DNA of 64,000 bases, from assembly GCA_003116975.1 (NCBI GenBank), contig BGKB01000106.1, positions 62,001 through 126,000 on the forward strand, written 5' to 3'. Positions 1 to 64,000 of this stretch are shown piece by piece. Under the pieces are notes generated by a model, which was given only the letters and a program-made list of their open reading frames with translations, searched no databases and had not been told where the DNA came from. A program made the position numbers and the translations under genes. The first letter of the stretch is position 1. Each line of letters begins with the position of its first letter. Source of the stretch: Aurantiochytrium sp. KH105 (lineage: Eukaryota; Sar; Bigyra; Thraustochytrida; Thraustochytriidae).

Positions 1-119
1 GCGCTCGGAGGCGATAAGGACGAGGAGGAGAGCAGCGAAGCCAGGCTTGGCGCCGCGAAGGCAAAGTCGATTCGCTCCGCCGCGAGGGACGCGACGCGGC
101 AGCGCGCGAGGGCTGCGAG

Positions 120-175
120 GCGACGCGACGCGAGGCGAGGCCAGGCGAGGCGAGGCCAGGCGCGAGGCGGGGAGC
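120..175. repeat. GCGAG/GCCAG pentanucleotide run in 5' flank
   Basis: Imperfect tandem GCGAG and GCCAG pentamers lie just upstream of the first gene. Similar pentamer runs recur at 36270-36305 and near 6290. They are probably untranslated leader or promoter DNA. Nothing else is recognisable in the first 203 bases. Confidence 0.7.
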
Positions 176-203
176 GCAGCGGGAGCGGCAGCAGCAGAGC
201 GGG

Positions 204-2567
204 ATGGCCATGACGATGAAGCGCGAGAACGCCTCCGCGAAGAGCGCCGAGGAGAGGATGGACTTCGCCGCCGGCGCGGGGGGACCGGCGGGCGCGGCGG
301 CGGGCGAGGCAGGGCACGCGGCGGCGGGCGGCGGCGCCGAGATGGACGAGGGCGCCGCGCTGAAGAGCGGCATGTATAAAAATGCGGAGGAGTTCTACGA
401 CGACGGGATGGAGTTCCCGAACGATATGCTCATGGACCTCATCGACTGGACGGGCGGACCGTCCTTCCACGGCGGGGTGGACGGCACAGAGGTCGGGCCC
501 AGCGCCTTCGACCACGACTTGGCGCAACACGATATGGAAAAGACGCATTCCGCCGCGTCGGTCACGACGGGATCCGTCTCGACGCGATCCGTCGACACCC
601 CGGCCCACTACTCCTCCCCAGAGTACTCGGCGTCTGCTTCGGCGTCTCCCATGGAGGAAATGGACGACTTGGCGGCGGCAGACGGCGCCCTCGAGCGCAG
701 CGACGTGGCCATTGCGCGGCTAGAGCTCGACGAGGTCTTTCAGCTGCTCTGGAAAGGCCGCGCCGGGCAATACGTGACGGAAATCCCGAAGCGCCCACAG
801 GCTTCGCCCGTGGCTCGGGACGTGCCTCTCTTTTACGTTTCGCCTGGACTCAAGCACCTGCTGTCTGAGGCGGAAAAGGACGAGCTGCTCGGCGACCCCG
901 ACAAGCTCGTCGCCGTCAAGTACCAGGGGTTCTCGAATGGAGAAATCTGGTGGAGCAAAGAACACGGATATCGACGCGGTCTCGTGGCGCGCAACATGAC
1001 ACGCAAACCGCGGACGAATCAGTCGAGTGACTCGTCTAGCCACGGCTTCGCAGGCCGCTGGTACACGCTCTTGGAGCGGCGCGACGCGTCGACGCCCGTC
1101 ACCAAAACGTCTTGCCGCTCGTACGTCATTCACGGTGCCCCCTCGTTGGTGCAGTTCTGGCCCGCTTCCGAAGGCGACGCCCAGGGTCGCGCTGACAGAA
1201 AGGGTTCTGGTGATGGCTCGTCCATGGATGACGAGTTCGTCCGTGTATCAAATCTCAAGAAGCGTCGTCTGCTGCAGTCTGCCATCTCACTCGAGACTGG
1301 CGCTCCTGTAGGCGCGCCAGTGAAACCAGAAGCAAAGACAATAATGACAACGGGGTTGAAGCGAGGTCGCGAAGATGCGGAGAGTCACAGTGCTTCCTTT
1401 GGTCATGCTGCGGCACCGGGGAGCCACAAAGTCGCCACGACGGAGCAAGGCCAGTACGGCGCATGCTCCGTGTCTCGCGCTCGCGATTCGACGTTTAACG
1501 AGGAGACGCTTGTATTGAATCGAAACGTCCACGTACAGGGCGAACTGACTGTGGATGGAGACTTGACAGTGAGGTCGCTCCTTGTGCGCGGAAATCTTCG
1601 TCTCGAGGGTCAGCTCATGACACCGCCGCACGCGGCCGACTACGCAGAGTGGTTTCCGTGTCTTGATCCAAAGGAGCGCATCATTAGTGGCCAAGTCGTG
1701 CAACTGCGGTCTCCCGAGCAAAAGATTACCCTCGACACGTCGGGCGAGGGGCCGATCATGCTTGTGAGCACCACCCCTTCCGTGGCGGCCGGTGTTCCCG
1801 ATCCAGACGTCCACCCTGTGCGCGGCGCGCTTTGCGGATTTTTGGGTCAGCTGCCCGCTCTGGTCCGCGGACCAGTTGAGGCTGGCTCGCACCTGTTTCC
1901 CAGTGGCGACAATGACGGCGTATGCGTCAAGGGTGACACGCGGCATGTGGATCGCGAGCCCATTGGCACCGCAATGGAGTCATGCGGACCTGGTGTGCAC
2001 ATTGTTAACACGTTTGTGCGGTGGCCTTACAACCAGGCGTGGCAGCAGAAGCGGTCTGCATCGGATCGCGCGGGCAAAGTCGTGGCGACGTGCTGGAAGA
2101 TTAGCATGATATACGTGTTCTACACCCTCTGCCAGTTGCTCGTCTCTTCCGTCCTGTGGATGCGCGGAGAGACACGAGTGGACGTTCATCACATGATTCT
2201 CTTGCTGGAGATTGTTGCATTCGGGAGTTCTTTGAGGTACTTTCCCGTCTATCCGGAATACGTGACCAAGGGAGATGTCTGGAAGGCCGTCTTTCTGTAC
2301 AGCTCGGACTTTGTGTACTCGCTGGGTATGTTTCTCGCGCGCGTGTGCGTCTTGGAAGATGTCGAGCAGGGCCCTGTCTCTCTCACGGAGGTCAGACGAT
2401 ACATGCTCGATACTCTTTTGTGGGCAGTTCACCTGCTCATGCTTGTATTGGTGCTTCACAACGCGTTCCGGACGCGGCAGACTCTCATGCAGCTTCCCAA
2501 GGAGAGCAGCGCAACGCGGGCCAAGTGGAAGAAAGCCATCATGAAGCACTTTTACACCTTTATGTAA
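204..2567 (+). CDS. Membrane-anchored protein with Peptidase_G2-like (IMC) autoproteolysis domain
   Basis: 787 codons from an ATG that is followed by two more in-frame ATGs. The N-terminal ~150 residues are acidic and low complexity. Residues ~175-300 form a globular block I do not recognise, rich in aromatic and basic residues. Around 437-465 there are short beta-solenoid turns (VHVQGELTVDGDL, LVRGNLRLEG). These run into ADYAEWF (478-484) and VSTTPSV (521-527), which match the conserved core of the Peptidase_G2 intramolecular-chaperone autocleavage family of phage tail appendages and some protist proteins. Four hydrophobic helices follow at ~633-652, 664-682, 695-717 and 738-755. Soluble N-terminus, self-cleaving module and membrane anchor together recall animal MYRF, a membrane-tethered transcription factor freed by autoproteolysis, although MYRF uses a different (S74-type) chaperone. 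Release of the N-terminal part by self-cleavage is inference. It is convergent with the transketolase gene. Confidence 0.85.
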   Translation: MAMTMKRENASAKSAEERMDFAAGAGGPAGAAAGEAGHAAAGGGAEMDEGAALKSGMYKNAEEFYDDGMEFPNDMLMDLIDWTGGPSFHGGVDGTEVGPSAFDHDLAQHDMEKTHSAASVTTGSVSTRSVDTPAHYSSPEYSASASASPMEEMDDLAAADGALERSDVAIARLELDEVFQLLWKGRAGQYVTEIPKRPQASPVARDVPLFYVSPGLKHLLSEAEKDELLGDPDKLVAVKYQGFSNGEIWWSKEHGYRRGLVARNMTRKPRTNQSSDSSSHGFAGRWYTLLERRDASTPVTKTSCRSYVIHGAPSLVQFWPASEGDAQGRADRKGSGDGSSMDDEFVRVSNLKKRRLLQSAISLETGAPVGAPVKPEAKTIMTTGLKRGREDAESHSASFGHAAAPGSHKVATTEQGQYGACSVSRARDSTFNEETLVLNRNVHVQGELTVDGDLTVRSLLVRGNLRLEGQLMTPPHAADYAEWFPCLDPKERIISGQVVQLRSPEQKITLDTSGEGPIMLVSTTPSVAAGVPDPDVHPVRGALCGFLGQLPALVRGPVEAGSHLFPSGDNDGVCVKGDTRHVDREPIGTAMESCGPGVHIVNTFVRWPYNQAWQQKRSASDRAGKVVATCWKISMIYVFYTLCQLLVSSVLWMRGETRVDVHHMILLLEIVAFGSSLRYFPVYPEYVTKGDVWKAVFLYSSDFVYSLGMFLARVCVLEDVEQGPVSLTEVRRYMLDTLLWAVHLLMLVLVLHNAFRTRQTLMQLPKESSATRAKWKKAIMKHFYTFM

Positions 2568-3119
2568 TGTATAAAGTCTCTCGCGCCACGTCATGTCTCC
2601 ATCTCCGCGTCGGCATTTTCGAGGACCCTGGCTGCTTGCTGCTTAACACGACCCCTCTTACATAATTTATATATGATATCATCTTGAGAAAATGTCTTTG
2701 TGTGCGTCCGACCCGTGATGAATCGTTCATGGAGTACCTCGTTGCTGAAAGACGCAAAAATGAAGACCCGCGTTTTAAAATTCTTGTCGAGCCTTTGTGC
2801 CGATAGGTGTTGCATGAGATTGTACGACCCTCTACTATCACCATCACCACAACCAAGAAGCAAGATGTTCTACATGGTCTTCGTCTCTGAAGACACTATC
2901 AGCAAAGCAAATGCCAATGCAAGACGAAAAAGATATTTGCAAAAGATGAAAGCATGGAACGTGCAAAGTAAAAAAAATAGAGTCTGTCTAGAGTGTGTGG
3001 ATGACGTCTGCAGGGACGTGACCCTGCCCTTGGTTCGTCGTTACGTCGAGATTGGGCGAGAGAGGAGCAAACTACTTTTTGTCTGGAAGAAAAAGTTAAA
3101 GAAAAGACAAGCAGCCCGC
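2568..3119. other. Convergent intergenic region
   Basis: The 552 bases between two convergent stop codons are less GC-rich than the genes and contain A/T-rich patches. Reading frames here are extensions or shadows of the transketolase gene. I see no RNA gene or repeat. It presumably holds both 3' untranslated regions. Confidence 0.6.
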
Positions 3120-5195
3120 TTACATGAGCGTGTGCGCATCGATCAGGGCCGGAGCCTCGACGTCCTTGTAGCGCTCGAGGAGCTTCTTGGCGAGACCGAG
3201 AACGTTCTCCTCGGTGAAGCCAAAGTGCTCCATGACCTTGCCACCGGGGCCAGACTTGCCAAAGGTGTTGATGCCATGCTGGTAGTGCACGTACTTGGCC
3301 CAGCCCTGGGTGCATCCAGCCTCGACACCAAGGACGGGGACGCCCTTGACAAAGACCTCCTCCTGGTAGGTCTTGGACTGCTCCTCAAAGAGCTCCCAGC
3401 AGGGCATGGACACCGCGGCAGCCGGGATACCCTCGTCGACGAGGGCCTTGGCCGCCGCGACAGCGAGCTGGACCTCGGAGCCAGTGCCGACAATAATGAT
3501 CTTGGGCTTGCTGCCATCGGGGACAGGCGCGACAGTGTAGGCACCGAGGGCAACCTTTTCGGCATCAGAACCGGCAAGGTTGGGCACACCCTGGCGGGTG
3601 AGGGCAAAGGCGGACGGACCGTGCTGGCGGAGAAGAGCCGCCTTGTAGGAGCCGGCCACCTCGGTGGCGTCCGCGGGGCGGAAGACCGTGAGGTTCGGGA
3701 TGGCGCGCAGGGTAGCGAGCGTCTCGATGGGGATGTGGGTGGGGCCATCCTCGCCAACGCCGCACGAGTCGTGCGTCAAAATGTAGAGAACCTGGAAGCC
3801 GCTCAGAGCGCTGAGACGGACGGAGCCGAGCATGTAGCCGGCAAAGACGAGAAAGGTGGCGCCAAAGGGAATGAGGCTACCGTAGGCGGCAAGGCCGTTG
3901 CACATGGCAGACATGCCATGCTCGCGCACACCAAAGCGGAAGTAGCGGCCATCGCGCGCACCGGGCTGGAAATCGGTGGCGTTGGCAAGAGCGGTGCTGT
4001 TGCTGCCGGTGAGATCGGCGCTGCCGCCGACGAGCTCGGGGATGGCGTCAGCCATGGCGTTGAGCACCTTGCCGGAGCTGGCACGCGTGGCAAGAGCCTT
4101 GTCCTCGGGAGTCCACTTGGGGAGCTTATCAAAGACACCCTCGGGCAGCTTGCGGGCAATGCGGCGCTCGAACTCGGCGGCCTTCTCCGGGAACTTGGCC
4201 TTGTACTTTTCGAACATGCTGGTCCACTCAGCCTCGGCCTCCTCGCCGCGAGTCTGGGCCTCGCGCATGTGGCTGAGGACGTTCTCGGGGACCTCAAAGG
4301 TCTTGTCGCCGTCGAGGCCGAGCTCCTCCTTCATGCGCTTGATCTCGTCAACGCCGAGGGGAGCGCCGTGCACACCACCGGTGCCCTGCTTCTTGGCGCC
4401 GTAGCCAATGACGGTCTTGACGCGAATGAAAGAGGGCTTGTCCGTGCAGGCCTTGGCGGCCTCGATGGCCTCGATGAGCTCGGTGGGGTCGCGCGAGTTA
4501 CCGTTCTCAACCGAGAGGACATGCCAGCCGTACGCTTCGAAGCGCTTGGTGACGTCCTCGGTGAAGGCGCACGAGGTGTCGCCGTCGATGGTGATGTGGT
4601 TGTCGTCGTAGAGCACAATGAGGTTGCCGAGCTTCTGGTGGCCTGCCATGGAGCAGGCCTCCGAAGCGATACCCTCCTGCATGCAGCCGTCGCCGCAAAA
4701 GACGTAGGTGTGGTTATCGATGATGGGGAAGCCCTCCTCGTTGAACTCGGCGGCCATGTGCTCGGCAGCCATGGCGAGTCCGACGGCGTTGCTAATGCCC
4801 GAGCCCAGGGGGCCGGTCGAGACCTCGACGGCGTCGAGGAGCTCGTTCTCCGGATGGCCGGCGGTGACCGAGTCGAGCTGGCGGAACTGCTTGAGGTCGT
4901 CAAGGGTCGGTCGCTCGTAGCCCGTCAGGTAGAGCATGCTGTACTGCAGCGCGCAGCTGTGGCCGTTCGAGAGCACGAAGCGATCGCGGTTGATCCACTT
5001 GGCGTTCTTCGGGTTGTAGCGCATGATCTTGCTCCAGAGCGCGTAGGCCATGGTGGCCATGCCGAGCGGGGCGCCGGGGTGCCCGCTGTTGGCGGCCTGG
5101 ACCTGGTCCACGCTCAGGAAACCGATGGTCTCGATGCACGCGGCATCGAGCTCCGGGTCGGCCGTCTTGGCCTTCTTCGTCGCGGGCTCGCCCAT
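3120..5195 (-). CDS. TKT: Transketolase
   Basis: 691 residues, the normal length for the family. It transfers two-carbon ketol units in the non-oxidative pentose phosphate pathway using thiamine diphosphate (TPP). Visible family signatures are GHPGAPLG (His39), the TAGHPEN and GPLGSGI loops, the TPP/metal motif GDGCMQEG (168-175) followed by DDNHITIDG, DLTGSN, and FGVREHGM, which carries the catalytic glutamate. The ATG at 5195 was chosen because homology begins within ~15 residues of it. The frame stays open upstream to 5504, but that part is Ala/Pro/Arg low complexity and includes the unresolved base at 5474, so it is probably leader. The first residues (MGEPATKKAKT) contain a basic heptad resembling a monopartite nuclear localisation signal. 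No organelle-targeting peptide is evident, so a cytosolic form is likeliest. Confidence 0.97.
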   Translation of the reverse strand: MGEPATKKAKTADPELDAACIETIGFLSVDQVQAANSGHPGAPLGMATMAYALWSKIMRYNPKNAKWINRDRFVLSNGHSCALQYSMLYLTGYERPTLDDLKQFRQLDSVTAGHPENELLDAVEVSTGPLGSGISNAVGLAMAAEHMAAEFNEEGFPIIDNHTYVFCGDGCMQEGIASEACSMAGHQKLGNLIVLYDDNHITIDGDTSCAFTEDVTKRFEAYGWHVLSVENGNSRDPTELIEAIEAAKACTDKPSFIRVKTVIGYGAKKQGTGGVHGAPLGVDEIKRMKEELGLDGDKTFEVPENVLSHMREAQTRGEEAEAEWTSMFEKYKAKFPEKAAEFERRIARKLPEGVFDKLPKWTPEDKALATRASSGKVLNAMADAIPELVGGSADLTGSNSTALANATDFQPGARDGRYFRFGVREHGMSAMCNGLAAYGSLIPFGATFLVFAGYMLGSVRLSALSGFQVLYILTHDSCGVGEDGPTHIPIETLATLRAIPNLTVFRPADATEVAGSYKAALLRQHGPSAFALTRQGVPNLAGSDAEKVALGAYTVAPVPDGSKPKIIIVGTGSEVQLAVAAAKALVDEGIPAAAVSMPCWELFEEQSKTYQEEVFVKGVPVLGVEAGCTQGWAKYVHYQHGINTFGKSGPGGKVMEHFGFTEENVLGLAKKLLERYKDVEAPALIDAHTLM

Positions 5196-7231
5196 CTTCG
5201 CCGCGGCCGTGCCTCTTGCTCTCCTCCTGCTCCTGCTCCTGCTGCACCTGCTCTCTCGCGCGCTCCTCTCGCAAGGGTTGCGGGTCTGGCGTCGCCTGGC
5301 CGGGCCTGGGCGTGGCCTGCCGAGCCTCGCCGCGCCTCGCCGGCCATGGCTTGGCTTCGCGGCGCGGAAGCTCGCGGAGCCCGCGGGAGGGGCGCGAGAG
5401 GGGCGCGGCGCGCGCGGGGCGAGCGGGGCGGGGCGGGCGGGGCGGGGGGGGCGCAGCGGCCGGGCGCGCGGGCNCGGCGGAGGCGCGGGCGCGGCGGCCT
5501 CCATTCACGCGCACCCCGCCGACGAGAGGCTGCGAGCCGGGGGGCACTCTGGGCGAGTTTGCGCGCAACCCTTTTTGGCGGCCCGGAAAAGGCCCGGCCT
5601 CGCGGAGGCCTCGGGCCCGGAACGTCCGGAGTGGCCCCTGTGGCAGATGGGGGCATGCGGGGAGTCTTGGGAAAGATAGGCGCGGATGCCCCGCGGAGAA
5701 GGAGGGGCCCGGAGGAAGAAGAGGCAGAGACGTGCGCGGTGCGCCCCGCCACAAACCTGTGGAAAAGCGCCGTCGACTGGCCGACGATCCGAGAGGATTC
5801 GTCTTCGAGACCGCCAAGGGCATCTTGTGCATGTCGCAGTCGCTGTCGCAGCAGCAGCAGTGCAGCTGCAGGCAGTCGGAAATGTCGGCACGGCTACGGG
5901 CCGAGCGGTGGTCGGGTAAATGGGGAGCTTTGCAGTTGTTGCCTGGCTCGGCTTATAGGCGTGCTTGTGCACCTGGTGGATGGATACCCGGTTGGAACAA
6001 GACAATGACGACGTCGGCGCGCTCTCAAAGTTGCAGGTAACGCGTGCGTGCCGGTTCGGTGATGGAATGATTGCCGTCAGCAGCATGCAGCTGCAGCTGC
6101 TATTGCTGCAGTATGCCGTGGCGTCGAATGCCATAGCGTCAGTATGATGACGAGGAATGTTTTTTTAGAGGCACAGAAAGAGGCAGAGGCAGAGAGAAGC
6201 AGAGACGGCCACGCCGGGCGAATTTTATGATGCGTAGTACGTGCAATGCCCAGGCATGAAAAATGTGGGGAACCGACATAAATCTCCACTGCGAGGCGAG
6301 GCGAACAACCGGCAGATCGCGGCCAGCTGCAGCAGCGAACCGGGAAAGGCAAGTTGCCATCGAGGAGGAGGTCTAAAAGCATTTCTCGCTTGCAAAAAAG
6401 GCTGTGCTATTATTGTGATAGAGGCGAGGCTGGCAGCTGGATGCTCCGGGTTCAGTCATGAGGCTCACTGTCATCATCATCGTCGTCTTCATCGTCAATG
6501 ATTCCTGTCGCTGTCGTCCGCACGCTCGTACCGTCATCTTCTTGGACAGATTGTTCCGGGCGGTGCAGCCACTTGGGCTGCTACTCACATCACTGTCACT
6601 GAGACAGTCATAACGCAGACGGTCAGAGAAGGCAAAAGTTCGTTGGTCACGGACGTGAGATGGCACTCTTTTATTACAAAACATTTTTTCTCAAAGGTAG
6701 ACAAGGCAACTTATGAGCGCAGTCGCTGCACTTGCTGCCGGCGGCAAAGCGCATTTCACAGGCACCGGTCTAGCAGCGCGCGCGACGTTGCGTATCTGCA
6801 GGCTCGCACGTCCGTCCACCAGGCTACTGCTAGTATACCTGGCTGATGACAAGTTGACACACACGAGTGGCCGCCGCCCCAAAAGATGGCACAATGTAAG
6901 ATATCCTAGCGAACTCGAGGTCCCATGTCCGATGGCGTCCTAGCTGCGCGTAAGAAGGCCTACGCGTAGCATTCCATACCGCGCGGCTAGCGGAGTGCAG
7001 AAAAACCTGGTCTTGGGCAAAGATCTGCGACTTGCGCTTTGACTCTGGCAGCAATCCTCGCATCACAGGTCGCCGCGAGCGAGGGAGCGTCGCGCGCCAC
7101 GGCAGTCCCGCGTCTTGGCGTAGCGCGAGCTGGAGCTGGCCGAAAGGAACCGCGGCGATCTCGCGCGCCGGAAACCCCTTGGCGTGCGGCGAGGCCTTTG
7201 CAGGAGAGAGATCGTGGAGCTGACCACCACC
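5196..7231. other. Divergent intergenic region (transketolase / isomerase)
   Basis: About 2.0 kb separates two divergent start codons. 5200-5700 is extremely GC-rich (G and C homopolymeric patches, one unresolved base at 5474). 6050-7000 has mixed composition with CAG/CTG-rich patches. Long reading frames over 5200-6130 exist in several frames on both strands and reflect base composition. No conserved protein, RNA gene or clear promoter box was recognised. Confidence 0.6.
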
Positions 7232-8014
7232 ATGACCACGGGCGAGGACGATTCGGCGGCGCGCGCCACGAAGCGCGTCAAGACCGGCGAGGAGGAGAAG
7301 GAGGAGGTGGTGGCGCAAGAGGAGGGGGAGAAGAAGGAGATCCCCGTGGAGGAGAAACGCGAGCTGACGCTGTACTCGTACTGGAGAAGCAGCTGCTCGT
7401 GGAGGGTTCGGATGGCCCTGGCAGCCAAAGGAATCGAGTACAGATACAAGGCAGTGAGCCTGATCAAGGATGGAGGCGAGCACCGTCAGAAAGAATTTGA
7501 GACGATGAATCCCATGCAACAGGTGCCTGCATTGGTGGACGTGGACGAGTTCGTCGTGACCCAGTCGGTGGCCATTCTCGAGTACCTCGAGGAAAGATAT
7601 CCGGATACGCCGCGTCTGCTGCCGGACGATGTCAAGCAGCGTGCGCGCGTGCGGCGCATCGTGGAAATCATCAACTCCGGCACGCAACCGATTCAGAACA
7701 TGCGCGTTCTTAACAAAATTGAGGCTCTTGGAGGCAACAAACTCGCCTGGGCTAAAGAGGCTATTGAGGAGGGTTTCGTTGCGCTCGAGGCAGAGTTGCA
7801 GCGCGTTCCGAACCGCAAAGAGGGCGATTATTGCATTGGCGAGACATTGACTCTTGCTGACTGTGCTCTTGTTCCTCAAGTGTACAACGCAAATCGGTTC
7901 AAAGTGGACATGACCAGGTTTCCTCTGATTGAAAAGGTGAACAAGGCCCTCGAGGACCATCCAGCTGTGCAAAAGTCTCATCCGGACTTTCAGCCCGACG
8001 CGCCCATGAACTGA
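7232..8014 (+). CDS. GSTZ1: Maleylacetoacetate isomerase / zeta-class glutathione S-transferase
   Basis: 260 residues from the ATG at 7232, in a strong context (CACCATGA). A longer frame from 7184 begins with GTG and is not credible. The enzyme uses glutathione to isomerise maleylacetoacetate to fumarylacetoacetate in tyrosine and phenylalanine breakdown. The zeta-class active-site signature SSCSWRVR is at 53-60, followed by the thioredoxin-fold NPMQQVPALV and QSVAILEYLEERYP, then an all-helical C-terminal domain with ETLTLADCALVPQVYNA. The family usually has ~215 residues. The excess is a ~43-residue charged N-terminal tail rich in Glu/Lys that contains ATKRVKT, similar to the start of the neighbouring divergent transketolase. 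The tail could direct localisation (inference). Confidence 0.94.
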   Translation: MTTGEDDSAARATKRVKTGEEEKEEVVAQEEGEKKEIPVEEKRELTLYSYWRSSCSWRVRMALAAKGIEYRYKAVSLIKDGGEHRQKEFETMNPMQQVPALVDVDEFVVTQSVAILEYLEERYPDTPRLLPDDVKQRARVRRIVEIINSGTQPIQNMRVLNKIEALGGNKLAWAKEAIEEGFVALEAELQRVPNRKEGDYCIGETLTLADCALVPQVYNANRFKVDMTRFPLIEKVNKALEDHPAVQKSHPDFQPDAPMN

Positions 8015-8355
8015 TATTGCCATGCTCTAGTCTCACCCTCTTCTCTTTCTCTTTTATGAGAAATATCTTGCACCGGTACTTCTTCCCTCTTTCCCCCGCG
8101 CGTGCGTGCATGCCCTCTCCACACGTACTGCACCGACTTTAACTTATTCTTCAAAAATCAAATCACTCCTTTTTCATTGAAACAACTCGTCTAGAATTCT
8201 CCCGTACGCCTCGTCGGCCGGTCAGTGTGTAGCCACGGCTAAGCAATCCAACCCAACCTTTTCGATACTTGCTACGGTACTTGATATGGTGCATGCGTGT
8301 GTGCGAAGGCGCCGACCCATATCGATCGGGTCGCCTGACAAGTACACGCGCCTCT
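8015..8355. other. Convergent intergenic region
   Basis: 341 bases between two convergent genes, with pyrimidine-rich tracts near 8035-8060 and 8090. It should contain both 3' ends. No gene or repeat seen. Confidence 0.6.
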
Positions 8356-9729
8356 TTACTTTTTGGATCTCTTGGCTTGCTCCTTGCCCGCCGATGTTTT
8401 GCCAGCGGCCTGGCCACCACCAGCCGCAGATGCCTCTTGGGCCTCTTCGGCGCGCTTGCGTTTCTCGGCACGACGAGCGAGCTTGTCCTCCTTTTCCTTG
8501 CGCTTGCGCTCGACGTTGGCCGCCTGAATAGCCTTACGCTCCTCCTTGACGCGCTTGCGCTCCTCGTGCATCTGGCGCAGCTCAACAATCTCATCCTTGG
8601 TGCGCTCATTGTATCTGTGGTACTGCACTTCGCCACCAAAGACGCCATCCTCCACCTTGACAAGCTCAAGCGTCATGCGCGGACCAATTTCTGAAAGGCG
8701 CACGACGGACTGATTCTGCTCGCTCACCGCGGCCCGATCCGCGGTCCCACTAGACTTGTCAAACTTGTCACGAATCTTGCGCATCTTGTGTTTCTGAATC
8801 AGGCGAGTATTCTGGTTCACCTGCCCCAGCTGTTTGCGAGGATCCAGATTTACACATGCTTCATCGTCCTCGAACTCGCTCTCGGAAGTGGGGTATCCCG
8901 TTTGCATCTCGAGCATGTCGCCAATATCTTTGGCGGTCGACATGTTGGGAAGCTTTGCACGAAGCACGGCCTTGACCTGACGGGTAACGCCACGAGGTTT
9001 AGTACGAACCATGAAGTGACGGACCTCAATGGACTCGTCTTCTTCGTTTAGGTGAAGCAGGAGAACACGCTTACAGTCGGCAAGACGAACGGTCTTGACG
9101 TTGATGGCCGGGAACATGGACTGGAAGGCAAGCGAGACGACCTTGAGGTGACGTTTCTCCGCTAGTATAGATTCCTCAAAGTTGTTGAGCACAACCAGTG
9201 GCGGGTGCTGCAGCGCCAAATCGGGATCGTACACGCGCCGTTGCGCCTTGCGGAGCGGGTTGCTGAGCGTGTAGCGAGCAATACGGAACGCGAGCGTCGG
9301 GCCGTGCGGCAGACGCGTGACACGCAGCGTTGGTGAGCTCGTCGCCTGCGAGACAACAAGGAGATGGCTCACCCCCAGGGGGCCTGCCGCCATAACGTAA
9401 TCTTTGAGCACGGCATTGCGACGTTCGCGCAGTTTCGTCGCGGTATAAGGACCCATGACCTTGCGCAAATCCTCGACGAGGTCTGTGAGATGGCCGCCGG
9501 CGCGTCCGTGTCTCACGACAATGCTGCGCGGCACATCCTTGCCTTCAGCATCTTTGCTAAAATTCGAGGTATGCGGCCTTTCGCGAGCTTCCTCCTGCTC
9601 CTTGAGTTTCTTCGCGTCCACTGGCGCCAGCAAGGCCTTGGCCGCAGCACCGGCGGAGAGCTTCTTGCCCGCGCTTGCCACCGGAATGTGCGTGCGCGTT
9701 TTGACGCGCCGCTTTCCGCGACGGGGCAT
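8356..9729 (-). CDS. PPAN: Ribosome biogenesis factor Peter Pan / SSF1 (Brix domain)
   Basis: 457 residues from the ATG at 9729. The longer frame to 9846 starts with GTG. The protein opens MPRRGKRRVKTRTH, as SSF1/PPAN proteins do, then carries the sigma70-like Brix signature (PRSIVVRHG, DLRKVMGPYTA, LKDYVMAAGPLGVSHLLV, GPTLAFRI) up to about residue 290 with IGPRMTLELVKVE near its end. The C-terminus is a long Lys/Arg/Glu helical tail, typical of nucleolar rRNA-processing proteins. In yeast, SSF1 acts in 27S pre-rRNA processing on early 60S particles. It is divergent from a THOC6-like gene with 520 bp between the starts, so the two RNA-biology genes may share a promoter. Confidence 0.93.
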   Translation of the reverse strand: MPRRGKRRVKTRTHIPVASAGKKLSAGAAAKALLAPVDAKKLKEQEEARERPHTSNFSKDAEGKDVPRSIVVRHGRAGGHLTDLVEDLRKVMGPYTATKLRERRNAVLKDYVMAAGPLGVSHLLVVSQATSSPTLRVTRLPHGPTLAFRIARYTLSNPLRKAQRRVYDPDLALQHPPLVVLNNFEESILAEKRHLKVVSLAFQSMFPAINVKTVRLADCKRVLLLHLNEEDESIEVRHFMVRTKPRGVTRQVKAVLRAKLPNMSTAKDIGDMLEMQTGYPTSESEFEDDEACVNLDPRKQLGQVNQNTRLIQKHKMRKIRDKFDKSSGTADRAAVSEQNQSVVRLSEIGPRMTLELVKVEDGVFGGEVQYHRYNERTKDEIVELRQMHEERKRVKEERKAIQAANVERKRKEKEDKLARRAEKRKRAEEAQEASAAGGGQAAGKTSAGKEQAKRSKK

Positions 9730-10249
9730 CCTTTCCTGCGCTCTGTCTCGGCCGCCCCCGCTCTCTTTCTCTCGCGCGCAATCGGCAGCCCGCGGCGATG
9801 ACCTGCGTCCCGAGTTCTTGTTCTGGCCGCCCGCCACTCGCGCCACTCATCGCTGCGCAACGCCAATTCCATTTGCGCAACGCATTTCACTTCCGCAGGG
9901 TTTTCTCTTGAAATGGATCGCTTGCTCTTTATGGCAGAGCAATACTTGAACGTGGCCAAGCGAGCTGACGGTCGGTGGCGCGGGACGGGCTCACGGGGCG
10001 GGCTCTGCGGCCGTCGCCCGGGGCGAGCAGGCGGGTGTATAAGCGGGAAACACGGCGTGGACCGCGTCCAAGAACTGATAACGAGGCCAGCCGCTCGCCG
10101 CATCTAGTGAGAGCTGTCCGTCGCCGTCGTTGTAAAAGAAAAAAAGTTACTACGGAAGGCTGCGTGCAGACCAGAGCGAGCGAAACCTCGCGCGTTGCGT
10201 TGCCTGCTGCATCTTTGGCAAAGGCGGGCAAGCAAACTGTCTCGGCTCC
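9730..10249. promoter_or_regulatory. Bidirectional promoter region between PPAN and THOC6-like genes
   Basis: 520 bases between two divergent start codons. A TATA-like TATAAGC lies at 10038-10044 on the + strand, 206 bases before the THOC6-like ATG. It sits in the wider string GTATAAGCGGGAAAC, and variants of this string recur at 25400, 25571 and 55130. Assignment as a core promoter element is inference from position and sequence only. Confidence 0.4.
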
Positions 10250-11383
10250 ATGTGGATCTTCGCGCTCGAGTTTGCGCCCGACCCGCGATGGCTCATTAGC
10301 GGTACGTCCACGGGCGAGCTCGTGAGTTGGGATATCGACGCAGCGCAAGGCCGGTTGGCACGCGAGGCAGGGGCAGTAGATGGACAGGGAACTCGTGCTA
10401 GCGGAGGCAATGTCGTCAAGGGTGCTATTCGCTCCAAGGATCCTACCGCGGCGGCGGTGGCGGCGGCTGCTTCTTTGGCAGCGTCTGACGACGATTCGGA
10501 AGATGGCCCCGTTGCCCCTCGAATTGCAACAAGATCCTTCCGCGCGCACGAGAGCGCCATCTACACCCTAGCCCAGCATCGTGATGCCAATCTTGTGTTC
10601 ACGGGGGCAGATGAAGAAATCAGAGTCTGGCGCGCACCTTGGGCCGAGGAGCATAGTTCGCCAAGCCATGTTGCAGAATTTCGCGTCCCGCAAATCAAAG
10701 GAGCCCGTGGTGCGCTCTCTCCCGTGGCAGAGACGAACGGCCTTGCAATGCTTGACAAGGGGGCGACGCTTGTCGCTGCAGCGGGAGATGGAAATGCCTA
10801 TCTCTTTGACGTCGGAACACAAAAGCTTGTGCACAGACTGCCCGGACAAGACATGCTCCATGCGGTTGTTGCAATGGAGCGATCTGGCCTTGTGGCAACC
10901 GGGTCCGAAGATGGCTTGTGCAGGTTATGGGACCCTCGACAAAGTGGAAACGAGTGCGTTGCAAGTCTGGGCGGGGCAAGCCTTGGTTTTGACCTGGTAA
11001 GCGCACTCGCGGCTTCTGCAGATGAGAATTGGCTCGCCTTTGGTGGCGCGCAATCTCAGTCCAATGGCGCTCAAGTTGGTGCCGTGAGCATGGTACATGT
11101 AGCTTCGCGCCTTGTCACGAAAACAACGCAAGCGCGCACGTCTTCCACGGTCCAAAGCCTCTCTTTTGCGGGGGATAATCTTTTAGTCGCTGGCGATTCT
11201 TCTTCGCTCGAGTTTTGGAGCCGCAACATGACACAAACGAGCATCACGGTGCCATGTTCCGCGCCCTCACTGTATGGTCTCTGCTACGCTGCGCCAACGG
11301 GCATGATTGCTGTGAGTGGAAGCGCCGACTATATCGACATTTTCTCAGAGGCGCGAGACCTACTCATGTCTCTTGCCGCATAG
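10250..11383 (+). CDS. THOC6: THO complex subunit 6-like WD40 protein
   Basis: 377 residues of degenerate WD40 repeats. The order and spacing match animal and plant THOC6. There is a short N-terminal blade (FAPDPRWLISGTSTGELVSW), then an Ala/Asp-rich insertion, HESAIYTLAQ...GADEEIRVW, a blade ending VAAAGDGNAYLFDV, and the best canonical blade LVATGSEDGLCRLWDPRQ. The last two are SLSFAGDNLLVAGD and a C-terminus AVSGSADYIDIFSEARDLL, parallel to the closing strand of THOC6. THOC6 is the THO/TREX subunit that couples transcription to mRNA export, acting in the nucleus. The ATG at 10250 gives an N-terminus starting at the first blade, as in the human protein. A generic WD40 protein of another family cannot be excluded, so the family call is moderate while the coding call is firm. 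Confidence 0.78.
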   Translation: MWIFALEFAPDPRWLISGTSTGELVSWDIDAAQGRLAREAGAVDGQGTRASGGNVVKGAIRSKDPTAAAVAAAASLAASDDDSEDGPVAPRIATRSFRAHESAIYTLAQHRDANLVFTGADEEIRVWRAPWAEEHSSPSHVAEFRVPQIKGARGALSPVAETNGLAMLDKGATLVAAAGDGNAYLFDVGTQKLVHRLPGQDMLHAVVAMERSGLVATGSEDGLCRLWDPRQSGNECVASLGGASLGFDLVSALAASADENWLAFGGAQSQSNGAQVGAVSMVHVASRLVTKTTQARTSSTVQSLSFAGDNLLVAGDSSSLEFWSRNMTQTSITVPCSAPSLYGLCYAAPTGMIAVSGSADYIDIFSEARDLLMSLAA

Positions 11384-11892
11384 TCATCCACTGTCTTTAC
11401 TGTACGCATGAGATTTCTGGCTGCAAACAATGTGGGCCCGCATCCTTTCTTCTGAGACCTGCTCGTGTCTCATGCCGCGCAACGATCTCTTTCAGCGTGT
11501 GTGTGTATTCGAGATCGTGCGCAAACAACCGAGGTCCGAGTCGTTTTTAGTCCATCTTTCGTCGGAGACACGTAGCGGGGACTGTCGCATGGTTGCATTG
11601 CGCAAAGATGAATTCGTTGGCAGTTCAAATTGTTTGACGTGAGTCGCGAGAGATTTTGCGGGCATAATGTGAACTAAAAAGCAAAGAAGAAAAAAATTGG
11701 TATACGAAATGTTACTCGCATGTGCCCAAGCCCTTCTTTCCATGATAAAAACTGGAATAAGGCTCGAACGGAAGATTTCTCTTTCATTTTTTCTCTGTGC
11801 GATCTAAACTAACAGACTTGTAAATGCGCGATCGACAACGTCTCCGCGTCAATCCCAAGTTATACATGGAAGGAAGATTCCTTCTCACTCTC
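11384..11892. other. Convergent intergenic region
   Basis: 509 bases between convergent stops, noticeably richer in A/T than the flanking genes, with A-rich stretches near 11690 and T-rich stretches near 11785. No gene or repeat seen. Confidence 0.6.
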
Positions 11893-13878
11893 TCATCGAG
11901 GAATTGACTGCTGCACACGCTGCTGATGGCGAAAGGCAGCGGGTTCGTGGCGGGAAACAAAGTCTCGATTGATGAGTCCCCGCGCACGCGCTGCGGCAAG
12001 CTCTGCGCGTCTCGAGGCATTGGAGGAAGATGGACGAGTGAAACCCGGAGACGGACTTGGCGAACGCGATGTGCCCTTGGAGGACGATGACGAAGAAGAG
12101 GATGCCGGCGTGCGAATAGGACGAAGCTGCTGCTGTCGAGTAGGGGTCACTTTTTGCAGCGGACTTCTTCGCATGGAAGTGGTCGGACGCGGTTTTGTTG
12201 CGCCTGGCGAGACCTTGATAGGGCCCTTGCTTGGAGTGGCTGCCGACGAGGCTGGCCTTGGCGCAAGGTTTTCTTGCTGGAACATGGGGGAGACGAACTG
12301 ACGCTGCGGCCCCGAGTGGAGAGAGCGTGCAGAGGAAGGGGTTGTGCGACGCGAGGGCGCCGCACCGTCTGCAAAGCCCGTCGTTGCTGGCGTGGACCCG
12401 CGCGAAATCACTCCGCGCCGTCGGTCCGAGCCAGTTGCGGGTCTTTGCCGCTGGGGTCGCGTAGAAAGTCGTGGCGTGATGAGCGTCTCTTGCTCCTCGG
12501 CAGGATCACGGCTCTGGATGCTGTCTGCGGTCTCGTGGTTTTCGCGGTCTTTGTGGTTTCGCACGCCTCGGGCGTGGTTGCCGTCGTCATCGTCGTCATC
12601 GCTGGCGCAGGCATCAACAGTGAGTCTAAAGCCACGATGATCGGCAAGAGATCCATGGCTGAGGGTCGAGAGAGTCTCAGATGCAGAGGTTGGCGTCGTA
12701 GCAGCCGTGACGGCGGACTTGCGCTGGCGAGCGGCGAACTCTGCTTCGAGATCGGCGGTACGAGACTCACGGGCCGCGACCGCCTCTTCGCGGTGAACGA
12801 GAGCGTCTTCTTGCTCGCGCACGGCTTGCTCTCGACGTCGGACCTCATCTTCGCGCTCGACAAGCTGTTTTTCTTTTACGCGGAGAGCGTGCTCTCGATT
12901 GCGGATCTCCTTGGCACGGGCCGCGAGCGCCGCCTCGGCTTTGGACGATGCAGCAGAAGAAGTCGCCGAGGTCGACCCCTCGGTAGACTCGGACGCACGT
13001 GCCATGCTGCGCGTAATACTTTCTCGTGCTCGTACGACATAGCTGCCGACGCGGGGCAGGCTCATGAGCTGCGACACTGAAGGTCGTCTGGTAGGACTAA
13101 GGGTAAGCATGGACTGCACGACGGCCTGGAGCTCGTCGGAATAACGCATGGGGATGCGAGAGAATCGGCCCGCGCTGATGCGCTTGCCAAGCGATACGAC
13201 GTTTGCAGCCTCAAAGGGAGGGCGCAGCGCGCACATTTCGTAAATGAGGCAACCAAGCGCCCAAATGTCAGACTTTTCGTTGTAGCGTTTCTCGTTGATG
13301 AGCTCGGGACTCATGTAGTAGGGTGTGCCAACGTTTGTGTAGGCGAATTGGCTTTCGGCCCCGAGCTCCTTGGCCAGGCCAAAGTCGCCCACCTTGATGT
13401 TCATGTCGCGGTCGAGGAAGATGTTGCACGGCTTGATGTCGCGATGCAAAATAATGTCCTTGCGGTTATGACAGGCCTCAAAGGCGAGGAGGAGCTGCGC
13501 CAGGAACTTCCAGACGCGGGTCTCCTCAAAATGGGACCTGTCGCGACGCATGCGCTTGATTTGGCGGCCCATGTCGCCATTCTCGCAGTATTCCATGATG
13601 ATGTATACTTTTGCTGCGCGCTTGTCGAGCACGCGGTCAAAGTACTGCACCACGTGCCTGTGCTTGAGCTCGCGCAGAATGTTGACCTCGGACACGACGA
13701 GCTGTTTTTCCTTTTCAGACATTTGCCCGTACGAGAGCACCTTGCACACGAGCGTCCTGCTGTCTGACCGCCTCCGCACCTTGAGCACCTCCCCGAAAGA
13801 CCCGCGCCCGATCACACACAGCTCTGCATACAGCTCCGCGAAGCTGGCGCCGCTGGCGGCCCCTCCGCTGCGGCCCAT
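11893..13878 (-). CDS. NIMA-related (NEK) serine/threonine protein kinase
   Basis: 661 residues from the ATG at 13878. An upstream extension to 14289 is Ala/Arg/Pro low complexity. Kinase domain ~14-275: glycine loop GRGSFGEV (24-31), Lys46, alpha-C Glu64, HRDIKPCN (Asp147, Asn152), DFG 165-167, and the NEK-typical activation segment NVGTPYYMSPE, so it should be active. A basic coiled coil rich in Glu/Arg follows at ~320-400, as in NEK2, and could dimerise the kinase. The remaining ~260 residues are Ser/Pro/Arg-rich and disordered, with an eight-residue run of serines. NEK kinases act in mitotic entry, centrosomes and cilia. Which subgroup this is cannot be fixed by eye, though kinase-coiled-coil order favours NEK2-like. 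It is divergent from a coiled-coil protein gene. Confidence 0.94.
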   Translation of the reverse strand: MGRSGGAASGASFAELYAELCVIGRGSFGEVLKVRRRSDSRTLVCKVLSYGQMSEKEKQLVVSEVNILRELKHRHVVQYFDRVLDKRAAKVYIIMEYCENGDMGRQIKRMRRDRSHFEETRVWKFLAQLLLAFEACHNRKDIILHRDIKPCNIFLDRDMNIKVGDFGLAKELGAESQFAYTNVGTPYYMSPELINEKRYNEKSDIWALGCLIYEMCALRPPFEAANVVSLGKRISAGRFSRIPMRYSDELQAVVQSMLTLSPTRRPSVSQLMSLPRVGSYVVRARESITRSMARASESTEGSTSATSSAASSKAEAALAARAKEIRNREHALRVKEKQLVEREDEVRRREQAVREQEDALVHREEAVAARESRTADLEAEFAARQRKSAVTAATTPTSASETLSTLSHGSLADHRGFRLTVDACASDDDDDDGNHARGVRNHKDRENHETADSIQSRDPAEEQETLITPRLSTRPQRQRPATGSDRRRGVISRGSTPATTGFADGAAPSRRTTPSSARSLHSGPQRQFVSPMFQQENLAPRPASSAATPSKGPIKVSPGATKPRPTTSMRRSPLQKVTPTRQQQLRPIRTPASSSSSSSSKGTSRSPSPSPGFTRPSSSNASRRAELAAARARGLINRDFVSRHEPAAFRHQQRVQQSIPR

Positions 13879-14631
13879 GCTCCTCCCCGTCAGCGAGCTC
13901 CCGCGCGGCCTGGACTCCGCCCGGAAGCGCTCTTCCCCGCTCTGCGCGAGCCTCCGCGCGTGGGCCGCGCGGCCTCGGATACGATACGAGCTTTGTCGAG
14001 CTCTCTGCTTTGCTGTGGCTGCCGCGCTTGCAACCGTCGCTCGCCTCGCCGCGCCGGGTCCTGCCGAGCCCGGCTCCGGGCAGGCGGCGGCGCCTCCGCC
14101 GGCGCGAGGGGCCGCGGGCGCGCGGCGGGGGCGGGCCGCTGCGCAGGCCGCGCGGGTCTGCCCCGGCCCGCGCGCGGAGAGGGAGCGGCGGCGATGCTCT
14201 TGGGGATGATATGATGATGCCGCGGAGCTGCGGCTGCGATCGATGGCAAAAAACCGCCCTCTCCGCACCGATTGCCCGCGCGAGAACAAAGCCCGCCGGC
14301 CCTGCCGGGTGCGCGCGCACGCGGCGAGACAGGCCGCGGCGGAGGCTCGCTCGCGGTGAGGCCGTGGGGGAGGGGAAGACGGTTTGGCGCGGAAGCGCGA
14401 GAGAAATGGGCGGGGTAGGTTTTATGATGCAAGGTTTTCTTTCCATTCGGGGTCTGGGACTTGCTTGCCGCGCACGGGCTCGAAGCATGCGCGGGGTCCG
14501 GTACGCGCGACATGTAGTGCGGACCGGGAACGGGAAGGGGAAAAGAGGGGGCGCGAAGGGCCGCGGACCCGGCGCGCGCGCGCGGCAGGACCGGCGGCAA
14601 CAGAGACCCAACGGAGACGACCTCGTCGAGC
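13879..14631. promoter_or_regulatory. Divergent intergenic / shared promoter region
   Basis: 753 GC-rich bases between the NEK start and the coiled-coil gene start. Open frames run through it on both strands because of base composition. No recognisable core element. The arrangement suggests a shared control region. Confidence 0.4.
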
Positions 14632-14899
14632 ATGGCGGAGACGGCGGTGACGGAGGCGCTCGAGGCGATCGCGGAGGCCGTGGCGGCCCTGGAGGCCGTG
14701 GAGGGCGCGTCCCCGGCGCGGCTCAAGCTCCTGCACGCGGGCGTCCCGCCGCGGAGGGGCCGTCGGGCGAGCGAGGAGGAGGAGCGCGTCTTGAACTCCT
14801 CGAGACTGCAGCCGTCGCGCGCTGGCGAAGACGCAGACCTCGAGACCACGGGCGCACCTGGGCAGGGGCAGCAGCAGCAAGAAGAGCAGCAGCAGCAGA

Positions 14900-14937
<38 letters not shown>

Positions 14938-16605
14938 CAACAACAACGAGGTCTGCGGTCGGCACTTAAACCGAGCTCTTCAAGAGTGGGCAGGTTCGAG
15001 GCCCCGACGCCAGTTCCCTTTGCGGCGCTGACGCCCGCCAAAGGCCATGCTGCGCACTACGAAGAGATTGAAGACGAAGATGAAGAGGATACTCTAAACT
15101 CACTGGAAGAGCGTGCCGGTCCGCGCTCAAGGAATCGACGGCCCGAATCTCCACCTCCACCTCCACCTCCGCCGCCATTACTGCATGCTTTACAAGTGCG
15201 CGGCGAAATTGGTGGCGATGAAGAGCGACTAGCTCTGCAACAGCGCGTGCATGAGGCCGAGGAGGAAGCGTCACGCATGAAAAAGTTCTTTGAAGGCGTG
15301 AAGAAGGTGAACGAAGAATTGCAGAGTTCGCTTCAGGTCTTGCTCGAAGCGAAGCGAACGCACGAAGACGAAATTGCCGAGCTGCGAGACAAGCTGTCCA
15401 CCGCGCAGCGGCGCACCGAAGAAGCTCAGACGCAGCTCGCGAGCTCAAGCGGGGAACGTGCTCGTCAAGACGGAGACACGATCGTGCGCCTGCGCGAGGA
15501 ACTTTCTCAAACGCAAAATGAAAAGGAAACCTTGGCAACCTTATTAACCAAGGTGATGGACTCGCGAGAACAGGATGAGCAAGAGCTTGCTGCTCTGCGC
15601 GACGAGGTGCAAAGACTGCGACAGCTTGACCAGTCTGGAGCGATTCTTAATGGCACAAACACCACGGCGAGTGCGACCATGAGCAATGCGACGAGCGTCG
15701 ATGAGCCGCCATCTCCGGTTGGCTCGAGACGTCTCGTGCAGCTTTCACCTAACATTGCTTCCACGTTTGCATCTGCAAGGGAAGAGGAAGATGCGCGCGC
15801 TGGAATGGAAGCTGGCACTATGCAGCCGACACCAGCGCCGGCGCTCTTGTCAACAGGGTCGCAGCCAGTGACAACGACAGCATCATCGACGACGACGAGT
15901 TCGCGAAGGTTCTATAGTGCACGCAAGGACTTGCTTCCGGTCCCATCTTCGGCGCGAGAGCGAACAAGTTCGGATGCGAGTGATTCAACGTTTGCGTCTA
16001 CAGAAGCACCAGAGGCGAGTTTTGATGCAAGAGGCCAATCTGCTCTGACCAGCGAGACGCAGCGGTATGTGGAGCGTTTACGGCGCGATATGGCGGAGCG
16101 TAGGGCCCGGGCTAGTGCTTCGAAGTCGGCAAGACCGCGTCGGCGAAGTAGCAGCGACACCTTGGATGCTGCCACGGCGGTGCCGGTGAGCACGCCAACA
16201 GGTTCACGCAGGGGTGCGTTGAATCGTCACTTTACACCAGGTCCTTTGACAATTCGCAAGCTTGACTTTGCCACACCGACGAACGGGCCGGACCGTTTGC
16301 ACGCACGGAGCGAGGTTGATGATGACCGAGACTTGGAGGAAGACGCCTTTTTGCACCGAGGAAGCACAAGCGGGAGTGGAAGTCGTTTCCGACGGAGCAA
16401 GCTAGACAACACCCATGAGTTTTCCCAGGAAAGCGCAAGCGGCGGCTCTGTAGCCAAGCTTCGCATCGATAGCAAAGCCGGAACGGTGGACATTGAGATG
16501 AGCCCACGAAGTGCTGCGGCCGCGGCCTTGGGCGTCGGTGGCGACGCCGCCAGCGTGAACTCGAGCAGCGTGTTTTGGTCAAATCGTACACCACTGGCAC
16601 CGTGA
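14632..16605 (+). CDS. Polyglutamine, coiled-coil, Ser-rich protein of unknown function
   Basis: 657 residues from an ATG in the context GAGCATGG. An Ala/Glu helical start (1-25) is followed by a long glutamine tract near 83-107, encoded by mixed CAG and CAA codons, and a proline run near 175-182. A clear coiled coil spans ~200-345 (heptads in LQQRVHEAEEEASRMKKFF and EIAELRDKLSTAQRRTEEAQ). The rest is disordered, rich in Ser, Thr and Arg. No enzymatic domain is visible. Divergence from a NEK kinase gene with a shared control region hints at a cytoskeletal or centrosomal partner, but that is inference only. It could equally be a scaffold of another kind. Confidence 0.85.
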
Positions 16606-16723
16606 GCTCTTCCACGAACCATTGAGACGGTGAGGAAAATAATTTGCTGAATTTCTGGCAATTGACTAGCCGTGCTAAGATGCTGTCGCCATATGGGAGA
16701 GCAGACACCCTTTTTTTCGTGTT

Positions 16724-17731
16724 TCATGCCTTTGGTGCATCACTGCAAAACTGCGCATGTGCGGCACAGAGCGCTTCGACCATTGGGATTTCGACCTCTT
16801 CTTCCTCGGAGCGTTTCGTGACGATGGTTTCGCCCGCGCGAGTGACAAGCGAGATACGTTTGTAGCGGGAGAGGAGCTCGTTCGCGACCACCATGTGCAT
16901 GTCGTACTTTTCGATCGACTGCTGGGCCTTGGAGATGAGAATGTCGTGGTCGGTCTCTAGCTTGAAGGAAACAAAAAAGGAATGAGGCGCCCAATGAAAA
17001 CGAAGCACGCCAAGGGCCTTGGGAACCTGCGAGAGATCGAGAGATAGCGGTCCAGAACGTGACTGGATCTTGTGCTCGGCCATTTGGTCCGGCGGAATGT
17101 GGAAGTCGCTCACTGCGGCGGCCAAGATGAAGATTGCCGACGGGCCTGCGGGGGCCGCGCACTCGCCGCACATTCGTAGTTTGAGCATGTAGTCAGAGAG
17201 ATATTTGAAGCTAATGTGTAAGAGCATGCCGTTTTTCGTAAAAGACTGGTGCTCGCGGATGGCCTGTACGAGATTGGCGGCGGCGGTGTCGGCCTTGCAC
17301 TCGATTCGCACGGCCCCGGTGGCCTCGTCGACGACGAGGCAGTCCATGAACTTGGAGTCGAAGGCGGTCGATGTGGCGTCTTGCAATGTGCGAGCAAAGG
17401 GCGCTGCCGAGCCCTGACGACTGAGCATGACCACGGCATATCCTCGTTCAAGAAGGTGCTCCACGGTGGCTGCGCCGCGGCGACCCGTGGAGAAGTTGTC
17501 AATGAAGCGGACAGCGCGCTTCTCCAGATTGACAGCTGTGCCACCAGAGGTGACCACTGCGATCTTGCGCCCCTCGTTGTGATGTTTGGCGACGAAGGCA
17601 CTCACGCGCTCGCGCTCGTCGTCGAGGTCCGCTGGGGCCTCGGTGGCATCTAGATATTTTTGCAAGATCTCTGCCTGCGCCTGAACCTCTGCGGCGCTCA
17701 CGCGAGGTGCGGACCCGTCTGTCTCCGCCAT
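16724..17731 (-). CDS. PPCS: Phosphopantothenate-cysteine ligase
   Basis: 335 residues, close to the eukaryotic family length. It joins cysteine to 4'-phosphopantothenate, the second committed step of coenzyme A synthesis. The CoaB-type nucleotide-binding fold shows as VVTSGGTAVNLE, RFIDNFSTGRRG, GYAVVMLSRQGS, the catalytic-loop region ILAAAVSDFHIP, KIQS, SFKLETDH and ANELLSRY. The protein is a stand-alone ligase, not fused to a decarboxylase, as is usual in eukaryotes. It starts at the ATG at 17731, directly after a CTGT/CTGC microsatellite. Only 118 bases separate its stop from the preceding convergent gene. Confidence 0.96.
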   Translation of the reverse strand: MAETDGSAPRVSAAEVQAQAEILQKYLDATEAPADLDDERERVSAFVAKHHNEGRKIAVVTSGGTAVNLEKRAVRFIDNFSTGRRGAATVEHLLERGYAVVMLSRQGSAAPFARTLQDATSTAFDSKFMDCLVVDEATGAVRIECKADTAAANLVQAIREHQSFTKNGMLLHISFKYLSDYMLKLRMCGECAAPAGPSAIFILAAAVSDFHIPPDQMAEHKIQSRSGPLSLDLSQVPKALGVLRFHWAPHSFFVSFKLETDHDILISKAQQSIEKYDMHMVVANELLSRYKRISLVTRAGETIVTKRSEEEEVEIPMVEALCAAHAQFCSDAPKA

Positions 17732-18828
17732 TTTCAGCTACCTGCCTGTCTGCCTGTCTGTCTGTCTGCCTGCCTGTCTACCTGCCTGCCCTAGCCGGCC
17801 GGGTCTGCTTTGGTTTGACTTTTGGTTTGACTTTTGACTTGCTCTGTTGAGCGGACACAGCTCGGCGGACTGGGACAACATAGGTGTTCGTCTTTGAATC
17901 AGGGAGGTATGACATTTGCGCAGTTGGCGCAAGGCTTTTCTGCGAGCTTTAAAACACTTGTGAGCACGTTGTTGGATATGTGTCGACGAAATTTCTTGCG
18001 ACTGAGTTATACGCTCTAGCCCTACCGAAGGTGCCAGTCCTTGGTCTAAAAGAGTTTCCTTTCATGATCGCTCTATACCGTTTTGCCTTTACGATGGCAT
18101 GCTTGAAGTTACGAATGCTCACTGCCAAGATGAGACGTGTGCACTTCAGCATCGAGGGTGTCCTGGTTTTACGGAGAAAGGGAAAACGTCTTTTGAGCAA
18201 TGGTGCTTATCAGACGAGGCGATTTGGCGAGCTTGCAGACCAGCTTATTTGTATCTTTTTTGTGTTGTATTGGTCATGCCCGTCCACTGTAGTCTCATTC
18301 TGGAAGGGTGCCACGGAGATAAACCGAGATCAGCATATCAAGTAGCAAACTTAGGATTGTGAGCATTGTGCGAGAAAGCTGCCTCTCTGATGGAAAGATT
18401 CGCATGTCGAGCATGCTCGTTCGTCATGAAAGACGGTATTTCTTGCTATGCATCACACTTTTCATGTAGATCTTGCTTTTAGCAGCGTAGGCACATTAAC
18501 AATGGTTCGGTGCTAGGCCCTAGTATCTTTTCTATTGCAGTGTACACAAATGTTTCGCGGATTGTATTACGGTTCATACGCACATGGCGCCACCCACGAA
18601 ACATCACGAGGATCAGTCTGTACGACTACAACATCACTGTTTTCCATTCGTCGTTCCAAAGTAAAGAAAAGAAAGCAAGTGGTGCTCGCGCCTTTTCCCG
18701 TTGGAGGTCAAGAAGAGCCAATCTCAAGTTGTGCAAAGAAAGCAAAGAAAGAGATCATCACGAAGGAGAAACAGAATCTGTCTCACAATGTAGGTAAGCT
18801 ATCAACGAATAGGAAAGTGCGGAACAGT
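17732..18828. other. Intergenic region with CTGY microsatellite
   Basis: About 1.1 kb upstream of PPCS. 17741-17790 is a (CTGT/CTGC)n tetranucleotide run, and next to it TTGACTTTTGG-type repeats at 17813-17840. The rest is of moderate GC with short frames that look random on both strands. No conserved gene seen. Confidence 0.6.
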
Positions 18829-19539
18829 TTACTTGTCCTTATCGTAGCCGGACTTGGGCGCGACGTAGCCGGCCGGCATGGAGAAGGTGTTGGGGAACGA
18901 CGAGTGGAGGGCGCCCTGGACAAGCTTGGGCATGAAGATCTGGTAGCCACTCTTCCAGTAGGCGGGGATGTCCGTGAAGGGGTCGGTGACGAACTTGACG
19001 AACCAGTGCATGGAGATGCGGAATCCGTAGCGGCTCCAGAGGAGGGCGACGCGGCCAAAGACAACCGAGAAGGTGACAACGATCCAGGCCTGGGCGAGGG
19101 AGATGTTGATGTCGCCCTTGAGGTGGACGGCAGCGAGGAGGGCAGCCGGGATGCCACCGTAGACGACACAAATGCGGACCTTGTTCTCGGTATCAAAACC
19201 AAGCATGGCCTGCTCCTTGTCGTGGCAAGGGGGCTCGAAGATGTAGTGGCCGGCCTGGCGGATGATGAGCGAGAAGAGACCCCAGTACATGGCGGTCTCG
19301 AGGGCCTCGTTCCAGGAGAACTGGTTGGGCATGAAGACAACGTAGTAGCAGATGATGAAGATGGTGGAGCTAATGAGGTGGAGCCACTGGTTGATGAGGT
19401 TGCTGTGCGAAGCGTGGTGGTCGACCTCCTTCTGCTGGGCGACGGCCTCCCAGAAGCCCATGCTCTCGTCGGCGATGACGGGCTTGGTGAGGTTGGTCAC
19501 ATCGACCTCCTCCTGCTTGGCCTGTGTCTTGGGCGCCAT
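18829..19539 (-). CDS. Small multi-pass membrane protein, Mpo1/DUF962-like
   Basis: 236 residues from the ATG at 19539. Four hydrophobic segments lie at ~53-74, 80-102, 123-142 and 151-172. The N-terminal cytosolic-looking part ends HHASHSNLINQWLH, and after the second helix comes RQAGHYIFEPPCHDKE. Spaced His residues around an N..N..LH motif and a QxxGHxxFExP motif are the hallmarks of the Mpo1/DUF962 family. Yeast Mpo1 is an ER dioxygenase that shortens 2-hydroxy fatty acids. Family membership is a judgement from these motifs, and the length is slightly above average. The upstream leader carries a CA/GT-rich tract. Confidence 0.8.
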   Translation of the reverse strand: MAPKTQAKQEEVDVTNLTKPVIADESMGFWEAVAQQKEVDHHASHSNLINQWLHLISSTIFIICYYVVFMPNQFSWNEALETAMYWGLFSLIIRQAGHYIFEPPCHDKEQAMLGFDTENKVRICVVYGGIPAALLAAVHLKGDINISLAQAWIVVTFSVVFGRVALLWSRYGFRISMHWFVKFVTDPFTDIPAYWKSGYQIFMPKLVQGALHSSFPNTFSMPAGYVAPKSGYDKDK

Positions 19540-20540
19540 CGTCTTGACGAGGTTGTGTATAAAATGTGTATGTGTGTAAGAGAGCTGTCTGTGTGTATGC
19601 ATGTACAAATGTGTGTGTGTGACAGAGAGGCGCGCGCATCGCATCATCAATCCATCAAGCAAAATCAGGTCAGTTTTCGTCCATCACTCGACGCGTAGCG
19701 GTGCCATCCCGCCGCCCACCACTCCCGCTCTCCCGCTCCAGAAGAGCTCCTCGGCTCGCTCTCGTCCTTGCCCTCGGCGTCCGCGAGAGGGGAGGTGCTC
19801 GCGCAAGCAACTCCACGAGGCGTGTCAGCCTGGCAGAGCAGAGCAGAGCAGCGCAGAGCCAGCCACCCGCTCACGCGACGCTGAGCAGGAGGCGAGCTCG
19901 CGCGGCCGGCTGCGCCCGAGGAGACAGACGCGGGGCCGAGGGCGGGGCCTGGGCCGAGGCGGAGGCGAGGCGGCTGGAGCCAGGTGCACGGGGTCCTCCT
20001 CCCCGCGCGAGGTGGCCTTGAACGCAACGTACCGGCAAGGCTGACAGTTCAAGGTTTGGAAATCTTGGACGTACGATGGAATGGCGTCGCCGCCGCGGCC
20101 GCGCCTCCCACTAAGGAGCGTCCCCTCAGACTACGGCCCCTCACACTCTTCTCTCAAACCACTGCCACCGTGGCACTGGGACCGAAAATCGTTTTCCGTC
20201 TCACGAATCGAACCGCCTCTACGGTTGACTGCGGGACAACCGCATACCACACAATCTGCCATGGACTTTGTACCGCCGATGCACACGACATATTCTACAC
20301 CTAACCCTTGCGCAGTGGAGCCTCCACCTAACCACTACAAATTCACCCCGCAGTATCCGTAGATTCTCATATTAATTTGCAAGTTTCTACCCGCCAGTGC
20401 ACGCAGCACCTCTCCACTGGCCTTCAGAGCGCGTCCCGGGGCCTCGCGGTCGTTACCTACCCCCCAAAGCGCGGGTTGCGCAGTCCGCATCCCGGTGTGG
20501 CCGCCCTCTCTCCTTCCTCTTCACACCGTCCCTCTCTCAG

Positions 20541-20590
20541 TCTGCCCTGCTCTGCTCTGCTCTGCTCTGCTCTGCTCTGCTCAGCTCAGC
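20541..20590. repeat. (TCTGC)n pentanucleotide repeat
   Basis: Six or more tandem TCTGC units degenerate into TCAGC. A related TCTGCTCT run occurs at 58030-58120. Confidence 0.85.
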
Positions 20591-20825
20591 CCGGCTCTGG
20601 CCGGCCGCGTCGCACTCCGGCCGGTGCTTGCGCGCGCGTAATCCGTAGAAGCGGCGGCAGCGGCCGGCGGGCGGGCGGATTTCGACGCGAGGGCGCGGCG
20701 TCGGCTGGCTCCGGCGGCTTGGTCTCGGCGGATCAGGGTTGGGGCGGGTCGAAGGAGGACAAAGGAGGAAGAAAGAAAAAGCGCGGCGGCGGCGCTGCTA
20801 CGAGTTTAGGCAGAGACGGCGGCGC

Positions 20826-20902
20826 GCAAGTGGCGCGAAGTGCGCCGCAAGTGGAGCAAACCCGGCGCGTCACTTGCAGGCGCCGGAAGTCCACTTGCGG
20901 CG
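20826..20902. promoter_or_regulatory. Symmetric cluster of four CACTTGC (E-box-like) sites with a 13-bp inverted repeat
   Basis: GCAAGTG occurs at 20826-20832 and 20847-20853, and its complement CACTTGC at 20871-20877 and 20892-20898. Start-to-start spacing is 21, 24 and 21 bp. The inner-left and outer-right sites lie in a perfect 13-bp inverted repeat (20843-20855 with 20890-20902). The sites contain CANNTG, the bHLH recognition core. It lies between two divergent genes. A regulatory role is inference. Confidence 0.5.
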
Positions 20903-22735
20903 GCGCGGCGCTGATTTTTTTAATTTTTTTGGCTTGGCTTGTTGGTGTGTTCGCGCGATCGCCGCGGCGTGGCGCCACCGGCGCCAAGTTGTCCCTCCCT
21001 CCTTCCTCGCTCCCTCCATCCATCGCGGCCTCCCGCGCCGTCCGGAAGCGGCCCGGACGCGCGCGCCGCACCGCCGGCAGCCGGGCGGAGCCCAGTTCGC
21101 GTGTGCACGGGCCTCCGCACCGCGCAGGCGGTCAAGAGCGCGCGCGCGCGCGACACAAGAGCGCGTGCGCGCGTGCGAGCGGCGCACACCCTGAGGTACC
21201 GTCCGGCGGTACCGGTACCCCTGCGGCCCGTTGAGGAGAAAATAAAAAAAATAATAAAAATGGAAGAGGTGGGTTGAATGAAGAAGGGGAGGGGAGCCCA
21301 AGATTCGCGCGGCGAGCTCGTTCGGCGGGCTGGCGAGGATTTGGTCGGCGTTGGTTGGGACGGAGACGAAGATGATGTTGAAGAAGGTGAAGATGTCCGT
21401 ATTAAGCCGGGAAGATCTTTACCTTCCCGGGGCAGGGGCGGGAGGAGCAAGATGCGGGAATGGCAAAGATCGAATCTTGCGCGAATCTTGCGCTTCTTGA
21501 GAGCCAAGCAGAGAAGCAGGGCAGCTTGCGAGTCCGCGGCGGCGCATCATGAGGGAGGAAATGCGCCACGCGTCTCGGGGCTGGCTGCACTTGGACGTTA
21601 ACCACCACCTGCATGGGAAGCCTGGGAGGCCCGTGGCTTCTGGCCAGGCCATGATCAGCGAGCCAGCTGCCTGATTGACTGCTGCTGCATCACCATTCTT
21701 CATGATCACGTAGCAGGAATCAATTTGCAAACAGACAGAATCTTCTTGGAGAGGCCATGCATGGTCTGGTGTGAGTGATTATTTGCAACCGAGATCTTTG
21801 CGTCGTCTTCAAAGGCCGCCGGTATCGATCGATCGTTCGGTCGGTTAGCAGGAGCTTGCATTGATCGAGAAAAATGAAAAGTCCATGATCGTCAAGATGC
21901 GAAAAGATCGAGGAGTCGCCCACAAGATATATCTTTTCTGCATCAATAATAGGACGACAGCGGCGGCTGCAGCTGCGGGCAGAAGCCAGAAAGCTGATTT
22001 CAGGTTGCGTACTTTGCATGGGCGTGCTCGGCGGCGACGTCTCTTGCTGATTAATCGCTGCTTCGTGGTCGTTTGCTGATCGGCGGGGCCGCATGAAGAC
22101 GACAATGCGAGCCTCTTGTTCGTTCATAGAATGAAAAGCTTTTGTCTTTTTTTGCAAGAGCGGGTCTTGCTCAAACGCTCGGCTGGGGATGCTTGTTTGG
22201 TGACCATTTGTTGATTGATTGCCACATTTATTCTTTGACTCGTCTGCCTGCAACACCTATGTATACTATTCCACTCACCCTAAGAAACTAGACTTTACTT
22301 TGGCTTCTTCTAGCCTTGTAGTATACAGCTGCGTCTCCGAAAGCCCACCGAAGATTACGACACGATAACGACACGATAACGACACGCAGCACCGCTCTTC
22401 TGCAGCACAGCGCTCTTCTGCTTCCTGTCGTGAACTCCGAAGCCTTCGCGAAGCCTTCCTTGACCTCGTGAGTTCTCTTGCCGTCCCCGCTTCCCTTCCT
22501 GTCTGCTGGCTGCTCTACTCCTGCCAATGCTGCTGCTGCTAACGCTGCCGTCATGTGCCACGCTGTCGGTCCCCGCTTGGGCGCACTGCAGTTTTTGCAG
22601 TGCACAACACACACATACAACACACGACAGAGAGGCCGTCAACACTCCACGTAACCAAGGCAAGCAGGCCAGAGAGCGCGGTGCATCATCCATCCCTCCA
22701 CGAGCGTCGTCCCTCGCACGCCAGGCAAGACCGCC

Positions 22736-22883
22736 AGCAAGCAAGCAAGCAAGCAAGCAAGCGAGGTGGAGGCAACCCGTGCGAGAGGTGCGGCGCGCGA
22801 GGAAGCCCCTGGGCGGCCGGCGGCACCGACATCAGGGCGAGATTGCGCGCTGGGCCAAGAGGTATCGATCGATCGATCGATCG
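22736..22883. repeat. (GCAA)n and (ATCG)n microsatellites in leader region
   Basis: Tandem GCAA units at 22736-22762 and ATCG units at 22863-22883, 280-430 bases before the aminotransferase start. GCAA runs recur at 33180-33205 and, degenerate, at 62170-62240. Confidence 0.85.
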
Positions 22884-23165
22884 CCCGCTGTTGATACGGA
22901 GGAGCAGAAGGTGCGCGTGCACTCTGCTGTTGTCAGGCGGTCGATAGAAGGAGAGAGAGGGAGAAAGAAAGTCTTGTGGCGCCGCAGCCGCGCCGCCTGC
23001 ACAACTTGCGCAGAGCCCGAACGGAGCGAGCGGCGAGGCACGACGCGGACGACGAGCGGAGCGGGCCTGCGCGGAGGCGGAGCGGCGGCAGCGGCGGCAG
23101 CGACGGCGGAGGCAGCGGCGGAGGCGGCAGAGGCGGATTGGACGGCGAGCGCGCAGTGGGGAGCC

Positions 23166-25181
23166 ATGGTGCAACTTGTGCAGCTGCTGCCCGGCGGCGA
23201 GGAGACCTGGCTGTGCGCGGACAACGATGACGCGTGCAAGTTTCACCCGGTGACGGTCATGGCGTTTGGGTGCTTTCTCCTGGCGCAGGCGCCCAAGATG
23301 AGCCAGATGAGCGCAACGGTCTCGCTCATCTTTGTGACGTGCGCCCTGCTGGTGGCTTACTTTCCCAGCGCCAACGTGGTGCCCGCCATCGCCATCGAGG
23401 CCCTCGGCGTGGTTATGGTGGCCATCCACGTTCCCATGCTGAACCGCAAGCAGAGCTACGCTTTCATGGCCACGGTGGCCCTCTTTGCCGCGGGCAAGAT
23501 CCTCGACGAGGAGGTCAACGTCAAGATTCTCTTTGCCGCCGTGGGCGTCGGCATGCTCGGCTTTCGCATCTTTCTCGAGCTCATGACGCTGCGCGCCGCG
23601 ACGCCCACTCCCCTCATCTTCCCCATTGTCTCGCATATTATGCCCCGCTGGGCCTTTAGCGACCGCGAGTTCTTTCGCACCGACAACCCGCCCGAGGAGG
23701 TGGCCCAGAAGCGCGAGCAGGCCTTTAACGAGCTCAACAAGCACTGGCAGGGCAAGTTCCCCAAGAGCATTGCCACCAGCTCCTACCTTTCCGACAAGTT
23801 CTCTGACCTGCGCTTCGCCGCGGGTAACCGCGTGTTTATTCCCTTCCAGCGCAAGCTCGAAGGCTGGTGCGACCCTTGCACTGTCCTGGACCACGTCGAG
23901 GGCACGGACCTGATTGATGTCGATGGCCACCGGCTCACGGACGTCAGCGGATCGTACGGTGTCAACGTCTGCGGCTACGAAGAGTACAAGCGCTTCATCT
24001 CCGAGGGCTGGGACCTTACCAAGAACGTTGGCTGCGTCTTGGGCCCGCTTCACCCGCTCGTGCGCGAGAACATTGACATGCTCCGCCAAATTTCCAAAAA
24101 GGAGGAGGTCAGCTTCCACATGAGTGGCACGGAGGCCGTCATGGCTGCCATTCGCCTTGTCCGCTACAACACCCGCAAGAAGTACGTTGTCATCTTTGGT
24201 GGCGCCTACCACGGCTGGTATGATGGTGTGCAGAGCATGGCTGGCAATGAGCGCGTGCCGGGTGACATTCTCACGCTCAAGGACATGTCTCCCGCGTCCA
24301 TGGACGTCATTCGTCTGCGTGCCCACGAAATTGCCGCCGTCATGATCAACCCGCTCCAGGCCTTTCACCCCAACGCCCCGCCCCCTAGCGATCTCGTGCT
24401 CGCCAGCAACACCCGCGGCGCTAGCAGCTCGACGCAGGCCTACAAGGCTTGGCTCGAGCAGATGCGCGAGACCTGCACTCGCTACGGCATCACTCTCATG
24501 TTCGACGAGGTCTACACTGGTTTCCGTCTCGCCCCTGGCGGCGCCCAAGAGTACTTTGGCGTTGAGGCCGACATTGTCACGTATGGCAAGACCCTCGGTG
24601 GCGGTATTGCCAACGGCATTTGCTGCGGTCCCTCGCACTTGATGCGCCGTTCGGACCCTGTCAAGCCGCTGCGCGTGGCCTACGTTATTGGAACCTTTGC
24701 GGCCCAGCCCATTCTCGTTGGTGCCATGAACGTCTTTCTCAAGTGGGTCACCTCGCCGGGTGCTCGCAACGAGTACAACCGTCTGCGCACGGATGTTTCC
24801 GAATGGGTTGTTGACATCAACGCGCGCCTCGAAAAGGAGTTTCCCGAGACCTCGGCCCCGATCCAGATTGCCGCCTACGCCTCGGTCTGGACCATCCTCT
24901 ACAAGCGCCCTGGTCGCTACCATTGGATGCTCCAGTACCTGCTCAAGGATGAGGGTTTGAACTTGTCCTGGGTCGGTACGGGTCGCCTTTCCTTTTCTCT
25001 TGACTTCAAGCGTGATGACCTCGACAAGCTCACCGAGAAGATTGTCCGTGCTTGCCACCGCATGGAGAATGATGGCTGGTGGTGGTACGAGGAGCAGCGC
25101 CAGCCCTCCAAGATGGCCATTCAGCTCTCGCTCGTTGGCGAGATTGTGCGTGCGCTCTTCAAGCGCATGATTTCTTTCTAA
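23166..25181 (+). CDS. Membrane-anchored class III aminotransferase (glutamate-1-semialdehyde aminomutase-like)
   Basis: 671 residues from the ATG at 23166. The frame is open for 213 codons further upstream, but that part is Arg/Ala-rich and microsatellite-laden. Residues ~27-140 form a five-helix hydrophobic block, followed by a soluble PLP-dependent fold-type I domain (~170-640). Catalytic features are HMSGTEAVMAAIRLVR, FGGAYHGWYDG, the metal/PLP aspartate in LMFDEVYTGFR, and TYGKTLGGG with Schiff-base Lys475. The best family match is glutamate-1-semialdehyde 2,1-aminomutase and its non-tetrapyrrole relatives. The natural substrate is unclear. In a heterotroph lacking plastids a tetrapyrrole role is not expected, and many relatives aminate polyketide or lipid-like carbonyls. 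The membrane anchor points to a membrane or lipid-linked substrate (inference). Confidence 0.92.
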   Translation: MVQLVQLLPGGEETWLCADNDDACKFHPVTVMAFGCFLLAQAPKMSQMSATVSLIFVTCALLVAYFPSANVVPAIAIEALGVVMVAIHVPMLNRKQSYAFMATVALFAAGKILDEEVNVKILFAAVGVGMLGFRIFLELMTLRAATPTPLIFPIVSHIMPRWAFSDREFFRTDNPPEEVAQKREQAFNELNKHWQGKFPKSIATSSYLSDKFSDLRFAAGNRVFIPFQRKLEGWCDPCTVLDHVEGTDLIDVDGHRLTDVSGSYGVNVCGYEEYKRFISEGWDLTKNVGCVLGPLHPLVRENIDMLRQISKKEEVSFHMSGTEAVMAAIRLVRYNTRKKYVVIFGGAYHGWYDGVQSMAGNERVPGDILTLKDMSPASMDVIRLRAHEIAAVMINPLQAFHPNAPPPSDLVLASNTRGASSSTQAYKAWLEQMRETCTRYGITLMFDEVYTGFRLAPGGAQEYFGVEADIVTYGKTLGGGIANGICCGPSHLMRRSDPVKPLRVAYVIGTFAAQPILVGAMNVFLKWVTSPGARNEYNRLRTDVSEWVVDINARLEKEFPETSAPIQIAAYASVWTILYKRPGRYHWMLQYLLKDEGLNLSWVGTGRLSFSLDFKRDDLDKLTEKIVRACHRMENDGWWWYEEQRQPSKMAIQLSLVGEIVRALFKRMISF

Positions 25182-25952
25182 AGAGAGAGAGAGAGAGAGG
25201 AAAAAGACTCACGAAGAAGTATAACAGTGTCCGAGCCTCTGTGGTGGTTCAGATGAGTAAAGCAATTCTCATCAACTTATTGGTACAGCCGCACTTTGCA
25301 TGCCCAAGTTGCAACGCAACACCTCTGGACGAAAAAGAAAAAGAAAAAAAGGTCAACTTACGCCTGCAAGAAACCACCCTCGACTGCGGCGCCGTCGCGT
25401 ATAAACAGAAACTAAGAAGGAAAAAAAGGAAAACATAACTTTTTTACTTTGCACAATTTCGACGATTGCTCAAGTTGTATCGCAACACCTCTGGACGAAA
25501 AAAGAAAAAGTACAACGAAAAAGTCAACTTACGCCTGCAAGAAACCACCCTCAACTGCGGCGCCGTTGCGTATAAGCAGAAACTAAAAAGAAAAGAAAGA
25601 GAAACAAAACTTTTTGACTGTGCACAATTTCGACGATTGCTTGCAAACATAGGTCTATCTATTTTGTTCTCCAACGTTTTGGTTCGATCTTTTGGTCTGT
25701 CTGTTCAGATGTGCCGTAGATCGATCTCACACTTCCTCAGCGAAATCATTATCAATGTATAAAAAGAGCAAGCAGTTCTTAGAAAGCTTTTGCCTGGAAC
25801 TAATAGGAAGTCAGAAGCGGATGGAATGACGGACATTAAACACAAGCGACGCAGGCCGCATTCGCAAAAGAAGGGTGATTCGCAGCTAAAAACAGAACAC
25901 ATGACCGGACCAATCACCCTTTTGCTAGCTTTTACGTGCACGATTGCGCAGC
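25182..25952. other. Convergent intergenic region
   Basis: 771 bases between the aminotransferase and RGS stops. It is dominated by the 166-bp tandem duplication and an A/T-rich tail (25650-25790). A short (GA)n run follows the aminotransferase stop at 25182-25199. No other gene. Confidence 0.6.
25305..25644. repeat. 166-bp tandem duplication downstream of the aminotransferase
   Basis: Two head-to-tail units (25305-25470 and 25471-25644) begin CAAGTTG..CGCAACACCTCTGG. Each has a conserved ~66-bp core with about four differences, flanked by purine-rich tracts, and ends GCACAATTTCGACGATTGCT. Each core contains TATAARCAGAAAC (25400 and 25571). It lies in the convergent stretch 25182-25952 and holds no credible protein. 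Confidence 0.85.
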
Positions 25953-26597
25953 TTAGGCTGGTGGCGAACCTTCGCCTTCGCGAGCCGAGGAAACGCGACG
26001 AATCAAGGCAAAGGCGTTGGACGAGGCCCTGCGCATTCGATGTGCAAAGCTACCTTGTTTGCGTCGTTCATCTTCCTGGCGTTTGCGCTCGGATTCGGCA
26101 CGGGCTTGGCGCTCGGACTCGTCGAGTGCATGGACGAAGCGGTTAAAGAAGTTATCGTTCATGAGACGAAAGATTTCTCGTTTTGCTTCGTCGAAACTGT
26201 CGGTCTCAAAGGTGGTGACGGAACGAAGATGCTCGACCACGCGAGCAGGCAAATTGACCTGAAAGAGCGAATCTGGTTCGAGGAACTTTTCAATCATTTG
26301 CAGGCCTGCAGACTGGCGCCACTTGGCTTTGTCGATTCTTTGATACAGCTCGATGGTCTCGAAGAAGAGCAGGTTCTCTTGTGCCAGGGAGCGCCGCAGA
26401 AACTCACGAAACTGGGCGCGCATGTGCGGTCTTCGCAGCACCTCTTTGAGGTCCGCGGGCCTACGGAAGGCCTGCTGCATGTAGAGGTCTTCGTGCGTCA
26501 CGTTGAGGTCCATCTCCTCTTCGTCCTCCGCGTGCGAGTCCTGCGGCACGAGCGCGCGCGTCTTGGGCGCTTTCGGGCCCGACGAAACCAAGCCCAT
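25953..26597 (-). CDS. RGS-domain protein, possibly N-myristoylated
   Basis: 214 residues from the ATG at 26597. Residues ~40-160 form a regulator-of-G-protein-signalling fold: LKEVLRRPHMRAQFREFLRR, SLAQENLLFFETIELY, IEKFLEPDSLFQVNLPARV and FDEAKREIFRLMNDNFFNRFV match the nine-helix RGS box and its conserved LF.. and Asn contacts. RGS domains speed GTP hydrolysis by G-alpha subunits. The first residues MGLVSSG fit an N-myristoylation signal (Gly2, small residue at 6), which would place it at the membrane. The tail is basic and Ser-rich. No other domain is present. Its leader runs into ACGC and GCTC microsatellites. Confidence 0.92.
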   Translation of the reverse strand: MGLVSSGPKAPKTRALVPQDSHAEDEEEMDLNVTHEDLYMQQAFRRPADLKEVLRRPHMRAQFREFLRRSLAQENLLFFETIELYQRIDKAKWRQSAGLQMIEKFLEPDSLFQVNLPARVVEHLRSVTTFETDSFDEAKREIFRLMNDNFFNRFVHALDESERQARAESERKRQEDERRKQGSFAHRMRRASSNAFALIRRVSSAREGEGSPPA

Positions 26598-26636
26598 GGT
26601 CGCGACGCTTCCGCCTGCGTGAACGCACCCAAGCAA

Positions 26637-26667
<31 letters not shown>

Positions 26668-28494
26668 CGAGTGCTCGCTCGCTCGCTCGCTCGCTCGCTG
26701 CGGCTTGGTCAAGACCGTCGAGCGTGAGCTGGCGGCTGGCGGAAAGGAATGTCTTCTCCGTCCCCCTCGACCGACGGTGCCAATGCTGGTTGATGGCGCG
26801 ACGCGATCTCGCGCTCGCTGGCCCGTATCTCCCCCGGCCCCCTTCTCCTCGAGCCGCCTGCGCTCGCTCCGCCGCTGCAGGCGACGGGCGCGTCCTCCTC
26901 GCTCGCGGTCGCCGCGGCGGTCTGCTGCGCGGGGCCTCGTACGTACGAAGGCTTGCTTTTCTGAAGCTGGGCTGGAGATCGACCGCGAGAAGGGCTCCCC
27001 GATTGATTGATTTTGACTGATTCACACGGCACGTGCACGGGCTCGCGGCGCAGCCTCCCTGCGCGCGGGCGCGGCGCGGCGGCGGCTGGCGGCGACGCAC
27101 CCGCGGACGGCGGGCGGCGGGCGTGCGTTCGGCTCTGCTCGCTCGCGCGAAGGCGGCGCGCGCGCGCAAAAAGAGCGGCGCACAAGCGAGAGAGCGAGAG
27201 ATGAAGGAAGGGTAGCTCAGCAGCGGCGCGGGACAGAACGAGGCGTAGATGGAGACTAGGGGGTCCTACGGTGGGCGCGGCACGTGCAGCGGTGCGCACC
27301 CTTCTCCTTCTTCTTCTTCTTCTTTTTCGTCTTTGCTTCTTCGGCTTCTTCTTCTTCTTCTGCAACTGCTGCTGATGCTGCTGCTGGCACTTTAATTTCT
27401 TCGGCGGCTTCTTCTTCTGCCTTCGTCTCGGTCGTTCTTCTTCTTCTTCTTCTTCTTCATTCTTTCTTGTTGCAGACAGCGGCTTGCTGGTTGGTGGACG
27501 AAATCTGTCGGCCGTGGTTGATGGCGACGTACGCGGCGCTTGGTGTGCACAATGAGCATGCATGGCGTGCACCGTGACAGCGAGCACGTCCGGACGGAGA
27601 GGAGGTTGGTCTGCGACACCCTCGAACTGTAGGGGACGTCTATAGCGCGGAGACGAATGAATGGGTTCCGGGAGGAGTCTGGATGGCTGGCGGGAAATAA
27701 GGCGGTCGCGGTATGGACAAAGTTGTCCATGACCCAACGGGTTCATTCATCACGCATGCGTAGCGGAAAATGTGGGTGTGCAGTGCTCATGGTGGGTGTG
27801 CATATATTGCACCTTGCTGCGGCAATGGGTGGTGGTATGGGCAGCGAGTCAGCGCTGGACACCCATTTGTCCACATGGAGGACGTGTTGCTCGCTTGCAC
27901 ACGTCAGTTCGCGTTGCGCCTTTGAGGCATGTATGAAAACCAGGCCTAATTCAAGCTGAAGTGACTGGCCTTGGCTCTTCTTCTAACAAAGCGATTGATA
28001 CCAGAAAAGAGATTCTGGTTACCAGCAAAAAAGGGGATCTAGAACATGACTACTGTGAAGCAAAACGTTCTTACATCTTTACTGTTAGATTGCATTTTAC
28101 CCCTTGCGAGACAAAAACCATTTCGTGTAGATTTTTTCTCATGTGAGCACGTTTAATGGATTCACAATGTCAATAGCAAAAGCTTATGCGCTTCGACGGC
28201 CTCGATTACCCTCATTGTCTCGACATGACTGGCGTCTCATTCTCTTTGGGCCTCTCTACGTAGACATCAGAGACTTAGCTCCACGAAACGGAGATGACGA
28301 GATCTTGCGAGGAGGCGTTGGCAAGAACGGCTGCTCCAGAGACCGACCAAGCGTTCACTACCGACTACAGGCGTCTGCAACGAAGTCTGAGCGCTCAGTT
28401 TTCGGGCTTCGAAGTTACTTTCGGGCAGTATTGTAAACGCTGAGCAAGGGATGCCACAAGGGGCCGGTCGGCCGGCAAGCGTGGGTCCTTCACC
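26598..28494. other. Divergent intergenic region
   Basis: 1.9 kb between RGS and the SAM-domain gene. After the two microsatellites comes a GC-rich half (26700-27280), then a (CTT)n-rich pyrimidine tract (27300-27465), then mixed sequence. Frames here are Arg- or Ser-rich and overlap on both strands. No gene supported. Confidence 0.6.
26636..26699. repeat. Adjacent (ACGC)n and (GCTC)n microsatellites
   Basis: About eight ACGC units (26639-26669) are followed by about seven GCTC units (26673-26699), directly 5' of the RGS gene. Confidence 0.9.
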
Positions 28495-31400
28495 ATGGAA
28501 AACGCGGCGCGCTCGCGGCCTGACGCGCGAAGACAGGCGCGGGAAAAGGGTGCCAAAGCCGCGCGCCAAAAGGCCAAAGCCTTCAAGCTGCGCTTCGTCA
28601 ATGAGGACGGCTCGGTGCGCGAAGTCGCGAGCAAGATGAGCGTGCCTCCGGGCTCGCGACGACCACGCGCACCTTCTGGGCAACGAGCACGAAACCTTGA
28701 AGGACCAAAGGCTCCGCCGCCGCCGCTGCAGCAGCAGCAGCAAGCCCCGCCAATGCGTCAGGCACAGGCCTTGTCGATGAAGGACAAAGTCGAAGATCGA
28801 ATCACGGAGGCCTTTAAGGATCTCGTCGCCACCGCGCCACCTACGACGCGCGAGCTCGAGCTCGAGCTCATGGACAAGTGGACAAAGCCCGCTGCCAAAG
28901 AAGCAAAATCAAGTGCCACCAAGTTGGGTGCGAATAGAACAAAGACGAGCCGAGCGCAAGAGGACGAAGACGAAGACGAAGACGAAGATGAAAGCTGGCC
29001 TCCGATCAAAACAACTCGGGCAAAAAAATTTGCGGCGCGAAAGTCACCATCTGGACTGCGCATTTCGATGCCATCAGCTTTGCGACTGTTTCAAAATGGT
29101 GAATGTGGCATCTTAGAAAGACTGTCACGTGCGCGCTGTGGTCCCTGCGGAATCAAACAAATTACATACTTTGGGCTCATGTCCATTGGCGTGTTGACCG
29201 TATTTTACTTTATCAAACTCGGTGCCCTCATGACCCCGTCTCTCGCATTGGAGGGTGCTCAGGCACATGAGGAATCTCCGGTAGTACCACACGTAACAAC
29301 GCCACCAACGTTCTTGCAGGAGGCTGCAAGTACGTTCTCGGAGCAGGCCGCAAGTGCGCCCCTGACTGAGCCAAGGACACCTCAAACCTCGTGGCCCGTC
29401 GTACACGGAAATCCCGAAACCTCCAAGGCTACCGATGAATACGAAGGCGCTGGTAACGCTCCGTCGACAAAGAATCAGAAGGAAAGCGAGCCTTTGCCAA
29501 ATAAATATGAACAGGATGGTGTCTTTCCGCCTCGCGATGACCAAAACGAGGACAACAAGTCTGATTCTCCCCTTGTGGAAGAGCCAAAGCCCACTTTCAG
29601 TTCTACGCAGCACAACGGGGCCGATGAGTCAAACGTGGTCGGGTCCACGCCTCGGATAAACGATGGCCAAGATGCAAGCACAGTCGGTGCAAACGACGTC
29701 GTGTCCCGGCCACATGTCCATGGCACTCACCAGACGACGACAAGTGAGAATCGCGCCTCAGACGCGTCTTTCAAGCGTACTGACAAACCATCGTGGCCCC
29801 GTGTTCACGATGGTCCTCGCGACGACTCTAACGATGACGCTGCGGCGCTTGGAACGCCTCGTGTATTTGATCCAGTGCCAGCTTCTGAACCGAATGGTTC
29901 TCCACCTCCCGTATCGCACGATGCTGATGCTGAAAAGTCGCTGGTGGCAGGCTCCACGGCTGGGGTGACAACGCCCTCGGTGGAAATCGACGAAGCCCTT
30001 GCCCAATTTTTACAACTCGCGCGTCTCAGTCAATATGCAAGTGCTCTGCTTGATATTGGCGTCGAAACGATGGAAGACCTTCAGCTCTTGGTGCGGGAGG
30101 ATATCGACGAGCTCAAGTCTGTAGGCATGAAGCGCGTTCAGCTGCTTCGTCTCGAGCAAATGTTGCTGCATCGGCCATCGACTGATCCTTTGCGTACAAG
30201 TACAAGCGAGAACGAGGAGGATGTGGATGAGATTTCGGACGCGCGTGCTCCAAGCTTGCCAAAGGTTGATTCTGCAGGCGACCAAAGCGTCGAGACTTAT
30301 TCAGCTGGAAAAAATGACGAGGATTCAATTGCGGAGAGGGAAGCGCCCAAGTCCGGATCGACCCATTCTGTAGAAGACGGTGCACGGGTCTCGAATCTTG
30401 ACAGCAAAAGAGAATCTAAAAGCTCGAACTCGCATCCTCTGGTGAAAAGTCCAAAGGACAAGATCGCGCGCCCGGTCTCTACTCAAGGTGACCACGCAGC
30501 AAGGTCGCAAGGCTCTGCATCGTCGGTGGCAACAAACGTGGACCTTCAGCTTAATGTTGATGTTCAATCAAACGACGACTCTGGAGACAACGCAGCCGAT
30601 TCTTCAGTCGCAGCCCAAGACCAAGTGCCATCTCAGGAGTTGGCAAAGGACGAAGTCACAAGCCCGATCTCTACTCGAGGCAACAACGCAGCAGAATTGC
30701 AAGACACGGCATCGTCGGTGGTGGCAACAAATGTACATTCCCAGCCCAAAGTTGACGGTGAAAATTCAGGGGACAACGCAGCTGATTCTTCAGTCGCAGC
30801 CCAAGACCAAGTGCCATCTCAGGAGTTGGCAAAGGACGAAGTCACAAGCCCGATCTCTACTCGAGGAAAAAACGCAGCAGAATTGCAAGACACGACATCG
30901 TCGATGGCAACAAACGTGGACCTTCAACCGTATATTGAAGACCAACAAAATAAAGACTCTGAGGACAGCGCAGTTGACTCAGCTCAAGACAAAGCGCCAT
31001 CTCAGGAGTCGGCAAAGGACGAGATCACAAGTTCGATCTCTACTCAAGGAAAAAACGCAGCAGAACCGCAAAACACGGCATCGTCGGTGGCAGCACATGT
31101 GGACCTTCAACCTTATGTTGAAGACCAACAGAATAAAGACTCTGAGGACAGCGCAGCTGACTCAGTCGCAGTTCAAGAAAGAAATGACATAGCACCGCAA
31201 GAGAATGCGATTTCTGAGTCAGCGAGCGCAGCGTCGCAGCCAATGATCAATGCCCCCGCAAACAACGACGTTGACGACAAGAATGTGTTGTCTGAGCCAG
31301 GAAGCGCAGCGTCGCAGCCACGAGTGGACGACGCACAGGGTGGAGAAGCGGGCTCAAAGACAAAGTCAACCAACAGCCGTTCATCTGACTTGAAAAGCGA

Positions 31401-31968
31401 AGACTTGGCGTCGCGACCCAAAGTTGATTTCGGGAATGAAGAAGAAGCGCCAGACTCTGACACTGCAACAGAGGCAGATGATATCGGCATGAACAAGAAT
31501 CCGAGCGAGACGGAAGGGTCTTCGCCGCCAAAAAAATTTCCTGAAGCGGCAGGCAAGAAAGAATCACGTGCAGAATCTGTCGTCGAAGAAACAAGCTCCG
31601 AGGAAAAGGTCTCAACACCATCGAAAGCGAATGTGCCAGCTCAGCCAACAGCCAGCACCAGCTCTTCCAAATTGGCTCAAGAAGCAAGCGAAGCGATCGC
31701 GATCCCGCCGCATGGGGGGGCAACCGCGCATGACAACGCGACCAGCATGCCCGCTGCGGACGCCGCGTCCCAAGACCTCGCGTCCCAAGACCTCTCTGCA
31801 CCATCAACGCATCACACGGAGTCACGCAAGGATTCTGGCATCAAGAATGACTCACCTCGAGCGAGCGCTCGTCCGCGTGTGGACGCGAGCGAGCCTGCTT
31901 CGCCCCTCGAGCCCGCGTCCCAAGCAAGCGACGCAGACGGCCGGCAGGGCCGCCGTCTGCGCGGATGA
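28495..31968 (+). CDS. Single-pass membrane protein with SAM domain and C-terminal tandem repeats
   Basis: 1,157 residues from an ATG in the context CACCATGG. Basic N-terminus (1-50), polyacidic stretch near 160-170, one transmembrane helix at ~223-246 (GLMSIGVLTVFYFIKLGALM), then a very long Ser/Asp/Glu-rich disordered region. Embedded at ~497-560 is a sterile alpha motif domain: LAQFLQLARLSQYASALLDI, ETMEDLQLLVREDIDEL, GMKRVQLLRLEQML. This is a five-helix protein-interaction module able to polymerise. At ~655-900 there are about four and a half tandem units of ~61 residues. By the positive-inside rule, the basic N-terminus (RRQAREKGAKAARQKAKAFK) would be cytosolic and the SAM side lumenal or extracellular. 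Topology and role are inference. Confidence 0.87.
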   Translation: MENAARSRPDARRQAREKGAKAARQKAKAFKLRFVNEDGSVREVASKMSVPPGSRRPRAPSGQRARNLEGPKAPPPPLQQQQQAPPMRQAQALSMKDKVEDRITEAFKDLVATAPPTTRELELELMDKWTKPAAKEAKSSATKLGANRTKTSRAQEDEDEDEDEDESWPPIKTTRAKKFAARKSPSGLRISMPSALRLFQNGECGILERLSRARCGPCGIKQITYFGLMSIGVLTVFYFIKLGALMTPSLALEGAQAHEESPVVPHVTTPPTFLQEAASTFSEQAASAPLTEPRTPQTSWPVVHGNPETSKATDEYEGAGNAPSTKNQKESEPLPNKYEQDGVFPPRDDQNEDNKSDSPLVEEPKPTFSSTQHNGADESNVVGSTPRINDGQDASTVGANDVVSRPHVHGTHQTTTSENRASDASFKRTDKPSWPRVHDGPRDDSNDDAAALGTPRVFDPVPASEPNGSPPPVSHDADAEKSLVAGSTAGVTTPSVEIDEALAQFLQLARLSQYASALLDIGVETMEDLQLLVREDIDELKSVGMKRVQLLRLEQMLLHRPSTDPLRTSTSENEEDVDEISDARAPSLPKVDSAGDQSVETYSAGKNDEDSIAEREAPKSGSTHSVEDGARVSNLDSKRESKSSNSHPLVKSPKDKIARPVSTQGDHAARSQGSASSVATNVDLQLNVDVQSNDDSGDNAADSSVAAQDQVPSQELAKDEVTSPISTRGNNAAELQDTASSVVATNVHSQPKVDGENSGDNAADSSVAAQDQVPSQELAKDEVTSPISTRGKNAAELQDTTSSMATNVDLQPYIEDQQNKDSEDSAVDSAQDKAPSQESAKDEITSSISTQGKNAAEPQNTASSVAAHVDLQPYVEDQQNKDSEDSAADSVAVQERNDIAPQENAISESASAASQPMINAPANNDVDDKNVLSEPGSAASQPRVDDAQGGEAGSKTKSTNSRSSDLKSEDLASRPKVDFGNEEEAPDSDTATEADDIGMNKNPSETEGSSPPKKFPEAAGKKESRAESVVEETSSEEKVSTPSKANVPAQPTASTSSSKLAQEASEAIAIPPHGGATAHDNATSMPAADAASQDLASQDLSAPSTHHTESRKDSGIKNDSPRASARPRVDASEPASPLEPASQASDADGRQGRRLRG
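30450..31180 (+). repeat. Coding tandem repeat, ~183-bp unit
   Basis: About 4.5 imperfect units inside the SAM-domain protein. Each contains the pattern PSQE.AKDEVTSPISTRG, NAAELQDTASS and a D[SN]A.DS start. The two central units are nearly identical in DNA, which suggests recent unequal exchange. Confidence 0.85.
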
Positions 31969-34900
31969 GTCCTTCGAAGAGTCGCGGCTGCGTGCGGCCG
32001 CATGACGATCAGAATTCCTCGGCCTCCGGCACGCAGATCAATGCGCGCAGCGCGGGAATGGAGCCTCGGCATGGAGCCTCGGCGCGTCAGATTCTCGGGT
32101 TCGTATCGTACTACGTCTCGATGGGTGGCGCCGGCGACGAAAGCGAAGACCGACCGATACGAAGAAGGCCGCGCGCTCCGCGCAGGCCCGGACTGCCTCG
32201 GTTCGCGGTCACGTGCGCGCGTCCCGGCCTCTCCTCGCCTCTTCGCTCGTGCTTGTGTCTGCTTGCAGCGAGCGAGCGCGGCTTGGGCTGCGCCGGGCCG
32301 AGGCGCGTTTCGCCGGCAGCGCAGGCCGCGGCGGCGGGGTTGGACTCTGCTGCTGCGGCGCGGCGTCGACGCGCCGCGCTCTCGAGGTCTCGCGCGGCGC
32401 AGCAGCAGCAGGCAAGGCGCGCGAAGGCGACGAGCGATGACGTCGCGGCGATGACGCATCGGGACTGCGCGCGAAAAAGATTCTCGAGCGAAAAAAAAAA
32501 GCCAAGAAAAAAAGCGCAGAGGGGGAAAAGAACGGCGAGAATAAAAAGAATAATAGAAAGGAAAAAAGAAAGACGCGCGCGCACTTGGGACGATTGGTGA
32601 TGATGCGACGCCGCCGCGTGCTTGGCGTCGCAGCCGGCGAGTTCTGCGAGTTCTGATGCAGCAAAAGCCGCCTGCGTCGCGCGAGGCGCGTCAGTGTGAC
32701 GCGCAGGTTGTGTTCATCGTATTTTCTGAGGGTGGGCTGGTCCGCGACCGGCGAAGACGGCCGCCGACGCAGGAACGGCGCTCTCGCGTGCAGCAGCAGA
32801 TGCTGGCTGCTGCGCCGGCTTGAGGCGTCTGCGCGCAGGCTTTTGCGAGCGGGACGAGGTGCACGAGGAGGAGGCGCCGGCGGTGCGGCTGGAACGAAGA
32901 ATGTGCAGAGTCAGGGAATGATGGAATGGAGGAGAATGAGCCCGCGCCGAGCTGTGCTGCGTCGAGCGGCAGCGGGCGGACCACGCATTGTGGGGAAGAC
33001 GCCCGTGCCTGCGCGCCTGTCTCCTTTTCTGCGTCTGGGTCCCTCAGAATGGCTGTTCTCGTGATCGAGCTGCGGCGGGCGAACGTACGAGGGACTGGCT
33101 ACGCAGGCCCGTTCGACCAACCAACCAACCGACCGAATGATTGGCCGATCAAGCGATTGTGGCTGAGACATCAACCGACGGCAAGCAAGCAAGCAAGCAA
33201 GCAAGTAAGCAAGTAAGCGACAGCGACCGACGGCCGACCTACCAACCGACCCTTTTCCTGGCCGAGGCTCTTGTTTTGCATTGTTCGAAAAAGGAAAACT
33301 TTGCATGACGTGCCTCGGGACCCGGTGACGCATCGATCGTGGGAGCCAGCCGCACTTTGCGCGCTCTCGCGTCGAAATAAAGGCAGTCTGTTCTGCTTGC
33401 AGCAAGCTGCTGCTGAGCGCATAGCAGAGACTCGCGTAAGCCACCTGGCTAGCGAACTTACTTTTCTTTTGCAGCGCATCATCGGTGAAGAGTCGCTTCA
33501 AAAACAGCAAAAAGGAAAGCGAGATTCTTCGGAAACATCGACGCAGGCAGGCTGGCAGCCTGCGACATACGTATGCGTGTACCGCTGGTGGGGCGAAACG
33601 GCAAGGCCGAGGGGGAATGAGAACGGCGAGGATGCGCAGCTGCAGGTGCAGCCGCAGCTGCGAGCTAGCGAAGCTTCGCAGGCTCCAGAGGCAGGGGGTC
33701 AGCCATCTAGCCGGCCAGCCGTTGCGGCCACGGTGCGGTAGCGCGTAGACCTGCGCATCACAGGTGCACGAAGAACGGGCCGACTGCAGACTCGGAGGTG
33801 CACCTGGATGGGCATCTGCATCTCCTCGCCTTGAAGAAGATGAGCTTGGCCGTTCATTTGCATGTTCAAAAAAAGCTCAAGATGAGTGCAACGGATAGTG
33901 CAATTCGAGGCTTGGGACGGACGCTTCCGCGGCGGGCGACCGGACGGCGCAGCAGACGGTGCGGCGCGGGGACGTGGGACGGCGACCGGGACGCGAAGTC
34001 GGTCGTCGCGGAGCGTCCATCGAGGCACGGTCCTCGGAAGAAAATCGCGCGCGTGGGGAAAAACTGCCACTTGCTTCGCGCGTGGAAGCTCTTGATGGCT
34101 TGGCACAATGACGCTGCCGCTTATGGCGGTTGCCAGCGCGTAAAATTGGTGACGCCTGACCTGTTCTAACCCGCAGCGCGACCCAGTGGGGGGCACCCGC
34201 ACGTGCGGCCCCATGGTAAGAAAAAAGTTAAAAAAANGGGCTGTTCATTCTTTTCTTTTTTTTTCGCGACCTCCCTTTCTCGGTCAGTCAGTCAATCAGT
34301 CAGCCCTGATCTCCTGGCTCTTCGATCTCGTATATCGCTGTCGCTGTCACAGCACTCCGACATGCATATGCTTTCGGCAACGAACCCGAGAGGCAGAGCT
34401 CGCCCGATATCCATCCATCCATCCATCGTTCAATCCATGGCCGTCCGTTCAACCATCCGCCAGCCCCCTTTTGCTTGGACACTTGCTTGCCGAATGGAAC
34501 ACTTTTCCCGGTCTGTCGCCGATTCGCCGACCCGCCCGCCAGGGCAAGGCTTCCCGAGTAGTCGCCCGGCTTCGACCGCCGCCGTCGCTGCCGCGCGAAA
34601 TCGATCGGCGTCTGCAATGCTGCTGACAGTGACTTTTGCTCGCAGCGACGGCGGGTGAGCGAACGCCGCGCTCCATTCAGCGGCGTGCCCGCGGCATTCG
34701 GCTCTCGCATGCACGGTCCGTCCATGCGGGAAGAGATGGCGCAGCGATGATTTGATAGAGTACCGGGAACGCAATGCATGCTATGTGCTCTCACGGACGC
34801 CGTCGCCGTCCTCGCCGTCGGCAGCGTAGAGCGGCAGTCGCCCGCCCGCCCGCCCGCCAGCGGATAGAATACGCCGCGACGGTGACCGAGATGAAATCGT

Positions 34901-36806
34901 CTTGCGTCCAGGCCCAGCCAGCCCGAGTCCTCGGGTGACGCAAGCAGCCGCGAGCGCGCCGTGAGCAAAGGTAGGCCTGATAGGACAGGGGACGGGATCG
35001 GCCAAAGGCGAGGGGCGGAAGAGACGACGCATGACGGCCGCGTGCACCGCGTCTTGCGGTCTAGGCGAAGCTTGTTGCGATCGAGGCGAAGCTCCTTGCG
35101 ATTGAGGCGGTGCTCGTTGCGGCGCGTTGACATTTATTGGGCGCTGGTTCTGGAGAAGTGGGACGCATTGATTGCCATGAGCACTGCGACCACTCGCAGT
35201 GCGACCTGCGAGGCGCCGCACGTCAGCAGGAGCACTGACCATGACTGGTGGATCTGCCTTGCCCGGCCTCGCTGCGAGGTGTTGGTTTCAGACGCGCGCG
35301 TTCTCTGCGCGTTGCCTCGTGTGAGCTCTCCTGCCGCCGGCAGCGGGTGGACGAGGAAGCGCGGGCCTGGACTCGGGACTCGGGGCGGCGCCGAGGAGCG
35401 AGCTGCTCCCGCGTGCATCTAGCTTATGGTGGAAAAGGCTGGCGCGGGAGGTCGTTAGTTTAGCGTAGTTTGTAAGCTCGTGCTGCTTGGACCAGGCACG
35501 GCCGCCGCAAGACACAACAATGCAAGGCAAGGCGAGGTCTTCGGCGAATCGCGAAGGGAGCGAGCGGGAAGAGCCGCACCGCGAAGAAAGACGAAGTGAA
35601 CGCGACTGCGAGCGCAAGTTGAGAGCGACTCGCGCGAGGTGTCGAGAAGAAGAAGAAAAAGAAGAAAAAAAAGAAAAAAGTAAAAAGCGCGAAATAGAAC
35701 GAAAAGAACGGAAAAAGAAAAAATTGACTCCCTCCTTCACTGAGACTGCGGTAAGGGAGACGGCGCCACGGAGGAAAAAAAAAGTTGAAAGAAAATGGAA
35801 TTTTCAGGAAGAAAGAAAAAGGAAACGCGCAGTTCATTCAAACAAACAAACAAAGAAAGAAAAGGAAAGAGAGACAAAGCGAGAGCTGTCGCCGTCTGCC
35901 GTGCCGCTCCTGCGCGCCGTGCCGCCAGCCCCCGGCCGCCACTCGCCCCGGTCCGCGCCGCATCTCGAGCCTGCGCGCAGCTGCAGCTGCAGCGGCGCTG
36001 CCCGCCGTCCTCCCTCCCCTCCCCTCCCCTGCACTCCTCGCCCCCGCACTCGCGCGCTCGCTCGTGCGCGCTCGCAACCGGGGCGTCGCCGTGGTTGAAC
36101 CTAGGAAGGCCGGAACGCAGACGCCGACGTGCAGCGGGCGGCGGCTCCAGCGGCGGGGAGCGGGCTCTTCCGCGGACTCGCGCGCGGCCTCCTGCCCGCC
36201 GGCAGCGCGCGCGCAGCAGCAGCTCCCGCGCAGCCGCAGCGTCTCCAGCCCGGTTTCAAAAAAATTCAAATCGCCTCGCCTCGCCTCGCCTCGCCTCGCC
36301 TCGCGCCCACTCGCCGCCGCAGCTGCAGCTGCAGCTGCTGCTGCGCGCCGCGCCCGGAGCCTGCGCCGCGTCGCATCGCATCGCGCCGCGTCGCATCGCC
36401 TCGCGTCGCGTCGCGTCGCGCCCGGGGCGGGCGAGCGAGGGCGGCCAGCCAGCCAGGTGACGCGGCGGCGCCGAATTTGAAACTTTTGAAAGGGTCGGCG
36501 TTCTCTCGGTGTTCTCAGCGCAGTGACGGGGCGCGGGGGGAGGAAGAAGAAAGGGGAAAGAAAGGAAAAAGAAAGGAAGAGGCGGGAGGAAAGAAAGGCG
36601 CAGAGGCAGGAAGAAGCGCGCGGAGAAAGCGGCGGCGCACGCGGGCGTGCTGCGGCGCCGGGGCAAGAAGCAGGCGGGCAAAACGCAAAGGCGAGGGCGC
36701 GGCACTCGCGCAGAAGCGGCCGCAGCGAGCGCGCACCCGCGAGTGGAGCAGCTGCAGCAGCTGCAGGTAGAGACGGCGGGCGAGGCCGCGAAGCGGGCGG
36801 CAGAAC
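31969..36806. other. 4.8-kb gene-poor intergenic region
   Basis: No conserved protein on either strand. Contents by position: GC-rich Arg/Ala low complexity (32150-32450); strand-biased polypurine (32480-32580 and 35640-35880); (GCAA)n (33180-33205); an unresolved base after a run of A at 34237; (CCAT)n (34405-34435); (TCGCC)n and TCGCA/TCGCG pentamers (36270-36420). Several overlapping frames of 150-350 codons at 35780-36900 and 34300-35130 are composition-driven. A short gene or RNA hidden here cannot be excluded. Confidence 0.55.
36270..36305. repeat. (TCGCC)n pentanucleotide repeat
   Basis: Seven tandem TCGCC units, with related TCGCA/TCGCG units at 36365-36420, about 400-540 bases before the next start codon. 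Confidence 0.85.
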
Positions 36807-38396
36807 ATGATCAGAGTGTCGCACAAGGCGCCGGCCAAGCACCAGCAGCGGAGACGGCAGGAGCAGGAGCGGCGCGCGCGGATGATGCAGGAGCAACTGG
36901 ACACGCAGCTCCGCGCGCTCGAGAAGCAGGAGCAGCTGCGACAGGAGAAGATGCGCGTGCAGAAGATGATGCGCATGCAGCAGATTGACGAGGAGCAGGA
37001 AAGAGTGCAGCAGCAGAAGCAGCAGCAGCAGCAGCTCGAAAGGCTACCCGAGGAGACGGAAACAGAGATGGAGGCCGACGCTGACGCCGACGCTGATACC
37101 GACAGCGAACGCGAGGACAACGAGGAGAAGGACCACATTGGCCCGGACGCCCATAGCAGCGGCCGCAGCTGCGGCAGCCACAGCAGCAACGGCAGCACCA
37201 GCGAGGACGACTTTCGCGCGACGGAACGCCAGCACATGCCCCACATGTCCCAGCAGGGCAAGACCATCCCGACCTCGCTCGCCCCCCAGGACGCAGCCGA
37301 AGCCGACGATGACTTCATGCAGCAAATGATTATGCCGGCAAACGGCCTGCTCATGCCCACGGCGAACGAGTGCAGCGGGTCCGAGAGCGGCGACGACTTT
37401 GAGGACGATCTCGAGAACGATGACCTCCGTCTCGTCAATGAAGACGTCTTGGGCGACATTGACGACGGTGCCGACGAGGACCACGAGGACGACAGCAGGG
37501 AACCGTCCGAGGCCGAGCTCGAAGAGTACAAACCGCGTATGCTCCGCAAGCGCGTCCGCTCCCGCGGCCACGGTAGCCTCGACCTGGACGACATTGACGA
37601 CGCACAGGCCGTGGACCTCAACGACATTGATCTGGAGAACAAGGACATCTCGTACGAGTTCGGCAACGCCGGCGACATGCCCGTCGACCAGCGCAGCCTC
37701 TGGCACGTAGACCGCAAATTCAAGCCCGATGAGTCTCGCATTTTCAGCCTCGGACTCACGGGTGGACACTACCGCTTCGTGCTGCACAACTCGATGTCGC
37801 GCTCCGCGAGTTGGATCGGCGACGCGCGCGGTCTGCTCGTCAAGTTCTGGATTGTCAACAAGGAGCTCGGACACAGCGTCGTGCGACGCACCGAGCGCGT
37901 CGACGCCACCTGCCCCGAGCTCGAGTTTGACTTTGTCATTGGCAGCAAGGACTGCGTCTCGCAGCCCATGGAGCTCCGTGTCCAGGTCGTCTCGTCCTGC
38001 AAACACACGCTTTCCAAGGCCTCGCTCGAGCTTCGCAAGGTCAAGCTGTCCTCGTCCTATGACGTGCTGGCCGTCTCCGAGACGACGCGCCCGGAGCGCT
38101 GTCTGCTTTTGCAAGGCCGTTCCGCGAGCATCATGGGTCTCGATGCTATGGGCGGCGCCGCCGCGACGCCGCTCAAGCCCATGCCCAAGTCGCACTCGCT
38201 CAACTCGCTCAGCTCGTTGCCTTCGCATATGCGCAGATCCAAGTCCACGCAAATGCCGCGGTCTTCGTCCAAGACCCGACTCTTTTCCTTTATGCGCCGC
38301 AGCGGCTCTAAGCCCGCTCTGGCTTCCTCCAACAACCTTGCTGACCAGTCGCAGCTGTACCACCAGCAGCTTCACCAGCAACATCAACAGCAATAA
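36807..38396 (+). CDS. Acidic coiled-coil protein of unknown function
   Basis: 529 residues from the ATG at 36807. Residues ~10-85 are a strongly helical Arg/Gln/Glu segment with a short polyglutamine run, predicted coiled coil. ~88-260 is highly acidic and disordered, with an Asp-Ala-Asp run near 92-99. ~285-425 looks globular and beta-rich (RIFSLGLTGGHYRFVLHNS, LLVKFWIVNKELGHSVVRR, ELEFDFVIGSKD, MELRVQVVSS) but I do not recognise the fold; a C2- or immunoglobulin-like sandwich is possible. The C-terminus is Ser/Lys-rich and ends in Gln/His. Strong G/C third positions support coding. It is convergent with the RING-Tubby gene. Confidence 0.86.
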   Translation: MIRVSHKAPAKHQQRRRQEQERRARMMQEQLDTQLRALEKQEQLRQEKMRVQKMMRMQQIDEEQERVQQQKQQQQQLERLPEETETEMEADADADADTDSEREDNEEKDHIGPDAHSSGRSCGSHSSNGSTSEDDFRATERQHMPHMSQQGKTIPTSLAPQDAAEADDDFMQQMIMPANGLLMPTANECSGSESGDDFEDDLENDDLRLVNEDVLGDIDDGADEDHEDDSREPSEAELEEYKPRMLRKRVRSRGHGSLDLDDIDDAQAVDLNDIDLENKDISYEFGNAGDMPVDQRSLWHVDRKFKPDESRIFSLGLTGGHYRFVLHNSMSRSASWIGDARGLLVKFWIVNKELGHSVVRRTERVDATCPELEFDFVIGSKDCVSQPMELRVQVVSSCKHTLSKASLELRKVKLSSSYDVLAVSETTRPERCLLLQGRSASIMGLDAMGGAAATPLKPMPKSHSLNSLSSLPSHMRRSKSTQMPRSSSKTRLFSFMRRSGSKPALASSNNLADQSQLYHQQLHQQHQQQ

Positions 38397-39016
38397 GAAG
38401 CTGAGGCGAATGCGAGAGAGTGAGTCAAGTTTGCTCGCCTCGCCATGACGATTCGACATCCAAGAATCAAAAGGAGGGCGCGCTTTGCCTTTCTTTTCAA
38501 CCCCACCCTCTTCAATCCCCAAAGATTGGTTGATCTTCTACAAAAGTCGCGGAAAAGTCACACTCGCGAAAGAAATTGGATCAACCACTCATTGACCAAA
38601 TCGAGGATACTGCCCCAAGCGCGTATCACTCGCACGCCAAATTGCGCACACACATTCATTGTTTCATTGTTTGTTTGTCCCGCGCCCGTGCCCATTGCTC
38701 TCGTTCTCGCTGGCTGTCTTCTTGCAGCCAGTAGCATCGAAAAAAATAATAATACCAAAAAGAGCAGGACACAGGGATGGACGTGGACGAACGAACCCAA
38801 GACATATAGCTGTAGAGCCTGAATATACCTGCAACGCCAGGTCCAAATTGAGTATAGATAGATACAACCTTTATCTTTTTTGTGAATTGTCTCAATTGTA
38901 TTTCAACTTTTCCGCGATCACGCTTTTGCGTGCTTGACAGTGAATGCTTGCATGGAAGAGAGATAGAAAAGAGAAAAAATAAAAAAAAGGGTAAAAAATA
39001 GTAGTAGATTACGTTA
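38397..39016. other. Convergent intergenic region
   Basis: 620 bases between two stops, falling to clearly lower GC from 38640 on, with A/T-rich runs at 38740-38760 and 38960-39005. Nothing coding. Confidence 0.6.
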
Positions 39017-40993
39017 TCAGGCCACAAGCATTTTGCGATCGCATGCAGTAAGGACGACACCAAAGGCTTGAATCGGTAACATCGGCCAGCGGAAATCGCA
39101 CGTGTAAATGGCAAAGGGAACATCCTCAGAGATGGCCACAACCTTGCCAAATTGAAGGGCATCCGTCTCGGTCGAAAGACCGTGGACTTGAAGCTTGAAG
39201 TTCTTGTTGGACGGAAGCTGCACGCGACCGTGAAAGTCCAAAGAGTACGCCTGGATCGAGTCCAGCCAGTACGGCTCCTTGTTTTGCCCATACAGCAACT
39301 GGCTGTGGCCGTTTACAGCCTCGGCACCCTTGCGCAGATGAGAGACAAGGTGCTCACTACGTCTCTTGGGTACAATCGTCTCGGACACGAACACCTGGCC
39401 AGCGTCTGCATCATCATCTTCATCGTCGTCTTCTGAATCGTCGTCCACGGGCGTGGAGAAGGGCGCTTCAGGTGCAGTATTGGGAACGATGGAGGTACTC
39501 GAAAGGGTGCTCGCATCACCTGCGTTATCCTTTTCCTCGTACAGCTCCTTTTGTTCCTGCGCAGGCAGGCCCAAGGCGAGACTTGCAGCTTCTGCGCCAT
39601 TACAAGCCTTGGCGCGTGCCAGCGCGACCGAAAGGCTGCGCGGCCCTGACCCGTTTCCGAAGCGGTTTTGCGTGTACGCCACAGCAGCGACCTCGCGCTG
39701 CGCTGTGCCGGTAAAACGTTTCCGTCCGTCGCCCGCGCAAGTCACCGGGGCTGATACCGTGAACTCGGTGCCGGACACGTTGCCATTGACACTGCCAAGG
39801 TAGTTGTGGCTGTTGGGGGAAAAGTCCTTGCACTCTGGATCGACGGAGAGGTCAATGACCGAGGTGCCCCACTTTGTAAGGCGTTTTGAGCCGGCCATGA
39901 CAAACTTGTCCCCCTTGCGCGGGCTTTCTTCGTCGGGAAGTGCACCCAAAGGGTAAGCCAAGGTAGTGGGGGCTTGAACCCACAGCTCATATCGCACCGG
40001 CGAGCCAAAGACGCCATTGCGCACCTTGACGTAGCAGCGGAGCGTCCCCGTCGACTGTGGAAGAGGAGACATGGCAAACTGTTTGCGGTAGCCGAACAGG
40101 ACGAGTGAATTGAGCTGCAAGATGTCGCGGGGCTGGTAATCGACACGACCGAGGTCCGAGCGACACAGCGGGCAGCTCCCGGCGCCCTGCTTCTGCTCCT
40201 TCCACTCGTAAATGCACTTGGCATGTACTGGTGCGAGATTGCATTGTTGAACGCAGGGGATGGGGACTGCGGGGCGTTTGGCTGTGAACCGGCCGAGGCA
40301 AATGAGGCATGTGTCCTCTTCAATCTCCTCCTTGGAAAGCACCTCTTGTTGCTTTTGCTCGACATGCGGCTGCTGTGGGCCCTCCGGATCTGCAATCTTG
40401 GCAGCAGAGTTTGCGTCCGTAGGGCTGGCTTCGGGCATGTGCATGCTCTCGAGCACATTGAGGTCCACCGCGTGAACGCTGCTGTCTCGTCTGCCGCGCA
40501 TGCGTGTCATGGCATTGCCGCTTGCATTGCCTTCTGCGCCGTTACTGCCTCGTCTTTGGTAAAAGCGGCCACTTGTTGTACGACTCCGCGAAAGTAGGCC
40601 GATTGTGATGCTCGAGGTTCGCTCGCGCGCGGGGCGGCGTGGGTCTGCAGTCTGAGCTTTTTGCACGGTCGCGAACCGCACGGTCTCGAGGTAGTCGGTA
40701 TGGGCGCGCAAGCGTGAGGTCTCTGGCGCCTCGGACACGGTACGAGGCCTTGCGCGTTGCTCGCGGCGGTTCGTCGTCGTCGCGGCTCTGGTGCGTTCTA
40801 CGTCGAGGTTGCCGTCAAAGGCCCCATGTTGCGCTCGCATTGGCGCCGACGGTCTCCTCGCCGACGCGCCCGTCCCGCCCGAGGTCATGTCTTCGTAGAC
40901 GTCGTGCTCGTCGTCCAGAGCGCTTTGTTCCCGCTCTTCCTGCACGTCTGCCAGGAGAGACGGCGCCCTCGTGGTCCTCATGTTCATGCTCAT
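39017..40993 (-). CDS. RING-type zinc finger fused to a Tubby C-terminal domain
   Basis: 658 residues from the ATG at 40993. The frame is open to 41137, but that start is GTG; an upstream spliced exon is possible. The first ~220 residues are disordered. A RING variant starts at Cys229: CLIC, then IPC, QQC, VHAKC and CPLC, i.e. a C4HC3-like ligand order closer to RING-CH than to classic RING. Immediately after it (from ~290) comes a split Tubby domain: TLRCYVKVRNG, FVMAGSKRLTKWGTSVIDLS, NYLGSVNGNVSGTEFTV, a ~120-residue acidic insertion, then YSLDFHGRVQLPSNKNFKLQ, LQFGKV and the closing FRWPMLPIQAFGVVL. Tubby domains bind PI(4,5)P2. RING domains recruit ubiquitin E2 enzymes. The predicted role is a phosphoinositide-docked E3 ligase. 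Plants use F-box-Tubby proteins for a similar purpose, so this fusion may be an independent solution. Confidence 0.9.
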   Translation of the reverse strand: MSMNMRTTRAPSLLADVQEEREQSALDDEHDVYEDMTSGGTGASARRPSAPMRAQHGAFDGNLDVERTRAATTTNRREQRARPRTVSEAPETSRLRAHTDYLETVRFATVQKAQTADPRRPARERTSSITIGLLSRSRTTSGRFYQRRGSNGAEGNASGNAMTRMRGRRDSSVHAVDLNVLESMHMPEASPTDANSAAKIADPEGPQQPHVEQKQQEVLSKEEIEEDTCLICLGRFTAKRPAVPIPCVQQCNLAPVHAKCIYEWKEQKQGAGSCPLCRSDLGRVDYQPRDILQLNSLVLFGYRKQFAMSPLPQSTGTLRCYVKVRNGVFGSPVRYELWVQAPTTLAYPLGALPDEESPRKGDKFVMAGSKRLTKWGTSVIDLSVDPECKDFSPNSHNYLGSVNGNVSGTEFTVSAPVTCAGDGRKRFTGTAQREVAAVAYTQNRFGNGSGPRSLSVALARAKACNGAEAASLALGLPAQEQKELYEEKDNAGDASTLSSTSIVPNTAPEAPFSTPVDDDSEDDDEDDDADAGQVFVSETIVPKRRSEHLVSHLRKGAEAVNGHSQLLYGQNKEPYWLDSIQAYSLDFHGRVQLPSNKNFKLQVHGLSTETDALQFGKVVAISEDVPFAIYTCDFRWPMLPIQAFGVVLTACDRKMLVA

Positions 40994-42953
40994 CCCGAGC
41001 CGCTGCGCTGCCGCTGTGCTGTCGCCGCACAGATCGTCGTGGCGGTCTCCCCCCGCGCTCTTTTCCGCGCGCGTCGCGGGCTTGCGTTCTGGCTCGGCTG
41101 GCTTGCTTGTGCAACTTTTGCAAAAGGGTCCCTGCACCGCCAGCGTCCTCGGCGCCGAAAATGGACTCGGGCTCGGCCGGCCCCGGGTTGGCGCGGCGGC
41201 GAGGGAGGGCCGCTGCTCAGCCCCGCCCAGCGCCCGCTCCGCTCTGCGCTCGCCCGCCCGCTCTGCGCCGCTCTCTCCGCGCCCGCCTTCTCGAGCCTCC
41301 GGCGAGCGCGCGTACTGGTTCTGGTCCTGGTTCTTGGCCTCCTCCGCGCGCGCAAGCAGGCCGAGCGAGGCCCGGAAATCGGGGCCCGGCGCCCGGAATT
41401 CCGGCCGAGCGAGACCGCGCAGAAATGCCGGACTCGCGCCGCCTGCACGCGCTGAGAGCGCCCCGGCGCGGCGCGGCTGGGCAGGCAGGCCGTGCGGGCG
41501 CGGCGCTGCGGCGTACGCGCGCGGCGAGAGGACAGCTGCGCGGCGCCCGCAGGCGAGGCGGATTCGGCGCGCTCGGGAAGCGGCAGCTGCCAGGAGCCAC
41601 TTCGCGGCAAGGCATTGAGGGCATGGGTGGATGGCGCAGCGCGGAAGATGGCGTTGGATGGAGACGCAGCGAGAACTCGAGGCCGCGAGGGAAACCTGCG
41701 CCGCGCGAGGCAGCGCCGACGCGCGAGGGCCGGCGGAGGCGAGGCGGGGAAGCGGGGCGAGACATCGGCCTCGGCCTAGGTCTTGACCGCGACGTCGGGG
41801 CGGAAGCGGCGCGGAAGAAGCGGCCGAAGCCGCGAATACTTTGGGCGTATCCGCGAACGGAGCAGGAAGCCCGACGCGCGACCTTCATGGACGCTCTCAT
41901 GTTGCTGTTGCTGCTCAGGCTGCTGCTGCTGCTGCTGCTCAGGCTACGTGCGACTGCGAGTTGTAAAAGTCGGCATGAAGCTGCCGTCTGGGAGCGGCTC
42001 TGCGCTAGGTAAAGAAAGACGCCGGCAGGCTTGAGACGAGGTCGAGGTCCATTTACGTGACGCGACCTCGGGAAGCCCTCGCGCCGTGCCTGGGAGAAAA
42101 AACAAAAACGTCGCGATTGGAATCGTTGAGTTGCGCGGCGAGAAGCTCGTTGCGCTCTTGACCTCGGACCGGGAATCTCTCTTGGAGAAAGAATTGGATC
42201 AGACGGTGACGCGTTTGATGGAAAGGGCGACGCCGCCACAGGCACAGACACGGTCGCAACCGGCATCGGCCGCTTCAAAGGCGCAGTAAGGTTCTTGGTG
42301 CAGCTGCAGCTGCTAACGGTCCTAGGGTCGATCACGAGGCACAGGGCCGACGCAAGAGGACGCAAGTGCGAGTCGCGGTCCAGGGTTCGAGGAGAATACG
42401 CTTGGCTTTTTTTGGGGGGACGCCGTGAGTGTGGCGCTGAGTGCGGGCTTTGCTTGTTGCGTTGTCCTTGTTAATGCGGCAGAATATGATGATTTCGCGA
42501 CTGCATGAGTCGACGAGACAACTGCGCAACTGAACTCTTGATTCACTTCACATGTTTGCATATTTGGATCGATGCGTCTGCGTTGGGAGTCATGATCTTG
42601 CTTTCGGCAGAACTACTTCCGACAAATAAACCATCGTGCGCGAGAAGATAAGATGACGACTCATATCTATACGACCTCTTGATCGCTGATATACTTGGAG
42701 TCAGCTTTCGCTTACTTGCGAGAATGGATGATGGAACTGAAAATGAGGACACGCTTTTTTTTGGCACCTTTATAGGAAAACCGATGGTCTTCTCGCATTT
42801 GATAAACTAAAACAGCCAGATGCATGTCTACGAGTCATGTGAAAGCGCAACCTGAAACAGTTTCCTGACAACATGCCGTCGCTTGAGTCGAATTAGAGAT
42901 TATCGGTTTGGTTGCACCGCTTTGTTGGACAACAAGAGCGGCTTAATGCATTG

Positions 42954-43002
42954 CAGTGCAGCGTTCTCCGGGCCAGCCAGTGCAGAGTTCTCCGGGCCAA
43001 TC
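42954..43002 (+). promoter_or_regulatory. 24-bp direct repeat carrying a CCAAT box, upstream of first Roco gene
   Basis: CAGTGCAG, two variable bases, then TTCTCCGGGCCA occurs twice head to tail (42954-42977 and 42978-43002). In the second copy it continues as GGCCAATCAGC, a textbook CCAAT box ~330 bases before the ATG. The paralogue at 50107 lacks this pair. A promoter role is inference. Confidence 0.4.
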
Positions 43003-43083
43003 AGCGAAGTGTGTGTGCGCACGCGCGGCCTTTGCCCAAATACCGAATACACCCACTTGGCCCTCGCGCCGCGGCGCGACCGC

Positions 43084-43330
43084 GCGACTGCGCGGCAGGC
43101 GGGCAGGCGCGCAAGGCGCAAGCCAGCAACCCCCTCCCTCTCGGGCCCTTTCCTCGCGCGCGGGCGCCGCTGCGGTACACTCCGTCCGCGGCGCGCGGCA
43201 CGTGCAAAGTCTGCATCGCAGCCCAGCCAGGCTTTCTCGTCCCTTCTCGCCGCAGCCGCTTGCTCGCGGCGCTTCTGCGCGTCGCTCGCCCGCCCGCCCG
43301 CCCGCCCTCGCTCCCCTCGCCGCCGCCGCC
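43084..43330 (+). repeat. 5' flank block duplicated upstream of the second Roco gene
   Basis: From about 43084 the leader matches 49783-50106. Shared strings include GGCGCGCAAGGCGCAAGCCA, AACCCCCTCCCTCTC and CAGCCCAGCCAGGCT. Differences are mainly small length changes. The duplication that made the two genes therefore included ~250-320 bases of 5' flank. Confidence 0.8.
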
Positions 43331-46300
43331 ATGGGCCGCATCGAAGGCGCCGTGGTGTGCGTCGCGCAGTCCGCCGACCTCGTGCTGGCTGCCAGCTTCG
43401 ACGCGTACTTGCGCGCGTGGAGCAAGGAGGACGGCGCCCTCGTCTTGGAGATGAAGATTCCCAACAACAAAAGGGCCAACACTGTGGCCGTGCAGGGCAA
43501 CCTCGCCGCCGTGGGAACTGGCTACGGCGGCCTCTTCCTGATCGACCTGGCCACCGCCTCCGTCCTGCACGCCCTCCAGGGCCACACCAACGCCGTCTTG
43601 AGCGTCGTCTTCGACGGCAACGAGATCATCTCCGGCGGCGGGTACGGCGACCACACCGTCCGCGTCTGGGACAAGATCAGCGGCCGAGAGACCTTGAAGG
43701 TCGACGCCGGGGCGAAGGTCTGGGGTGTTGCCGCCCACGAAAACCTGCTCGTGGCCGGGTTGGACGACAAGACCGTGCGCGTCTTCGACCGGGCCAGCAG
43801 CGGCCCCCGCCACGTCCTCACGGATGCGACAGGCACGGTTTGGGCGGTCGCGATCGACGCGCAGCGCATGGTGAGCGGGTCCGAGGACAACAAGGTGAGG
43901 GTCTACGCCGTGCCCTCCTTCGAGCTCGTCCACGTCCTCGAAGGGCACACCAACACGGTGCGCTCTGTCGCGCTCGAGGAGGGCCTCGTCGTGAGCGGGT
44001 CCTTGGACAACACGGTCAGAGTCTGGGACGCGCGCAGCGGAGACGCGCTGCACGTCTTGCGAGGACACTCGAAGACGGTGTTTGCGGTGTCTCTCCTGGG
44101 GTCGGAGATCGTGAGCGGATCCGACGACAGGAGCGTGCGCATCTGGGACGCGGAGGCGGGCGCCTCGACGCGCGTGCTGTTCGGCTGGGAGGCCATGCGG
44201 CCCATCGAGGACGTGCTCGGCGCCTCCGCGACGACTGCGGCGGCGGAGGAGGCGCTCAAGGCGGCGCTGGCGAACGGGGACCCCGCGGAGCTGGGCCGCT
44301 GCAAGCTCATGGTCGTCGGCCAGGGCGCCGCCGGCAAGACGTCCACGGTGCGCTCGCTGCTGGGCATGCCGCCCGTGGCGGAGCACCTTTCGACGGTGGG
44401 CGTCGAGCTTAAGCGCACCGATGCAGAGTCGTGGAAGGAAGAGGAATTCGACAGCGGATTTGAAAGCCAGGCCTACCGCGTGGCGGCGCTGCGCATGGCC
44501 GCGCAGGAGCAAGCCGCGAGCAAAAAGCGGCAATCGCTGCCCAGACGCGTGTCTCGCGGCATTGTAGACGTCGTTCGTCGACGTTCGTCTGCGGCGCGAC
44601 CCTTCGTCGCAGAGGAGCAGGTGGAGCTGGTGCCCGAGGCCGAGATGGCGCAACGGTTCGAATATGCAGAAATCGAGGACATGGCCGGCAAGACGCAGTC
44701 AGGCCAGAAGATCAAGTTTACGATCTGGGACTATGCAGGTCAAGACGTCTTTTACGCGCTGCACCACATTTTCCTCACGCGCGAGGGCGGCGTCTTCATG
44801 CTCGTCTTTGACACGCAGGAACTCCTCACCGAGCAAAACAAAGCGTTAGAGTATCTGCGTTTTTGGCTCAACTCCATCAAGCTGCACGCGCCCAAAGCCC
44901 CTATTCTTTTGGTCGCAACGCATTACGATCAAGCTTCCATCAGCCTTCAAGACGTGGAAAGGATTCTCCAGTCCCTCTTTCGCGAGCTGCGTGGAATTAA
45001 ACTGGTGAAAAACAGTGGGGCTCGGCTGAGTTTTTTCCCCATTGACAACATGAGTCCCGCGGCAAACCGCGCTGCCAATCTGCGCGCTGCCGTGGAGAAA
45101 GCGGCATCCAAACTTGAGGCTGTGTCGCAAAAGATCTCGCTGCGCTGGCTCAAGGTCTTGGACGATCTCATGAAATCGAACTGCGCCCACGTTCCCTTTG
45201 CAAAAGTGCAGGAGTTGGCGACCAAGTACCACGCCGGCGACCAGACAGACGAACTGCTCGAGTTTTTCCACGAGCTTGGTATGCTTGTGCATCTGCGCGC
45301 CACCGACATCCTGCACGACAAGGTCGTGCTAAATCCCCAATGGCTCTTGGACAAGCTGGCCCGAGTCATTGCGGACGAGATTCATGTCCAGGACATTTAC
45401 TACGACGAGAGGCTTTCCGACCTCGAGCTTGAGGACGACTTCGCGCTCCTGCGTCACACGGGCATTGGTTCACGCGCCTTGCTCGAGTTCCTCTGGGACG
45501 ATGAAGAAGTCGAATACCTTGTGGAGTTCATGCGCGGCGCCATGCTACTGTCAAACTGGGATTTCCCGGAAGATACCTTCACATCAGGCCGTCAAGGCGA
45601 ACCGCTCTATCTGGTGAGCAGTCTGCTCAAGAACTCGACCGACGCTGATCTTGACGCAGCGATTGCGGACATGGACCCCGGTCTGACATGCGTTCTGGAC
45701 TTTTCCGAGTTTTTCCTTCCGGATGGCGTCTTTGCACGGCTGCTCTCGCTTTGCGCTCAGCATAGCGGAGAACATGGATCTCTAGCGCGCGCGCCTCGCC
45801 TTGCGGGTAACAAGGCCATCATCTTTTTCGGCCTCTCCGTGTTCGCGCTTGAGCAGACCCAGGACAAGATCTGGATCCGTGTCGAGCGTGACTCCAAGAA
45901 GCCCGCGAGCACGCTCAAGACGCTGGTGAGTATGTTTCGAGGCGCACGCGACGCGGTGTTTCGGGATTTACCTTGGGGGCTTCTTCTCCAGTCGCCAAGA
46001 AATGAGTCCATCTTGGTCTCGTACGACGATGTGGTTCGGGCGCGTACATCCGGCGAAGATTCTGTCTTATCTGTGAGCACCAAAGTCGTGAACGTAGGAG
46101 ACTTCGAGCCCTTCTTCCAGGACGGCTCGCTCAAGGAGGACGAGCACGATACGGGCCATGTGGAGCGGGCGCCAGTTCGACAGCCGGGTGCCGGTCTCGA
46201 GTACCACGTCTTTTTGAGCCACCGACAAGTGGACGCCGGCGACACATGCAATCTCATGGCAGAGAAACTTAAAAATCGAGGCCTCAAGGTCTGGTTCGAT

Positions 46301-46630
46301 CAGGAGAGTCAGGGCAATCTGGCAGAGGACGCCATGCGTCGTGGGATTCGCGCGTCAAAGTGCTACCTTCTTTTTCTCTCCAAGACAGTCTTCCAGGGCG
46401 CGGTGCGCATGGAGCTCGAGACGGCACTTCAGGAGGAGAAGCCTATCTTGCTTGTCCACGAGAGCGACCCGAATCGACTCGGCTTTGACACCTTTTCCAG
46501 CTACATTGAGTCGGCCCCGGATTCTGCCAAGCACCTCTTCCGCGAGACGGAGTCCATGCCATTTCAACGTCGCTTATACTTGGCCGAAGCCTTTTACGAG
46601 GAGCTCATTGCACGGATTGACGCCATTTGA
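43331..46630 (+). CDS. WD40-Roc-COR-TIR protein, copy 1 (NLR-like Roco receptor)
   Basis: 1,099 residues from the ATG at 43331 (GCCGCCATGG, optimal context). Residues 1-~285 are seven WD40 blades (e.g. GHTNTVRSVALEEGLVVSGS, DNTVRVWD). A Roc GTPase follows: Walker A GQGAAGKT (330-337), switch-region WDYAGQD, and THYD in place of NKxD, as in LRRK2. COR spans ~600-880 (DELLEFFHELGMLVHL, VVLNPQWLLDKLARVI). The C-terminal TIR domain (957-1099) opens EYHVFLSHRQVDAGD and has RMELETAL, with Glu1028 aligned to the catalytic glutamate of SARM1-type NAD hydrolases. Roco proteins normally carry kinase, LRR or ankyrin partners. Here the propeller would sense, Roc-COR would switch and dimerise, and TIR would signal or consume NAD+ (inference). 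A paralogue follows in tandem. Confidence 0.95.
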   Translation: MGRIEGAVVCVAQSADLVLAASFDAYLRAWSKEDGALVLEMKIPNNKRANTVAVQGNLAAVGTGYGGLFLIDLATASVLHALQGHTNAVLSVVFDGNEIISGGGYGDHTVRVWDKISGRETLKVDAGAKVWGVAAHENLLVAGLDDKTVRVFDRASSGPRHVLTDATGTVWAVAIDAQRMVSGSEDNKVRVYAVPSFELVHVLEGHTNTVRSVALEEGLVVSGSLDNTVRVWDARSGDALHVLRGHSKTVFAVSLLGSEIVSGSDDRSVRIWDAEAGASTRVLFGWEAMRPIEDVLGASATTAAAEEALKAALANGDPAELGRCKLMVVGQGAAGKTSTVRSLLGMPPVAEHLSTVGVELKRTDAESWKEEEFDSGFESQAYRVAALRMAAQEQAASKKRQSLPRRVSRGIVDVVRRRSSAARPFVAEEQVELVPEAEMAQRFEYAEIEDMAGKTQSGQKIKFTIWDYAGQDVFYALHHIFLTREGGVFMLVFDTQELLTEQNKALEYLRFWLNSIKLHAPKAPILLVATHYDQASISLQDVERILQSLFRELRGIKLVKNSGARLSFFPIDNMSPAANRAANLRAAVEKAASKLEAVSQKISLRWLKVLDDLMKSNCAHVPFAKVQELATKYHAGDQTDELLEFFHELGMLVHLRATDILHDKVVLNPQWLLDKLARVIADEIHVQDIYYDERLSDLELEDDFALLRHTGIGSRALLEFLWDDEEVEYLVEFMRGAMLLSNWDFPEDTFTSGRQGEPLYLVSSLLKNSTDADLDAAIADMDPGLTCVLDFSEFFLPDGVFARLLSLCAQHSGEHGSLARAPRLAGNKAIIFFGLSVFALEQTQDKIWIRVERDSKKPASTLKTLVSMFRGARDAVFRDLPWGLLLQSPRNESILVSYDDVVRARTSGEDSVLSVSTKVVNVGDFEPFFQDGSLKEDEHDTGHVERAPVRQPGAGLEYHVFLSHRQVDAGDTCNLMAEKLKNRGLKVWFDQESQGNLAEDAMRRGIRASKCYLLFLSKTVFQGAVRMELETALQEEKPILLVHESDPNRLGFDTFSSYIESAPDSAKHLFRETESMPFQRRLYLAEAFYEELIARIDAI

Positions 46631-47725
46631 TTATTGACCTTTATTCTAAAATCATGTTTGTTGTTGTAGTTCTCTATTCTGCGGCATTCGCCAACGTAGA
46701 TCAGACTCTTCAGACAGGAGAAAGAAAAATAAGAATACGAACGTTTGGTGACCAAACGAAGAAGACCCTCCTCTCGGTCGAAGCTCAGCACGATGGTAAT
46801 TAGAAGCTGAGAGAATCAGATTCTGCCAACTACTGTGTGAAAGCAAGCCATTTCTTGTACAAGAAAGAGATGCAAGGATAAGAAAAAAATGAGATGGAGT
46901 GGAAAAAGAGTCACGAGACTCGTCGATGTCTTGTTATAGATCTGTGCTAAATAGCGCCCAGTGTCTGCGTTCAGTTCAGTGCACCGAGAGCGATGCGCAC
47001 AGGGGGAGAAGCACTACACGCAGGAAACAATGGTAAACGAGAACGAACAAAGCTATCCTAACCTACGGGCCGACAAATGCTGATGATGGCCGTTCCGACG
47101 AGGCGTGATGACTCGTTCGCTCGCCCTCACGACTCCACTATGCTGTAACGCATCTGCCTTGATTGCCTTGCTAAGCGGCGTCAAGGTTTCAGAGGAGAGG
47201 CACGAAAACAGGGCAAGACGCCACAAGGAAGAGTTGGAGCAGCAGCCACTAAACTCTATTGCTGAAGCCATTGAACATCTCGCAATCCATTCTTCTTTTC
47301 AATTCTTCCCTCTCTCCCCTTTTCTTTTTGTTTCTTTTTTTTAGACTGCTGGCACTGCACGCGCTGGCCGCTGTGGCCGTCCTCAACCTCAAAGTCGGAG
47401 GCGCTGCCGTGCGAAGCAGATGCGGCAACCTGACCGACCTGGTTCGCCGAGGCTTCCATCATTAGAGACCTCCTCGACCTCATCGCCCTCGGGGAGGGTG
47501 CCGGTCTCGACGTCAGGTCCCAGGAGAGCCGACTTGTGGGCGGTCATCTGAGGAGGAGCACTAAGCTTTTTGGGCAATTCATGCGGAAGACAACAAAGAG
47601 ACGACCCTTGGTGAAGGGACACTTGTGCGCAAGAGACGAATCTTTTGATTCCGGACTTACTATAGAAATGAAACAAACCAATGCATCTCTCTTCGTCAAT
47701 GAAGTCGAGGACTGTCTTCCCTCGC
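46631..47725. other. Intergenic region with a coding-like remnant
   Basis: 1.1 kb downstream of copy 1, of lower GC than the genes. 47360-47560 is a GC-richer island whose minus strand reads as protein-like sequence in two frames (MTAHKSALLGPDVETGTL in one, MMEASANQVGQVAASASHG in the next). It may be a decayed exon. A T-rich tract lies at 47310-47342. No intact gene. Confidence 0.5.
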
Positions 47726-49305
47726 ATATCCCTATCTCAGAGAAACAAGGATATTAGTATCCTTATTACTGCTTATTCCCAATTAAATTTTAAAAGAAAA
47801 GTCTCCACCTTATTGATAGGGTTTTCAAAAAAGGTTATTTTTATTCGTATTTGCTATAAATGAGGTCGTGGAACGGTGTAGAACCACTTTTTTTCAAGCT
47901 CAAAAAGTTTTTTTTTGATGCTTGAGAAGGAGAGGGATGACCAGAAAACATCCTGGTGTGGACAATGAACGATGCCGGGTCTTCAGAAGTCGGCGAGCAT
48001 ATATCTGCTTATTTATGGTGAGAAATGCAGAACTAGTGGATATGCCATTTATCATGTCAAGAGTGAGGTCCATTAGGAGCTGACACGTGGATGTGCAGTG
48101 GAACCTTGCACGTTGTGCACATTTTGCTTGCTCGCTTGTCGTTGTCACCGCACCTTGCGCACATTTGCTGTATGACTTGAAAGGAAGATCTTTTACCCAG
48201 CGAGATTGATCTGTGATTCAATGACTTGTCGAGTCTGACCTGCTGGCCATTTCATTTGTTGAAGAACTCCCGGGTCTTTCCTACGTGCTTCCATTGACAA
48301 CTACTCACAATCTTATCAGCCTGCGCTTAGGTGGAATGGCCGTCTTTTGAATGTGATGAAATTGGGGAAATCTGGTCTGATTGACTGCATGATTTCGACA
48401 AAGTTAGGGTCCGGACCGGTCACGTCCTTGACCACCTCTGATACCACTACGTTTGGTGCCGCGGCTATCGTCAAGGCGCCTAAGATTGTCAACACGAGGC
48501 TCGGCTGCTGTAGATTCGTTTGACTGACTTCTGTCTTGCTGTCTTTCAAGGCTTCCTGTATGATAGACGTTAAAATATGGCCCAGGACGTTGCAGCTTTG
48601 GCTCGTTCAACCTTCGAATAACCTGAGACTATGGCGATGGCGTGCGCTCTTGTGTGGCCTGCGAGACAAGGTGCCCCAGAGTAGAGGCCGATGACACACA
48701 ATCTCGAGTTGCCTGTGAATCAAAAGCCCCTTGCAATTCTGCTCGAGGCGCAGCATGTAGAACGCGCTGATCTTCTTGAGAAGAGACGGATTGCACGTCC
48801 TCTCGAGTTGCCTGCGAATCGAAAAGAATGTGCGTCACTGCAGGAGACCGCGTCTCTGCACGAGACAGTGTCTCAGGAGCCGCAGACAAGGTATCAACAC
48901 GTAAGGCGAGACGTCGTCGTTGTGGCGCTTGAGCGTGGTGGTTAAAGTTCGCTCGACGATGTTGAGTCGCGCGACAAGCTGCGCTTGCCGTCTCGTCGAG
49001 ACTTAACCATCGTCAGCCGCTCTCAGGGGCGGGCCGAGCGCCAAAGACCCTTGCGCAGCCGCTACTGCGTCTCCTTGCCTGACACTTGGGGCGCAGCAAG
49101 TTCACCGCGCGCAGAAGGTCTGCTCGCGCTCGCGAACCGAGAAACCAAAGACCAGCGCTGTCAGCAACTAACTACTTTTACCAAAAAAGGATAAAATTAT
49201 CCCTATTTACTATGTAGAGCTAACTCCGGCGTAAAAATTTCTTTTAGTCAAAATTAAAAGGATAAAAATATGCTATTTTTGTATGGGGCTCTGAGATAGG
49301 GATAT
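47726..49305. mobile_element. 1.58-kb DNA element with 17-bp terminal inverted repeats, probably non-autonomous
   Basis: ATATCCCTATCTCAGAG at 47726-47742 is repeated as its perfect complement at 49289-49305, facing inward. Both ends are A/T-rich for ~120 bases and carry small GGATA hairpins (AAGGATA/TATCCTT at 47746-47763; GGATAA/TTATCC at 49190-49203). If the repeat is taken to start at TCCCTATCTC, each end is flanked by TA, as expected of a Tc1/mariner-type target duplication. The interior (47870-49150) has no intact transposase. It holds two ~110-bp-spaced copies of CTCGAGTTGCCTG. Family assignment is tentative. Confidence 0.6.
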
Positions 49306-50106
49306 TTAAGTCGAGAAATGCATTTTGCGCCTTATTACACCTGTGAAAACATCGGCCACGCGGTTCAAATAACCACGTTTAGCTGTCACCGTTCCATTCA
49401 AGACGGACGGTGCAGAGTGCTCGCCTTTAAAGCGTAGCTTTGACTTGTAATACATTTCGTCACAGAGTGAGTATACGTGTGCACACAAGTGAAGCATCGC
49501 CGTTGTTGTTGGATCATCAGAGTGCTCGTGCTAGAGCAAAGACTTTCCAATCATCAATCATGATCAGGGAGTACTTCGCCTCCTTTCGGTATACTACATT
49601 TCTGCTCGAGTTCTTCACTTCCCCAGCGGGAGAACAACTCCTGCGATGTGACCGAAGATGCTTTTGTGGCAGTCTGAGCCAGCACTCCCGCGCGTGTGCA
49701 CCGTCCGCGCGTGCCAGCGTGTGCACACGCTGGTCTTCTTCGCCCAAACACCTAATCCCCCTTTCGCCCCTGCGTGCAAGGCGCGACCGCGCGGCAGGCA
49801 GGCAGGCGCGCAAGGCGCAAGCCAGCAACCCCCTCCCTCTCTCTCCCCTCCTCGCGCGTGGGCGCCGCCGCGACACGCTCCGTCCGCGCGCCCCGTGGAG
49901 AACGCGCCAAGGCCGCATCGCATCAGCAGCCAGCCCAGCCAGGCTCTCTCTCCCAGCGCCCTTCCTTTCCTTTCCTCCCCTCGCCCGAGTCTCTCCCTCT
50001 CTCTCTCTCTGCTTTCTCGCCCCCTCTCCGCCCCCACCCGCTCGCTCGCGCCGCTTGCCCGCCCGCCCGCCCGCCCGCGCTCGCTCCCCTCGCCGCCGTT
50101 GCCGCC
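49306..50106. promoter_or_regulatory. 5' flank of second Roco gene
   Basis: 801 bases between the DNA element and the copy-2 ATG. The last ~320 bases (49783-50106) are homologous to the 43084-43330 block and include CT-rich tracts (49835-49855, 49990-50010) and (CCCG)n-like sequence at 50057-50078. The upstream 450 bases are not shared with copy 1. Confidence 0.6.
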
Positions 50107-53100
50107 ATGGGCCGCATCGGAGGCTTCGTGCTCGGCGTCGCGCAGTCCGCCGACCTCGTGTTGGCCGCCAGCGGCGACGACTGCGCCTTGCGAGCATGGA
50201 GCAAGAAGGACGGCGCCCTCGTCTTGGAGATGAAGACGCCCAACAACAAAAAGGCCCTCAGAGTGGCCGTGCAGGGCAACCTCGCCGCCGTGGGGACTCA
50301 AGAAGGCGGCCTCTTCCTGATCGACCTGGCCACCGCCTCCGTCCTGCACGCCCTCCAGGGCCACACCGGCCATGTCTTGAGCGTCATCTTCGACGGCAAC
50401 GAGATCATCTCCGGCGGCGGGTCCGGCGACCAGACCGTCCGCGTCTGGGACAAGATCAGCGGCCGAGAGACCTTGAGGATCGACGCCGGGGCGGGGGTCT
50501 TCAGCGTTGCCGCCCACGAGAACCTGCTCGTGGCCGGGTTGAAAGACAACACCGTGCGCGTCTTCGACCGGGCCAGCGGCGGCCCACGCCACGTCCTCAC
50601 GGAGGCGACACGCCAGGTCTACGCGGTCGCGATCGACGCGCAGCGCATGGTGAGCGGGTCCCAAGACAACAAGGTGAGGGTCTACGCCGTGCCTTCCTTC
50701 CAGCTCGTCCGCGTCCTCGAAGGACACACTAATGGTGTGACCTCTGTCGCGCTCGAGGGAGACCGCATCGTGAGCGGGTCCTTCGACCGCACGGTCAGAC
50801 TCTGGGACGCGCGCAGCGGAGCGAAGCTGCACGTCTTGCAAGGACACTCGTGGTCGGTGCTTTCGGTCTCTCTCTTGGGGTCGGAGATCGTGAGCGGATC
50901 TAGGGACAGCAGCGTGCGCATCTGGGACGCGGAGACGGGCGCCTCGACGCGCGTGCTGGACGGCACGGAGGCCGTGCGGCCCATCGAGGACGTGCTCGGC
51001 GGCCCCGCGACGACTGCGGCGGCGAAGGAGGCGCTCAAGGCGGCGCTGGCGAACGGGGACCCCGCGGAGCTGGGCCGCTGCAAGCTCATGGTCGTCGGCC
51101 AGGGCGCCGCCGGCAAGACGTCCACGGTGCGCTCGCTGCTGGGCATGGCGCCGGAGAAGAATCATATCTCCACGGTGGGCGTCGAGCTCAAGCGCACCGA
51201 TGCAGAGTCGTGGCGGGAAGAGGAATTCGACAGCGGATTTGAACGCCAGGCCTACCGCGTGGCGGCGCTGCGCATGGCCGCGCAGGAGCAAGCGGCGAGC
51301 AAGAAGCGGCAATCGCTGCCCAGGCGCGTGTCTCGCGGCATTGTAGACGTCGTTCGTCGACGTTCGTCTGCGGCGCGACCCTTCGTCGCAGAGGAGCAGG
51401 TGGAGCTGGTGCCCGAGGCCGAGATGGCGCAGCGGTTCGAATATGCGGAAATCGCGGACATGGCCGGCAAGACGCAGTCGGGCCAGAAGGTCAAGTTTAC
51501 GATCTGGGACTATGCAGGTCAGGACGTCTTTTACGCGCTGCACCACATTTTCCTTACGCGCGAGGGCGGCGTCTTCATGCTCGTCTTTGACATGCAGGAA
51601 CTCCTCACCGAGCAAAACAAAGCTTTAGAGTATCTGCGCTTTTGGCTCAACTCCATCAAGCTGCACGCGCCCAAAGCCCCTATTCTTTTGGTCGCAACGC
51701 ATTACGATCAAGCTTCCAGCAGCCTTCAAGACGTGGAAAGGATTCTCCAGTCCCTCTTTCGTAAGCTGCGCGGAATCAAACTGGTGAAAAACAGTGGGGC
51801 TCAGCGGAGTTTCTTCCCCATTGACAACATGAGTCCCGCGGCGAACCGCGCTGCGGATCTGCGCGCTGCTGTGGAGAAAGCGGCATCCAAACTTGAGGCT
51901 GTGTCGCAAAAGATTTCGCTGCGCTGGCTCAAGGTCTTGGACGATCTCATGAAATTAAACCGCGCCCACGTTCCCTTTGCAAAAGTGCAGGAGCTGGCGA
52001 CCAAGTACCACGCCGGCGACCAGACAGATGAGCTACTCAAATTTTTCCACGAGCTCGGCATGCTTGTGCATCTGCGTGCCACCGATACGCTGCACGACAA
52101 GGTCGTGCTAAACCCACAGTGGCTTTTGGACAAGCTGGCCCGAGTCATTGCAGACGAGATTCATGTCCAGGACATTTACTACGACGAGAGGCTTTCCGAC
52201 CTCGACCTTGAGGACGATTTTGATCATTTGCGGCTTCGAGGCATTGGCTCGCGTCGGCTCTTTCATTTTCTCTGGAATGGCGAAGAAGTCGAATATCTAT
52301 TGGATTTTATGCGCGCCACCATGCTTCTCTCCATATGGTCCTTCTCTGAGGATGGCAGCGCGACGCAAGAAGGGGCCGAGCAGACCTTTCTTGTGAGCAG
52401 CCTTCTCAATCATGCTGAAGATGATGCGCTTCGTTCCGAAATCGCCGGCATGCCACTGGGCCTGACGTGCGTCCTCGACTTTTCGCGCTTTTTTCTCCCC
52501 GACGGCGTCTTCGCACGCATCCTGTCCCTCTGCGCTGAACATAGTAGTAAGATGAGCGAGGGCACCCGAGAGCCGCAGCTTGCCGCCACAGAAGCCATTG
52601 TTCGTTTTGGGCTCTCTGTCTTTGCGCTCCAAGTGGAGGGCGATCAAATTTGGCTTCGCGCAGCAGGCGGTACGGAGCAGCCAGCCAGTACGCTCAAAAT
52701 GCTGATCAGCATGTTTCAGGGTGCGCGCGATGCGGTCTTCCAAGACCTTCCCTGGGAGCTGCTTTTGCAGTGCCCCAGAGATCCCTCTATTTTCGTGTCT
52801 TTCGATGACCTGACAAAAGCGCGAGATGCGAATCGTGACAAAGTCATGTCCACGGGGACAGCAAATGCACAGGTGGCGGACTTTGAGCCCTTCTTTGTCG
52901 ACGGTTCGCTTACTGAGGATGTGCATGACAATGGCGCGCCGCAATTGGCCATGGCGCTCGATTCTGCTTTCAAATATCACGTCTTCCTGAGCCATCGACA
53001 GATCGAAGCCGGTGACGCGTGCAACCTCATGGCAGAGAAGCTAAAGTACCGTGGTGTGCGTGTCTGGGTTGATCAGGAGAGCGAGGGCAACCTTGCCGAG

Positions 53101-53415
53101 GCGGAGATGCGGCGTGGGATCCAGGACTCCAGGTGCTATCTTTTGTTCCTATCCAAGACCGTCTTTACGTCGGCTGCGGTGCGCATGGAGCTCTCCACGG
53201 CGCTCGAAATGGAGAAGCCAATCTTGCTCGTGCATGAGAGCGAGACGGATCGTCCTGGCTTCGCCAATTTCAAAACCTACATTGACTCGGCGCCTCCAAA
53301 TGCTGCGGATCTTTTTGCTACCGTCGAGTCCATGCCTTTCCAGCGTCGTCTTTATCTGGCCAAGGGTTTTTACGATGAGCTTACTGCGCGAATCGAGCGT
53401 GCTGGCTGTAAATAA
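50107..53415 (+). CDS. WD40-Roc-COR-TIR protein, copy 2 (NLR-like Roco receptor)
   Basis: 1,102 residues from the ATG at 50107, same context and domain order as copy 1. Walker A GQGAAGKT is at 331-338 because blade 1 is one residue longer. WDYAGQD, THYD and VVLNPQWLLDKLARVI are unchanged, and the TIR domain opens KYHVFLSHRQIEAGD with RMELSTAL and Glu1028. Roc and early COR are almost identical to copy 1 in protein and DNA. From ~52200 on (late COR, TIR) divergence jumps. In the WD40 part, changes fall at equivalent sites of every blade. Both copies are intact, so both are probably functional receptors with different recognition surfaces (inference). Confidence 0.95.
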   Translation: MGRIGGFVLGVAQSADLVLAASGDDCALRAWSKKDGALVLEMKTPNNKKALRVAVQGNLAAVGTQEGGLFLIDLATASVLHALQGHTGHVLSVIFDGNEIISGGGSGDQTVRVWDKISGRETLRIDAGAGVFSVAAHENLLVAGLKDNTVRVFDRASGGPRHVLTEATRQVYAVAIDAQRMVSGSQDNKVRVYAVPSFQLVRVLEGHTNGVTSVALEGDRIVSGSFDRTVRLWDARSGAKLHVLQGHSWSVLSVSLLGSEIVSGSRDSSVRIWDAETGASTRVLDGTEAVRPIEDVLGGPATTAAAKEALKAALANGDPAELGRCKLMVVGQGAAGKTSTVRSLLGMAPEKNHISTVGVELKRTDAESWREEEFDSGFERQAYRVAALRMAAQEQAASKKRQSLPRRVSRGIVDVVRRRSSAARPFVAEEQVELVPEAEMAQRFEYAEIADMAGKTQSGQKVKFTIWDYAGQDVFYALHHIFLTREGGVFMLVFDMQELLTEQNKALEYLRFWLNSIKLHAPKAPILLVATHYDQASSSLQDVERILQSLFRKLRGIKLVKNSGAQRSFFPIDNMSPAANRAADLRAAVEKAASKLEAVSQKISLRWLKVLDDLMKLNRAHVPFAKVQELATKYHAGDQTDELLKFFHELGMLVHLRATDTLHDKVVLNPQWLLDKLARVIADEIHVQDIYYDERLSDLDLEDDFDHLRLRGIGSRRLFHFLWNGEEVEYLLDFMRATMLLSIWSFSEDGSATQEGAEQTFLVSSLLNHAEDDALRSEIAGMPLGLTCVLDFSRFFLPDGVFARILSLCAEHSSKMSEGTREPQLAATEAIVRFGLSVFALQVEGDQIWLRAAGGTEQPASTLKMLISMFQGARDAVFQDLPWELLLQCPRDPSIFVSFDDLTKARDANRDKVMSTGTANAQVADFEPFFVDGSLTEDVHDNGAPQLAMALDSAFKYHVFLSHRQIEAGDACNLMAEKLKYRGVRVWVDQESEGNLAEAEMRRGIQDSRCYLLFLSKTVFTSAAVRMELSTALEMEKPILLVHESETDRPGFANFKTYIDSAPPNAADLFATVESMPFQRRLYLAKGFYDELTARIERAGCK

Positions 53416-56043
53416 GCACGATAGATTTGTTGTTTCCAAAGTTGACGGGAATTTTCTCAGAGAACGAAAGAATGAAAAGATGAACTTGATTTCACTTCAC
53501 GCTAAAAGAAATTCCACTTCGTGGCTAGCACGAAACGGAAAAGTAGACTGAAAGCTTCTCACGCTGCTGCTCGGACTTGGCTTTAATGTTTTGGTGTTAT
53601 TGTGTGTATGTTTGGGTTTTGCCGGCTTCTGGTATCGACTTTGGTCGCCGCCAGGTCTCTTCGGCTCAGTAGTCCCATGTCGCGACCCTGGTCCATCTTT
53701 ACGAACAGTAAGTAGGTCTATGATTGTGCTGGTCTACTTCGGGCGCGGGTCCAGGCTCGGCGCAGACTTTTGCCGCGGCCTTGTGCTGACCCCCAACTCC
53801 GCGCCGTGATTGATGCGTTGTTCCTGCGACATGCGCCTTCGATGTTTATCATCGGAGATCTCTCTCTCTTCGAGCAGCTTTCCGCCTGACGTCAGGTCTT
53901 TGGGGAAGGTGGTCTAACACTCCAATTGACTGGCTCAGTCATTCTTTTCTCTTGCAACCTTTGGAAAAGAATGTTTTGTCTGAATGCATCATTGTCTGAA
54001 TGCGGATTGGAGAAGTCAAGCATCTCGACTATGCAAGAAGCGTTCCTTATCGCGATCAGACCTGCGACGATGTGAAAGCCAAGACCCTAGTTCTTCCACT
54101 TGAAAATGACCGATCGGTCGTTTCCCTGTTCGCATGTGTGCGAAGCAAGTTGAAAGAGCAGTCAAAATGTTACGAACACGGAAATGAGCTTCAGGTTTGG
54201 TTCATTCAGTCGCCTCTCTTAGTAAATTTCGGTGATTTGACTGGACTTTGAGCAAGGCGGCCAAAAAACGAGAAAGGCATCTGCCGAAGCGAAACTAAGT
54301 TAACACTGTTATTGACGCAAAGTCTGATTGAAAGAAAGAGCAACAAAGATGATTCGTGTAAACGTAAAAAAAATCCCCCCTCCGCGCGTAGCGCGATGGG
54401 GAGGAAGAAGTTGGAGTCTCGCGCAGCTGCTCGGAGACTGTAGTTGTTTGCCTTGGTTGCAAGGGAGTCGAACGATTAGGAAGAGCCCGCTTGCAAATGG
54501 CCACCCTGGTAGCGGTTAACTCGGAACTCGCACTGGGTTCGAGTGCTCGGGTGATTCGGGTCTGCTAGCGGACGAGAGCTCGCGTATCCGTAGCTTCGTG
54601 CAGATTAGACTATGATTCATGCTATGAACAGTATGGTGAAAGGAAATGCGCGGGCTCGTGTAAAAGCGGCATTTAAGGTGATGGAATAATGTGCTGGGCC
54701 TTCGTCAAGGATGGCATTACTCACTGACGGAATGATACGCGGGGCCTCGTTAAGGCGGCATCATTGCAGTGGGTACGATCTTGGATCGCACGCGGATTGA
54801 GTGCGGTTCCCATTGCGATTCGCACACTGGGCGTGCACTTTGGATCTGCTTGTGCGTGGATGCTATAGCAGTTTACCACCTGGTGTCAAGGTGATGGGTA
54901 GCTCATCGTGACGGGCATCGTCGATTACACTGTTTCGGCCGGAACCTTCGAGCTCAGAGAAGCCAACGCAATCTCATTCCAAAAGATGCAGATGCAAGGT
55001 CCGCTTTATCTCCACTCTCCCTCCTCGTTTCTGTTTGAGCCGCAAATCTTACGGACCCGGCCATTCATCAAGCACATTGCATCATCTCTTCTTTTCTGCA
55101 CACACAGAACACTTTGGAGCACCGTCGCTTATAAGCAAAATTTAGAGACCAAGCTGCGCTGTCCCACTACGTAGGATGCGCTGAGACTTGCTACTGTTTT
55201 GCATACAAGGCAGAGGCGTAAAATCGAGGCGCCGCCCCCCACGGTAGCCACAAGAGAGTGCTCTGTGGCGGTGGAAAGTGACTGTGTCGACTCGGAGTAG
55301 CAGCGAGGACACGGAAAATCTTTGCGCCAGAACCACAGGGTGAGAGGGGAGCGTCGAGGATGCGGGGGAGGGCAGGAGATTGCGCGAGGAAGGAGACAGT
55401 GACCTGGCGGCAAGAGGATCGAGCATTGGACGGCGGACGAGGTCGTCGAACTGGCGGTGATGGATGAGTTGTAGTTGTGAGGGAAGGGAAAGTGAAATCC
55501 CGCAAAAGCCACCAACCCATCAGCAAAAGTAGCAGGGGAGGTATATGTAATTATCGATTTTCGCCGACGGCGTACGCTGGACGGAGCAAAAGGAGTAAGA
55601 AAGAAAGACTGGAAAGGTCGCGAAGATGAAGGAAAGAATTGCCATTTGAAACAGCCAGTGTTTGATTTCTAATTGTACTTTACAAAAGACCAAAAAGATA
55701 GGTTGACATATCAAAAACAAGAAAAGACGCTCGAAGCAATCATAAAGTCCTAAATACGAAAGAAGAAGAAGAGATAAGTGTCTCTATACTGTTGCAGACA
55801 TCGCAGAGAAAAAACGGGTCAACCTTCGCCTCGACATTTTGTTCAAGGACGATCATATCAGCTAATTGAATCATCTTTTTTTATATTTATCTTTTCCCAC
55901 CCGAAAGGGTGTGAGCGGCACACCGCACTGAGATTAGACGGAAGAACGCTCCAGCCGTGCGACCGCATCTTTTTCTTTTTGATTTTGGGAAAGTGCTGCT
56001 GGCGGTAAATGTATACCGTACCTACCAAACTTCACTTTGATAC
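53416..56043. other. Convergent intergenic region, gene-free
   Basis: 2.6 kb between the copy-2 stop and the NTPase stop. It contains a GC-hairpin (CCCC..CGCGC GTA GCGCG..GGGG, near 54376-54401), three covarying tandem hairpins (54644-54765), and at 55130 a TATAAGC motif in the context CCGTCGCTTATAAGC, similar to 25571. Short frames look random. No conserved protein seen. Confidence 0.6.
54640..54770 (+). repeat. Three tandem ~44-bp hairpin units with covarying stems
   Basis: Units start at 54644, 54687 and 54731. Outer stems are AAATGC/GCATTT, TAATG/CATTA and AATGAT/ATCATT; inner stems are GCT/AGC, CCTT/AAGG and GCCT/AGGC around a CGT-containing loop. Stem bases change while pairing is kept. 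This suggests a structured RNA or a palindromic array, but three units are few. Confidence 0.5.
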
Positions 56044-57780
56044 TTAAACGCTCTGCTCCTGAGCCTTGTTGACGGCGATTTCCATGTCCTGAGCAGCAAC
56101 CATGGCGCCATCCTCGGAATGAGCCTCGACGCGACCGAGGAGCTCGGTCATGAAAACCATGAGCTCGCGCGGGGTAGAGAGCTTGGAAATCGCGCCGGAA
56201 AAGTCTTCCTTGGACACATGCTTGAAGAGGTCCTGAAAACGCGGCTGGACATTCTGGTTCGAGCCGCCCTGAGCGCGCATGCGACGCTTTTGCGCCGCAA
56301 GGAAGCGGCGTTCCGCCAATTCTTCGAGCTGAAAACGACTCCACGTAAGATCGCGCACAAAGTGGCGATCGAAGCGCGCTTCGCGCACAATGCGGTCCGT
56401 GGAGAGATCGAGCGAGGCTCGCGCGTCCGGAAAGAAAAAGTGCAAGCGGCCCTGGTTGAGCACCTCGTTCTTGCAGACCTCGCGCGCAAAGACCTTGAGC
56501 GCGCTCGGGTAGAGGAGCGGGTCCAAGAGGCCGACCTCGTCAAAGCAGTCGCCAAAGACAGCCATCCCCTGAAAGCCACACGACTTGGTAAGCTCGTCGA
56601 TGAGCTCGAGCTTTTGCTGCGCCGAGTGACCAATGTGAAGGGCGCGGATGCGCTCCGAGGTGTCATCCACCGTAAAGAGGCTGTTGAGCAGCGGCTCGAC
56701 CAGGTCGGCCCGCGGGTCGCCGATGCGCAGCGGCGCGCAGAGCTCCTTGGCGCGCGCCTGCTCCTGTGACCGCGAGCGCGTCTGCAGCGCAACGCCGGCC
56801 AAGAGGCTGCTTGCGCCCACGCCGGCCCAGGTGAGCTGGGTCTGAGAGATCTCGGGCAAAATCTGCCGGAGCGAGTCGAGGATCGACGAGGTGTTGTCGT
56901 CGAAAGAGTGCGAGGACGAGTACGAGGTGTTCGTCCTCGAGGCCCCGACGCCGTCGCTGTCGGTGGCGGTGCCATTGTCGCTCATCATGCGCCGCACGCC
57001 CATGGCCGCCGCGCCAAGGGTGGTCGCCAGCACACCAGCGGCCACAATCGTTTTGACAAGGGTTACGGATGAAAAGGCAATGGGCAAGAGCTTGGCTCGC
57101 AAGGTGTTGAGAGTTGCGGAATCCTCGCGGGTGTACAGGTGCGCGAGAATGAGGAACTGCGTGGCGCTGCGCGGGTTGTTGGAGAGCGCGGAGAGGATCA
57201 TGCGGCCCTCGGGCGAGCCCGTCACCACGAGGCGCATCATGTCATTGATGGCAAACGAGATGACGCAGTCGGCCAGATCGCTGCTGGACCAGTTGTCGGC
57301 AAAGCTAGCGTCCCAGTTGTCCTTGTCGGCGCCAATGGATTTCCTGTACTGTTTGAGGCAGTCGTTCATGTGGCCGGGTCGGCACAGGTTGACCACGAAT
57401 ACGGGGTTCTTACCCTGCGACACGCGTCGCTCATTGTACTCCTTGTACCTCTGCATCATCATGAGGCGGATGGTCGTCTTACCGGACCCACGCTTGCCAA
57501 AAAAGATGTAGGTCATCTCCGACGGGCGGAAGCCCTGGAGATCCGAGAGCAGGTAAAAGGCGCCGCTCTGCAGGATCGACTTTTCGGCCGTCCGGTCCAC
57601 GTACGGGTTATGGCTCAGCCCGAGCTTTCCGAGCATCTTGCTCGTCCCAGCGACCACTTGCCGCGAGGCGTCGTTGCCATCATCCTCCTCGTCGTCCGAG
57701 TCCACGTGCCTCGCGCCGGGCGTGGGTCGCGACCCGGGGAAGTTCTTTCCCGCGGCCGCGCGCGCCTCCCCGTCGCGCCC

Positions 57781-57811
<31 letters not shown>

Positions 57812-57834
57812 ATGTTGTTCTTGCTCTCGTCCAT
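56044..57834 (-). CDS. KAP-like P-loop NTPase with membrane insertion
   Basis: 596 residues from the ATG at 57834. The frame is open upstream to 57939, starting TTG. A short polyglutamine run and acidic segment precede the NTPase. Walker A is GKRGSGKT (113-120). Two hydrophobic segments follow at ~256-280 and ~336-352, then Walker B MAVFGDCFDE (424-433) with acidic residues after the aspartate. Membrane helices inserted between Walker A and Walker B are the defining trait of KAP NTPases (Kidins220/ARMS, PifA). A bacterial Sll1717-type P-loop ATPase is the main alternative. KAP proteins work at the inner face of membranes as signalling scaffolds in animals and as phage-exclusion proteins in bacteria. 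Position 2.6 kb from the Roco-TIR pair is suggestive only. Confidence 0.82.
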
Positions 57835-58974
57835 GTCGCCGTCCGAGGCCGGTCGCCGAGATCGATCCCGCTTCTGCCCCGCCGACCTCGGCCGCCGCAG
57901 AAACGGAGTCCGCCGCCGCCGCCGCCCAGTCCAGTCCAAGCCAGGCCGAGCCGCCGCGCGCCGCCGTCTCCGCCGCCGCCGCTGCCTCCGCGCCGCGTCT
58001 CGCTCTCCCTTCCGGGTTTGCTTCCGCGCCTCTGCTCTTCTGCTCTGCTCTTCTGTCTGCTCTTCTGCTCTTCTGCTCTTCTGCTCTTCTGCTCTTCTGC
58101 TCTGCTCTGCTCTGCTCTTGCGCGCCCTGCTCCGCTCCGCTCTGCTCTTGCGCTCTGCGCGGCGGCCTCGGAGGCGCGGCGCGAAGCCTCGTGCGCGCGG
58201 CCTCGCGCGCGAGCGGGCCGGGCGCGGGCGCGAGCGCGGGCGCGGCGACGGCGAGGTCGTGGCGGGATGATCGAGGCGAAGGCGCAGGATGTTTTTTTTA
58301 ACCTTTAAAGGTTAAAAATTAAAAGCAGGGAGTATCGGGGATCATGCATGCACGTAAGGCGCAGTATGGCGCGGGGCGGCGACAGCGACAGCGCCTAGCA
58401 CGCCGCGGCCGGAGCTCCGGCAGGGTCATCATCATCGCGCGCAGCGGCGACTTCCCGGAACAAAAATAACCGACGGAAGCTGCGACGCAGACGAGGACGG
58501 GCGGCGTGGCGGGGAGAGGAGCGGAGCGGAGCGGAGAGGAGAGGAAAGCCGAGGTCTGACGTGGCGGGGCGCTGCGCTGTGCGGGGCGCCGAGCCAGGCC
58601 GGTGCGGAGGGTTGGTTTATTTATGTGTGAGCCCGGGCTGCGCGAAGATGCAGGCCTCGCTCGTGCGGGCAATTCGAGAGCTTGCGTGGGGGAGAAAGAT
58701 CGCGGAAATGCTTTGCCGGGAGCGGCCGGGCTGACGCAAACGCAAAAGGAAGTGCTGCATTGCTGCTGAGACCGAGGAACAAGAGAAGCACCTCCGCTTC
58801 GCGAAGCTTGGCAGACAGAGGCGAGAAAGCAGTGGCGAGAATGGAGAATGTGGGGGACGAACAAGGCGAGTGATGAAAAGAGGTGAGATGGGGATGATCG
58901 ATCGCGGCTTGCGGTATCGCAGCCTGCGGACTGGAAAAGGAGAAGAGACAGCAGCAACACAGTCATTTGGTCTT
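57835..58974. other. Intergenic region with TCTGCTCT repeats
   Basis: 1.1 kb between the NTPase start and the ADA2 stop. 58030-58120 is a TCTGCTCT/TCTGC run. 58160-58260 is GC-rich. A palindromic AACCTTTAAAGGTT lies at 58300-58313. 58515-58550 is a GGAGC/GGAGA run. No gene. Confidence 0.6.
58030..58120. repeat. (TCTGCTCT)n / (TCTGC)n repeat
   Basis: More than ten imperfect TCTGCTCT and TCTGC units upstream of the KAP-like gene, of the same kind as the repeat at 20541-20590. Confidence 0.85.
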
Positions 58975-60852
58975 TTATTGGAGAAGGGATACGTCGATCA
59001 TGTTGCCATTGCGCTCAATGCGAAAATGATAATACCCTGATGTACTGGCGCGCTCTTGGTTGACCAATTCGGTAGCCTGGCGTATAATATCTTCAAGCGC
59101 CGTTTGTGAGAGGCCCAGCATGGGCGCAAGATATACCGGGTGGAAGAGTTGACCCGCTGGTCCAGTCGCCATAAACATAGAAGAAGCGACCTCTGGTGGG
59201 CTGGCCATGCGCTCGCCATGATTTTGGCCCAGGACGAGATTGTTTGCGGGGTTTGACGTCAATGTAGGGCCGCTCGTTCGTCTTCGCTTTGAAGACCTGC
59301 GAGAGCCGCGCCTATCAGCATTGCCGGAAGACCCTTCGTTGTCCTCGTCGTTGTCCTCGTCGTCGTAGTCGCCATCGTCTTCGACTTGGTTCTCGTCTTC
59401 GCCAACAGGGGCATTTTGATAATCATCATCATCATCATCATCATCACCCTTGTTGGCACTTGCGTTGCTGTCACCGGCCTCGGAGGCGATGCGGCGTCTT
59501 GCGCCAGCACTCGCGCGACGCGAACTCACGCGGCGCGCCCGAGCAAGTGGATGCGAAGTGTCCGGCGCAGCTTGAGCAAATGAGGATTTGCGGTCGCTGC
59601 TTGGCAGACGTTGTCCAAGGGTCATCTCGCGCGTGAGCGCTTGCACGAGCTCTTCGTGTTGTTGCGGTCGGCTAAATAGCTCAAGCGGGCGCAACTGGGC
59701 GCGCACCACGCGCTCAGTGCGACTGGCGCGCAGCCACATGCGATGTCTCTCGCGCCACTCAATGTAGTTGCGGATCATCGCAAGACTCCTTCGTCGTTCT
59801 CGTTCAAGGAGCTTTTCGTTGTAGCTGCGCAAAATTTTGAGTTTGGCGTTGAGTCGGAAGCGTGTGAACCCGGCCTCCCAGGCTTCATCGTGGACTTCTC
59901 CATCGCTCGTTGTTTCGTCGCACGAGGGAGTTTTGCGCTTCTTACCCTTGGCCGTGTTGCTGCTGCTGCTGCTGCTACTGCTGGTGCTTCTGTTGAGATT
60001 GCTGTCGCTGGTGCTGTTGCTGTTGCTGGTGCTGGTTTTGCTGCTGCTAGTTTTGATATTGCCATTGCTGGAAGCGCGGGCCATTCTCGAGCGAGACAAA
60101 CGTTCGAGCATTGCCTGTGTCTCCTTTTCGGTAAAAACCAAGTCGCAAAGCAGAATCTCGGCGGTTTGCTCGTACTCGACATCAAATGCGTCGCGAAGAG
60201 GCAGGTAGCCGGTAAGGTCGAAATTTCTTGCCTCTGAAGCGGCACGCCTTTCGGCAAGAGCCGCGTCAAGTGCATCACTGTACGCCGTATTCATTTTGTA
60301 GCGATAAATCACTTCGGGATTTTCTCGTGGGTGACCGGCAATTGCGGAATTGCAGATATAGTAGCGTTGATAGTGTGCTTTGATGATGTCGACGGTTTTG
60401 TCTGGAGAGCCAATATATTCTGCAATCGCCTTCCAATTCCCGACGCCATTGAGCTCGACTCCTTCCACGAGACGGATCTCCTCCTCGGTGGACCACTCGA
60501 CGCAGAGCAAAGGCTGTGCAGGCGACGCATTGACACGATACGCGTGGTCACTCGTGTGCGTTTTTGTCTCAACGCCCTTGACAAAACAAATGGGACAAAA
60601 GTAGACGTGCGCATCGTGAGCATGCTCGTTGCTCTGTTCACTGTCGGGCACGTCTTTGGCCTCTTTGCGCGAAGAGCACGTGACACAGGTGAACCAGGGC
60701 TGAGATCGCAAGATTTCCAGGTCGCAGCCTGCACAGAAGAGCGGCGAGGGCGCCAAGGAGGGGTCTAGATATTCCCTGCGAGCCTCGATCTCCCTGAGCC
60801 GCTGCTGCCGGAGCAGCACCTCGCGGTCGGCACGCAGGCCGCCGCTTGCCAT
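58975..60852 (-). CDS. ADA2: Transcriptional adaptor ADA2 (ZZ + SANT)
   Basis: 625 residues from the ATG at 60852. The ZZ zinc finger at 40-105 has ligands C40, C43, C56, C59, C86, C89, H99, H103. The SANT domain at 118-167 reads WSTEEEIRLVEGVELNGVGNWKAI (118 on) and ends KAHYQRYYI. A middle ADA2 segment contains NYIEWRERHRMWL. Inserted are a Ser/Asn-rich run (~270-300) and a long Asp/Glu run with eight consecutive aspartates (~472-479). ADA2 activates the GCN5 histone acetyltransferase in SAGA/ATAC complexes. Most ADA2 proteins end in a SWIRM domain. Here the last ~75 residues (LSQTALEDIIRQATELVNQ.., YYHFRIERNG) do not resemble one by eye. Confidence 0.92.
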   Translation of the reverse strand: MASGGLRADREVLLRQQRLREIEARREYLDPSLAPSPLFCAGCDLEILRSQPWFTCVTCSSRKEAKDVPDSEQSNEHAHDAHVYFCPICFVKGVETKTHTSDHAYRVNASPAQPLLCVEWSTEEEIRLVEGVELNGVGNWKAIAEYIGSPDKTVDIIKAHYQRYYICNSAIAGHPRENPEVIYRYKMNTAYSDALDAALAERRAASEARNFDLTGYLPLRDAFDVEYEQTAEILLCDLVFTEKETQAMLERLSRSRMARASSNGNIKTSSSKTSTSNSNSTSDSNLNRSTSSSSSSSSNTAKGKKRKTPSCDETTSDGEVHDEAWEAGFTRFRLNAKLKILRSYNEKLLERERRRSLAMIRNYIEWRERHRMWLRASRTERVVRAQLRPLELFSRPQQHEELVQALTREMTLGQRLPSSDRKSSFAQAAPDTSHPLARARRVSSRRASAGARRRIASEAGDSNASANKGDDDDDDDDYQNAPVGEDENQVEDDGDYDDEDNDEDNEGSSGNADRRGSRRSSKRRRTSGPTLTSNPANNLVLGQNHGERMASPPEVASSMFMATGPAGQLFHPVYLAPMLGLSQTALEDIIRQATELVNQERASTSGYYHFRIERNGNMIDVSLLQ

Positions 60853-63800
60853 CGTCGGCGCGGTCTTTTCTTCTTCTCCTTTTACTTTTTCCGCTCGCCA
60901 CTTGCCAGACCATTATTTCATTTTTTCTGGTCTTTTGCTGCGCGGATCGATTGAAGAACGCAGGCGGAACCTTCAATTGCCACATGTCTTGAGAAGACGA
61001 TGAATGAAAAGGGTTGTTGCCAGCAACATTTTACGTCATGAGCAGCATTTTGAGGTGGACGGCATAAGTTAGCTTAAACCGACGTCTTGGCGGGCCGTGA
61101 AAAAGGCATTTCCTGGAAAAACGATCGAATTTTACCCCCGCAAAAGACAGCTCCTATCGAAAGCCTTAGAACCCAGCCTTTCTCATTGCAGCTACCAACA
61201 TATCTCATTGTTGCCCGGGTAGACGAGAGAGTTCGACAAAAATTAAAAAGAACTTGGCCATGGAATTGAGAGCTGCTAGTTCTTGGCTTTAATCAAAAGT
61301 CTTTTTGCAATGGAACACCTGCCACTGTCACGATCATGATGAGATCAAACGCTACCTATCCACGTCAATTCCATTCCTCACGACCGAGGTTTCGTTCATT
61401 TTTTTTGCACGCTGGCGTCGTCTCAGGACACCAGCAAGCAGTGCAGAGTGCGTGGGATCAACAGTGACCACGTTTTTGGCAAAATGCTGCCCAAGGCTTG
61501 TGAAAAGGCTTGGGAGTGTCATGTACAGCGCAAGGGTGAGATCGAACCATGGTTTGGAAATTCTAAAGGCTGTGAAGCGAAGTGTATACATCCAGAACCG
61601 ACTTTGCAATCCAGTGCGTGAGTGGGTGAGCGAGCGAGTCTTGCAGGGGCTGTGTAAAATCAAAAAGCATGATCCGCGAGAGAAAGAAAGCAAGAAAAGA
61701 GAGATCGTCGGACGCTCAAAGCGCAACCGCCATTTCAGGGGAAGACGCCAAGATCATCTTCGGTCGGAGCAGCCACCAGCCGCAACCCCCATCGGTAGAC
61801 GCTGCTCCCTTTTCCGAACCTCGTGACACCAGAGTCGATTGACTCCCCGAAGACGCTCGTTTCCATCGCGCCGCGTCCGCGTCTGTGGACACTTCAACGT
61901 GCGTTTGGGACAGGCAATGCGATGACGAGCCTCCATGCAAGCGAAGTAGTGATCACCGTAAATTATTCGCGCAAATTGTTTGCGGAGCCGAGTTATACGA
62001 GTGACATCGGCCACGCCGCACAGCAGCAACAGCAGCAACAGCAGCAGCAGAACAGAGCACCTGTTCGCCGGCCTGCCGGATCATCTCCGAATCCTGACCG
62101 GGGGGGGTGGCTCAACCACGAAAGCTAGCTTGGCCCTCTGGCGGTTTGGCCGCGCGACCTGGGAACCGGAGAGCAAGCAAGCCAGTAAGTATGCAAGCAC
62201 GCAAGCAAGCAACTTGAAAGCAAGCAGCTTGAAAGCAAGGCCACGCTGTGTACACAGATGCCGTGTCTTGCGGGATCTTGGCGAGAAGTAGCAGCGACAC
62301 GCGACAAGCAAGCGCAGCTTTGGCGTCCGACCTCGAAATCGTTCGTCCGGCCACGGTCACGGTTGGGAACCCGCGCATACATTGGCGAGCAAGTTCGAGG
62401 TCCAGGAGGCGAAACAGACCGCCAGTCGGACGATCCGAGATCGCCTTGGTTGGATGCGTGCCTGGCCGCACCGTCCAGAGGCCGATGCGAAGCCGCCGCC
62501 GGCCACTGGCCAGGTCTGTTGGCCCCGGCCAGGACGAGCAAGGACATGTCCGTCCAGGCCTGGCGATCTGGCTAGTCATGGTCGGCGCGACGCAAGATCC
62601 TGTGCTCGGCCCTACGATGGCACCATGACCAGGGCTGGCTGAGGAGAGTCTTGATCTCGGACAGCGGCCGCCACCGATGGCAGGCAACGAGCCCCCCGTG
62701 CGCGGCAAGGTTGGACGAATCGGCCGTGTGGCTGCGCGCATCTCGAGGTGCTAGCCCCTGGCGGCTGTCCGGCTCATGGCAAGCGGGGTGGCCTCGGCCG
62801 TGCGTCTTGTTGGCGTGTCTTGTCTTATCTTATCCATCCTGCCTCTGCCAGCACCTTTGCGTCAAGCTTTCCCCGGCTCGTTACACCTTTGCCAACAAGC
62901 CCTGGCGCTTTGGGTGCGGGAAGCTGTGGGCCCGAGGTGTCCGGCGTCTGTCTCTCCTTTTCTCACAGTCTGTCCGTTTGTCTCTCTGCTCCATCTGTCC
63001 TCGCGCTGCCTCTGCCGGCCCAGGCGTCTGCGTCTGTCTGCCTCTCGCCTGTCCATTTCCCTTTACTGGCTCTCGTCCCTGCGGCGGGCCGGGGCCAGGC
63101 CTGCGTATTCTTGTGACCCACAGCCCGCTCCGGCGCCCTCGCCCCCTCCCGGCAGCCTTCCGACGGTCTCACTGAGGGGACCACTGTGGCGGCCCGTGAC
63201 CGCGCCTCCCTCCCTCCCGGTCTCCGTCCCCTCGCGCGGCCGCGGCGGCTCGTTCGCGCAGAAGTCGCCGCGGCGCCACGAGGCTCGTGCCGTCTCGACT
63301 GCTCGGGTCGCGGCGGCGCAAGGTTACGGAGCAAGAAGAGCGGCCGTGGCGCCACGCCGGCCTGCGACGCGCGGGGAACGGCCGCGTCGCAGCGGCGGTA
63401 GGGGGAAAAAGAGGCGGGACGCGAAGTCGCCGAAAAGAGGGAAGCGCGAGGGAAGAGGGGCCGAGACAAGGCGGGCAGCATGGTCTCCGAGCCGCCCGCA
63501 CAGCAGCACCTGCGAGGCCGTCTGTGAGGACGCGGGCGGCGCCTGGCGGATGCGGCGGCGAGGCCGGGCAAGGACGGTCGGGAACGGGAACTGGCTGGGT
63601 GGCTGGGTGGCTACAAGGATGCTGGACTGCTGGCGGCGGCTGGAGTGAGAGTGCGCCTGGAGAGGGAAAGACTGGCAGACTGACAGACGGGCAAAGGCGA
63701 CGCACGCGGCGCAGCGTGGAGCAGCGCGGAGCAGCGCGGAGCAGCGCGGCAGGCCACGCACCGCCCCAGAGGGGACAGGGGCGCGGGGGGGAGGGCTCCC

Positions 63801-64000
63801 CTCTTCTTCGCCCCGCAGCCGCGTGTCTGTAGCAGACTAGGTCCTTTCATGGGGCGGGCGGACGGACGGCGCGCACACGGTCAGAGGTGTGGAAGGGAGG
63901 GAGTAAGTGGGTGCGTGCGGGCCCGCCGCGCGGCCGGTGTGGGGGGAGGAAGAAAGACGCCTGGGGAGGGGTGTGCGCCGCGCGGTGAATGGCTGCGCGT
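60853..64000. other. Gene-free right end
   Basis: 3.1 kb after the ADA2 start. 60853-61700 is of moderate GC. 62024-62050 is a CAG/CAA run. 62170-62240 is a degenerate GCAA run. 62770-64000 becomes very GC-rich, with overlapping Arg/Pro/Ser frames in all six phases and GAGCAGCGCG tandem units at 63718-63750. No conserved protein recognised. It may be the control region of a gene beyond the edge. Confidence 0.55.

Follow-up and report, generated by a model that had tools for sequence, protein, structure and literature searches.

Two genes of the thraustochytrid Aurantiochytrium sp. KH105, here called g1 and g2, probably belong to a large germline-encoded repertoire of cytosolic non-self receptors. 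In such a repertoire specificity would reside in the sensor face, a Roc-COR GTPase would serve as the switch, a TIR domain would act as the effector, and recombination together with selection would supply diversity. Both genes lie in the window, the whole stretch of 64,000 nucleotides that was analysed, and coordinates without a contig or locus label refer to it. If the reading is true, a single-celled thraustochytrid has a hypervariable receptor repertoire with a Roco GTPase in place of the NLR ATPase. Discussion of hypervariable repertoires has mostly concerned plants, fungi and animals, with brown algae and multicellular bacteria added in papers cited below.

Results

Architecture of the two genes

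Both genes are single exons on the forward strand. The earlier note on this DNA had described them as two intact WD40-Roc-COR-TIR genes, and the single open frames, Pfam domains, motifs and structure models agree. g1 (43331..46630, 1099 aa) begins with a seven-blade WD40 sensor (43331..44185), recognised by column entropy, predicted structure and a test of faces. Next come a Roc GTPase (44291..45145), with its P-loop at 44318-44341, WDYAGQ at 44726-44743 and THYD at 44918-44929, then COR (45146..46120) and a TIR domain (46196..46627). g2 (50107..53415, 1102 aa) has its WD40 sensor at 50107..50961, Roc and COR at 51067..52896 and TIR at 52975..53412.

Roc scores 70.1 bits in g1 and 72.7 bits in g2 against a Pfam cut-off of 27 bits, and the P-loop, WDYAGQ and THYD motifs are present in both. 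In phmmer searches the Roc part matched LRRK2 as well as 4wnr and 3dpu, which we take to be bacterial Roco structures. COR follows directly after Roc; COR-A is above its Pfam cut-off and COR-B is assigned from the model and conservation only. A Roc GTPase followed by COR places both genes in the Roco family. Neither NACHT nor NB-ARC was among the best 25 of the 43 and 48 Pfam families listed for g1 and g2, respectively, and the nucleotide-binding module is Roc. The g1 Roc domain has a basic insert between the P-loop and switch II (residues ~370-440, with low model confidence near 398-427) that could bind membrane or nucleic acid.

Three other frames were seen in the window. One with a Tubby domain, and a RING-like finger slightly below its cut-off, adjoins g1 (39020-41137, reverse strand). 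A class-III aminotransferase frame with a long N-terminal part lies at 22527-25178 (forward strand), and an ADA2-like transcriptional adaptor frame at 58978-60852 (reverse strand).

The C-terminal domain was checked by domain search and structure prediction, as the earlier note had proposed. It is a TIR fold, and SARM1 is the closest TIR fold at about 20% identity. Glu1028 (codon 46412-46414 in g1, 53188-53190 in g2), which the note had placed at the SARM1 catalytic position, is Glu in 39/42 family members, with gaps in the other 3, and the catalytic Glu is present in 25/26 rows of alignment A1. SARM1 and plant TIRs usually carry a tryptophan four residues before the catalytic Glu; it is not known to be essential. 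In the 42 members this residue is Ala in 26, a gap in 3, and K, E, R and others in the rest, and no tryptophan was seen among the five commonest residues. Glu also occurs in TIRs without NADase activity. Predicted cleavage of NAD+ by the TIR domain is plausible. Because another residue, most often Ala, stands in place of the tryptophan, NADase activity can be called likely and no more.

A dispersed family

The 76-Mb assembly was searched for Roc, 150 of 381 candidates were scored, and the family was counted by hand from that list. About 58 places, both haplotypes together, have a partial Roc match like that of g1 and g2, in open frames of 435-1369 aa. Forty-two of the 58, including the window genes, were read; the other 16 were assigned by Roc match alone. 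With so many similar places, g1 and g2 are not a self-contained two-gene system. The WD40 frame is broken or missing in 5/42 members, among them the copy on contig C115 (L030), which was replaced by a fuller C115 stretch in the counts from the linkage analysis onward. Many contigs are apparent allelic pairs, as equal-scoring Roc matches recur on two contigs. The window is part of contig C106, which aligns colinearly with C115 for 10.4 kb at 91%.

About 14 further places gave similar Roc matches in frames of 682-1054 aa, and two of them, L009 and L010, were read. They contain a second group of Roc-COR-TIR genes (L009:2131-4176, forward; L010:5245-7857, reverse) with the P-loop at about residue 69 of the frame, and these adjoin a WD40 member on both haplotypes. 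In the L010 gene Pfam found Roc, COR-A and TIR, and no WD40. The two genes (L009_a, L010_a) were left out of the 42-sequence family alignment.

The 43 protein matches were led by Hondaea fermentalgiana, a thraustochytrid stramenopile, with several at 98-99.8% to members read. In the Hondaea records (P0003-P0043) the family is named F-box/WD repeat-containing protein 7, Rab GTPase, LRRK1/2 or protein kinase, and many gene models begin at Roc. These names and models have hidden the repertoire in public records. A prokaryote genome collection, scanned with A3 by way of two short patterns, gave 29 matching stretches and no confirmed relative, in a scan sensitive to close relatives only. Searches of NCBIfam and PADLOC gave generic or partial matches only. 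No description of a WD40-Roc-COR-TIR architecture or repertoire was found among the matches listed, in literature on Roco or Roc-COR with WD40, TIR and immunity, or in literature on labyrinthulo with TIR domain, including the accessible parts of PMC7159879 and PMC11378527.

A hypervariable top face

Entropy is at least 2 bits in 34 of the 290 WD40 columns when the 42 sequences are aligned. Thirty of the 34 fall in one register per blade, GHT[x1][x2]V[x3]SV ... SGS[x4]D[x5]TVRVWD, and since that register is shared by all seven blades, misalignment is ruled out as the source of the variability. In g1 the register codons are residues 7, 9, 23, 25, 47, 48, 50, 64, 87, 88, 90, 106, 129, 131, 145, 147, 169, 171, 185, 187, 208, 209, 211, 225, 227, 248, 249, 251, 265 and 267; residues 5, 26, 65 and 105 are hypervariable outside the register. 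In the strand layout of the model, 33/34 columns are on the top (d-a / b-c) rim and none on the bottom rim. Counting loops only, 24 are on the top and 0 on the opposite rim, with the other 10 in strands (Fisher p 1.4e-7). About 35 top-face residues vary strongly and the rest of the WD40 domain is nearly constant. Register residues are rich in G, N, R, Y, K and W. High identity between the repeats of one gene was not found; by eye, without a score, the seven blades differ from one another.

The 35-position register set was chosen after the variability was seen. The strand layout of the model, the variable sites of the fungal HNWD receptors and a ranking of codons by pN are independent of that choice. 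In the ranking, which was blind to the register, 28 of the 30 codons of highest pN are register codons.

The 35 register residues were read as a barcode. The five members with a broken or missing WD40 frame were left out of this and the other 37-member counts (dN/dS, fourfold sites, codon bases). There are 35 distinct barcodes in the 37 members with intact WD40; treating each of two near-identical pairs as one barcode lowers the count to 33. Two pairs are identical, two differ at one position, and all others differ by at least 51%, which leaves a gap between 3% and 51%.

Selection on register codons

Over 666 pairs, the Nei-Gojobori dN/dS of register codons is 2.36, compared with 0.50 for the rest of WD40, 0.31 for Roc, 0.12 for COR-A, 0.19 for COR-B and 0.13 for TIR; these are pairwise counts on a recombining family rather than tree-based estimates. 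In the 17 near-consensus members (of 41), which include L025 and L048 with broken frames and some members allelic to each other, register dN is 0.80 and framework dS 0.034, so that the first is 23.6 times the second (bootstrap 19-30). When dN and dS are both taken from register codons, their ratio is a milder 3.5 (3.0-4.4). The framework set leaves out columns 5, 26, 49, 65, 105 and 107, and in one count also 24. Silent divergence in these 17 members is 0.225 in register codons and 0.034 in the framework; because the register value is the higher, part of the register difference may predate the framework. Diversifying selection acts on paired top-face WD40 codons, a pattern like that of HNWD genes. 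WD40 and Roco proteins have many non-immune roles, and the genes might accordingly be an ordinary scaffold or stress-signalling family spread by neutral duplication. That is very improbable, as variation is limited to one face and replacement is far above silent change. Conservation of switch and effector beside free variation of the sensor face is the pattern expected of a receptor repertoire.

Recombination and mosaic genes

Fourfold-site mismatch among the 37 members is 0.08-0.17 over codons 1-360, 0.2-0.3 to codon 520 and 0.39-0.58 beyond. By this measure the sensors appear young or homogenised and the COR-TIR tails old. The window genes have the same structure. From the upstream flank to COR-A, g1 (43082..45546, forward) is close to g2 (49781-52325) in two aligned blocks, and the similarity ends at about 45546 in g1 and about 52325 in g2. 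Third-base identity is 0.84-0.98 up to codon 700, then drops sharply to 0.29-0.53. The other haplotype, contig C115, is colinear with the window over 35139..45546 and then runs into the 3' part of g2. C115 is thus a haplotype with one recombinant gene that has a g1-like front and a g2-like back. The WD40 domain of this gene has a frameshift that may be real or an assembly error. Two short stretches of the window (36271-36304 and 72-197) gave several overlapping-register matches to C115 and resemble repeat arrays.

Shorter shared patches were sought in the barcodes. L023 was left out of the linkage, rare-variant, shared-run, framework-change and spread counts, and one of each of five close pairs was left out of the linkage, shared-run and spread counts. 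Runs of 5-7 identical register codons occur in 13/630 pairs, against about 1.4 expected from column shuffles. g2, whose WD40 framework is 1.1% off the family consensus, shares such a run with L028 (codons 23 to 87) and another with L036 (codons 87 to 129). Otherwise the register columns are almost unlinked: r is 0.05 for adjacent columns within 3 codons (null sd 0.011) and near 0 beyond 60 codons. Since the mean barcode difference equals the column expectation by construction, only its spread is informative; the sd is 0.070, compared with 0.064 for independent columns. As the sole cause, recent conversion of whole domains from a single sampled donor is unsupported, as besides four close pairs none of the 37 members is nearer than 51% in barcode.

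Kept and replaced barcodes

Twenty-one pairs were picked from the most similar loci, some of them allelic by flanking DNA or contig synteny. Alleles either keep or replace the barcode. Kept barcodes differ at 0 (L009b/L010b), 1 (L011/L015), 3 (L017/L020) and 6 (g1/C115) of 102-105 register bases, with about 2% framework divergence. L016/L029, with short flanks, differ at 2/105. In the L017/L020 alleles WD40 is 2% apart and Roc-COR-A 17%, so exchange of the switch alone is possible. Barcodes were replaced in three pairs identified by flanks, L019/L025 (48/105), L014/L024 (32/99) and L012/L022 (41/105), and in four identified by synteny, L043/L048 (54/105), L026/L047 (46/105), L032/L041 (52/103) and L021/L028 (51/102). 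Replaced pairs differ by 3-9% in the rest of WD40 and by 2.6-12% in COR-B/TIR, apart from L012/L022 with 16.5%. The C115 gene differs from g2 at 52/105 register bases and by only 1% in COR-B/TIR.

A near-consensus member is present in 6/7 replaced pairs and 0/4 kept pairs. Kept alleles have 10-100 rare framework variants in common; 6/7 replaced pairs have none, and L014/L024 has 5. Such an absence would follow from import of the sensor tract from a different locus. Broken frames, present in some replaced copies, would not on their own restrict change to the register.

In the comparison of strains, six Hondaea proteins retain 89-100% of the barcode found in the member that they match best. P0016 aligned at 13 barcode positions only, and P0008 has no close counterpart. 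P0024, an odd gene model, is 95.6% identical to g1 in COR-TIR and has only 24% of 25 barcode positions in common with it. Several long-diverged members keep their barcodes between alleles and strains, so diversification is not equally active everywhere. The agreement with Hondaea also bears on the assembly. GC-rich repeats, and frameshifts of which some may be sequencing errors, could make the variation an artefact of assembling a repetitive family. This is hardly credible: errors would not limit differences to the codons of one face, and the six public proteins carry most or all of the barcode positions of their best matches.

The size of the effect is a puzzle, as the 17 near-consensus members differ by 2.5% in the framework and by 43% in the register. 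We wondered whether register codons are rewritten by a dedicated system while the framework is copied, akin to diversity-generating retroelements. The contrast in the 17 members, the gap in barcode differences, and the greater variation at codon bases 1 and 2 than at base 3 (0.54, 0.53 and 0.39, with the third base by eye fixed in several columns) would fit such targeting. Against it, the shared register runs and weak short-range linkage point to inherited patches, unexpected from independent rewriting, and kept alleles show few register changes beside their framework divergence. L039 and L045 have 11 rare framework variants in common over codons 19-70, where 2/7 register codons differ, against 19/25 beyond codon 70, a patchwork that favours patch exchange. 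Framework changes have no adenine bias, which speaks against adenine-directed mutagenesis of the retroelement kind as sole cause. Dedicated diversification is thus quite improbable. We also regard as unlikely a codon-focused system of eukaryotic origin that renews the repertoire by discrete in-place rewriting of top-face codons, holds the framework to a master consensus and feeds a Roc-COR-TIR death switch. Most simply, ectopic conversion of short tracts and crossing-over, together with strong diversifying selection, would explain the pattern.

Discussion

The earlier note had read the genes as receptors with a WD40 sensor, a Roc-COR switch and a TIR effector. That part is strengthened by the expanded family, the hypervariable top face, dN > dS, allelic replacement of sensors and the SARM1-like TIR. 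Its reading of a tandem-pair system gives way to one in which the pair is two draws from a dispersed repertoire.

We propose that a ligand docks on the top face of the WD40 propeller, and that the approximately 35 residues of the five-position register per blade determine which ligand it is. Binding would act on the Roc-COR switch, causing it to dimerise or rearrange and thereby bring TIR domains together, as general Roco and TIR biology would suggest. The TIR domains would then signal or consume NAD+, probably causing cell death. Ectopic recombination, by gene conversion and unequal crossing-over, would move sensor tracts between dispersed loci and join them to old COR-TIR tails, and diversifying selection on top-face codons would yield new specificities. 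Ligand binding, switching, NADase activity and an immune or self/non-self role are all inferred. The family is in effect a natural series of exchangeable sensors built on a common scaffold. It tests the range of variation that a WD40 top face tolerates, and it offers a system to ask whether Roc-COR can drive TIR assembly.

Such a repertoire might instead detect proteins of the same species on contact between cells or cytoplasm, in the way that HET-D and HET-E respond to HET-C in Podospora. The HNWD allorecognition genes have a matching register, and haplotypes differ in copy number and barcode as polymorphic compatibility genes would. The approximately 58 places, however, exceed the Podospora HNWD family, given as 10 members in the accessible part of PMC1805685, and the simultaneous presence of many different barcodes in one genome is more in keeping with a repertoire against pathogens. 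Allorecognition is possible but doubtful. We tentatively prefer immunity because so many different barcodes occur in one genome, a preference drawn from sequence.

Among known systems, NLR/STAND receptors have an NB-ARC or NACHT ATPase where this family has Roc. SARM1-class TIR NADases provide the closest TIR fold and keep the catalytic Glu; they differ in sequence, in the usual tryptophan at Glu minus 4 and in the fusion to WD40-Roc-COR. Mucochytrium quahogii P0031 also joins Roc-COR to TIR, and Pfam at E 1e-5 found no WD40 in it. Chondrus TPR-ROCO-TIR is another Roc-COR with TIR, as described in the accessible part of PMC11378527. Bacterial conflict sensors diversified by retroelements, as far as the available text of PMC10907252 describes them, likewise combine codon-limited hypervariability in a sensor with a switch and effectors that include TIR. 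They use a CLec sensor and a retroelement template, and the thraustochytrid family shows no sign of adenine-directed framework change.

The candidate immune LRR-ROCO receptors of brown algae are also stramenopile ROCO proteins, expanded and with diversifying selection at the face by which the sensor repeats bind. In the accessible part of PMC11378527 they lack TIR, are alternatively spliced and have an LRR sensor encoded by shuffled 72-bp exons, in contrast to a WD40 sensor in one open frame and exon with TIR; the same text gives Schizochytrium aggregatum no more than four ROCO copies. The HNWD NLRs of Podospora anserina (HET-D, HET-E, HET-R) have positively selected hypervariable WD40 codons in the same two places per blade, the d-a loop and the b-c turn, as pairs flanking a conserved residue (PMC1805685, accessible part). 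They too form a multigene family with exchange between members, a nucleotide switch and an effector domain. Unlike the thraustochytrid family they use a NACHT switch and a HET effector, and their WD40 repeats are 80-100% identical within a gene and variable in number (PMC1805685 and PMC12222747, accessible parts). The thraustochytrid genes have a Roc-COR GTPase, TIR and an N-terminal WD40 domain whose seven blades differ from one another and are homogenised from gene to gene. The nearest known kinds are the fungal HNWD receptors and the brown-algal LRR-ROCOs.
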